Below are positions 1 through 36,537 of a stretch of 36,537 nt of DNA, piece after piece (within the stretch, counting starts at the first letter, position 1; every line of letters begins with the position of its first letter). The DNA is from an uncultured Myxococcales bacterium. GTDB taxonomy: Bacteria; Myxococcota_A; UBA9042; DTJE01. A model generated the notes under the pieces. The model did not search any database, was not told the origin of the DNA, and worked only from the letters and a program-made list of their open reading frames with translations. The DNA lies in assembly GCA_903847405.1 (NCBI GenBank), contig CAINDP010000059.1, positions 1 through 36,537 on the forward strand, written 5' to 3'. Made by a program: the position numbers and the translations under genes.

Positions 1-62
1 GGGGTTGCCAGGACCGTGGCCGTCGCAAGGAACGCCACGGTCGCGGAGAAGGGTCGAAACAT
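1..62 (-). CDS. Exported protein, 5' end only (runs off left edge)
   Basis: Only the first 20 or so codons are in the window. The reading MFRPFSATVAFLATATVLAT is a short basic start followed by a hydrophobic, Ala/Thr-rich segment, which is what a secretory signal peptide looks like. The ATG at 62-60 is preceded by GAGGG at a spacing of about 7 nt. A second in-frame ATG at 68 lies too close to that site. A promoter-like pair lies just upstream (118-89). Nothing can be said about the mature protein. The evidence is the start signals plus the signal-peptide-like composition. Confidence 0.5.
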   Translation of the reverse strand, partial: MFRPFSATVAFLATATVLAT

Positions 63-88
63 CGGCATGCCCTCGGGAAACCCGCGAC

Positions 89-118
89 ATTGTAGTGGAT
101 GGGGGCGGTTGGGTACAA
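89..118 (-). promoter_or_regulatory. Sigma70-like promoter for the left-edge exported gene
   Basis: Read on the minus strand, TTGTAC (118-113), an 18-nt spacer and TACAAT (94-89) lie about 27 nt in front of the ATG at 62. The -10 matches TATAAT at five of six positions; the -35 matches only in TTG. Transcription would begin near position 82, giving a leader of about 20 nt. Confidence 0.4.
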
Positions 119-130
119 GGCGATCCGTCC

Positions 131-186
131 GCGTGGACGTCCACGTCGACGACCACGTCCACGTGCACGTCTACGATCACGTCTAC
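131..186. repeat. Degenerate hexamer tandem repeat (CCACGT-like)
   Basis: The stretch is built from loosely repeated ACGTCC/CCACGT/ACGTCT units and is full of small palindromes (GTGGACGTCCAC, GTCGAC, CACGTG). It lies in the gap between the stop of the Cys-rich lipoprotein gene and the promoter of the next gene on the same strand. It could fold in the 3' end of the lipoprotein mRNA, but no U-run follows, so I do not call a terminator. Short runs of the same motif recur near 1311-1322 and 31401-31418. Confidence 0.5.
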
Positions 187-210
187 GGCAAGAGGGGCCA
201 GGTTGATCCG

Positions 211-1203
211 TCAGTCGGCCGCGGCCGGGAACCCGACGCACGTGGCGTACTGGCCGAAGACGCCGTCCGTCGAGCATCCCGTCGCGTGGTAGTCCCTGCA
301 GACCTCGTACTCGTAGTAGCCGTCGATGCACAATTTCAGGCTGGACCCTTCGCATTCCGACACGTTGCCTTCGCAGTCGCCGCCGGTGGGCCCGCAGGCG
401 TCGGTGAAGTGCTTGTCCAGGATTTCGTCCGAGGTGACGTCCGTGTGCGTGTCCAGCCATCCCCAGTTGCAGGTCCGCCGCCCGTCCGTCAGCAGGCCGC
501 AGTCCACGGTCGCCAGCTTGCCCCCCAGGCACCAGGACAGGATCGAGCCTTCGCACTTCGGCACCACGGGATAGTCCGGGTCCGACGTCGAGCACACGTC
601 GCCCTTTCCGACGCAGGCCAGGCCGTTGCTGCCGTTGCCGCAGGTCAGGCCCAGGACGCCGCACAGGAACAGGGACTTCACGCCGTCCGTGCAGGTCACC
701 AGCGAGTCGCCGTCGCACGCGTCCGACACGCAGGTGCCCAGGATGCAGCGGCCCTCCCGGCATTTCATGCCGGTCCGCGCGCAGTCCGTGTCGAAACGCA
801 GCTTTGACGCGCCCATCGTGCGGCACTCCTGGGCCACGTCGCCCACGCATGCCCGGGACTCGTCCTCGCAGGGCGGGGGCGCCACGCCGAAGTTCAGCGC
901 CTGGTACAGTTCGGCGCAGGTCGTCGCCGACAGCATTCCCGACAGCACCCCGGTCAACTCGACGACCCACTTCGCGTCCCCGCCGTCGGTCAGGGGCAGG
1001 GAATCCGCCGCCTGGAAGATCCGTTGCCAGACGTCGGTCAGGGCTGCGCTGTCGGTGCACTCGGCCAATTTGCCGTCCACGACGAACGACTCGCCGCGCA
1101 ACTGGGCGGTCCGGATGCCGCCGCGCCCGGGATTCTCCTCCTCGGTGCAGGCGCCGAGCAGCGTTCCCATCACCAGGGCGTATACGAGGGCGGGAACACG
1201 CAT
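211..1203 (-). CDS. Cys-rich lipoprotein (27 cysteines)
   Basis: A 330-aa exported lipoprotein. It starts with MRVPALVYALVMGTLLGAC, a signal peptide with lipobox LGAC, so Cys19 should be lipidated. The chosen ATG has GAGGAGG about 6 nt upstream; longer readings in this frame lack a signal. The mature part carries 26 more cysteines in a loose repeating pattern (C-x-G, then C-x-D/G-G, then D-C), as in disulfide-rich surface proteins of Myxococcota. Such a protein needs oxidative folding and lipidation. The divergent neighbour operon encodes a VKOR-DsbA catalyst and Lgt, the enzyme that lipidates prolipoproteins. The gene is therefore probably co-located with its own maturation machinery. No catalytic motif was seen and the molecular role is unknown. 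Confidence 0.8.
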   Translation of the reverse strand: MRVPALVYALVMGTLLGACTEEENPGRGGIRTAQLRGESFVVDGKLAECTDSAALTDVWQRIFQAADSLPLTDGGDAKWVVELTGVLSGMLSATTCAELYQALNFGVAPPPCEDESRACVGDVAQECRTMGASKLRFDTDCARTGMKCREGRCILGTCVSDACDGDSLVTCTDGVKSLFLCGVLGLTCGNGSNGLACVGKGDVCSTSDPDYPVVPKCEGSILSWCLGGKLATVDCGLLTDGRRTCNWGWLDTHTDVTSDEILDKHFTDACGPTGGDCEGNVSECEGSSLKLCIDGYYEYEVCRDYHATGCSTDGVFGQYATCVGFPAAAD

Positions 1204-1238
1204 GGGACACCTCCTCTTCGGACCCTTCCAGCGGCGGC

Positions 1239-1281
1239 ATTCTACCTTACGCGTCTTGCATTCGCCTGCGTTTCCATGCAA
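1239..1281. promoter_or_regulatory. Divergent control region with inverted repeat
   Basis: In the 125-bp gap between the lipoprotein gene (minus) and the VKOR-DsbA gene (plus) there is a perfect 6-bp inverted repeat, TTGCAT-N14-ATGCAA (1256-1281). A minus-strand -10-like TAGAAT lies at 1244-1239, so the repeat overlaps the expected -35 of that promoter. On the plus strand TTGCAT (1256) could itself be a -35, but the matching -10 (CAAATT, 1279) is poor. A repressor or activator site serving both directions would fit. Confidence 0.35.
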
Positions 1282-1328
1282 ATTGGGCGCGCTTCGGACG
1301 GGGTTTTGACGTGGACGTCGCGGCGTCG

Positions 1329-2594
1329 ATGCGGCCCGAACCCGGCGACGGGTTGGCGGGTCGCAGGCGGGCAAGGGTGGCCCTGGCCGCCTGCATCCTC
1401 CTGTGCCTCGTGGGTGTCGGCATTTCGTGGGACCTGACCCGCGTGTGGGTCCTTTCGCGCTCCGATCCCGACTACCACTCGTTCTGCGCCGTGTCCGAGG
1501 GGATGAACTGCGAAACCGTTGCCCTGTCGCCCTGGTCCTCGAACCTCGGCGCGCCCAACTCGGTCTGGGCGCTTGCCGGGTACGCCTTCGCGGTCCTGCT
1601 GGCAGGCTTTGCCGCCAGCCGCCGTCGGGACACCCTGGGATACGGCCTGCTGGTCCTCCTGGGAGTCGGCTTCGCGCTGGTGTCCGTGGCGCTGCTGTAC
1701 GTGATGCAGGCGCTGATCGGGTCGCTGTGCATCCTGTGCTTGGCGCTGGACCTCGTGAACGCGTCGCTGCTGGCCTTCGCCATCGTCGCGGCCCGGGCCG
1801 TCGGCGTCGGCGTGATCGCCAGCGTGCGGTCCGACCTGGCGTCCCTGGTCCGGCGGCCGTTCTTCGGCGTCGGGGTGGTCGCGGTCGGCCTGATCCTGCT
1901 GGGCGCCTCGTGGGGGGCGGGCCGTCACCTGATGAAGGAAACGGGCCTGCCCGAGCGGGGCCTCGGGGCGCCGGCCGTCCTGGGGACGCCTTCCGCCGGG
2001 GGACCGGTCTGCGGTGCGGGCGAGGCCAACGATCCGGCGACCGGCCCCTCGATGGGCGTCACCCCGGACGGGCACCCCTGGATCGGCGCGGTGAACCCCG
2101 TGGTCGAGGTCCAGGAGTTCACGGACTACCAGTGCCCCCACTGCCGCCGGGCCCACATGATGGTGCGCAAGCTGCTGTCCACGGCGGGCGACAAGGTTCG
2201 CGTCTATCACCGGCACCTGCCGCTGGACCAGGAATGCAACCCCGCGATCCTCAGTCCATTCCACCGGCGGGCCTGCGAACTGTCGCGGGTGGCCGTGTGC
2301 GCCGGGCGCCAGGGCCGGTTCTGGGAAATGAACGACTTCCTGTTCCAGCAGGCCGACGAGATCCGCGAAAGGAACCTGTCCGCGGAGGACATCGCCGGTC
2401 GCCTGGAACTGGAACCGGATGCGTTCCGATGCTGCCTGGACGAGGCGTCGACGAAGGAAGCCCTGGCGGTGGACGTGGCCGAGGGGAACGCCCTGGGGAT
2501 CAAGGGCACGCCGGCCTTCGTCGTCAACGGGTCTGTCAACTACGGCAAGATTCCGGTAGAAGCGCTGGAAGCGGCAGGGGTTTTCGCCCCGTGA
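1329..2594 (+). CDS. VKOR-DsbA fusion (disulfide bond catalyst)
   Basis: A 421-aa inner-membrane protein that would make disulfide bonds in periplasmic proteins. The N-terminal half is a vitamin K epoxide reductase (VKOR) domain with about five membrane helices. It has the loop cysteine pair Cys53/Cys61 and the quinone-side CILC at 134-137. After a linker comes a DsbA-like thioredoxin domain with active site CPHC (269-272) and a cis-Pro segment (GTPAFVVNG) near the end. Known VKOR-thioredoxin fusions pass electrons from the CxxC to quinone. The start is uncertain: the ATG at 1329 has no strong ribosome site, and an upstream GTG is possible. It precedes lgt and faces a 27-Cys lipoprotein, the likely client. 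High confidence in family, moderate in start. Confidence 0.92.
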   Translation: MRPEPGDGLAGRRRARVALAACILLCLVGVGISWDLTRVWVLSRSDPDYHSFCAVSEGMNCETVALSPWSSNLGAPNSVWALAGYAFAVLLAGFAASRRRDTLGYGLLVLLGVGFALVSVALLYVMQALIGSLCILCLALDLVNASLLAFAIVAARAVGVGVIASVRSDLASLVRRPFFGVGVVAVGLILLGASWGAGRHLMKETGLPERGLGAPAVLGTPSAGGPVCGAGEANDPATGPSMGVTPDGHPWIGAVNPVVEVQEFTDYQCPHCRRAHMMVRKLLSTAGDKVRVYHRHLPLDQECNPAILSPFHRRACELSRVAVCAGRQGRFWEMNDFLFQQADEIRERNLSAEDIAGRLELEPDAFRCCLDEASTKEALAVDVAEGNALGIKGTPAFVVNGSVNYGKIPVEALEAAGVFAP

Positions 2595-2624
2595 CGTCCT
2601 GCGCGCGCCGGTCGAGGAGGCACG

Positions 2625-3473
2625 ATGTGGCCGTACGTGGTCGAATGGGGCTGGTTCAAGATCGGCACTTACGGCGTCATGATGGCGATCGGGTTCCTGA
2701 CGGCCTCGTGGCTGCTGGCCCGTGACCTGAAGAGCCGCAACCTGAACCCGGCCATCGCGGACAGCATCACCCTGATGTGCATCGTCGGCGGGGTGCTGGG
2801 CGCCAAGCTGGCCTACATGCTGACCGAGGCGCAGACCTTCGTGTGGAGCGACCTGTTCTCGGGCAGCGGGCTGACGTGGCACGGCGGCCTGATCCTGGCG
2901 GCGGCCCTGAACGTCGGCTACTTCGCCTGGAAGAAACTGCCCCTGCGCGTGATGCTGGACACGGTATCCCCCGTGCTGGCCTCGGGGTACGCCTTCGGCC
3001 GCCTGGGCTGCCAGATTTCCGGCGACGGGGACTACGGCATCCCGTGCACGCCCGACTCCCTGGACCGGGTCTTCTGCATGGCCTACCCGAACGGCATCGT
3101 GCCGACGCACGACATCGTCCACCCGACGCCGGTGTACGAGGCGGTCGCGAACTTCGCGCTGTTCGCGATCCTCTGGAAGTTGCGGGGCCGCATCAAGAAC
3201 CCCGGCGTGATGTTCGGCCTGTACCTGATCGGGTCGGGCATCTCGCGGTTCCTGGTCGAGTTCATCCGCCAGCCCGAAAGCCGCCCCGAGCGGTTCTGGG
3301 GCCTGCGGGACGCGCACCTCATCGCGCTGGGCCAGATCGTCCTGGGGATCGTCCTGGGCCTGTGGTGGGGCCTGGTGAAGTCGCCGTCCCTGCCGGACTA
3401 CGGCGTGTTCCCCGTAGCGGCCGAATCGCCGGTGCCCGCCGTCACCCGCCAGAGGCGTCGCAAGGGGAAGTGA
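2625..3473 (+). CDS. lgt: Prolipoprotein diacylglyceryl transferase
   Basis: A 282-aa multi-spanning inner-membrane enzyme that transfers diacylglycerol from phosphatidylglycerol to the lipobox cysteine of prolipoproteins. Family marks seen in order are the HGGLI segment after the second helix, GRLGCQISGDGDYG (the counterpart of the usual GRxGNFxNxE signature), HPTPVYE (usual HPSQLYE) and RFLVEFIRQPE near the C-terminus. Length is normal for Lgt. The ATG follows GAGGAGG at about 5 nt, 30 nt after the VKOR-DsbA stop, and the amidohydrolase lipoprotein gene begins 3 nt after its stop, so the three probably share a transcript. The Asn of the family signature is replaced here (CQISGD), a modest divergence. 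Confidence 0.95.
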   Translation: MWPYVVEWGWFKIGTYGVMMAIGFLTASWLLARDLKSRNLNPAIADSITLMCIVGGVLGAKLAYMLTEAQTFVWSDLFSGSGLTWHGGLILAAALNVGYFAWKKLPLRVMLDTVSPVLASGYAFGRLGCQISGDGDYGIPCTPDSLDRVFCMAYPNGIVPTHDIVHPTPVYEAVANFALFAILWKLRGRIKNPGVMFGLYLIGSGISRFLVEFIRQPESRPERFWGLRDAHLIALGQIVLGIVLGLWWGLVKSPSLPDYGVFPVAAESPVPAVTRQRRRKGK

Positions 3474-3475
3474 TC

Positions 3476-4648
3476 ATGAAACGCGCCCGGACACGGCTTC
3501 TGGTCGTCGGGATCGTCGCCTGCCTCGCGTTCGTCGCCTGCAAGGGCGGCCAGGACGGTGGCGCCGCCGGGGCAGGCGGTCCGGGGGCGTCCGGGCGCCC
3601 CTGGCACCTGGGTCAACCGGTCATCGACAGCCACGTGCACGTCGCCCCGAACCTGCCGGCACTGGCGAGGACCCTGGAGGTCTTCGATCGCGTCGGGATC
3701 GGCCGGTTCGCCGTGAAGAGCAGCGGGCCCGTGGGGACGCCCCGGTACCAGGCCACCATGGCCATGCAGAAGGTCCTGGGCGACCGGATGCGCGTGTTCG
3801 TGAACATCGACTGGCAGGGCGCGGGCGAGCCCGGCTGGGCGGACAGGCAGGTCCGGCTGCTGGAGCAGGCGAAGCAGGACGGCGCGGTCGGCGTGAAGGT
3901 CTTCAAGAACCTGGGCCTGCAGGTGCGCGGCCCCAACGGCAAACTCATCTCTCCCGACGACCCCGTGCTGGATCCGATCTTCGAGGCCTGCGGGCGCCTG
4001 GGGCTGATCTTCGCGTGGCACATCGCCGACCCCGTGGCGTTCTTCAAGCCGGCGACGCCCGACAACGAGCGCTACGAGGAACTGCAACTGGCGAAGGCGT
4101 GGCAGTTCGACGGCCCCGAGTACCCGTCGTTCAACGACCTGATGACGGTCCAGGAACGGCGCATCGCCCACGACCCGAAGACGACGTTCCTCCTGATCCA
4201 CATGGGGAACAACGCCGAGGACCTGGGCTACGTGGATCGCCTCCTGGCGACTCATCCCAACGTCTACGTGGACACCTCCGCGCGCGTCCCGGAGTTCGGC
4301 CGCCACCCCGCGGACCAGGTGCGGGCCTTCTTCGTCAAGCACCAGGACCGGATCCTGTTCGGATCGGACTTCATCGTGGACGGTGTCGGGGACATGCAAC
4401 TGGGATCGGTGTCGCACACGGTGCCGACGGTGGACGACGCGGTGGAGTTCTTCACCCGGCACTGGAAGTACTTCGAGACCGACGTCCGGCAGATGGATCA
4501 CCCGACGCCCATCCAGGGGCCCTGGAAGGTGGACGCCATCAACCTGCCGGCCGAGGTCCTGAAGAAGATCTACGTCACCAACCCCGAACGCCTGATCTGG
4601 TCCAGCCCGCTGCCCGGGGCGAAGGCGCCCGCCGCATCACCGAAGTAG
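3476..4648 (+). CDS. Amidohydrolase-family lipoprotein
   Basis: A 390-aa secreted lipoprotein with lipobox AFVAC (Cys22), followed by a Gly/Ala-rich linker and an amidohydrolase_2 type TIM barrel. The metal-binding HxH is in IDSHVHV (His53, His55), and the late barrel Asp is in RILFGSDFI (about residue 300). A central segment with His (LIFAWHIAD, LLIHMGNN) supplies further metal ligands. Members of this family are hydrolases or decarboxylases of cyclic or aromatic acids. The substrate here cannot be told. The start ATG has GGGGAAG upstream and lies 2 nt after lgt, so it is probably translated from the same mRNA. It ends 9 nt before the stop of the convergent kinase gene. Confidence 0.85.
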   Translation: MKRARTRLLVVGIVACLAFVACKGGQDGGAAGAGGPGASGRPWHLGQPVIDSHVHVAPNLPALARTLEVFDRVGIGRFAVKSSGPVGTPRYQATMAMQKVLGDRMRVFVNIDWQGAGEPGWADRQVRLLEQAKQDGAVGVKVFKNLGLQVRGPNGKLISPDDPVLDPIFEACGRLGLIFAWHIADPVAFFKPATPDNERYEELQLAKAWQFDGPEYPSFNDLMTVQERRIAHDPKTTFLLIHMGNNAEDLGYVDRLLATHPNVYVDTSARVPEFGRHPADQVRAFFVKHQDRILFGSDFIVDGVGDMQLGSVSHTVPTVDDAVEFFTRHWKYFETDVRQMDHPTPIQGPWKVDAINLPAEVLKKIYVTNPERLIWSSPLPGAKAPAASPK

Positions 4649-4657
4649 ACGCCCGGA

Positions 4658-6577
4658 TCAGCGTGCCGGCCGGTCCTCGACCAGCGTGTCGCTGCCGGGC
4701 ACGCCGGCCTGCGCGCCTGCCCGACGGCCGAAGACCCGCGGGCGGACGCCGATCCCGAACATCCGCGACAACACGTACAGCATCACGGCCAGGATCACGG
4801 CCGTCGAACCGCCCACGATGGCCGTGATCTTCTGGTTGTTGCGGATCCGCATCTCGACGTCCGCCAGGGACTGGCGCGACACCAGCACGGCCAGGATGTC
4901 GTCTTCGGGGACGCCCTGGTGGCAGGCCCGACAGACCGTTTCGTTGACCAGCGGGCGCATCACGGTCAGCACGTGCTCGCTGTCCAGTTCCTCGTCGCGG
5001 ACCACCACGCGCTTGCCGGCCAGCACCGAGGCCCAGGTTTCGGGGCTGATCTTCAGCCGCTGGAGGACCGGGTGCGGCACGACGGCGGGGGGCGGGTTCG
5101 CGTCCGCAGCGGCGCCGGCACCCAGGGTCGGCGACGGGCCCTCCCAGGCCGGCGACCCGTCCGGACGCAGCACTTCCAGGGACGTCAAGCCGGGCACGTG
5201 GCGGATCCGGTTCACCAGCGTGCGGGCCACCTGGGGACGCTCCTCCAGCATCGCCGCGCGGAGGGCCCGGTCCAGGGTTTCGGCCTGGTACTCGCCCGCG
5301 CGCCGGCCGAACTCCCGCAGGGACGCGTTCGTCCGATCCAGGTTGAACAGGACGACGGCCCCGAACGCGATGGTCAGCAGGACCACCGACGACACCAGGA
5401 CCGCGGCGGCCGCCAGCACGGGACGGCTGCCTTCGATGCGCTTGCGGACGCGTTCCACGGGGGTGGGCGGTCGGACCGACACCGGGTGGCCCGCCAGCCA
5501 GGCGTCGATGTCGTCGGCGAAGGTCGCCGCGGACGGGTACCGGCGGGCCGCGTCCTTTTCCATGGCCTTCAGGCAGATGGTTTCCAGGTCCGGGGAAAGG
5601 ATCCGGCCCAGGGTCCGTCGGGCCGCTTCGGACGGCCGTTCGGGTTCCTTCCGGATCACGTCCATCATCACGATCAGGGGCTGGTCGCCGGCGAAGGGCG
5701 GGGCGCCGGCCAGCAGGTGGTACATCGTGGCGCCCAGCGAGTACACGTCGCTGAGGGGACCGATGCTGTTCAGTTCGCCGTTGGCCTGCTCGGGGGGCAT
5801 GTACCACGGAGTGCCCACGGGGCGCCCCGCATAGGTCATCCCGGTATCCTGGTCCAGCGTCTTGGCGATGCCGAAGTCGCTGACGTGGGGCACGCCGTCG
5901 GGGTCCACCAGGATGTTGTCCGGCTTGACGTCGCGGTGGACGATGCCCTGCCGGTGGGCATGGTCCAGGGCGCGCGCCACCTGGACCAGGATCCGCAGTC
6001 CTTCCCGCAGGGACTCGTCGCCCGTCCGGCCCATCCAGGCCGAAAAGGGCCGGGACTCGATGTATTCCATCACGAAGAAGTACAGGCCCCGATCCTCGCC
6101 GGCGTCGAAGATCCGGACGATGTTCGGGTGATCCAGGCGACCCGCCAGCATCGCTTCGTTCTGGAATCGGAGGATTTCGAGGTCGGAGGAGTGCTCGCCG
6201 CCGGTCAGCACCTTGACCGCGCAGGTCCGTCGCAACCGCAGGGAATAGGCGCGGTACACGACGCCCATCGCCCCGCGACCCAACTGATCCAGGATGTCGT
6301 AGGCGCCGATCCGCATGCGGACGTCGGTCGAACGGTGCGGCACCTGGACGAGGCGCTCGGGGGCGGCCTCGCCCTCCTCCAGCACCCGGCCCCCTGCGGC
6401 CACCACGACGCCGTCGGCGTACCGGATGCCGTACAGCCCGGCGGGTGTGACGCCCAGCCAGGGACGCAGCGCCTCGGGATACCCCCCGGGCCTGGATCCG
6501 CACTGCGGGCAGGCGGGCTCGCCCGCGTGGTTGGCCACCTTCCTGGCGCCGCAGTTCGTGCAGAACCCTTCCAGCAC
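4658..6577 (-). CDS. Ser/Thr kinase with CXXCH-bearing periplasmic sensor
   Basis: A 639-aa transmembrane Hanks-type kinase. From the N-terminus it has a zinc ribbon (Cys6/Cys9 and Cys23/Cys26), then a kinase core (GRGAMGVVY loop, Lys122, HRDVKPDN at 214-221, DFG at 234-236, GTPWYMPPEQ). A membrane helix follows at about 387-410, then an external region of some 180 residues, and a second helix at about 592-612. The external region ends in VCRACH (Cys549, Cys552, His553), the covalent haem c motif. The surrounding pattern (PLVN...CRACH...ILAVLVS) is like the haem-binding PAS-type sensors of deltaproteobacterial receptors. I infer a redox or ligand sensor that controls cytoplasmic phosphorylation. 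The start is a GTG at 6577 after GAGGAAGG. It is divergent from the phoB-like gene. Confidence 0.85.
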   Translation of the reverse strand: MLEGFCTNCGARKVANHAGEPACPQCGSRPGGYPEALRPWLGVTPAGLYGIRYADGVVVAAGGRVLEEGEAAPERLVQVPHRSTDVRMRIGAYDILDQLGRGAMGVVYRAYSLRLRRTCAVKVLTGGEHSSDLEILRFQNEAMLAGRLDHPNIVRIFDAGEDRGLYFFVMEYIESRPFSAWMGRTGDESLREGLRILVQVARALDHAHRQGIVHRDVKPDNILVDPDGVPHVSDFGIAKTLDQDTGMTYAGRPVGTPWYMPPEQANGELNSIGPLSDVYSLGATMYHLLAGAPPFAGDQPLIVMMDVIRKEPERPSEAARRTLGRILSPDLETICLKAMEKDAARRYPSAATFADDIDAWLAGHPVSVRPPTPVERVRKRIEGSRPVLAAAAVLVSSVVLLTIAFGAVVLFNLDRTNASLREFGRRAGEYQAETLDRALRAAMLEERPQVARTLVNRIRHVPGLTSLEVLRPDGSPAWEGPSPTLGAGAAADANPPPAVVPHPVLQRLKISPETWASVLAGKRVVVRDEELDSEHVLTVMRPLVNETVCRACHQGVPEDDILAVLVSRQSLADVEMRIRNNQKITAIVGGSTAVILAVMLYVLSRMFGIGVRPRVFGRRAGAQAGVPGSDTLVEDRPAR

Positions 6578-6608
6578 CCCGCCTTCCTCGGTGCGGTGAA
6601 GCCGAGCC

Positions 6609-6614
6609 AGTATA
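6609..6614 (-). promoter_or_regulatory. Possible -10 element of the kinase gene
   Basis: TATACT on the minus strand (5 of 6 to TATAAT) lies 32 nt before the GTG start of the Ser/Thr kinase. No convincing -35 is found 16-18 nt upstream, so an activator or another sigma factor may be needed. Confidence 0.3.
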
Positions 6615-6680
6615 ACGGACGACGGGATTCGGGTGCGAGAGAACGGGCCGGCGGTGTGCCAGCGGCGCGCCCCCGGTGCG

Positions 6681-6710
6681 TTGCCGCGTCGCGCGGGGGC
6701 ATGGTATAAA
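6681..6710 (+). promoter_or_regulatory. Sigma70-like promoter of the phoB-like operon
   Basis: TTGCCG (6681-6686), an 18-nt spacer and TATAAA (6705-6710) match the vegetative consensus at 4/6 and 5/6 positions. The predicted start near 6717 leaves a leader of about 70 nt that contains the hairpin at 6743-6770. No pho-box direct repeats (CTGTCAT type) were seen near it. Confidence 0.5.
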
Positions 6711-6742
6711 CGCGCCCGAAGGGACATGAACGACCCGTCGGA

Positions 6743-6770
6743 CGGACCCCGGGGCGGGTTGCGGGGTCCG
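6743..6770 (+). promoter_or_regulatory. Leader hairpin before the phoB-like gene
   Basis: CGGACCCC (6743-6750) and GGGGTCCG (6763-6770) form a perfect 8-bp stem around a 12-nt GC-rich loop. It ends 18 nt before the ATG and just ahead of the ribosome site GGGAGGGA. Such a stem could stabilise the mRNA or limit ribosome access. No U-tract follows, so it is not a standard terminator. Confidence 0.4.
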
Positions 6771-6788
6771 TTGTTCCTGGGAGGGACC

Positions 6789-7481
6789 ATGTCGCGCACC
6801 GTGCTGATCGTCGAGGACGAATTCGATTTTGCGGACGTCGTTGCGCTGAACCTGCGGCGCGCGGGCTTCGAAACCGTGGCCGTCCGGTCGGGCGAGGCCG
6901 GCATCGCCGAGGCCCGCCATCGAAAGCCCGACCTGGTCCTCCTGGACCTGATGCTGCCCGACATGATGGGCACCGAGGTGTGCCGGCGGCTGAAGTCGGA
7001 CCCCGGCACCCGTGGCATCCCCGTCGTGATGGTCACCGCCCGCGGCGAGGAAATCGACCGCGTCGTCGGCTTCGAACTGGGCGCCGACGACTACGTGGTC
7101 AAGCCCATCAGCATGCGCGAACTGGTCCTGCGCGTGAACGCGGTGCTGCGGCGCAATCCCCAGGTGGCCGACGACTCCGAGGCTCCCTCGATGGCCTTCG
7201 GCCCCCTGCGCGTGGACGGCCCGTCCCACCGGGTCTTCGTCGACGAGGTCGAGGTCAGCCTGACCGCGCTGGAGTTCCGCCTGCTGGTGGCCCTGCTGTC
7301 CCGGCCGGGCCGCGTGCTGTCCCGCGAGTCGCTGCTGGACCAGGTCTGGGGGCTCCAGGCCGAGGTCGAGACCCGCACCGTGGACACGATGATGAAGCGG
7401 GTCCGCGACAAGCTGGGGACGGCCGGACGGCACCTGGAAACGGTTCGCGGGGTCGGCTACCGATTCTCGGACCAGGATTGA
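6789..7481 (+). CDS. PhoB/OmpR-family response regulator
   Basis: A 230-aa DNA-binding response regulator. The receiver domain has the acidic pocket ED(E) at 9-11, phospho-acceptor Asp53 (LLDLMLPD), Thr83 region (VMVTARG) and Lys105 (DDYVVKPIS). The C-terminal winged helix carries LTALEFRLLVALLSRPGRV and the recognition/turn segment ending in RGVGYRF. This is the PhoB/OmpR layout and size. The ATG at 6789 has GGGAGGGA a few nt upstream. The histidine kinase gene follows 7 nt after the stop, so the pair is one operon. It is phoB-like in sequence style, but no pst or phoU gene is nearby, so a phosphate role is not established. Confidence 0.92.
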   Translation: MSRTVLIVEDEFDFADVVALNLRRAGFETVAVRSGEAGIAEARHRKPDLVLLDLMLPDMMGTEVCRRLKSDPGTRGIPVVMVTARGEEIDRVVGFELGADDYVVKPISMRELVLRVNAVLRRNPQVADDSEAPSMAFGPLRVDGPSHRVFVDEVEVSLTALEFRLLVALLSRPGRVLSRESLLDQVWGLQAEVETRTVDTMMKRVRDKLGTAGRHLETVRGVGYRFSDQD

Positions 7482-7488
7482 CGCCACG

Positions 7489-8853
7489 ATGCTCGGACTT
7501 CGGCAGCGCCTGTTCCTGGCGGTCGTCATCCCGGTGACGCTGATCGCGGCCGTGGTCCTGTTTGTGGGCCGGTTCCGGATCGACGTGATCCTGGGGACCG
7601 TGCCCCTGGTCGTCACCGCCGTCGTCGCGTCCTGGTGGTTCGCGGGGCGCGAGGACCGGCGGCTGCGGCGGATGGCCGACGCCGCCCTGCGCATGGCCGC
7701 CGGCGACTTCAACGTCGAACTGCAGGATCGGCAGGGCGACGACGTGTCGCGCCTGGCCCAGGCCCTGAACCGGCTGGCCGATGCCTCGGCGTCCACCTTC
7801 CACCGCCTGGAAACCGAAAGCCGCCTGGTGCGGTCGATCATCGAAACGATGCGGGAAGGCGTGATGGCCGTGGACCAGGACGGACGCATCACCCTGGTCA
7901 ACGACGCCATGCTGGGCCTGACGGGCCATCGGGGGGCCGCGGCGGGCCTGTCTCCGGCCGAGGTCATCCAGGCGCCCGAACTGCTGCAGGCCATCCAGGA
8001 GGTCCTGGAGGGCAACGCCGTGTCCCGCGAGATTTCGGTGTCCCGCCCCCAGCCCGCGACCCTGCTGGTCAACGGCGCACCCCTGGCCGACGGGGAGGGC
8101 GCCCTGGCCGTCGTGCACGACACCACCGAACTGCACCGCCTGCACCAGATGCGGCGCGATTTCGTCGCGAACGTCAGCCACGAACTGCGCAACCCCGTGG
8201 CCACGATCCAGGCGGCGGTGGAAACGCTGGGCGCCTTCGCCGACGACGCGCCCTCCGGGGACGACGAGCGGCGCCTGCTGGCCACGATCTCGCGGCAGAC
8301 GGCCCGCATGGCCGCCCTGGTGCGGGATCTGCTGGGCCTGGCCCGGATCGAAAGCGGGCAGGTCGTGCTGGAACCCCGGTCCACCAACCTCGACGACCTC
8401 ATGTCGGGAATCCTGTCGGCCTTCGAGGGTGCCGCGAAGGACAAGGGCCTTTCGTTCGACCTCGAGGTGGCCTCGGGGACTCCGCGGGCGATGTGCGACG
8501 CGTCGGCGCTGCACACGGTCATCGGCAACCTGCTGGACAACGCCGTCAAATACGCCCGGCCCGGCGATCGGATCGAGGTGCGCCTCCGGGACGGCCGGGA
8601 CGGGCACGTGGCGATCGACGTGTCCGACACGGGGCCCGGGATCGCCGACGAACACCTGCCTCGCCTGTTCGAGCGCTTCTACCGGGTGGACGCGGGGCGC
8701 TCCAGGGAACTGGGGGGCACCGGCCTGGGCCTGGCGATCGTCAAGCACCTGTGCGCCGCCATGGGAGGCAGCGTGTCGGTCCGGTCCGCGGTCGGCGTGG
8801 GGACCACCTTCACGGTGCTGCTTCCGGCCGCATGGGACACGCCGGCAGCCTGA
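7489..8853 (+). CDS. PhoR-like sensor histidine kinase
   Basis: A 454-aa membrane kinase, partner of the upstream regulator. Two membrane helices (about 7-27 and 32-52) have only a few residues between them, so there is no periplasmic sensor domain. Then come a HAMP-like linker, a PAS-like domain (about 110-215, EGVMAVDQDGRITLVNDAM), HisKA with His231 (VSHELRNPV), and a HATPase with N box (NLLDNAVKYA), DTGPGI, and GTGLGLAIV. This is the architecture of PhoR, which senses through interaction with transport proteins rather than by a ligand loop. It ends at 8853; the next 200 bp hold a structured repeat. Confidence 0.92.
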   Translation: MLGLRQRLFLAVVIPVTLIAAVVLFVGRFRIDVILGTVPLVVTAVVASWWFAGREDRRLRRMADAALRMAAGDFNVELQDRQGDDVSRLAQALNRLADASASTFHRLETESRLVRSIIETMREGVMAVDQDGRITLVNDAMLGLTGHRGAAAGLSPAEVIQAPELLQAIQEVLEGNAVSREISVSRPQPATLLVNGAPLADGEGALAVVHDTTELHRLHQMRRDFVANVSHELRNPVATIQAAVETLGAFADDAPSGDDERRLLATISRQTARMAALVRDLLGLARIESGQVVLEPRSTNLDDLMSGILSAFEGAAKDKGLSFDLEVASGTPRAMCDASALHTVIGNLLDNAVKYARPGDRIEVRLRDGRDGHVAIDVSDTGPGIADEHLPRLFERFYRVDAGRSRELGGTGLGLAIVKHLCAAMGGSVSVRSAVGVGTTFTVLLPAAWDTPAA

Positions 8854-8939
8854 CCGCAAGCCTCCGCGGAACCTGCCGAATCCCGTCGTTTTCTAGGCGT
8901 TCCGCAGCGACCTCTCCTAGACTTCCCACGGTGCCTGTT

Positions 8940-9021
8940 CCCGCCCGAGCACGTAGGCGGAGGCGATGGGATTGCACAGCAATCTCTCGCCGGAGACGGA
9001 GTCGCCTCGGGCGACACTGAA
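8940..9021 (+). ncRNA. 82-bp structured repeat, copy 1 (candidate leader RNA)
   Basis: This segment resembles the two tandem copies at 16260-16422. The outer stem is CGCCCGAG with CTCGGGCG. An asymmetric internal loop has conserved ACGTAGGCGGA on the 5' side and AGACGGAGTCG on the 3' side. The inner hairpin GGCGA(T)GGGATTGC/GCAATCTCTCGCC is closed by an ACA loop, and the tail is CACTGAA. Compared with copies 2 and 3, the inner stem changes GGCATG/CATGCC to GGCGA/TCGCC, so pairing is kept. Conserved loops with compensating stem changes suggest a functional RNA. It ends 35 nt before the first gene of the acylation operon. It does not match any riboswitch class I know, including the c-di-GMP-I (GEMM) core. 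A DNA-level repeat is the alternative. Confidence 0.5.
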
Positions 9022-9056
9022 TATTGTGCTTCCGGGACCCATTCCGGGGAGGGGCG

Positions 9057-10103
9057 ATGTCGGCCGGCGGACGATCGTGGGGACCTGTGCTGCTGACGAT
9101 CCTGTGCGCGCTGGCCACGCTGGCGGCCGTGGATGCGGCCCTGCACCTGGTGGCGCCTCCCAAGCCCCTGCTGGAAATCGACCAGGCGATGGACCAGTAC
9201 GCGGCCGGCGATCCGGCGGTGCTGGCCCTGGGGTCCAGCCATGCCCGGTCGTTCATCGCGATGGACAAGGCGCTGTCCCAGCGGACCGACGGAGCCCGGC
9301 GCATCCAGGCCGTGCCGGTCGAGTGGGGGAAGTACACCCCCTACGCGTGGGTCCTGAAGCACCGGATCCTGCCGATCCTCACGGAACGCAACGCATCCGG
9401 CGCCCTGGTGCGTCCCTCCCTGCGGCACGTCCTGCTGGTGACGGAATGGTGGGATTCGACCGCCCTGGACCCCGGCACGGGCAGCATCACCATGGCCCTT
9501 CCCGCCCGCGCCTGGCAGTGGGGTGACTTCTTCGCCGACCTGGGCGAAAACGGCCTGACGCCCTACAACCAGAACTTCCTGCAGCGGATCTGGCGGGAAT
9601 GGTGGTCGGTTTCGACGCTGGTCCAGGATCGGGGCTACGAAAACATCACGAAGGGCCTGCGGGAGGCCGTCCGCGGGAAGGACCTGGAGGCCGAGCGCGC
9701 GTCCTACGACAACCGCCTGAAGGGCTGGCAGTCGATGGTCGAGGAAGGCGCGGGCCACCTGTTCGACCCGGCGCAGAAGCAGTCGCTGGAGGAAATGGTC
9801 GGCACCCTGCAGGGCCTGGGGCTGGACGTGACGATCGTGCTGTACCCGCGGATGCCCGGGACCCTCAGTGCGAAGGCGAAGGAAACGACCCTGCGGCAGT
9901 TTTCCGACCGGATGCAGGCGTTCACCCGGGACCATCGCCTGCGCTTCGTGGACATGACGTTCACGAACCCGCTGACGGACGACGACTTCGAGGTCGACTT
10001 CGACCACGTGAAGCCCGAGGGAAACCGGCGCCTGGCCGAGTGGGCGCTGGACGGTGACCTGGCGTTCCTGGCAGGGAAGGGCGCGACGGGAGGTGCGCAA
10101 TGA
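9057..10103 (+). CDS. DltD/AlgJ-like SGNH-fold membrane-anchored protein
   Basis: A 348-aa protein with one N-terminal membrane helix (about 9-32) and an exported SGNH-hydrolase-like domain. Block I is LALGSSHA (candidate nucleophile Ser61) and block V is DFDHVKPEGN (Asp314, His317), so a full Ser-Asp-His set is possible. SGNH partners of MBOAT proteins (DltD, AlgJ/AlgX) complete transfer of an acyl group to a cell-surface polymer. The gene overlaps the MBOAT gene by 4 nt (ATGA), and carrier and ligase genes follow, giving a four-part Dlt-like set. The ATG at 9057 has GGGGAGGGG upstream and lies just after the structured repeat. Overall similarity to named families is low by eye; the call rests on motifs and context. 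Confidence 0.75.
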   Translation: MSAGGRSWGPVLLTILCALATLAAVDAALHLVAPPKPLLEIDQAMDQYAAGDPAVLALGSSHARSFIAMDKALSQRTDGARRIQAVPVEWGKYTPYAWVLKHRILPILTERNASGALVRPSLRHVLLVTEWWDSTALDPGTGSITMALPARAWQWGDFFADLGENGLTPYNQNFLQRIWREWWSVSTLVQDRGYENITKGLREAVRGKDLEAERASYDNRLKGWQSMVEEGAGHLFDPAQKQSLEEMVGTLQGLGLDVTIVLYPRMPGTLSAKAKETTLRQFSDRMQAFTRDHRLRFVDMTFTNPLTDDDFEVDFDHVKPEGNRRLAEWALDGDLAFLAGKGATGGAQ

Positions 10104-11587
10104 GCCTCGTCGGCCTGGAGTTCGCCTTCTTCTTCCCCGTCGTCTTCCTGGTGCACTGGCTGGGGCCGCGTCGCGCGGCGTGGCAGAACGCGGTCCTGCT
10201 GCTGGCCAGCGTCGCGTTCTACGCCACCTGGAACCTGAAACTGCTGGGGGTTCTGGCCGCGGCGACGGCGGTGTCCTTCGGCGCCGGCGTCCTGCTGTCG
10301 GTCCTGGGGGCCGGGGAACAGGATCCGGTCCGGGCGGCCGTCGGCCAGCGCAAGCGCAAGGCCGTCCTGGTGGCGTCGATCGTCGCGGAACTGGGCCTGC
10401 TGGGCGTGTTCAAGTACGCCGGGTTCTTTGCCGAGTCGTTCAATGCCCTGCTGGGGGCGCTGGGCATGCCCGATGCCCTGCCGGTGCTGCGCCTGGTGCT
10501 GCCGCTGGGCATTTCGTACACGACGCTGATCCAGGTGGGCTACCTGCTGGAAGTCTACTGGGGGCGCGCCCCGGCGTGCCGCGATCCGCTGGCGTACTCG
10601 GTCTTCGTGGGCTTCTTCCCGCAGTTGATCGCCGGACCGATCGTCCGGGCCCGGACCATGCTGACGCAGTACCTCGTGCCGCGGCACCTGGCGCCTGCGG
10701 GCATGGCGGCGGGGGCCGGGACCTTCCTGCTGGGGTTCGTCATGAAGGCCTTCGTGGCCGACTGGCTGTCCCCGCGGGTCGTGGATCCGGTCTTCGCGGA
10801 CCCGGCCTCCTTCGGCGCCGGCGCCCTGTGGATCGCGCTGTTCGGGTACGCCACGCAACTGTTCTGCGACTTCGCGGGCTACTCGCTGATGGCCATCGGC
10901 ACCGGGCGCATGTTCGGCCTGGAACTGCCCGAAAACTTCCGGTACCCGTTCCTGTCCAAGAGCCTGGCCGAGTTCTGGCGCCGGTGGCACATCAGCCTGA
11001 ACACCTGGCTGTTCGACTACCTGTTCGCGCCGCTGACCACCGGCCGGTCGTGGTTCCGTGGCCGGGCGGGGGCGGGCTTCCTGGTGGTGTTCCTGGTGTC
11101 GGGCCTGTGGCACGGGGCGACCTGGACGTTCGTGCTGTGGGGCCTGGCGCACGGCGTCGCCCTGGCCGGGCACCACGCCTACGACGAGTGGTACAAGCGC
11201 CGGTGCCGCGCCGATCGGCGGTACGTCGCGTGGCGCAAGGCGACGCCGTACCTGCTGGCCTCGTGGTTCGTCACGCAGGCCTTCTTCGTCCTGACCCTGA
11301 TCCCGTTCCGGGCGCCCAGCATCGGCGCGGCCGCCGACTTCGCGAAGGGGCTGCTGGGCCTGGGGGGCGTCGAGGGCCTGGGCCAGCGCTTCGGGCTGCA
11401 GGCCGCGGCGTGCGTGCTGTTCTTCGTCGGGTTCCACCTGCTGGAAATCGGTCCCGGCCCGGCCTGGAAGGCGCGCTTTCTGGCGCTGCCGGTCCCGGTG
11501 CGCGGGGTCTTCTATGGGCTGGTCCTGGCGTTCCTGCTGGTGTACGTTCCCGTTGGTGCCAGCACCTTCATCTACGCGCAGTTCTAG
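10100..11587 (+). CDS. MBOAT acyltransferase (AlgI/DltB-like)
   Basis: A 495-aa multi-pass membrane O-acyltransferase. Family marks are GISYTTLIQVGYLLEVYWG (139-157), the cytoplasmic-side FAGYSLMAIG (258-267), LPENFRYPF (276-284), EFWRRWHISL with His297, and SGLWHGATW with the presumed catalytic His338, followed by WGLAHG with His351. MBOAT proteins of this branch move an acyl group from a cytoplasmic donor (acyl-carrier protein in Dlt, an unidentified acetyl donor in alginate systems) across the membrane to an extracellular acceptor. The start overlaps the SGNH gene (ATGA). A carrier protein gene begins 12 nt after the stop, favouring an ACP-linked donor. Length and helix pattern are normal for AlgI/DltB. 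Confidence 0.92.
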   Translation: MSLVGLEFAFFFPVVFLVHWLGPRRAAWQNAVLLLASVAFYATWNLKLLGVLAAATAVSFGAGVLLSVLGAGEQDPVRAAVGQRKRKAVLVASIVAELGLLGVFKYAGFFAESFNALLGALGMPDALPVLRLVLPLGISYTTLIQVGYLLEVYWGRAPACRDPLAYSVFVGFFPQLIAGPIVRARTMLTQYLVPRHLAPAGMAAGAGTFLLGFVMKAFVADWLSPRVVDPVFADPASFGAGALWIALFGYATQLFCDFAGYSLMAIGTGRMFGLELPENFRYPFLSKSLAEFWRRWHISLNTWLFDYLFAPLTTGRSWFRGRAGAGFLVVFLVSGLWHGATWTFVLWGLAHGVALAGHHAYDEWYKRRCRADRRYVAWRKATPYLLASWFVTQAFFVLTLIPFRAPSIGAAADFAKGLLGLGGVEGLGQRFGLQAAACVLFFVGFHLLEIGPGPAWKARFLALPVPVRGVFYGLVLAFLLVYVPVGASTFIYAQF

Positions 11588-11599
11588 GAGGAGGGACCG

Positions 11600-11866
11600 A
11601 TGACACGGGCCGACATGCGACGACTGCTGATCGACTGGCTGGACGACCACTACCACTTCGGCGATGCCGAATCGAAGATCGGCAGTGATGACGCCTCGTT
11701 CCTGGACAAGGGCGTCCTGGACAGCCTGGGCTTCGTGGCCCTGGTCGTCTACCTGGAGGACACGTTCCGGGTGACGATCGATCGCCGCAGCCTGAACCGC
11801 GAGAACTTCGACAGCGTCGACAAGATCCTCGCGTACCTGGAGGCCCGGACCGGAGCGGTCCCATGA
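11600..11866 (+). CDS. Acyl carrier protein (DltC-like)
   Basis: An 88-aa acidic carrier protein. The phosphopantetheine site is GVLDSLGFV with Ser42, in the classic DSL context at the start of helix II. It is preceded by the ATG with AGGAGGG about 5 nt upstream. Its stop overlaps the ligase start (ATGA), so ligase and carrier are translationally coupled. DltC has the same size and the same place between an adenylating ligase and an MBOAT. I infer that the neighbouring AACS-like enzyme loads an acid onto the pantetheine of this protein, and that the MBOAT takes the acyl group from it. A role in fatty-acid synthesis is less likely, since no fab gene is close. Confidence 0.9.
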   Translation: MTRADMRRLLIDWLDDHYHFGDAESKIGSDDASFLDKGVLDSLGFVALVVYLEDTFRVTIDRRSLNRENFDSVDKILAYLEARTGAVP

Positions 11867-13857
11867 GCGCCGACGAACGCCCGGTCTTCGTTCCGGATCC
11901 GGAAACGGCGGCCCGGTCGCAGATGGCGGACTTCCTGGGGACCTGCGCCCGCCGCACCGGCAACACCTTCGAGGACTGGCCGACGTTTTCGCGGTGGTCG
12001 GCGGCCTGCTGGCGGGACTTCTGGCGCCTGTTCCTGGAATGGGCCGCCCCGGAGTTCGAGGGCAGTCCCGAGCCTGTCTGCGTCGGCGACGCCATCGAAA
12101 CCGCGACCTTCTTCCCGGACCTGCTGCTGTCGTACACCGGCAACCTGCTGCGGTCGGGCACCCCGGTCCAGGAGGATGCCGTCGCGCTGATCGTCCGGGA
12201 CGAATCGGGTCGCCGGGCCCAGTGGACGCGCCGCGAATTGCGGTCGCGGGTCGAGGCCGCCGCCCGGGCCCTGCGCGCCCGGGGCATCGGGGTCGGGGAC
12301 CACGTCGTCGCGATCGCCCGGAACGACGACGCCGCGATCGTGGCGTGCCTGGCCGCCACCGGCCTGGGCGCCACCTGGTCCTCCATCGGGCCCGACCAGG
12401 GCCCCGAGGCGATGCTGGCGCGCTTCCGGCAACTGGATCCGTGCCTGCTGTTCGCCGTCGGATCCCAGCCGTACCAGGGCGCGTCGCGGTCCCTCCGCGA
12501 GCGGCTGGAAGCGGTCGTCGCGGGCCTGCCCTCGGTGCGTGCCCTCGTGTCGCTGGACGGGGACGTCGCCGCCCTCGACGGCCTGGACCGGCCCGTCCTG
12601 ACGCTGGCCGGGCTGGAGTCCGAGGGCGCGGCGGGCGAATCCTTCCCCTGGCCGTGCGTGCCGTTCAACCATCCGCTGTTCGTGATGTTCTCGTCGGGGA
12701 CGACTGGCGCGCCCAAGTGCATCGTCCACGGCGTGGGCGGCACGCTGCTGGAGCACCTCAAGGAGCAGCGCCTGCACTCGGACTTCCAGTCCGGGGATCG
12801 CCTGCTGTTCACGACGTCGTGCGGCTGGATGATGTGGAACTGGCAACTGTCGGCCCTGGCGTCGCACACGACGATCGTGGCCTACGACGGCTCCCCGACG
12901 TACCCGACCCTGGATGCCCTGTGGCGGGTCGTGGCCGAGGAGGGCGTCACCGTCTTCGGGACCAGCCCGGCGTTCCTGGGATATTGTCGCGACACGGCCA
13001 TCGTCCCCCGGGAGGTGGTCGACCTGGCAGCCCTGCGCGCGATGCAATCGACCGGTTCGGTGCTGGGCGAACGGCTGTACGACTGGGTCGCCCAGAACGT
13101 GAAGCCCCTGCCGCTGCAGTCCATTTCGGGCGGGACCGACATCCTGGGGTGCTTCGTCCTGGGCAACCCGCTGCTGCCGGTGCGGCGCGGCGAGGCCCAG
13201 TCGGTCAGCCTGGGCATGGACGTGCGGTCCCTGCGGACCGACAGCCTGGCGGGCGACGGGGTGGGCGAACTGGTGTGCGGCAACCCGTTCCCCTCGCGGC
13301 CCCTGGGCCTGTTCAACGATCCCGGGGGCGAGCGGTTCCACCAGGCCTACTTCGCCCAGAACGAGGGCCTCTGGACCCACGGCGACTTCCTGGTCCTGAC
13401 GCCCCACGGAGGCGCTCGCATCCTGGGCCGCAGCGACGGGGTCATGAACATCCGGGGGATCCGCATCGGGCCCGCCGAGATCTACACGATCCTGCTGGAC
13501 ATCCCGGAGGTTCGGCATGCCATGGCCGTGGAGCAGCAGGCGCCCGAGGACCCGGGCGGCACCCGGTTGGTGCTGCTGCTGGTCCTGCGGGACGGCGTGA
13601 TCCTGGACCGTCCTTTGACCCTGCGGATCAAGAAGGAAATCGCCCAGAGGTCCTCGATGATCCACGTGCCGGCGGTCATGGTCGCCGTGGAGGACCTCCC
13701 GGCCACGCACAACGGGAAGATGTCGGAACGGGCCGCGCGGGATGCGGTCAACGGGAAGATCCCGGCGAACCTGGCGGCCCTGCGCAACCCCGCGTGCCTG
13801 GAGGCACTGCGCACCCACCCGGACCTGGGCGGACGATTCGGAGGCCGGGAAGGCTGA
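11863..13857 (+). CDS. Acetoacetyl-CoA synthetase-like adenylate-forming ligase
   Basis: A 664-aa acyl-adenylate synthetase. An N-terminal ACAS_N-like segment (FEDWPTFSRWSAACWRDFW) precedes the AMP-binding domain with core motif FSSGTTGAPK (276-285). The segment CGWMMWNWQLSALA followed by YDGSP is typical of acetoacetyl-CoA synthetases. The A8 region is NIRGIRIGPAEIY, and the C-terminal catalytic lysine is in PATHNGK (Lys619). Length fits AACS (about 650-680). By family it would activate acetoacetate (or a related short 3-oxo or 3-hydroxy acid) with ATP and CoA. By context it takes the place of DltA and may load the acid onto the adjacent carrier, to which its start codon is fused (ATGA). That transfer to ACP rather than CoA is inference. 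The hybrid kinase gene starts 14 nt downstream. Confidence 0.88.
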   Translation: MSADERPVFVPDPETAARSQMADFLGTCARRTGNTFEDWPTFSRWSAACWRDFWRLFLEWAAPEFEGSPEPVCVGDAIETATFFPDLLLSYTGNLLRSGTPVQEDAVALIVRDESGRRAQWTRRELRSRVEAAARALRARGIGVGDHVVAIARNDDAAIVACLAATGLGATWSSIGPDQGPEAMLARFRQLDPCLLFAVGSQPYQGASRSLRERLEAVVAGLPSVRALVSLDGDVAALDGLDRPVLTLAGLESEGAAGESFPWPCVPFNHPLFVMFSSGTTGAPKCIVHGVGGTLLEHLKEQRLHSDFQSGDRLLFTTSCGWMMWNWQLSALASHTTIVAYDGSPTYPTLDALWRVVAEEGVTVFGTSPAFLGYCRDTAIVPREVVDLAALRAMQSTGSVLGERLYDWVAQNVKPLPLQSISGGTDILGCFVLGNPLLPVRRGEAQSVSLGMDVRSLRTDSLAGDGVGELVCGNPFPSRPLGLFNDPGGERFHQAYFAQNEGLWTHGDFLVLTPHGGARILGRSDGVMNIRGIRIGPAEIYTILLDIPEVRHAMAVEQQAPEDPGGTRLVLLLVLRDGVILDRPLTLRIKKEIAQRSSMIHVPAVMVAVEDLPATHNGKMSERAARDAVNGKIPANLAALRNPACLEALRTHPDLGGRFGGREG

Positions 13858-13871
13858 CCGGGAGGACGAGG

Positions 13872-16259
13872 ATGCTGGGAGGTGCGCGCGTGCGACCGGG
13901 CGGCCAGGGTGCTCCGGGCCATGGCGGGGACTGTCATGCCATCGTGAACGCCTCGACGGAAGCGGTGTTCGTCACCGACCGCGACGGCGTCATCCTGGAC
14001 ATCAACGACACCGTTCCGAAGATGTTCGGATGCACGCGGGAGCAGGTGCTGTCCGTCACGATGAAGCGGTTCAGCATCGACGAACCGCCCTACACGCGCG
14101 ACCAGGCGTTCCTGGTGTTGTCCACGGCTCTCGAAAGCGGCGTCGCCCACACCGACTGGCGCGCGCGCCGCTGGGACGGGGAACTTTTCTGGGTCGAGGC
14201 GTCGCTGTCCCGGGTCGTCATGGGCGACGACGACCGCGTTGCGATCTTCGTGCGCGACATTTCCGAGCGGAAGCGGATCGAGGAGGAACTGCGGGTCGCC
14301 AAGGAAACGGCCGAGACGGCCACCCGGACCAAGAGCGAGTTCCTGGCCAACATGAGCCACGAGATTCGCACACCCCTGAACGCCATCGTCGGGATGACGA
14401 AACTGACCCTCGACACGCCGCTCAGCGAGGAACAGAGCGAGAACCTGTCCATCGTGCGGGAGGCGGCCGACGCGCTGCTGAACCTGGTCAACGACATCCT
14501 GGATTTTTCAAAGGGCGAGGCGAAGCGCATCGAACTGGAGAACATCGCCTTCGACCTGCGCTCCACGGTGGACCACGCCCTGGACACGATCGCGATCCGC
14601 GCCCACGAAAAGGGCCTGGAACTGGTCAGCCTGGTGGACGCCGAGGTGCCGTCCCGGCTGATCGGCGACCCGGGTCGCCTGCGCCAGGTGCTGGTGAACC
14701 TGCTTTCGAACGCGGTGAAGTTCACGGACAAGGGGGAAACCTCCCTGGAGGTCCGGGTCGAGGAGGAGCGCGACGACCTGGTGGTCCTGCGTTTCGTCGT
14801 GTCGGACACGGGAATCGGCATCCAGGCCGAGCACCTGGACCGGATCTTCGAGGCCTTCGCCCAGGCCGACGGCAGCATCACGCGGCGGTACGGCGGCACG
14901 GGCCTGGGCCTGGCCATCTGCAAGCAGATCGCGGATCTGATGGGCGGGTCGATCGGCGTCGAGTCGAGGATGGGCGCGGGCAGTTCGTTCGTGCTCACGG
15001 TGCCGTTCCGCCTGCAGGCGGGCGCGGCCGACCCCCTTCCGCCGCCTCCGGCCAACCTGCGGGGCATGCGCGTCCTGGTGGCCGACGACACGCCGTCGAA
15101 CCGCTTCGTGCTGGCCCGGATGCTGAAGCAGTGGGGATGCCGGGCCGAGGCCGTGCCCGACGGGGCGGCGACCCTGGTGGCGCTGGAAAAGGCCCGGCAG
15201 GACGGGGACCCCTACAGCGTCGTCCTGCTGGACATGCTGATGGACGGGATGGACGGCGAGGAAACGGCCCGCCGGGTCAAGACCGACCCCGGCATCGCCA
15301 AGACGCCCATCCTGGTGCTGACCTCCCTGGGACGGCGGGGCGACGCCCGACGCCTGCAGGACATCGGCGTGGCCGGCTACCTGTTGAAGCCGGTCAAGCA
15401 GGCCCAGTTGCTGGACGCCGTCTGCCAGGCCGTGTCGCCGAACGTCGAAGGCGCCGAGGCCCGGCCCCTGATCACGCGCCACACCCTGAAGGAGCGGCTG
15501 TTCGACGGGCTGCACGTGCTGCTGGTCGAGGACAAGGTGTTCAACCAGAAGGTTGCGACGAAGTTCCTGCAGCGGCGCGGCCTGCGGGTCACGGTGGCCG
15601 ACAACGGCAAGGTCGCGGTCGAAACGCTGCGCACCCTGCGGGTGGACCTGGTGCTGATGGACGTGCAGATGCCGGTGATGGACGGACTGGAGGCCAGCCG
15701 CGAGATCCGCCGGGAAGAGGCCGGAGCGGGGGGCGGGCGGCGCGTGCCCATCGTAGCCACCACGGCCCACGCCATGGACGGCGACCGGGAGCGGTGCCTG
15801 GCCGCCGGGATGGACGACTACGTCACGAAGCCGATCCAGGAGGACGAACTGTTCGGCGTCCTGGGCCGGTGGCTGCCGCTGCCCGAGCCGAAGCCGGTGC
15901 CGATGGTCCGCGAGCCCGCCAGCGCCGTGGAGGCCGAACTGGAACTGGTGAAGGCGCGGTTCGGCGACGATCCGGCCTTCCTGGCCGAGATCGCGAACCT
16001 GTTCCTGGAGGACACGCCCAGGGAACTGGCGGAACTGGACGAAGCCGTGCGCATGACGGATTCCGAGCGGGCGATGGTCCTGGCCCACGGCCTGAAGGGC
16101 ACGGCCCGGACCTTTGGGGTCGAGGGTCTGGCCAGCCTGTTCCAGGCCATCGAGGGCATGATGCGGGGCCGGCAGTTCCAGGAGGCCCGGGAGGCCCTGG
16201 CCCGGGCCCGCGCGTTGTTCGCGCTGGTCGAGCGGGGGCTGCGCAAGACGTTGGGTTGA
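13872..16259 (+). CDS. Hybrid histidine kinase, PAS-HisKA-HATPase-REC-REC-HPt
   Basis: A 795-aa soluble multi-step phosphorelay protein; no membrane helix or signal peptide is seen. Order: PAS (about 20-135, ASTEAVFVTDRDGVILDIN), coiled linker, HisKA with His163 (MSHEIRTPLN), HATPase (N box LLSNAVKF, DTGIGI, GTGLGLAIC), receiver 1 (about 399-520, Asp454, Lys507), receiver 2 (about 547-668, Asp597, Lys653) and a C-terminal HPt with His739 (LAHGLKGTARTFG). This is the BarA/ArcB-type full relay. The ATG at 13872 has GGAGGACGAG just upstream. It lies 14 nt behind the ligase, so it is probably the last gene of the acylation operon, and the REC-GGDEF gene downstream is a natural phosphate acceptor. 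Receiver 2 reads VEDKVFNQ where VEDNxVNQ is usual. Confidence 0.93.
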   Translation: MLGGARVRPGGQGAPGHGGDCHAIVNASTEAVFVTDRDGVILDINDTVPKMFGCTREQVLSVTMKRFSIDEPPYTRDQAFLVLSTALESGVAHTDWRARRWDGELFWVEASLSRVVMGDDDRVAIFVRDISERKRIEEELRVAKETAETATRTKSEFLANMSHEIRTPLNAIVGMTKLTLDTPLSEEQSENLSIVREAADALLNLVNDILDFSKGEAKRIELENIAFDLRSTVDHALDTIAIRAHEKGLELVSLVDAEVPSRLIGDPGRLRQVLVNLLSNAVKFTDKGETSLEVRVEEERDDLVVLRFVVSDTGIGIQAEHLDRIFEAFAQADGSITRRYGGTGLGLAICKQIADLMGGSIGVESRMGAGSSFVLTVPFRLQAGAADPLPPPPANLRGMRVLVADDTPSNRFVLARMLKQWGCRAEAVPDGAATLVALEKARQDGDPYSVVLLDMLMDGMDGEETARRVKTDPGIAKTPILVLTSLGRRGDARRLQDIGVAGYLLKPVKQAQLLDAVCQAVSPNVEGAEARPLITRHTLKERLFDGLHVLLVEDKVFNQKVATKFLQRRGLRVTVADNGKVAVETLRTLRVDLVLMDVQMPVMDGLEASREIRREEAGAGGGRRVPIVATTAHAMDGDRERCLAAGMDDYVTKPIQEDELFGVLGRWLPLPEPKPVPMVREPASAVEAELELVKARFGDDPAFLAEIANLFLEDTPRELAELDEAVRMTDSERAMVLAHGLKGTARTFGVEGLASLFQAIEGMMRGRQFQEAREALARARALFALVERGLRKTLG

Positions 16260-16341
16260 CCCGCCCGAGCACGGAGGCGGAGGCATGGGATTGCGGATGC
16301 AATCTCATGCCGCAGACGGAGTCGACTCGGGCGCACTGAAG
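16260..16341 (+). ncRNA. 82-bp structured repeat, copy 2 (tandem)
   Basis: First of two tandem units, nearly identical to copy 3 and clearly related to copy 1 at 8940. The outer stem is CCCGAG/CTCGGG. The loop segments are ACGGAGGCGGA and AGACGGAGTCG. The inner 13-bp hairpin is GGCATGGGATTGC/GCAATCTCATGCC with a GGAT loop. The two loop strands resemble each other (ACGGAG then GCGGA or TCG), giving a pseudo-twofold internal loop. It begins directly after the stop of the hybrid kinase gene. Confidence 0.5.
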
Positions 16342-16422
16342 CCCGCCCGAGCACGGAGGCGGAGGCATGGGATTGCGGATGCAATCTCATGCCGCAGACG
16401 GAGTCGACTCGGGCGCACTTAA
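16342..16422 (+). ncRNA. 82-bp structured repeat, copy 3 (tandem)
   Basis: Second tandem unit, offset by exactly 82 bp from copy 2. The only difference seen is the tail CACTTAA in place of CACTGAA. The copy ends at the start region of the diguanylate cyclase gene, so the fold would include or abut the ribosome site (GGAG at 16424-16427). That placement suits translational control. Tandem arrangement is known for some riboswitches, but recent duplication alone would also explain it. Confidence 0.5.
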
Positions 16423-16433
16423 TGGAGCCATTC

Positions 16434-17324
16434 GTGAGGATCCTGATCGTCGAGGACAACCGCATGACCCGCCGCATGCTGGAGCGGTATCTCCAGGCGC
16501 TGGGCTACGAGGTCCTCCAGGCCTCGAGCGGCGAGCAGGCGCTGCAGTTGCACCGCCAGCACCGGGTGCCCTTCGTGATCACCGACTGGGAAATGCCCGG
16601 GATGAGCGGCCTGGAACTGGTGCGCCGCATCCGGGAAAGCCAGGACGGAACCTACACCTACGTCGTGTTCCTGACCGCCCGGGAGGGGAAGGCGGACCTG
16701 GTCACCGGCATCGGCGCCGGGGCCGACGACTACCTCCGCAAGCCCTTCGACAAGGACGAACTGGCCGTGCGCGTCCGGGCGGGGCAGCGGATCGTCGAAC
16801 TGCAGGAACGCCTGGAACGGGTGGCCGAAACCGACGCGCTGACGGGCCTGTGGAACCGCCGCGGCCTGGAGCGCTGGTTCGCGGATCCCCAGGGGGGGCC
16901 GCAACTGGCCGAGGAGGCGTTCGCCTTCGTGATCGGCGACATCGACCACTTCAAGCGCGTGAACGACGAAAGGGGGCACGCGGCCGGCGACGAGGTGCTG
17001 CGCCTGATCGCCGACAGCCTGGCGGCCGGCTTCCCGCCCGGGGCGCGCGTGGTCCGGGTGGGAGGGGAGGAATTCCTGGCGGTCTTCCCGGCGGCATCGG
17101 CGACGCTGGCCATGGCGGCAACGGAGGCCGTGCGGGCGACGGTGGAGGCCCGGCCGCTGGAAGTGGGTCACGGCGAGCCGCTGCGCCTGACCTGCTCGTT
17201 CGGCGTGTTCGTGGCGACGCCGGGCAGCGGGATCCCCGATCTGCAGGACGCCCAGTTCCAGGCCGACCGCGCGCTGTACCGTTCCAAGGCCGAAGGCCGC
17301 AACCGCGTGACGCTGGCGGACTAG
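16434..17324 (+). CDS. Response regulator with GGDEF domain (diguanylate cyclase)
   Basis: A 296-aa protein predicted to make c-di-GMP when phosphorylated. The receiver carries Asp51 (VITDWEMPG) and Lys103 (DDYLRKPFD). The GGDEF domain begins DALTGLWNRRGL, has the metal Asp169 (IGDIDHFK), and has an intact active loop GGEEF (210-214). The usual inhibitory RxxD site before the active loop is absent (PPGA in its place), so product inhibition may be lost. I prefer the GTG start at 16434, because GGAG lies 6 nt upstream and the product begins VRILIVEDN as most receivers do. An ATG at 16422, inside the repeat, lacks such a site. Its stop overlaps the stop of the opposite-strand kinase in a shared CTAG. 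Confidence 0.9.
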   Translation: MRILIVEDNRMTRRMLERYLQALGYEVLQASSGEQALQLHRQHRVPFVITDWEMPGMSGLELVRRIRESQDGTYTYVVFLTAREGKADLVTGIGAGADDYLRKPFDKDELAVRVRAGQRIVELQERLERVAETDALTGLWNRRGLERWFADPQGGPQLAEEAFAFVIGDIDHFKRVNDERGHAAGDEVLRLIADSLAAGFPPGARVVRVGGEEFLAVFPAASATLAMAATEAVRATVEARPLEVGHGEPLRLTCSFGVFVATPGSGIPDLQDAQFQADRALYRSKAEGRNRVTLAD

Positions 17325-19045
17325 CCCGGCTGCCCGTCCGCATCACCCACGGCATCCGCGTCGCCAAGAGCCGCACCGAGCACCCGCTCCAGTTCCTTGA
17401 CGCCGAAGGGCTTGCGCAACGCCCCGCGGAATCCGCACTTTCGATACTCGGCCAGCACCGGGTCGTCGGTGTAGCCGCTGGCCGCGACCGCGCGCACCTC
17501 GGGGTCGATGTCCAGCAGCCACCGCAATGCCTGCGCCCCGCCCATGCCCCCCGGAATCGTCAGGTCCAGGACCACGGCATCGAAACGGCGCCCGGCCGAA
17601 AACGCCGCCCGGTAGTGCTCCACGGCCTCGCCACCCTCCGCGACCGTTTCGGAATCGAACCCCAGTGATTGCAGCATCTGGGTCATGACGTCCCGGATTC
17701 CGGCCTCGTCGTCCAGGACCAGCACCCGTCCGGCCTTCCTCGCAGCCGCGGTCCCGGGTTCGGCCTTCTGCGGGAGCGCCTTGTCGGACGCGGGCAGGTA
17801 CACGGTCAGGGTCGAGCCTTTGCCCGGTTCGGACTCGACCCGTATCGCGCCCTCGTGGCGCAGGGTGATGGCGTGGCACGTGGCCAATCCCAGGCCCGTC
17901 CCCTGCTGCTTCGTCGAAAAGTAGGGGTCGAAGATCCGGTTCCGGATCGCCTCGGGGATGCCTTCCCCCTGGTCGCTGACCGCGATGCTGACATACCGAC
18001 GGCCGAGCACCAGGCCGGGAGTCACGCCCAGGTGCAGTCCCGAGGCGCAACGGATCGTCACCGTGCCCCCCTGGGGCATGGATTGGACCGCGTTCAACAC
18101 GAGGTTCTGGATCAGTCGGCTGATCTGTCCAATGTCCACCTCGACCGGTGGAAGTTCGGCGGGAATCTCGAAGCGGACCTGGGTTCGCGTGCCGTGTACC
18201 ACGAATCCTGCCGACTCCCGGATGGTTTCCTCGATCGAGGTGATTTCGCGAACCGGGGTCCCCCCCCGCGAGAACAGCAGCAGTTGCTGCGTCAGGTCCG
18301 CGGCGCGGGACAGGGCCCGCTCGGCCTCCCCCAGCCGGTGGTCCACGTTGAGCGGATCGTCCGGTTGCATGCGGGCCAGCGACACGTACCCGGTCGCCGC
18401 CATCAAGATGTTGTTGAAGTCGTGCGCGATCCCGCCGGACAGGGTGCCCAGCGACTCCAGTTTCCGGGAGGTCAGGACCTCGTCCTGGAGTTGCCTGCGC
18501 AGGGCTTCCTCCAGCTTCAGGCGATTGTGGAAGTACTGCAGGGACGCCATCAACACGACGGCGGTCGCCACGGTGTTCAGGCTGAGGAGGGGGCCCCGCA
18601 TGCCCTCCGAGAGCACGTTGGTCGGGACCAGGAACGGCTCCAGCGCCGTCATCCCGGCCACGAACACCAGCGAAACTCCCCACAGGGCCAGGCGCGCCCG
18701 TCCCTCCAGGAAGATCAGGGCGGAAATCGGCACCAGGGCCGTCCAGACGATGAAACCGCCCGACGGCACCAGCCCTCCCAGCAGGATCGTGTTCGCCGCG
18801 ATGATCGACAGGATCAGCAGGGCGATCACCAGGATCACCCGATCGATGCGGCCGCGCCCGGATCGGACGTACAGGAGGATCCCCAGGGTGAACGCCAGCG
18901 CAACGAACTCGACCGCCGCCAGCGACCACAGCCCCAGCAGGGCGTACACCCCGGCGAACAGCGCGATGGAGGCGGCGCCCAGCGCCAGCCAGCGAACCAG
19001 CGGATCGCGATGAACCTCTGCCCTGCCCGACGGCTCTTCCTGCAT
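17321..19045 (-). CDS. Membrane histidine kinase with C-terminal receiver
   Basis: A 574-aa sensor. Six or so hydrophobic helices fill residues 18-172 with only short loops, so the membrane bundle itself is the likely sensor. A coiled segment is followed by HisKA of the SGGIAHDFNN type (His208), a HATPase (NLVLNAVQSM, DQGEGIP, GTGLGLATC), and a C-terminal receiver (about 450-560) with acidic DDE, phospho-acceptor Asp in VVLDLTIPGG and Lys in ALRKPFG. This is the class common in Myxococcota and other former deltaproteobacteria. The ATG at 19045 has AGGGA upstream. It is divergent from the GMC oxidoreductase gene and ends convergently on the diguanylate cyclase gene. The stimulus is unknown. 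Confidence 0.9.
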   Translation of the reverse strand: MQEEPSGRAEVHRDPLVRWLALGAASIALFAGVYALLGLWSLAAVEFVALAFTLGILLYVRSGRGRIDRVILVIALLILSIIAANTILLGGLVPSGGFIVWTALVPISALIFLEGRARLALWGVSLVFVAGMTALEPFLVPTNVLSEGMRGPLLSLNTVATAVVLMASLQYFHNRLKLEEALRRQLQDEVLTSRKLESLGTLSGGIAHDFNNILMAATGYVSLARMQPDDPLNVDHRLGEAERALSRAADLTQQLLLFSRGGTPVREITSIEETIRESAGFVVHGTRTQVRFEIPAELPPVEVDIGQISRLIQNLVLNAVQSMPQGGTVTIRCASGLHLGVTPGLVLGRRYVSIAVSDQGEGIPEAIRNRIFDPYFSTKQQGTGLGLATCHAITLRHEGAIRVESEPGKGSTLTVYLPASDKALPQKAEPGTAAARKAGRVLVLDDEAGIRDVMTQMLQSLGFDSETVAEGGEAVEHYRAAFSAGRRFDAVVLDLTIPGGMGGAQALRWLLDIDPEVRAVAASGYTDDPVLAEYRKCGFRGALRKPFGVKELERVLGAALGDADAVGDADGQPG

Positions 19046-19174
19046 TCAGTCCCTGCCAAATCTGCTGCGATTTCGAGGATACCTGCCAACCGCAACGGCG
19101 ACAACCGCCCCGGCAGGATCTTCAAACACCGAACCGCTCGTGCTACGTTCCGCCTGTTCAACAGGAGCAGCAGC

Positions 19175-20608
19175 ATGGACGACCGGAACGTCGTGATCGT
19201 CGGATCCGGATTCGGGGGGGCCATTCCGGCCCTGCGGTTGGCGCAGGCCGGCCAAACGGTCCTGTGCCTGGAACAGGGCGAACGCCTGACGGAAAAGGAC
19301 TTCGTGCAGGACTGGTCCTTCAAGGCGCAGTCGCGGCTGTTCGTGACCTACACCTCGAAGGACTATCACGTCATCCTGCGGTACGGGCGGGGCCTGGGCG
19401 GCGGCTCGCTGACGTATGCCGCGGCGATGCTGCGCTCGCCGTCGGAAGTCTTCGAGTGGCGGGATCGGGACGGGTACCGCGTCTGGCCGGCCTCCGTCAC
19501 GCGGGCCGTCATGGACCCGTTCTACGAAAAGGTCGAGGCTGAAATGGACATCGTCCGGGCGTCGTGGGCGGACGTGCCGCGCGCCGGCGGCATCCTGGGA
19601 AAGATGCTGGCCGCCATGGGAAAGACCGCGGACCGGTCGATGTACCCCATCCACGACTGCCTCCAGTGCGGGTTCTGCATGTGCGGTTGCCCCTTCGGGC
19701 GCAAGAAGCACCTGGGCTTCAACTACATTCCGCGCGCCGAGGCCGCAGGGGCCGAATTCCGGGTGAAGTGCCGCGTGCACCACCTGGAACCCGACGGGTC
19801 CGGCTGGAAGGTCGCCTACTTCGACCCGTGGAACGTCCAGCGGATGGCCCGGGGCGAACGTGTGGTGCTGGCCGCAAGCGCCCTGGAAACACCCGGGATC
19901 CTGCTGCGGTCCAGACCGTGGATGAAGGACCTGCATCCGCAGGTCGGGAAGAACCTGAACCAGAACGGCGACGTGGCATTCCTGTGGCGCGTGCCGGAGT
20001 CGCTGGCTCCCACCTACCCGTTCATGGGGCGCAACAACGCGGGTGTCATCACCTATGCGTTCTGGGACGAGCACAAGATCACGATCCACCCGGGCGCCGG
20101 GCCGCCGGCGCTGGTGGCCGCGATGGACGTGTTCAGCGAAAAGGGCGAGCCCTCGGCGCCGATGGGCGTGCCGTTCAAGCACTACGTGCGCGACCACTAT
20201 GCGACGCACCTGTTCCCGTCGCTGGCCATCGGACTGGTGGACGGCGAGGGGACGGTGACGGTGGACGGAAACGGGGTCGTGCAGTTCGACCTGCCGCTGA
20301 CCGATCGGCTGAAGGCCTACATCGCCAGGGTCGCGGGCGTGGGGCAGCAGATTGCCGACGCGAACGGGGCCGAACTGCTGCGGACCGCGGGCGACAACTA
20401 CGAGCATGGCGATGCCCATCCCCTGGCGACGTGCCGCATCGGCGACGACGGGGAACGTGCACCCTGCACCCCCGACGGCGAACTGCGGTCGCATCCGGGC
20501 GTGTTCGTCAGTGACGGCGCGTCGGTCCCCGGCGGGACGGGCGTGAACCCGGCACACACGATCGCGGCGAATGCGGAACGCATCGCGGCGGTTCTGGCGG
20601 CGAAGTAG
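19175..20608 (+). CDS. GMC-family flavoprotein oxidoreductase
   Basis: A 477-aa FAD enzyme. The dinucleotide-binding motif is VVIVGSGFGGAIPALRLAQAG (split here only by numbering, residues 6-26), with GLGGGSLTYAAAM at about 73-85. A Cys cluster lies at 162-172 (Cys162, 165, 168, 170, 172; CLQCGFCMCGCPFG), like that in cholesterol-oxidase-type GMC proteins. The C-terminal NPAHTIAANAERI is the family's final FAD/active-site segment. It oxidises an alcohol group of an unknown substrate. No signal peptide is present. The next gene has a Tat signal, so export by hitch-hiking is likely. The ATG follows AGGAG at 8 nt; a small palindrome CTGTTCAACAG (19154-19164) covers that site. Confidence 0.88.
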   Translation: MDDRNVVIVGSGFGGAIPALRLAQAGQTVLCLEQGERLTEKDFVQDWSFKAQSRLFVTYTSKDYHVILRYGRGLGGGSLTYAAAMLRSPSEVFEWRDRDGYRVWPASVTRAVMDPFYEKVEAEMDIVRASWADVPRAGGILGKMLAAMGKTADRSMYPIHDCLQCGFCMCGCPFGRKKHLGFNYIPRAEAAGAEFRVKCRVHHLEPDGSGWKVAYFDPWNVQRMARGERVVLAASALETPGILLRSRPWMKDLHPQVGKNLNQNGDVAFLWRVPESLAPTYPFMGRNNAGVITYAFWDEHKITIHPGAGPPALVAAMDVFSEKGEPSAPMGVPFKHYVRDHYATHLFPSLAIGLVDGEGTVTVDGNGVVQFDLPLTDRLKAYIARVAGVGQQIADANGAELLRTAGDNYEHGDAHPLATCRIGDDGERAPCTPDGELRSHPGVFVSDGASVPGGTGVNPAHTIAANAERIAAVLAAK

Positions 20609-20620
20609 GGAGGGCTGACG

Positions 20621-21214
20621 ATGGACAGGCGGAACTTCCTGCGCACGGCCGGCGGCGGGTCGCTGGCGATGATCCTGGGAGCGGTGGCCGAATCGGTGGC
20701 CCGGGCGGGCGAGGTGGCCTGGGTGGGAACGCCGTTCGCGCGCGATCCGCTGGCGGGCTCGTGCCTGCTGCCCCTGGGCGATGTGGAACGCACGCTGGGG
20801 GCGATGCTGGATACCGTCGTGCCGGGACCGACGACGGACCCGGAGGGAACGGCCGGCGCCCTGGAAGCGTGCTCGATGAACATCCTGCTGGACGGGTCCT
20901 TCCCGTTCCGGCAATACGCGGACATGTTCGCGCTGGTCCTGGACGGGATCGCGACGGACGCCCACGGCGCCGCCTTCGCGGACCTGCCCTACGACCAGCG
21001 TCTGCAGGTGCTGGTGACCGCCCAGGACCAGTTGCCCATGCTGCGCCTGGCGTTCCGGGCGATCCGGTCGGCCTTTTTCGGCGGGGCCTACAACGGCATC
21101 GGGTTGCGATATGTCGGGTACCCCGGGCCGAACCTGGGCTGGCGACACGTTCCCGAGTCGTCGTTCCGGGTGGCGGTCTGCGAGGAGCGGACCCAGACGG
21201 GGTGGATGCCATGA
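20621..21214 (+). CDS. Tat-exported small subunit of a GMC dehydrogenase
   Basis: A 197-aa protein with a twin-arginine leader (RRNFLR at 3-8, then GGGSLAMILGAVAESVARAG). The mature part (conserved-looking PLGDVERTLGAMLDTVVPG and a helical middle) resembles the gluconate 2-dehydrogenase subunit 3 family. In that family the small subunit carries the Tat signal and takes the folded flavoprotein across the membrane with it. The gene lies 12 nt after the GMC gene and overlaps the cytochrome gene by 4 nt (ATGA), as expected of a three-part complex. The Tat motif is seen directly; the family assignment is by weak pattern and context. The alternative is an unrelated Tat substrate. Confidence 0.75.
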   Translation: MDRRNFLRTAGGGSLAMILGAVAESVARAGEVAWVGTPFARDPLAGSCLLPLGDVERTLGAMLDTVVPGPTTDPEGTAGALEACSMNILLDGSFPFRQYADMFALVLDGIATDAHGAAFADLPYDQRLQVLVTAQDQLPMLRLAFRAIRSAFFGGAYNGIGLRYVGYPGPNLGWRHVPESSFRVAVCEERTQTGWMP

Positions 21215-22161
21215 AGTCGATGCAACGGATCGGAAACCGGCGTCCGTGGGCCTGGACGCTGGCGCTCCTGCTGGTGGCGGGATGCGGCGGGTCGGCCGGC
21301 GGCCAACCGGACGCGGTGGACGTGCCCTCCGACGTGACCGCAACGCCCGAAATCCCGGTGCTGGTGAAGGAGTGCGGGACGTGCCACGACCTGGCCGCGC
21401 TGACCGAACCCGGGACCGGCGCGGGGATGGCGCCGGGGGCCTGGGCGGCAACGGCAGCCGAGGGGGTTGTGCGCGTGGATCCGCTGTTCCCCGAACCGGG
21501 CACGTGGTGGGGTTCGCCCTGGCCCCGGCGAGGCGTCCATCCTGCGGGGGGGGAATGTGCGACGTGCCACCCCCTGGCGGCCGACGGCACGGGCCACGGC
21601 CTGCGGCTGTACCCGTCGCCGGCAAAGGCCTTCCAGGGCGCGATGGACTGCGCGCCGGCGTGCCACGGGTGGGTCGACGTCGGGACGGACCCGGCAGGCT
21701 TCCCGGGTGCAGACGGCGTGCCGGCCGTGACCGGCGCCCTGCGACCCGGCGCCCTGCTGACCGCGGGGGACAACGCCCACTCGACGCTGTGGCGCCAGGG
21801 GGCCCGGCCGACGGCACAGGCCGGTTTCCGCATCACGGCGTTCGGACCGGGGTGCGGAGGGTGCCACAACCTCATGTCCGAAGACCACGGGGCGACGCTG
21901 GGCTGCCTGGACTGCCACGACTTCCAGTCGGACTCGTCGGCAATCCACACGGCCCACGTGGCGACCATCGCCGACCACCAGGGCCGGTTCGATCCCCAGG
22001 GGGCGGCGGCCGGCATCACGGCCTGCAGTTACTGCCACGAGGGCGAGGCGACCGGCCCCACGGAACGCAGCCGCCGCGCCTGCCACAACTGCCACCTGTC
22101 GGGACACGCTCCGGTGGCGGCCGACGGCATGCCCCAGTTCTGGCCCGCGGCGACGGACTAG
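21211..22161 (+). CDS. Seven-haem c-type cytochrome lipoprotein
   Basis: A 316-aa outer-surface or periplasmic cytochrome. The signal peptide ends in lipobox LVAGC (Cys25). Covalent haem sites are CGTCH (55-59), CATCH (116-120), CAPACH (147-152, a CX3CH variant), CGGCH (215-219), CLDCH (232-236), CSYCH (272-276) and CHNCH (291-295). That makes six standard sites and one with an extra residue. It would take electrons from the GMC flavoprotein and pass them on to the respiratory chain or to an external acceptor. The start overlaps the Tat subunit gene (ATGA). No similar small triheme gluconate-dehydrogenase cytochrome layout is evident, so the partner type is unusual. Haem number is read from motifs, not proven. 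Confidence 0.88.
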   Translation: MKSMQRIGNRRPWAWTLALLLVAGCGGSAGGQPDAVDVPSDVTATPEIPVLVKECGTCHDLAALTEPGTGAGMAPGAWAATAAEGVVRVDPLFPEPGTWWGSPWPRRGVHPAGGECATCHPLAADGTGHGLRLYPSPAKAFQGAMDCAPACHGWVDVGTDPAGFPGADGVPAVTGALRPGALLTAGDNAHSTLWRQGARPTAQAGFRITAFGPGCGGCHNLMSEDHGATLGCLDCHDFQSDSSAIHTAHVATIADHQGRFDPQGAAAGITACSYCHEGEATGPTERSRRACHNCHLSGHAPVAADGMPQFWPAATD

Positions 22162-22425
22162 GATCCCGGCCGGGCTCCTGGACCGATCGATCACGGCGCG
22201 GCCGACTGCGTTTTTCGCTGAATGTCTCCGCATCATTTTGAATGCCGGACTCCTTCTGATGGATGCCGTTCCCGTCCGGCCATCCGGCTTCACCGTACAA
22301 GCCTCCGTATTCCCATGGATCCGTCTGTGGCCCGCAACTTGCTGCTGGTGATGCTTCGGAACCGCGGTTTTTCACCACCCGGCGCCTCCGGGGGCGACCG
22401 CAGGCGCAGGCCGAGGACAGTGGGA
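22162..22425. other. 264-bp intergenic region before the ABC transporter
   Basis: The region has a GC-rich start with CGGCGCGGCCG (a 4-bp stem) and TTTTT a few bases later, too weak to call a terminator. An AT-richer middle (about 22210-22245) may hold a promoter, but no good -35/-10 pair stands out. If the transporter used the ATG at 22315 rather than 22426, the last 110 bp would be coding for a basic N-terminal tail. I see no other gene or RNA in it. Confidence 0.4.
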
Positions 22426-24126
22426 ATGCATCGATTCGGCCGGGGACTCTGGAAGCGCTTCTGGTTGCTGGCCAGACCCTACTGGGTTTCGGAGGAGAAA
22501 TGGGTGGCCTTCGGGCTGCTGGCGCTGCTGCTGGCGGTGCTGCTGGGCGAAACCGGGTTCGCGGTGCTGTTCAACCAGCAGACCGGGGAATTCACGTCGG
22601 CGCTGGCGGACAAGGACGCCGACCGGTTCTGGACCTCCATCATCTTCTTCATGGGCCTGCTGATCGTCGCCGTCCCCATCTACGCGTTCTACTACTTCAT
22701 CCGGGACAAGCTGGCCATCCGGTGGCGACGCTGGATGACGAACCGCTTCCTGGGGGAGTATTTCGGCAACCGGGCGTTCTACGAACTGACGGCGAACCGC
22801 GACATCGACAACCCGGACCAGCGGATCGCCGAGGACATCAACACGTTCACCCAGAAATCGCTGAGCTTCCTGATGATCGCGGCAGGGGCGTTCCTGCAGT
22901 TGATCGCGTTCAGCGGGGTCCTGTGGTCCATTTCCCGGTGGCTGGTCCTGTTCCTGCTCCTGTACGCCGCCGCCGGCACGGCCATCACGTTCCTGGTGTT
23001 CGGGCATGCGATGATCGGACTGAATTTCCAGCAGTTGCGACGCGAGGCCGACTTCCGCTTCAGCCTGGTGCGCATCCGCGAGAACGCGGAATCCATCGCG
23101 TTCTACCGGGGGGAAGCCGAGGAATCCGCCCGGGTCAAGCGGCGCTTCGCCGAGGTGTTCACCGTCTTCAACAAGCTGATCCGGTGGACGTTGAGCCTGA
23201 GCCTGTTCCAGTACGGGTACGGCTTCGTCACCATCATCCTGCCCAGCGTGATCATCGCGCCGCGGGTTCTGAGCGGCGAACTGGAAGTCGGCAGCGTGGT
23301 CCAGGCCGCCGGTGCCTTCGCCGCGATGCTGGCCGCGCTGACCGTGTTCGTGGACAACTTCGACAGCCTCAGCAGGTTCGCGGCCGGGATCGAGCGACTG
23401 GACGCATTCTCCAACACCCTGAAGGTGCATTCGGCGTCCAGCAAGGCCGGTCCCGTGATCTCGCGGGTGGAGGACTGCCCGCTGTCGCTGGACAACCTGA
23501 CCCTGCACACCCCCAACTACCAGCGAATCCTGGTGAAGGACCTGTCGGTTTCCGTCAAGGCGGGGGAGGGCCTGCTGATCGTCGGGGAAAGCGGTGGCGG
23601 CAAGAGTTCCCTGCTGCGCGCCGTCGCCGGGATCTGGAATTCCGGGGCGGGCACCATCGTGCGCCCGAGACTGGAGGAGATGCTGTTCCTGCCCCAGCAC
23701 GCCTACATGATCCTGGGCGACCTGCGCAGCCAGTTGCACTATCCCATGAAGGACCGGAGGTTTTCGGACCAGGAACTGCTGGCGGTGCTGAAGGCCGTGA
23801 ACCTTTCGGGCGTCGCGGAGCGCTTCGGCGGCCTGGACGTCGAACTGGATTTCAGCAAGGTCCTGTCCCTGGGGGAGCAGCAGCGCCTGGCCTTCGCGCG
23901 GCTGCTGCTGGGCAAGCCCCGGTACGCGATCCTGGACGAGGCCACCAGCGCCCTGGACGTGGAAAACGAGGAAAACCTGTACAGCCAGATCGACGCGGCC
24001 ACGACCACGCTGGTCAGCGTCAGCCACCGTTCCACGGTCCTGAAGTACCACAGCCAGGTGCTGGAACTGGACGGCCTGGGAGGGTGGCGGCTGTGCCTTG
24101 CCGGGGACTACCGCTTCCGCCAGTGA
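22426..24126 (+). CDS. ABC transporter, fused membrane and ATPase (SbmA/YddA/ABCD type)
   Basis: A 566-aa half-transporter. The membrane domain (about 1-320) has six helices and the marks of the ABC_membrane_2 family (WRRWMTNRFLGEYF, DNPDQRIAEDI, ESIAFYRGE), seen in YddA, Rv1819c and peroxisomal ABCD proteins. The ATPase domain has Walker A GESGGGKSS, signature LSLGEQQRLAFARLLL, Walker B YAILDEATSALD and the switch His in VSVSHR. Relatives move cobalamin, peptides, fatty acyl-CoA or antibiotics; the substrate here is not known. I chose the ATG at 22426, where GAGGA lies 8-9 nt upstream and the product begins at the family's usual place. In-frame ATGs at 22315 and 22351 would add an Arg-rich tail. 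Confidence 0.9.
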   Translation: MHRFGRGLWKRFWLLARPYWVSEEKWVAFGLLALLLAVLLGETGFAVLFNQQTGEFTSALADKDADRFWTSIIFFMGLLIVAVPIYAFYYFIRDKLAIRWRRWMTNRFLGEYFGNRAFYELTANRDIDNPDQRIAEDINTFTQKSLSFLMIAAGAFLQLIAFSGVLWSISRWLVLFLLLYAAAGTAITFLVFGHAMIGLNFQQLRREADFRFSLVRIRENAESIAFYRGEAEESARVKRRFAEVFTVFNKLIRWTLSLSLFQYGYGFVTIILPSVIIAPRVLSGELEVGSVVQAAGAFAAMLAALTVFVDNFDSLSRFAAGIERLDAFSNTLKVHSASSKAGPVISRVEDCPLSLDNLTLHTPNYQRILVKDLSVSVKAGEGLLIVGESGGGKSSLLRAVAGIWNSGAGTIVRPRLEEMLFLPQHAYMILGDLRSQLHYPMKDRRFSDQELLAVLKAVNLSGVAERFGGLDVELDFSKVLSLGEQQRLAFARLLLGKPRYAILDEATSALDVENEENLYSQIDAATTTLVSVSHRSTVLKYHSQVLELDGLGGWRLCLAGDYRFRQ

Positions 24127-24187
24127 AGTGGACGGCGGGGGCGCAAGGACGTGTTGTTTCGGGCCCATCGGCCTGGAGGTCGCGAGC

Positions 24188-24394
24188 ATGGAACAGAATC
24201 CCTGTCGGTGTCGGAGCGAAACGGAGGACGATTGCGCCTGCGGAAGACAGTCCAGGGAAACCTGGGCGGGGCAGGGGCCCGGCGGCGCCCGGTTGGTGTC
24301 CTACCTGTGCGAGTGCGGTCATTTCTGGTTCCGGGTGGAACCCCTGGGCCGTTCCGTCACGAAGCCCCTGGCGCGGCGTGATCCGCCCCCGTGA
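24188..24394 (+). CDS. Small Cys-rich protein, 68 aa
   Basis: A short gene with a good ribosome site (GGAGG, 8 nt before the ATG). The product has two Cys clusters, CRCRSETEDDCACG near the start and YLCECGHFWF in the middle, which suggests a bound zinc ion or disulfides; no signal peptide is present. It lies 61 nt after the transporter gene and may be co-transcribed. I do not recognise a family. The convergent FadL-like gene ends 22 nt further on. A chance ORF cannot be ruled out, but the ribosome site and the non-random Cys spacing favour a real gene. Confidence 0.5.
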   Translation: MEQNPCRCRSETEDDCACGRQSRETWAGQGPGGARLVSYLCECGHFWFRVEPLGRSVTKPLARRDPPP

Positions 24395-24416
24395 GCGACG
24401 GTGTGCGGACGGGCGG

Positions 24417-25847
24417 CTAGAACCGAACGCCTGAACCCAGCAGCACGGATACCTCGTGGGAGCGGATGTCCTTGAGGGCGGTGACGGCTCCGGTGCGGTA
24501 GTCGACGTCCATGCCGGCGATCTTGCCGAATCCATACGCGTATTTGAGGCCCAGCGTCGTCGCGAACGTGATCCGGTCGGTGTTGCTGCTGCCGACGACC
24601 ACGTAGGGCGACAGGTACGTGACTCCCAGGGTGCCGCCGAAGTAGTCCATCCGGCTGTCCAGCAGCGCGGGCGGATCGCCCAGGGGCGGGTTGGGGGCCA
24701 CGTCGGTGAAGCCGCCGAAGCCCAGGATCCAGCGGGGGGCCAGGAACACCTCGACGCCCAGGCGACCGTTGAAATAGCCGCGGGTGTTCGTGCCCCCGGA
24801 ATGCCAGGGTGTCGTGTAGTCGGCGTCGATGGCGATGGCGAACTTCCCCGGCTGCTGCCAGGCCACCCCCAGCGTCATGGAAAAGGGCTGGTTGAAGGCG
24901 ACCGAGGACGCTTCGCGCACCGATTGGTCGACGAAGGAGGGTACCGAAGAGGTCTCGAGGTTCGACCCGCTGGTCTTTCCCCAGACCCGCAGCGTGGGCA
25001 GTCGCACCGCGAGGCCCAGGCGCAGGCCGGATATGGGGTGGACCTGCACGCCCAACTGGACGGCGAAGCCCAGTTCGGTCGAGGCCAGATCGGTGTTGAT
25101 CGTGTAGAAGTTCGGCACGGAGGAGCCGTCGTCCTGAGGAACATCCGCGTTCACGGCCAGCGTGAGGCGCCCGTCGCCCGTTCTGTACACGCCGAACAGC
25201 GACGCCCCCACGGACACCTTGTCGTTGATGCGCATGCCCCAGGACGGGCCGATGCAGTAGGTGATTTCCTGGAACGCCAGCGAGAAACGCTGGTGGTAGG
25301 GACCGTTCAACCCCGTCCCGTCGAACACCGCGGACTGCGAGAACTTTTGCGACGCCGGGATGAACACGGACAGCGCGACCGAGTGCTGGAGACCCGCGTT
25401 CGCCGGGGCCGCCAGATCCTCCGCGGGGGGCGTCTTCGCGTCGCCGGCGTCCGGGACCTCCTTCTTCCACCCCCCGATCTTCCAGACATACGACGCCGAG
25501 GACGCGACGACCTGGAAGGGGCTGGCGCTGAGGCCGGAACTGTTGGGTCCGTCCGGCATCGTCGTCCGGATGAACTCCGGGATCTGCAGGAACTGGATGT
25601 GGTAGGCGCTGGCCGACAGGTCCAGGGAACTGCGCTCGGCCCATCCCAGGCCCGCGGGGTTCCACCAGGCGGTGGCGGGGTCGTCGGCCAGGGCGGAGTA
25701 GGCGCCCGACATCGCGGCGGCCCGGCTGCCGGCGGGGAAGTTGAAGCCGTTGCCCGCGATGGCGACCAGCGGCGCCAGCAGCAGCGCCGCGACCACGAGG
25801 GCCGAGGGCACCGGGCGTCGAGGGAGGGGGTGTCTGCCGGGTTTCAT
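24417..25847 (-). CDS. FadL/OmpP1-like outer-membrane transport protein
   Basis: A 476-aa beta-barrel protein. It has a cleavable signal peptide (MKPGRHPLPRRPVPSALVVA, cut near VAIAG), then the FadL-family N-terminal hatch with AGSRAAAMSGAYSALADDP and the diagnostic WWNPAGL. The rest alternates short amphipathic strands and ends in an aromatic residue (GSGVRF), as outer-membrane barrels do. Members take up long-chain fatty acids or hydrophobic aromatic compounds. The ATG at 25847 is only 37 bp from the ATG of the divergent gene. A -10-like TACAAT (25859-25854) lies just 6 nt before the ATG and no clear ribosome site is seen, so a leaderless or very short leader mRNA is possible. Confidence 0.88.
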   Translation of the reverse strand: MKPGRHPLPRRPVPSALVVAALLLAPLVAIAGNGFNFPAGSRAAAMSGAYSALADDPATAWWNPAGLGWAERSSLDLSASAYHIQFLQIPEFIRTTMPDGPNSSGLSASPFQVVASSASYVWKIGGWKKEVPDAGDAKTPPAEDLAAPANAGLQHSVALSVFIPASQKFSQSAVFDGTGLNGPYHQRFSLAFQEITYCIGPSWGMRINDKVSVGASLFGVYRTGDGRLTLAVNADVPQDDGSSVPNFYTINTDLASTELGFAVQLGVQVHPISGLRLGLAVRLPTLRVWGKTSGSNLETSSVPSFVDQSVREASSVAFNQPFSMTLGVAWQQPGKFAIAIDADYTTPWHSGGTNTRGYFNGRLGVEVFLAPRWILGFGGFTDVAPNPPLGDPPALLDSRMDYFGGTLGVTYLSPYVVVGSSNTDRITFATTLGLKYAYGFGKIAGMDVDYRTGAVTALKDIRSHEVSVLLGSGVRF

Positions 25848-25853
25848 GACTGG

Positions 25854-25859
25854 ATTGTA
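25854..25859 (-). promoter_or_regulatory. Possible -10 element of the FadL-like gene
   Basis: TACAAT on the minus strand, identical to the -10 called at 94-89, ends 6 nt before the ATG at 25847. Transcription from it would start at or next to the start codon. No -35 is seen 16-18 nt upstream. Confidence 0.3.
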
Positions 25860-25884
25860 GCAGCGTCTGATCGTCGTCGCGGCG

Positions 25885-27501
25885 ATGGGATATCCTTGCA
25901 GCGGCCCGCATGCGTCGAGGACGTCCTTGCCGACCCCTACCCGAACCGGCCGCGCGGCGACCCGGTCGCTGTTCCTGGCGACCTTCCTGGTCCTGTGGGC
26001 CCTGTCCGCCCGGTACGCTCCAACGGGGGACGCGATCCCCATGGTCGGGACGGCCCGGGATCTGGTGACGGAAGGGCGCCTGGATTCCTCCTACCCGATG
26101 CGCGGACTGACGATCGAATCTCCGGACGGACGGTTCTTCAGCAAGTACCCCCTGCCGTGGAGCCTGTGCCAGATCCCCGGGGTTGCCCTGGAGCGCCTGG
26201 TGACCGTGGCCACCCTGCCGGCGTCCCAGCAGGAAATGACGCTGCGGCTGGTCCGGGGGCTGACGCCCGCGGTGTTCGGCGCCCTGGCGGTGATGCTGCT
26301 GTTCCTGGCCCTGGTCGAACTCGGGATCCCGCGCCGGCGAGCCATGGTCCTGGCCGCCCTGGCCAGCGGCACGACCTGCCTGCTTCCGTACCTGAATTCC
26401 CACTATTCCGAGGTGTTCCAGGCGGTCGTCGTCAACGGGACGGTGCTGGCCCTGGCCCGGCTGGACCGGTCGCCGGGGCGTCGCGAGGCCGCGGCCCTGG
26501 GGATGTGCGTCGGGACGCTGGTGTTCGCCAAGGTCGCGCTGGTTCCCTTCGCCGCCATTGCGGGCGGCGTCGGCCTGGCGATCGTCCTGCGGAACGCCGC
26601 GGCCCCCGGTCGGGCCGTGGCCTGGATGGCGGCCGCCGCGGTCCCCCCGGTGGTGGCGGCGCTGTCCTGGAACGTGCTGCGCTACGGGGTGCCGTTTTCG
26701 ACCGACTACGGCTTCTTCGTCGTTCCGCAGACGCTGGGCTGGCCCCGGCCCGGGGCGCTGCTGGGCCTGCTGGTGTCGTCGGGCCGCGGACTGGCGTGGT
26801 TCGCGCCGCTGGTGTGGCTGGCGTTGCCGGGCGCCCGGCGGGCGTGGCGCGAGCGGCACGGTGTGGGCCTGGCCTGCCTGGCCGGGTTCGTGGCGACCCT
26901 GCTGCTGTATGCCGGTTTTTCGATCTGGCACGGATCCGAGCAGTGGGGTCCCCGCTACCTGGTTCCGATGATCGGGCCCCTGGCCGTCCTGGTCGCGCTG
27001 GCCATCGAGGAAGCGGGTCCGCAACGTCGCGTGCGGCACGTGGCGCTGGTGGTCCTGGCGATCGCGGGCCTGGCCGTGAACCTGCCCGGCCTGCTGGTCC
27101 GGTACACGGACTTTTTCGCCACGGTGCCGTACACGCCCTACTCCGAAATCCACCTGGACGCCCGGGACCGGCCCCTGGAAACGCCGGAACCGGACAATCT
27201 GTACCGCACCAATTTCCTGCCGCCCTTTTCGCCCATCGTGGGCCACGCGTGGCTGCTGCGCCATGCCCTGACCGGCGGGGACCTGGCCGCCGATTGCCCC
27301 TGGGCCGGGTGGGTGACGAAGGGACCCGTGATCCGCACCCCGGACCTCGTTCCGCGGATCGATCTGTGGTTTGTTTCCGATGCCGACGAAACCGGTTCGC
27401 CGGATCCGCTGGCGATCATCGTGCTGGCGGTGCTGGTGCTGGCGGCCGTCGGGGCGGGGGTCGAGGCCTGGCGCGCGGCGTCACCGGGCGGCGGGGATTG
27501 A
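25885..27501 (+). CDS. GT-C-like multi-spanning membrane glycosyltransferase
   Basis: A 538-aa protein with ten or more predicted membrane helices. After the first helix comes an outer loop with an Asp (YAPTGDAIPM) and, later, SKYPLPWS. This resembles the first-loop Asp and SKY/P pattern of dolichyl- or polyprenyl-phosphate sugar transferases of the PMT/ArnT superfamily. A second long outer region lies before the last helix (YTPYSEIHLD...WAGWVTKG). I infer transfer of a sugar from a lipid carrier to an outer-envelope acceptor, but no motif proves it. The start is unsure: ATG 25885 has a poor ribosome site, while a TTG at 25927 has GAGGA 5-6 nt upstream. Its end overlaps the TetR gene by 21 bp. 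Confidence 0.6.
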   Translation: MGYPCSGPHASRTSLPTPTRTGRAATRSLFLATFLVLWALSARYAPTGDAIPMVGTARDLVTEGRLDSSYPMRGLTIESPDGRFFSKYPLPWSLCQIPGVALERLVTVATLPASQQEMTLRLVRGLTPAVFGALAVMLLFLALVELGIPRRRAMVLAALASGTTCLLPYLNSHYSEVFQAVVVNGTVLALARLDRSPGRREAAALGMCVGTLVFAKVALVPFAAIAGGVGLAIVLRNAAAPGRAVAWMAAAAVPPVVAALSWNVLRYGVPFSTDYGFFVVPQTLGWPRPGALLGLLVSSGRGLAWFAPLVWLALPGARRAWRERHGVGLACLAGFVATLLLYAGFSIWHGSEQWGPRYLVPMIGPLAVLVALAIEEAGPQRRVRHVALVVLAIAGLAVNLPGLLVRYTDFFATVPYTPYSEIHLDARDRPLETPEPDNLYRTNFLPPFSPIVGHAWLLRHALTGGDLAADCPWAGWVTKGPVIRTPDLVPRIDLWFVSDADETGSPDPLAIIVLAVLVLAAVGAGVEAWRAASPGGGD

Positions 27502-28101
27502 TTCGCGCGGCTGGAACACGCCCCACGGCATCAGGCGATGCAGCTCCTCCATCAGGCGCAGCAGGTCGCCGCCGACGTCCATCAGTTCCCGCTGGCAGTC
27601 GTTGTCGAACCACTCCCGCAGGACGGCGCTGATCCCGCCGAAGATGACGCCGCCCAGCAGGTTCGCCTGCTCCCGGGGGACCCCTGCGGTTTCCAGGGAC
27701 TCGGTGATCAGTTGCTCGTTGATCCGCTCGGTTTCGTCGGCACGGGCGATCAGGGTCGGGGATGCGGCCTCGTACTGCCACTCGCGCATCAGTTCATCCT
27801 TCAGCGTGGCGTACCAGTTGCCGTACTCCTCCAGCGCGACGCGCACGCCCAGCAGAGGGGCGGACAGGTTCTGGTGCCTTTCCAGCAGCACCCGCAGCAT
27901 CGCCGTGCTCTTTTCCCGGCTGGGGAAGGCCACGTCCAGCTTGGTCGGGAAATACCGGAAGAAGGTGCGCTGCGAAATGCCGGCCAGCGACACGATCTCG
28001 TCGACCGTGGTGTTGTCGTATCCCTTGCGACAGAACAGGTCGGTGGCGATATCGACCAGCCGCTGCCGGGTCGCCTGCTTCTTTTCCTCGCGTCGCGCCA
28101 T
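27481..28101 (-). CDS. TetR-family transcriptional regulator
   Basis: A 206-aa repressor-type regulator. The N-terminal helix-turn-helix is typical (ATDLFCRKGYDNTTVDEIVS followed by LAGISQRTFFRYFPTK). The C-terminal part (about 60-206) is the all-helical ligand and dimer domain, with no recognisable subfamily. The ATG at 28101 has GGAGGA about 7 nt upstream; a longer reading from 28164 lacks support. It is divergent from the metallopeptidase lipoprotein gene, and an inverted repeat at 28218-28236 in the shared gap has the size of a TetR operator. The likely targets are itself and the peptidase-transporter pair. The ligand is unknown. Confidence 0.9.
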   Translation of the reverse strand: MARREEKKQATRQRLVDIATDLFCRKGYDNTTVDEIVSLAGISQRTFFRYFPTKLDVAFPSREKSTAMLRVLLERHQNLSAPLLGVRVALEEYGNWYATLKDELMREWQYEAASPTLIARADETERINEQLITESLETAGVPREQANLLGGVIFGGISAVLREWFDNDCQRELMDVGGDLLRLMEELHRLMPWGVFQPRESIPAAR

Positions 28102-28217
28102 CTGGGGTCCTCCGTCCAATCCGGAAAGCAGGTGGAAACTACAGCAAGGTTCAAGGGTGTGCAACGCCCAGATGACAGGGTTCCGGGGGGGTAGTCAGAT
28201 TCGGCACTCCCCGACGA

Positions 28218-28236
28218 TCCACCGTCCATTGGTGGA
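28218..28236. promoter_or_regulatory. Inverted repeat, candidate TetR operator
   Basis: TCCACC-N7-GGTGGA is a perfect 6-bp inverted repeat, 19 bp in all, ending 18 nt before the ATG of the metallopeptidase gene and ahead of GGGAGGAAG. Its position and size suit a TetR dimer site. A short mRNA hairpin is the alternative. Confidence 0.4.
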
Positions 28237-28254
28237 GCGCTCGGGAGGAAGTTG

Positions 28255-30030
28255 ATGGTTGACGCAACTCCGCGGATCGCGGATACCTGCCGTGGGCAAG
28301 GCGCGGAGGGCATCGTGGGGCGGCTGGGGTCGGGTGTGGCGGTTGCGATGGCGCTGCTGGCGATGGCGTGTGCGAAGGAGGGGACCGTGGTGAAGACCGG
28401 CGACGGCGACGGCGGATCGGCGGTCCAGGCGAAGGCCTTCCTGGACGGCTACAACGCCCGGCGGCTGGACCTGGACAAGGCCTCCGCGCTGTCCTACTGG
28501 AAGGCCGCCAACAGCGGCAAGAAGGAGGACTTCGAGGCGGCGGCGGCGGCGGACCTGGTTTCCCGGACGTACCACAGCGACCGCGCGGCGTTCCAGACCA
28601 TCGGCCGGTTGCTGCAGTCCGCGGACCGGTTGGACGCGATCACGGTGCGCGCGCTGCGGGTCGCGAAACTGGCGTACGAAGAAAACCAGTTGCCGGCGGA
28701 CGTGCTGCAGGAACTGGTGTCGAAGGCCTCGCAGATCGAGCAGGTCTTCAACACCTACCGGGCGACCATGGACGGCAAGGCCTACACGAACAACGAGCTG
28801 CTGGAAGCCCTGGAAAACGAAAAGGTTTCCAACCGGCGGCAGGCGATCTGGGAGGCCCTGAAGCAGGTTGGCGCGAAGGTGGCCCCGCTGCTGGTGGACC
28901 TGGCGCACGTGCGCAACCGCGCGGCCGTCACGCTGGGGTACGCGAACTACTGGGAAATGAAGATCCGCATGCAGGAGCACGACCCGGCGATGCTGGTGGC
29001 GCTGTTCGACCGGCTGGAAAAGGAGACGGACGCGCCGTTCGCGGCGATGAAGAAGCGGCTGGATGCCGAGATTTCGAAGCGCCTGGGCGTCGCCCCGGCG
29101 GCGATGATGCCGTGGCACTACGACAACCCGTTCTTCCAGGCGGCGCCGCCCTCGCCGAAGGTGGACCCGGACGTCTTCTACGAAACCCGCAAGCGCGAGG
29201 ACATCGTCGCGCTGGCGCAGCAGTTCTACACCGACATCGGCCTGCCGCTGGACTCGATCATCGCCCGGTCGGACTACTACGACCGCGAGGGCAAGGACCA
29301 GCATGCGTTCTGCATGGACGTGGACCGGGCCGGCGACGTCCGGATGCTGCTGAACATCCAGCCCAAGGCCGAATGGATGGACACGATGCTGCACGAGTCC
29401 GGCCACGCGGTGTATTCGGCGTACAACGACCCGTCGCTGCCCTTCAACATCCGGGACGCCGCCCACATCCTGACCACGGAGGGCGTGGCGATGCTGTTCG
29501 GGGCGCTGGGCAAGAACCCCACGTGGATGGTCGCCTACGCGGGCGTGGACAAGGCGAAGTCCGACGCCGCGGCTGCGGACCTGTACGAGCAGCGCCGCCG
29601 CGAGCAGTTGATCTTCGCCCGCTGGGCGATGGTGATGTTCCGGTTTGAAAAGGCCCTGTACGAAAACCCCGACGGCGACCTGAACACGCGGTGGTACGAC
29701 GTGGTCGAGCGGCTGCAACTGCTGAAGCGGCCTGCGGGACGGGACCAGGCGGACTGGGCGGCCAAGCCCCACTTCACGATCGCGCCGGTGTACTACCACA
29801 ACTACCTGCTGGGCGAACTGTTCGCGGCGCAGTTGCGGGCGAAGATGGCGGCGATGTCGGGCCACAAGGGGCCGGCGTCCACCCTGTCCTTCAACGGGCG
29901 CAAGGACTTCGGGAAGTACCTGATCGACGAGGTCTTCCGTCCCGGGATGCGGTGGGAGTGGCCCGAGTTCGTGCGCCGCGCGACCGGCCGTCCCCTGGGG
30001 CCCGAGGCCTTCGCCGCCGAGGTGCAGTAG
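28255..30030 (+). CDS. M2/M3-type zinc metallopeptidase lipoprotein
   Basis: A 591-aa secreted zinc peptidase (clan MA) resembling bacterial peptidyl-dipeptidase A (M2, ACE-like) proteins. The zinc motif is HESGH (380-384) and the third ligand is probably Glu409 (HILTTEGVAM). The late segment HFTIAPVYYHNYLLGELFA matches the substrate-binding Tyr/His region of the family. A signal peptide with lipobox LLAMAC precedes an acidic Gly-rich linker, so the enzyme is membrane-anchored. Two starts are possible: ATG 28255 (GGGAGGAAG upstream) and GTG 28315 (GGAGGG upstream). The second gives a more normal signal peptide (MGRLGSGVAVAMALLAMAC). The MATE-like gene starts 6 nt after the stop. The division between M2 and M3 is by eye only. 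Confidence 0.82.
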   Translation: MVDATPRIADTCRGQGAEGIVGRLGSGVAVAMALLAMACAKEGTVVKTGDGDGGSAVQAKAFLDGYNARRLDLDKASALSYWKAANSGKKEDFEAAAAADLVSRTYHSDRAAFQTIGRLLQSADRLDAITVRALRVAKLAYEENQLPADVLQELVSKASQIEQVFNTYRATMDGKAYTNNELLEALENEKVSNRRQAIWEALKQVGAKVAPLLVDLAHVRNRAAVTLGYANYWEMKIRMQEHDPAMLVALFDRLEKETDAPFAAMKKRLDAEISKRLGVAPAAMMPWHYDNPFFQAAPPSPKVDPDVFYETRKREDIVALAQQFYTDIGLPLDSIIARSDYYDREGKDQHAFCMDVDRAGDVRMLLNIQPKAEWMDTMLHESGHAVYSAYNDPSLPFNIRDAAHILTTEGVAMLFGALGKNPTWMVAYAGVDKAKSDAAAADLYEQRRREQLIFARWAMVMFRFEKALYENPDGDLNTRWYDVVERLQLLKRPAGRDQADWAAKPHFTIAPVYYHNYLLGELFAAQLRAKMAAMSGHKGPASTLSFNGRKDFGKYLIDEVFRPGMRWEWPEFVRRATGRPLGPEAFAAEVQ

Positions 30031-30036
30031 ATCGTC

Positions 30037-31395
30037 TTGAACACCCCCGACACCGACACTCCGTCCCCGCCCGCGGTCGATGCGGTCGTACTGAACGGCC
30101 CTGCCGTGTTCCGCGCCTGGTGGCCCCTGGCCGCCTCGTGGCTGATGATGGGCCTGGAACTGCCCCTCGTGGGCGCGACCATGGCCCGGCTGCCCGACCC
30201 CCGGATATCGCTGGCTGCATATGGCGGCGTGGTCTTCCCGATCTCGCTGGTGATCGAGGGCCCGATCATCATGCTGCTGTCGGCGTCGGTGGCCCTGGCC
30301 CGTGACCGGGCGTCGTACCGCCTGATGCGGCGGTTCATGTGGCAGTCGATCGCCTTCCTGACGGCCCTGCACGCGCTGGTGGCCTTCACGCCCCTCTATG
30401 ACGTCGTGGCCGGGGACTGGCTGGGCGTGCCCGCCGAAACGCTGGAGCCCGCCCGGATCGGCCTGCAGATCCTGACGTTCTGGACCGGGTCCATCGCCTA
30501 TCGCCGGTACCAGCAGGGCGTCCTGATCCGGTTCGGGTCGTCCAGCATGGTGGGCCTGGGGACCGGCGTCCGCCTGCTGGCCAACCTGCTGGTCCTGGGG
30601 GCGGGCCTGGCCCACGGCGGGATTCCCGGGATCGTCGTCGGCGCGTCGGCCGTGGCCGCCGGGGTGCTGTCCGAGGCGGTCTTCATGGGGTTTGCGGTGC
30701 GACCGGTCCTGCGGGACTGTGTGTACCGGGCGCCTGCCGAGGCGGTGCCCCTGACGCTGCCCGTGTTCCTGCGGTTCTACGTGCCCCTGGCCCTGACGCC
30801 CCTGATCACGCTGCTGTCGATGCCCCTGGCCAGCGCGGCGGTCAGCCGGATGCCCCAGGCGATCGATTCGCTGGCGGCCTGGCCGGTGGTCAACGGTGTC
30901 GTGTTCCTGTTGCGCAGCCTGGGGTTCGCCTTCAACGAGGTCGTGGTGGCGCGCGTCGAGCGGCCCGGCGCCATCGGGGCCCTGCGCCGCTTCGCGATCC
31001 TGCTGGGGGCGGGGGTGTCGCTGGCCCTGGTGCTGATCGCGGCGACGCCCCTGGGGCACCTGTGGTTCGCGGACATGTCGGCCCTGGCCCCGGACCTCGT
31101 TGCCCTGGCCCGGTCGGCCCTGTGGTGCGCGCTGCTGCTGCCGGCCCTGGCGGTCCAGCAGAGCTGGTACCAGGGGCTCCTGGTCACCAGCCGCAGCACC
31201 CGGGCCATCACCGAGGGCGTGCTGGTGTTCCTGGCGGTGTTCGGCGGGATCCTCGTGGCCGGCGTCGTCGACGGGACGATCACCGGGTTGTACGTCGGGA
31301 TCCTGGCCACCGCGGCCGGGAGCGTCGCCCAGAACCTGTGGATGCGGGTGCGATCGCGGGCGTACCTGGCAACGCTGGCCGCGTCCGGCGGGTGA
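30037..31395 (+). CDS. MATE-like multi-spanning transporter
   Basis: A 452-aa membrane protein with about twelve predicted helices arranged as two similar halves (ELPLVGATMARLPDP in the first, LSMPLASAAVSRMPQA in the second). That internal similarity is what MATE/MOP flippases and the ANKH group show. It would export a small molecule or flip a lipid-linked one; no substrate can be named. The frame opens with a TTG at 30037, 6 nt after the peptidase stop, with GAGGTG rather far upstream, so the start is uncertain. It is probably co-transcribed with the peptidase and may be under the TetR regulator. Confidence 0.7.
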   Translation: MNTPDTDTPSPPAVDAVVLNGPAVFRAWWPLAASWLMMGLELPLVGATMARLPDPRISLAAYGGVVFPISLVIEGPIIMLLSASVALARDRASYRLMRRFMWQSIAFLTALHALVAFTPLYDVVAGDWLGVPAETLEPARIGLQILTFWTGSIAYRRYQQGVLIRFGSSSMVGLGTGVRLLANLLVLGAGLAHGGIPGIVVGASAVAAGVLSEAVFMGFAVRPVLRDCVYRAPAEAVPLTLPVFLRFYVPLALTPLITLLSMPLASAAVSRMPQAIDSLAAWPVVNGVVFLLRSLGFAFNEVVVARVERPGAIGALRRFAILLGAGVSLALVLIAATPLGHLWFADMSALAPDLVALARSALWCALLLPALAVQQSWYQGLLVTSRSTRAITEGVLVFLAVFGGILVAGVVDGTITGLYVGILATAAGSVAQNLWMRVRSRAYLATLAASGG

Positions 31396-31419
31396 GGGCG
31401 CGTCCGCGTCCACGTCCGG

Positions 31420-31468
31420 AAATGGGGACAGACACCGATTTCGCGAAAATGGGGACAGACACCGATTT
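31420..31468 (+). repeat. Two direct 22-bp REP-like repeats
   Basis: Two identical 22-bp units (31420-31441 and 31447-31468) have the core GGGGACAGACACCG flanked by AAAT and ATTT. They are separated by CGCGA. The ends are near-complementary (AAATGG... with ...CCGATTT), so each unit is a weak hairpin. From memory, this motif and its complement are widespread intergenic repeats in proteobacterial genomes, often discussed with REP-associated (Y1/IS200-like) transposases. No transposase lies in the window. It sits between the MATE-like gene and the promoter of the second kinase gene. Confidence 0.7.
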
Positions 31469-31496
31469 TCCCCGCGCGCCTGGGCAGCCCCCACCC

Positions 31497-31525
31497 TTGA
31501 AGCGGACCGCGGGGCGGGGTACAAC
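31497..31525 (+). promoter_or_regulatory. Sigma70-like promoter of the second Ser/Thr kinase gene
   Basis: TTGAAG (31497-31502), a 17-nt spacer and TACAAC (31520-31525) lie just after the REP-like repeats. Transcription would start near 31532, about 14 nt before the ATG, leaving room only for the ribosome site CGGAG. The TACAA-type -10 recurs at 94-89 and 25859-25854. Confidence 0.5.
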
Positions 31526-31545
31526 CGGACCAACGGAGACGCACG

Positions 31546-32730
31546 ATGGACGAGGACCGCGGCTGCGGGCGTTGCGGCAACCCGGTGGAAGCGGCGGAAG
31601 CCCGCTGTGGGGCGTGTCGCGAGGTACGGCCCCCGGAGGGCTGGCCCCGGGACCCCCGCCTGGGCGGCACCGTGCTGGATCGCCTGGTCCTGTCCCGCCG
31701 CATCGGGTACGGGGCGACCGGCAGCGTCTACCTGGCCGAGGACCGCGAGGCCGGGGGGCGGGTGGCGGTCAAGCTGCTTCGTCGCGAATTGACGGGCGAT
31801 CCCGAGATCGTTCGTCGCTTCCGCCTGGAAGCGGTGCTGACCAAGTCCCTGGACATCCCGCAGGTGGTTCCTGCCTACGATTTCGGGCAGTTCCCCGACG
31901 GCACCCACTACTTCACCATGGAATACGTCGAGGGCGTGGGGCTGGACGCCGTCCTGGAACAGCGCGGCGCGCTGCCCCTGCCCATGGTGCTGACGATCGC
32001 CCGGCAGGTCCTGGCGGCCCTGGACGTGGCCCACAGCCAGGGCGTGATCCACCGGGACCTCAAGCCCGGCAACATCCTTCTGGCGCGGGATCCCGCGGGT
32101 CATCCCATGGTGCGCATCCTGGACTTCGGTTTCGCGCGGCTGACGGATTCGGGGTCGGCCTCCGGTTCGGGGCGCCGCCTGACCCTGGGGCTCACCCTCA
32201 TGGGAACGCCCACCTACATGGCGCCCGAGCAGGCACGGGGCTCCCGGACGCTGGACGGACGGGCGGACCTGTACAGCCTGGGCGTGATCCTGTACCGGGC
32301 CCTCACCGGCCAGCCGCCCTTTTCCGGGACGATGGAAGAGGTCCTGCGGCAGCACCTGGAAACGCCGCCCGTGCCGCCCTCGATGGTGCACCCCGACGTG
32401 CCCCACGCGATGGACGTGCTGCTGATGCGGATGCTGGAAAAGGATCCCGACCGGCGTCATGCCACCGCTGCGGCGGTCCTGGCCGACCTGGACCGAGCCT
32501 TCCCGGGCGGGCCGTCCGCCTGGGACCCCGACGAGATGCGCGCCGCCGCCGCCCCGCGCGCCGAGCTGGTGCGCCTGGTGGACCGGTATGTCCACGGCAC
32601 CCAGTCGCTGCCGGCCCTGAAGGGGCGCCCTGGATTCGGGGCGCGCCGAACCGCGTGGATCCTGGCCGCCGTGGGTGCGGGTTGCCTGGCGGTGGCGACC
32701 CTGATGTGGTGGCTGTTGCGCCCGGGGTAG
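31546..32730 (+). CDS. Ser/Thr protein kinase with zinc ribbon and tail anchor
   Basis: A 394-aa Hanks-type kinase. The N-terminal zinc ribbon has Cys7/Cys10 and Cys21/Cys24. The kinase core has the glycine loop GYGATGSVY, Lys76 (VAVKLL), HRDLKPGN (169-176), DFG (193-195) and GTPTYMAPEQ. A linker of about 70 residues follows, then a single C-terminal membrane helix with only WLLRPG-like residues after it. There is thus no external sensor domain: the kinase is tail-anchored, and signals are likely sensed in the cytoplasm or through partners. It shares the ribbon-plus-kinase plan with the haem-sensor kinase at 4658-6577. It is 24 nt ahead of the glycosidase-like lipoprotein gene, which may be in its operon. 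Confidence 0.92.
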   Translation: MDEDRGCGRCGNPVEAAEARCGACREVRPPEGWPRDPRLGGTVLDRLVLSRRIGYGATGSVYLAEDREAGGRVAVKLLRRELTGDPEIVRRFRLEAVLTKSLDIPQVVPAYDFGQFPDGTHYFTMEYVEGVGLDAVLEQRGALPLPMVLTIARQVLAALDVAHSQGVIHRDLKPGNILLARDPAGHPMVRILDFGFARLTDSGSASGSGRRLTLGLTLMGTPTYMAPEQARGSRTLDGRADLYSLGVILYRALTGQPPFSGTMEEVLRQHLETPPVPPSMVHPDVPHAMDVLLMRMLEKDPDRRHATAAAVLADLDRAFPGGPSAWDPDEMRAAAAPRAELVRLVDRYVHGTQSLPALKGRPGFGARRTAWILAAVGAGCLAVATLMWWLLRPG

Positions 32731-32754
32731 GCCCGGCGCCCGGAGGGAGTGTCG

Positions 32755-34851
32755 ATGTCCGTGTCGGCCCGTTCCTGCGTTTCCCGACGCCTGGCCGTGG
32801 TCCTGGCCGCCTTTCTGGCGCTGGTGGGCACGGCCTGCGGCGGTGCCGGTGCCGGCCCGGACGTTCCGGATGCCCTGGTCGCCGACGCCCCCGCCGATGT
32901 CCACGGCGACGCGGACGTGCCTGCCGATCCCTTCCGCTTCGAGGTCACCTCCCACACCCTCCCGGACGGCCTCACGGGCATCGCGACGGCGGCCTTCACC
33001 ACGCTGTCCCACGAGTTCGCGCCGATCCCGGTGGACCCGAAGTACACCCACGTCCTGAACTGGCAGATGACCGCGTTCCTGCCGCCCTACCGCGTCGCGA
33101 TGTGGACCTGGGGGCCCGTCGTCCTGTACAGCGACGACCTCGACGTGCTGGTGTTCTCGCCGATGGACCATTTCTTCGGCAGCATCATGATGTTCGAAGG
33201 CGGCCAAATCCGGCACGGGCTCCACGGCGACGTGGCGTCGGTGCCGGCGGGCTTCACCCAGCGCTTCCTGAAGGTGGAAGGCCGGGGCATCAACGCGACG
33301 ATGGAGGCCTGGGGCGAGCGGATGCGCCAGGACCACGGCCGCGCCCGGACCGACCGGTATGCCGACGCGGGCCTGTCCACCCTGGGCTACTGGACCGACA
33401 ACGGCGCGTACTACTACTACCGTACCGAGGACGGGAAGACCTTCGAGGACACCTTGCTGGACGTGAAGGCCGAGGCCGACACCCTGGGGATCCCATACGG
33501 CCACCTGCAGATCGATTCGTGGTGGTACCCGAAGCGGCCCGGCAAGGTCCCCGGAGCCAACGGCGGGACGATCACCTGGGAACCCAAGCCCGAAGTGTTT
33601 CCCGAGGGCCTCGCCAGTTTCCGCCAGCGCCTGGGCCTGCCGCTGGTGGCCCACAACCGCTGGTACGCCCCGGACACGCCCTACCGGGACCGGTTCACGT
33701 TCCAGGACGGCGACGAGATGTCCTTCCCGACGGATCGGAAGATGTTCGAGGAACTGATGGGCCACTGCGTGGACTGGGGCATCGAAACCTACGAACAGGA
33801 CTGGTTTTCGGCCCAGTGGTGGGGCGTGCCCTGGCTGCGGGCCGACGTGGATCGCGGCGAGGACTTCGTCGCCAACATCGCCATCCCCGCCGCGGCACGG
33901 GGCGTCACGGTCCAGATGTGCATGGCCGAGGCCAGCCACCTGATGTCCGCCCTGGACCACCCCAACGTCACCACGATCCGCACCTCGAACGACTATGCCG
34001 TCAGCCTGTCCAAGGAATCGTACTGGCCGCAGTTCCACACGGCCGGGATGCTGGCCTGGGCCGTGGGCGTGCTGCCCTTCAAGGACAACTTCCAGTCCGA
34101 CGAGCGGGTCGGGCAGGCGGAAGCGCTGATCGCCGCCCTTTCCGCCGGGATCGTGGCCGTCGGCGATGGCCTGGGGCGCATGAAGACGGAATACGTGCTG
34201 GCGACCTGCCGGGCCGATGGCCTGCTGCTGAAGCCCGACCGTCCCGCGACGCCGACCGACACCATGTTCTTCGAACACCGGCGTCCCTACCTGACGTCCA
34301 CCTACAGCGACCGTTCCGGCCTGGGGCGCTGGACATACTTCGCGGCCTACCTCATCGCGTCCGAGCATCCCGAGCGCACGGACGACGACCGCCTTTGGTC
34401 GATGTTCGCGTTCGAAACCGACGATGCGGTCGGGCAGACCTTCTACTTCCCGGAAACCGTGGACGACTGGCACGTGGACCTGGCGGCCGACCTGGGGATT
34501 GCCGACCGGCGCGTCGCCTACGACTGGCGCACGGGCCAGGCGCGGGTGGTCGAGGGGCGGTTCGATCTGCCGGCCATCCAGCACGAGTACGACTTCGCAT
34601 ACCTGGTGCTGGCGCCGGTGCTGGCCAACGGCCTGGCGCTGATCGGCGAAACCGGGAAGTACGTGACCGTCGCCGATCGGCGGTTCACCGACGTGACGGT
34701 GGAGGCGGACGCGATCCGCGTGACCCTTTCCGGCAAGGTCGGTGAGGACGTTACGGTCCGGGCCTTCGACGCGACCGCCGGAGCCCTGCTGCCTGCGGTG
34801 ACGGTGACGATCGGCGCGGGGGGGACGGCGGTGGCGGTGCTGTCGCGGTAG
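32755..34851 (+). CDS. Secreted TIM-barrel glycosidase-like lipoprotein
   Basis: A 698-aa lipoprotein with lipobox VGTAC and an Asp/Pro/Ala-rich linker. The central part reads like a clan GH-D (GH27/31/36) alpha-glycosidase barrel: LGYWTDNGAYYYY, LQIDSWWYPK, a likely nucleophile Asp349 in ETYEQDWF, and a likely acid/base Asp413 in IRTSNDY. A beta-rich C-terminal domain follows. It would cleave an external alpha-linked glycan or oligosaccharide. I do not recognise a specific family, and the two catalytic calls are by analogy. The ATG at 32755 has GGAGGG about 7 nt upstream; a GTG two codons earlier is a poorer choice. It ends 10 nt from the convergent MYXO-CTERM-like gene. Confidence 0.65.
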   Translation: MSVSARSCVSRRLAVVLAAFLALVGTACGGAGAGPDVPDALVADAPADVHGDADVPADPFRFEVTSHTLPDGLTGIATAAFTTLSHEFAPIPVDPKYTHVLNWQMTAFLPPYRVAMWTWGPVVLYSDDLDVLVFSPMDHFFGSIMMFEGGQIRHGLHGDVASVPAGFTQRFLKVEGRGINATMEAWGERMRQDHGRARTDRYADAGLSTLGYWTDNGAYYYYRTEDGKTFEDTLLDVKAEADTLGIPYGHLQIDSWWYPKRPGKVPGANGGTITWEPKPEVFPEGLASFRQRLGLPLVAHNRWYAPDTPYRDRFTFQDGDEMSFPTDRKMFEELMGHCVDWGIETYEQDWFSAQWWGVPWLRADVDRGEDFVANIAIPAAARGVTVQMCMAEASHLMSALDHPNVTTIRTSNDYAVSLSKESYWPQFHTAGMLAWAVGVLPFKDNFQSDERVGQAEALIAALSAGIVAVGDGLGRMKTEYVLATCRADGLLLKPDRPATPTDTMFFEHRRPYLTSTYSDRSGLGRWTYFAAYLIASEHPERTDDDRLWSMFAFETDDAVGQTFYFPETVDDWHVDLAADLGIADRRVAYDWRTGQARVVEGRFDLPAIQHEYDFAYLVLAPVLANGLALIGETGKYVTVADRRFTDVTVEADAIRVTLSGKVGEDVTVRAFDATAGALLPAVTVTIGAGGTAVAVLSR

Positions 34852-34861
34852 GGGGCGGGAC

Positions 34862-36537
34862 TCAGCCGCGACGCCGCCGGATGGCCAGGCCCAGCAAGGC
34901 CAGCGCCAGGGGGAACGCCGCCGCCGCACCGGGGACCGCGCCCGCCGTGCAGCCGCCGCTCTTGCCACTGGACGTGATGTCGGCGCCCGTGTCGGCCGCG
35001 ACGGGGACGTCTGCTGCCGGAACATCGCTGGCCAGCACCTCTTCCGCCACCGCCAGGTCGGTCGGGCCCTCGTCGCCTGCCGGTTCCGCGCTGTCCGGCA
35101 TGGGTTCCGGGTTTCCGCCCACCGGCATGTGCGTGCGGGCGTTCGGCGACCGGTTGCCGCCCAGGCCCAGGTCGAAGTACCGTCCCATCCAGTAGGACGC
35201 CAGCAGGTCGCCGCCCGGGTTCAGCATCCGCGCCGAGCCTCCGCCGTTCACCTCGAAGGGATTGGACCGGGCGTTGAAGTTCGAGTTGGGGCGGATGGAC
35301 GGGTCCAGGGACTGGGTGGCCAGCACCTTGCCGTTGCGGTCACGACCCGCGATCGTGATGACGGTCGTACCGTCGATGGCCAGGCAGGAACCCGCCGCGA
35401 TTTCGGTGTCGTCGCAGTTGATCCGCGAGTCGTCCCAGTACCCGCCGCTGAGCGGGTCGCCGGCAGGGTACGCCGCCAGCGATTGCGCCAGGTCATCCGC
35501 CACCGCCTGGCGGTCGGTCTTGTCCGTCGCGGCCAGATACAGCGAATGCCACAGGGCCTGGCGGGAATTCGACGCGGCCATCGTCACGCCCGTCGGCGCC
35601 CACCACCCGTCCTCCAGGTAGCGCCGCAGCGGCGCCCGGACGGCGTCGTCGGTTTCCAGGTACAGCCCCAGGAACAGGGCCACGCCGGTCATGTCCGGGA
35701 CGTCCGTGTTCGTGTTCAGGCCCATGTACAGGTACGAAACGGCGTCCGGTCCGTCGAAGGCCTGCATCATGGCCAGGAAGCCGCGATCGCCCAGCAGTTC
35801 CCGGTACAGGTAGTCCTGGACCTCGTCGTCGCCGGTGACGTGGTGGATCGACGACAGGATCGCATAGGCCATGAACAGGTTGAATACGTTGAAGGCCTTG
35901 GAGCCTTCGGGCATGTAGATCTTCTCCATCGAGAACGGGTTCAGGTCGTGGTACATCGTGGGCCGCCCGTCGGCGTCCATGATGATCAGGTCGTACAGGC
36001 CTTCGCCCGACAGCCCCTCCAGGCCCAGGATCTCGCGTCGGACCTTGAGGACCTGGAACACTCCTCGAACGTCGTCGCGCATGCGCTGGACCAGCGCCTG
36101 GTCCACGTCCGGATCCCCCGCCAGGGCGTCGTACAGCGCGACCATGCCGAACATCTGCCCGACCAGTTGGTCCTTGGAGGCCGAGTCGATCCAGGTCCAG
36201 GTCCCCGGGGGAAGGACGCCCGCCGAGTTGTCCGCGCGGTACGAGCCGTTGTCCTTCGGGCGGGGCAGGGGGCCCTGATCGTCCTTCAGGGGCACGGGGG
36301 CCGGCTGCGCGCCCGGAATCGGCGGTGCGCCCACCTCGGCCAGATCGTCATTGCCCAGGCGCTGGATGCCCCGGGCCACGACGCCGTTGCCGCCGATCAC
36401 CGTGTAGAAGACGTGCCAGGATTCGGCGGCGCGCACCACGCGGGCCCGTGCGGTCGCCAGGGCCTGGGGTGTTCCGCCGTCGCGCTTGAGGACGCGGTAT
36501 TCGTAGGCCGCGGACGCCAGCGCGATGCCTCCGAAGA
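34862..36537 (-). CDS. Secreted protein with MYXO-CTERM-like anchor (5' truncated)
   Basis: At least 558 residues; the frame stays open to the right edge and the sequence there (FGGIALASAAYEYRVLKRDG) reads as coding, so the real start lies outside. The GTG at 36439 is only an internal codon. The C-terminus has an acidic Ala/Pro linker, SGKSGGC, a hydrophobic helix (FPLALALLGLAI) and a final RRRRG. This is the tripartite form of MYXO-CTERM sorting signals, in which the Cys is thought to be processed and lipidated for surface display. The main part is helix-rich with conserved-looking YHDLNPFSMEKIYMPEGSKA and DDGW-like turns. I do not recognise its family. It faces the glycosidase-like gene, so a shared role at the cell surface is possible. 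Confidence 0.8.
   Translation of the reverse strand, partial: FGGIALASAAYEYRVLKRDGGTPQALATARARVVRAAESWHVFYTVIGGNGVVARGIQRLGNDDLAEVGAPPIPGAQPAPVPLKDDQGPLPRPKDNGSYRADNSAGVLPPGTWTWIDSASKDQLVGQMFGMVALYDALAGDPDVDQALVQRMRDDVRGVFQVLKVRREILGLEGLSGEGLYDLIIMDADGRPTMYHDLNPFSMEKIYMPEGSKAFNVFNLFMAYAILSSIHHVTGDDEVQDYLYRELLGDRGFLAMMQAFDGPDAVSYLYMGLNTNTDVPDMTGVALFLGLYLETDDAVRAPLRRYLEDGWWAPTGVTMAASNSRQALWHSLYLAATDKTDRQAVADDLAQSLAAYPAGDPLSGGYWDDSRINCDDTEIAAGSCLAIDGTTVITIAGRDRNGKVLATQSLDPSIRPNSNFNARSNPFEVNGGGSARMLNPGGDLLASYWMGRYFDLGLGGNRSPNARTHMPVGGNPEPMPDSAEPAGDEGPTDLAVAEEVLASDVPAADVPVAADTGADITSSGKSGGCTAGAVPGAAAAFPLALALLGLAIRRRRG

Follow-up and report, generated by a model that had tools for sequence, protein, structure and literature searches.

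The D-alanylation of teichoic acids by the Dlt system (DltABCD and DltX) combines a ligase and a carrier with an MBOAT and an SGNH protein. A comparable ligase-carrier-acyltransferase logic operates in a Gram-negative envelope, where Vibrio AlmEFG places glycine on lipid A; AlmE is specific for amino acids, and AlmG is not known to belong to the MBOATs, unlike their counterparts in the cassette described below, which is likened to AlmEFG at the level of this general logic. Outside Dlt, MBOAT-SGNH pairs such as PatA/PatB and AlgI/AlgJ have no carrier and are evidently acyl-CoA users, and their MBOAT ends in FXYXXF, the acyl-shuttle motif defined for DltX and PatA (PMC12148441).

The cassette lies in a contig of an uncultured Myxococcales bacterium that was analysed as a whole (36,537 nucleotides, hereafter the window); a Myxococcota origin would also fit the large genomes, rich in kinases and with Asp-rich lipoproteins. 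A sequence-only reading had assigned its four genes (Table 1) to the four functions of the Dlt pathway, with an acetoacetyl-CoA synthetase (AACS)-type ligase replacing DltA, and family matches and comparison with the PDB agree on this assignment; the shuttle tail of the MBOAT, a further SGNH-MBOAT pair of the genome and ligase-carrier fusions, all described below, had escaped that reading. Akin to Dlt, the cassette encodes a ligase, a carrier with a DSL serine, an MBOAT of the DltB fold and an SGNH-fold protein like DltD. However, the ligase is of AACS type rather than DltA, the shuttle tyrosine is on the MBOAT and no DltX-like ORF is near; the cassette would work like Dlt but, on account of these two parts, is not Dlt. 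It resembles PatA/PatB and AlgI/AlgJ in pairing an MBOAT that bears a C-terminal FXYXXF with an SGNH partner, but since those pairs lack a carrier and the cassette has a dedicated carrier and ligase, it mixes both known layouts. The best reading is a hybrid build of Dlt-type carrier loading, a PatA/AlgI-type shuttle and a ligase type that the papers searched do not connect with carriers. We consider it quite probable that the cassette is a Dlt-like, carrier-fed transmembrane acylation pathway with an AACS-type ligase. The pairing of such a ligase with a carrier and an MBOAT-SGNH pair appears to be new, and the open-licence literature searched held nothing relevant on AACS-type carrier loading or on an MBOAT-carrier operon outside Dlt. 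If true, this would be a third donor logic in bacterial surface acylation, in which a dedicated non-amino-acid acyl-carrier feeds an MBOAT-SGNH relay.

Table 1. Features of the cassette, in positions of the window.
Feature	Position	Strand	Basis or detail
SGNH-fold exported acyltransferase gene (function predicted)	9057-10103	+	ATG at 9057, one N-terminal membrane anchor
MBOAT acyltransferase gene, DltB fold	10100-11587	+	PF03062, His297 (WRRWH), His338 (WHG)
FIYAQF acyl-shuttle motif (FXYXXF, Tyr492), MBOAT C-terminus	11567-11584	+	sequence
Carrier protein gene, 88 aa, phosphopantetheine Ser42 (codon 11723-11725)	11600-11866	+	PF00550
AACS-type adenylating ligase gene, 664 aa, carrier-linked clade	11863-13857	+	PF00501, NCBIfam
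Ligase A8 loop residues N529-G532 (NIRG)	13447-13458	+	NPGG in other AACS

Gene order and conservation

The four open reading frames at 9057-13857 proved to be real genes in a tight run, with the carrier/ligase ATGA junction and the DSL serine (Ser42) as first described. A second ATGA overlap joins the SGNH and MBOAT genes, the MBOAT and carrier genes are 12 bases apart with GGAGG upstream of the carrier ATG, and third-position GC is 0.89-0.95 across all four frames. Genes for a response regulator and a PAS histidine kinase (6633-8853), which may control the cassette, lie directly upstream, as they do in G002 (L113).

Relatives were expected to keep the gene order or the co-occurrence of the genes, and they do. 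The full SGNH-MBOAT-carrier-ligase run occurs in nine genomes (G000, G001, G002, G005, G011, G026, G015, G241 and G284), and the set is split in nine more: the SGNH gene is on another contig than the MBOAT-carrier-ligase run (G101, G290), carrier-ligase and SGNH-MBOAT are on different contigs (G007, G082, G106, G185, G332 and G268, the last with its MBOAT truncated by the contig end), or SGNH-MBOAT-carrier is apart from the ligase (G139). Because the set is conserved across the phylum, a chance origin is excluded. The cassette-type MBOAT and an SGNH gene were present in 18/18 genomes with a free-standing ligase and carrier, even if unlinked, whereas that type of MBOAT occurred in 0/14 of the genomes sampled for lacking the ligase. 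The one-sided p is about 2e-9, although it is not a strict probability since the genomes are related.

Carrier and fusion proteins

The carrier matches PF00550 (E=5e-5) and falls under the DltC cut-offs. Its serine is invariant in an alignment with 18 relatives, which share the subfamily signature WLDDxYHFG...DSLGF...ENFD, and the genome has two phosphopantetheinyl transferase genes. Among viral contigs we found no carrier relative, and the plasmids searched yielded distant carriers only (31-37% identical among the ten listed); the one annotated neighbourhood among these contains an asparagine synthase and another AMP-ligase rather than this cassette.

In two proteins the ligase is fused to a PP-binding domain, followed by a thioesterase in G296 (L152:474-3794) and by a GNAT domain in Bradyrhizobium sp. 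AUGA SZCCT0158 (L046:847-4227). Both genomes are without a cassette-type MBOAT, and a second Bradyrhizobium-type fusion was not found in 397 genomes of its order. These fusions are the strongest argument that ligases of this clade load carriers. Together with the altered CoA site described below, they support the proposal that the ligase serves the carrier and make charging of the carrier by a different enzyme unlikely.

The thioesterase fusion would also suit a pathway in which ligase and carrier feed NRPS/PKS-like or lipid biosynthesis and the MBOAT and SGNH protein would use or export the product on the carrier, the MBOAT donor being a longer, processed acyl group instead of the acid that the ligase activates. 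A gene for an NRPS-PKS-aminotransferase protein abuts the MBOAT-carrier-ligase run of G101, directly upstream of it (L204:3072-12487), so that another product, for example a secondary metabolite, is possible there. However, the genes flanking the cassette in the window and the other four-gene loci examined included none recognisable as encoding an elongating or tailoring enzyme, and we regard such a biosynthetic role as unlikely.

The ligase clade and its CoA site

The ligase exceeds the cut-offs of two acetoacetate--CoA ligase models (TIGR01217, 595 vs 521 bits, and PRK03584), besides matching PF00501. The nearest solved structure is an AACS (PDB 4wd1) of equal length and about 40% identity that shares the GWMMWN and SGGTD motifs. 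Matches to the window ligase in genomes of the same phylum fall into two sets, one at 45-87% identity (all but one at least 51%), which is linked to the carrier, and one at about 38-46%. When 127 AACS-type proteins were placed in a tree against acetyl-CoA synthetase as the distant group (a quick search without bootstrap), the 19 carrier-linked ligases formed one clade (SH-aLRT 100, branch length 0.85); separation from other AACS, a point set beforehand, was thus obtained. A carrier gene is directly upstream of 16 of these ligases, fused to two and elsewhere in one, whereas none of the 108 other AACS loci, some of them with short flanks, has a carrier.

While the adenylation motifs are kept (SSGTTG at 277, C-terminal K619), the CoA site is not. 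In acetyl-CoA synthetase, Arg191 and Arg584 bind the CoA phosphates, Arg584 the 3'-phosphate, and Arg526 contacts the adenylate (PMC10455477). The equivalent of Arg526, R534, is kept in 19/19 clade ligases, but R or K occupies position 594 (the Arg584 column) in only 9/19, as against 105/108 AACS; K or R occupies position 207, three after the Arg191 column, in 4/19 as against 106/108; and R occupies position 600 in 0/19 as against 105/108. The column equivalents given in acetyl-CoA synthetase numbering are those suggested by an aligned Chloroflexota AcsA and by the Salmonella sequence. The A8 loop differs too, reading NPGGVRIGTAEIY in AACS and N-I/V-R/K-G-I/V-RIGPAEIY in the clade: position 530 is P in 106/108 AACS and I/V in 19/19 clade members, and position 531 is G in 105/108 AACS and R/K in 17/19. 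The NRPS adenylation domain of the L204 protein has VKIRGFRIETGEVE in this loop, and its KIRGFRIE resembles the NIRGxRIG of the clade. Lost CoA-site residues and an NRPS-like A8 loop are what a switch from CoA to carriers would be expected to look like.

Given the score of the ligase, which clears the acetoacetate--CoA ligase cut-off, and the lack of any other AACS in its genome, one may ask whether it is a housekeeping enzyme that uses CoA and stands by chance beside an MBOAT/SGNH O-acetylation operon, the carrier having a different partner. Such an enzyme would not be expected in a separate clade, with the CoA-site residues lost (K207, R594, R600), the A8 loop changed and a carrier adjacent or fused in 18/19, nor to accompany the MBOAT clade in genomes where the two are not linked, and we hold this explanation to be very unlikely. 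If the ligase is a carrier loader, proteins automatically named acetoacetate--CoA ligases include carrier loaders, recognisable by NIRGxRIG in place of NPGGVRIG, and the system has been masked in databases by the name of a metabolic enzyme.

The proposed MBOAT-SGNH relay, its acyl group and its acceptor

The MBOAT (PF03062, E=1e-27) is closest to DltB in sequence and structure (TM-scores 0.60-0.76), although its 179 bits fall short of the 375 required by the LTA_dltB equivalog. Invariant residues also back its assignment as an MBOAT acyltransferase with His297 and His338. The Tyr and last Phe of its FIYAQF tail are kept in 19/19 cassette-type MBOATs, and by this tail it would be PatA/AlgI-like rather than DltB-like. 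As the MBOAT bears its own FXYXXF, DltX is not needed; at 8800-14100 there is no separate DltX-like ORF, the sole ORF ending in FXYXXF being the MBOAT. A small residue (A/G) after the shuttle Tyr was dropped as a clade-specific trait, NgPatA having FIYANF (PMC12148441). The cassette MBOATs form one clade (support 100/100), separate from other MBOATs of the same genomes; although the built-in tail is as in PatA (PMC12148441), this separate clade and its tracking of the carrier-ligase pair (18/18 vs 0/14) make an ordinary PatAB/AlgIJ-type O-acetylation pair on acetyl-CoA, with a redundant carrier, highly improbable. For the donor of the cassette MBOAT, the genomic evidence points to the carrier over acyl-CoA.

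The SGNH protein has an N-terminal helix but no Pfam or NCBIfam match. GSSH (S61) and D-x-x-H (D314/H317) are invariant across 17 relatives, and an AlphaFold (AF2) model (pLDDT 87) matched mostly SGNH hydrolases in a Foldseek search of the PDB, PatB (8tlb) and DltD (6o93) being listed as well. Motifs and model together are consistent with a predicted SGNH-fold exported acyltransferase.

In the carrier-fed pathway that we favour, the ligase would adenylate a small carboxylic acid and transfer the acyl group to the pantetheine on Ser42 of the carrier. The MBOAT, through His297 and His338 as in its family, would accept the carrier-bound acyl group at the cytoplasmic face of the membrane and pass it to Tyr492 of its tail, as in PatA; the serine of the anchored SGNH protein would then take it from Tyr492 and esterify an exported acceptor, for which a polysaccharide is the likeliest candidate.

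A glycan acceptor is favoured by the neighbours of the cassette in several genomes. In G015 its direct neighbours encode a 4'-phosphopantetheinyl transferase, an epimerase and a sugar aminotransferase. Genes for a flippase, an O-antigen ligase and GT87 are nearby in G290, G241 and G284, and the SGNH gene of G101 adjoins a PMT_2 glycosyltransferase gene. In the window, two-component genes rather than polysaccharide genes adjoin the cassette, which counts against the model.

Retention of the AACS motifs in the ligase pocket speaks for a small acid as substrate, perhaps a 3-oxo or 3-hydroxy acid, although two nearby motif positions differ (Y316F, S429G). We found no supply genes pointing to one particular acid. 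A link to 3-hydroxybutyrate or PHA was rejected, the genome being without a PHA synthase; nor did it contain a 3-hydroxybutyrate dehydrogenase above the family cut-off, an absence that carries little weight because weaker short-chain dehydrogenase matches are present in all genomes. Short hydroxyacyl decorations do exist in nature, as in the 3-hydroxybutanoyl groups on rhizobial polysaccharides (PMC5748678).

More tentatively, and as a conjecture that could well prove wrong, an AACS-derived clade may have switched from CoA to carriers as a general loader with three off-loaders (MBOAT-SGNH, thioesterase and GNAT), the MBOAT form decorating exported glycans with short acyl groups of the 3-oxo or 3-hydroxy type, for example acetoacetyl or 3-hydroxybutyryl. 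We know of no dedicated pathway for placing such groups on exported glycans.

Elsewhere the same genome encodes another SGNH-MBOAT pair (G000:C268:17185-19724; L164:7186-9725), which has neither a carrier nor a ligase with it. Its MBOAT is 75% identical to that of the cassette and ends in PIYGRF, and an orthologue of the pair is present in G002 (L203). This suggests that two acceptors might be fed by one acyl-carrier.

Elsewhere in the window, an open frame of 2276 codons without any Pfam match (28198-35025, minus strand) may owe its openness to high GC content rather than to coding. A Ser/Thr protein kinase gene (4658-7036, minus strand) encodes a C-terminal half that weakly matches a chemoreceptor sensor domain and contains CRACH (CxxCH), and the product is possibly a haem-sensing kinase.
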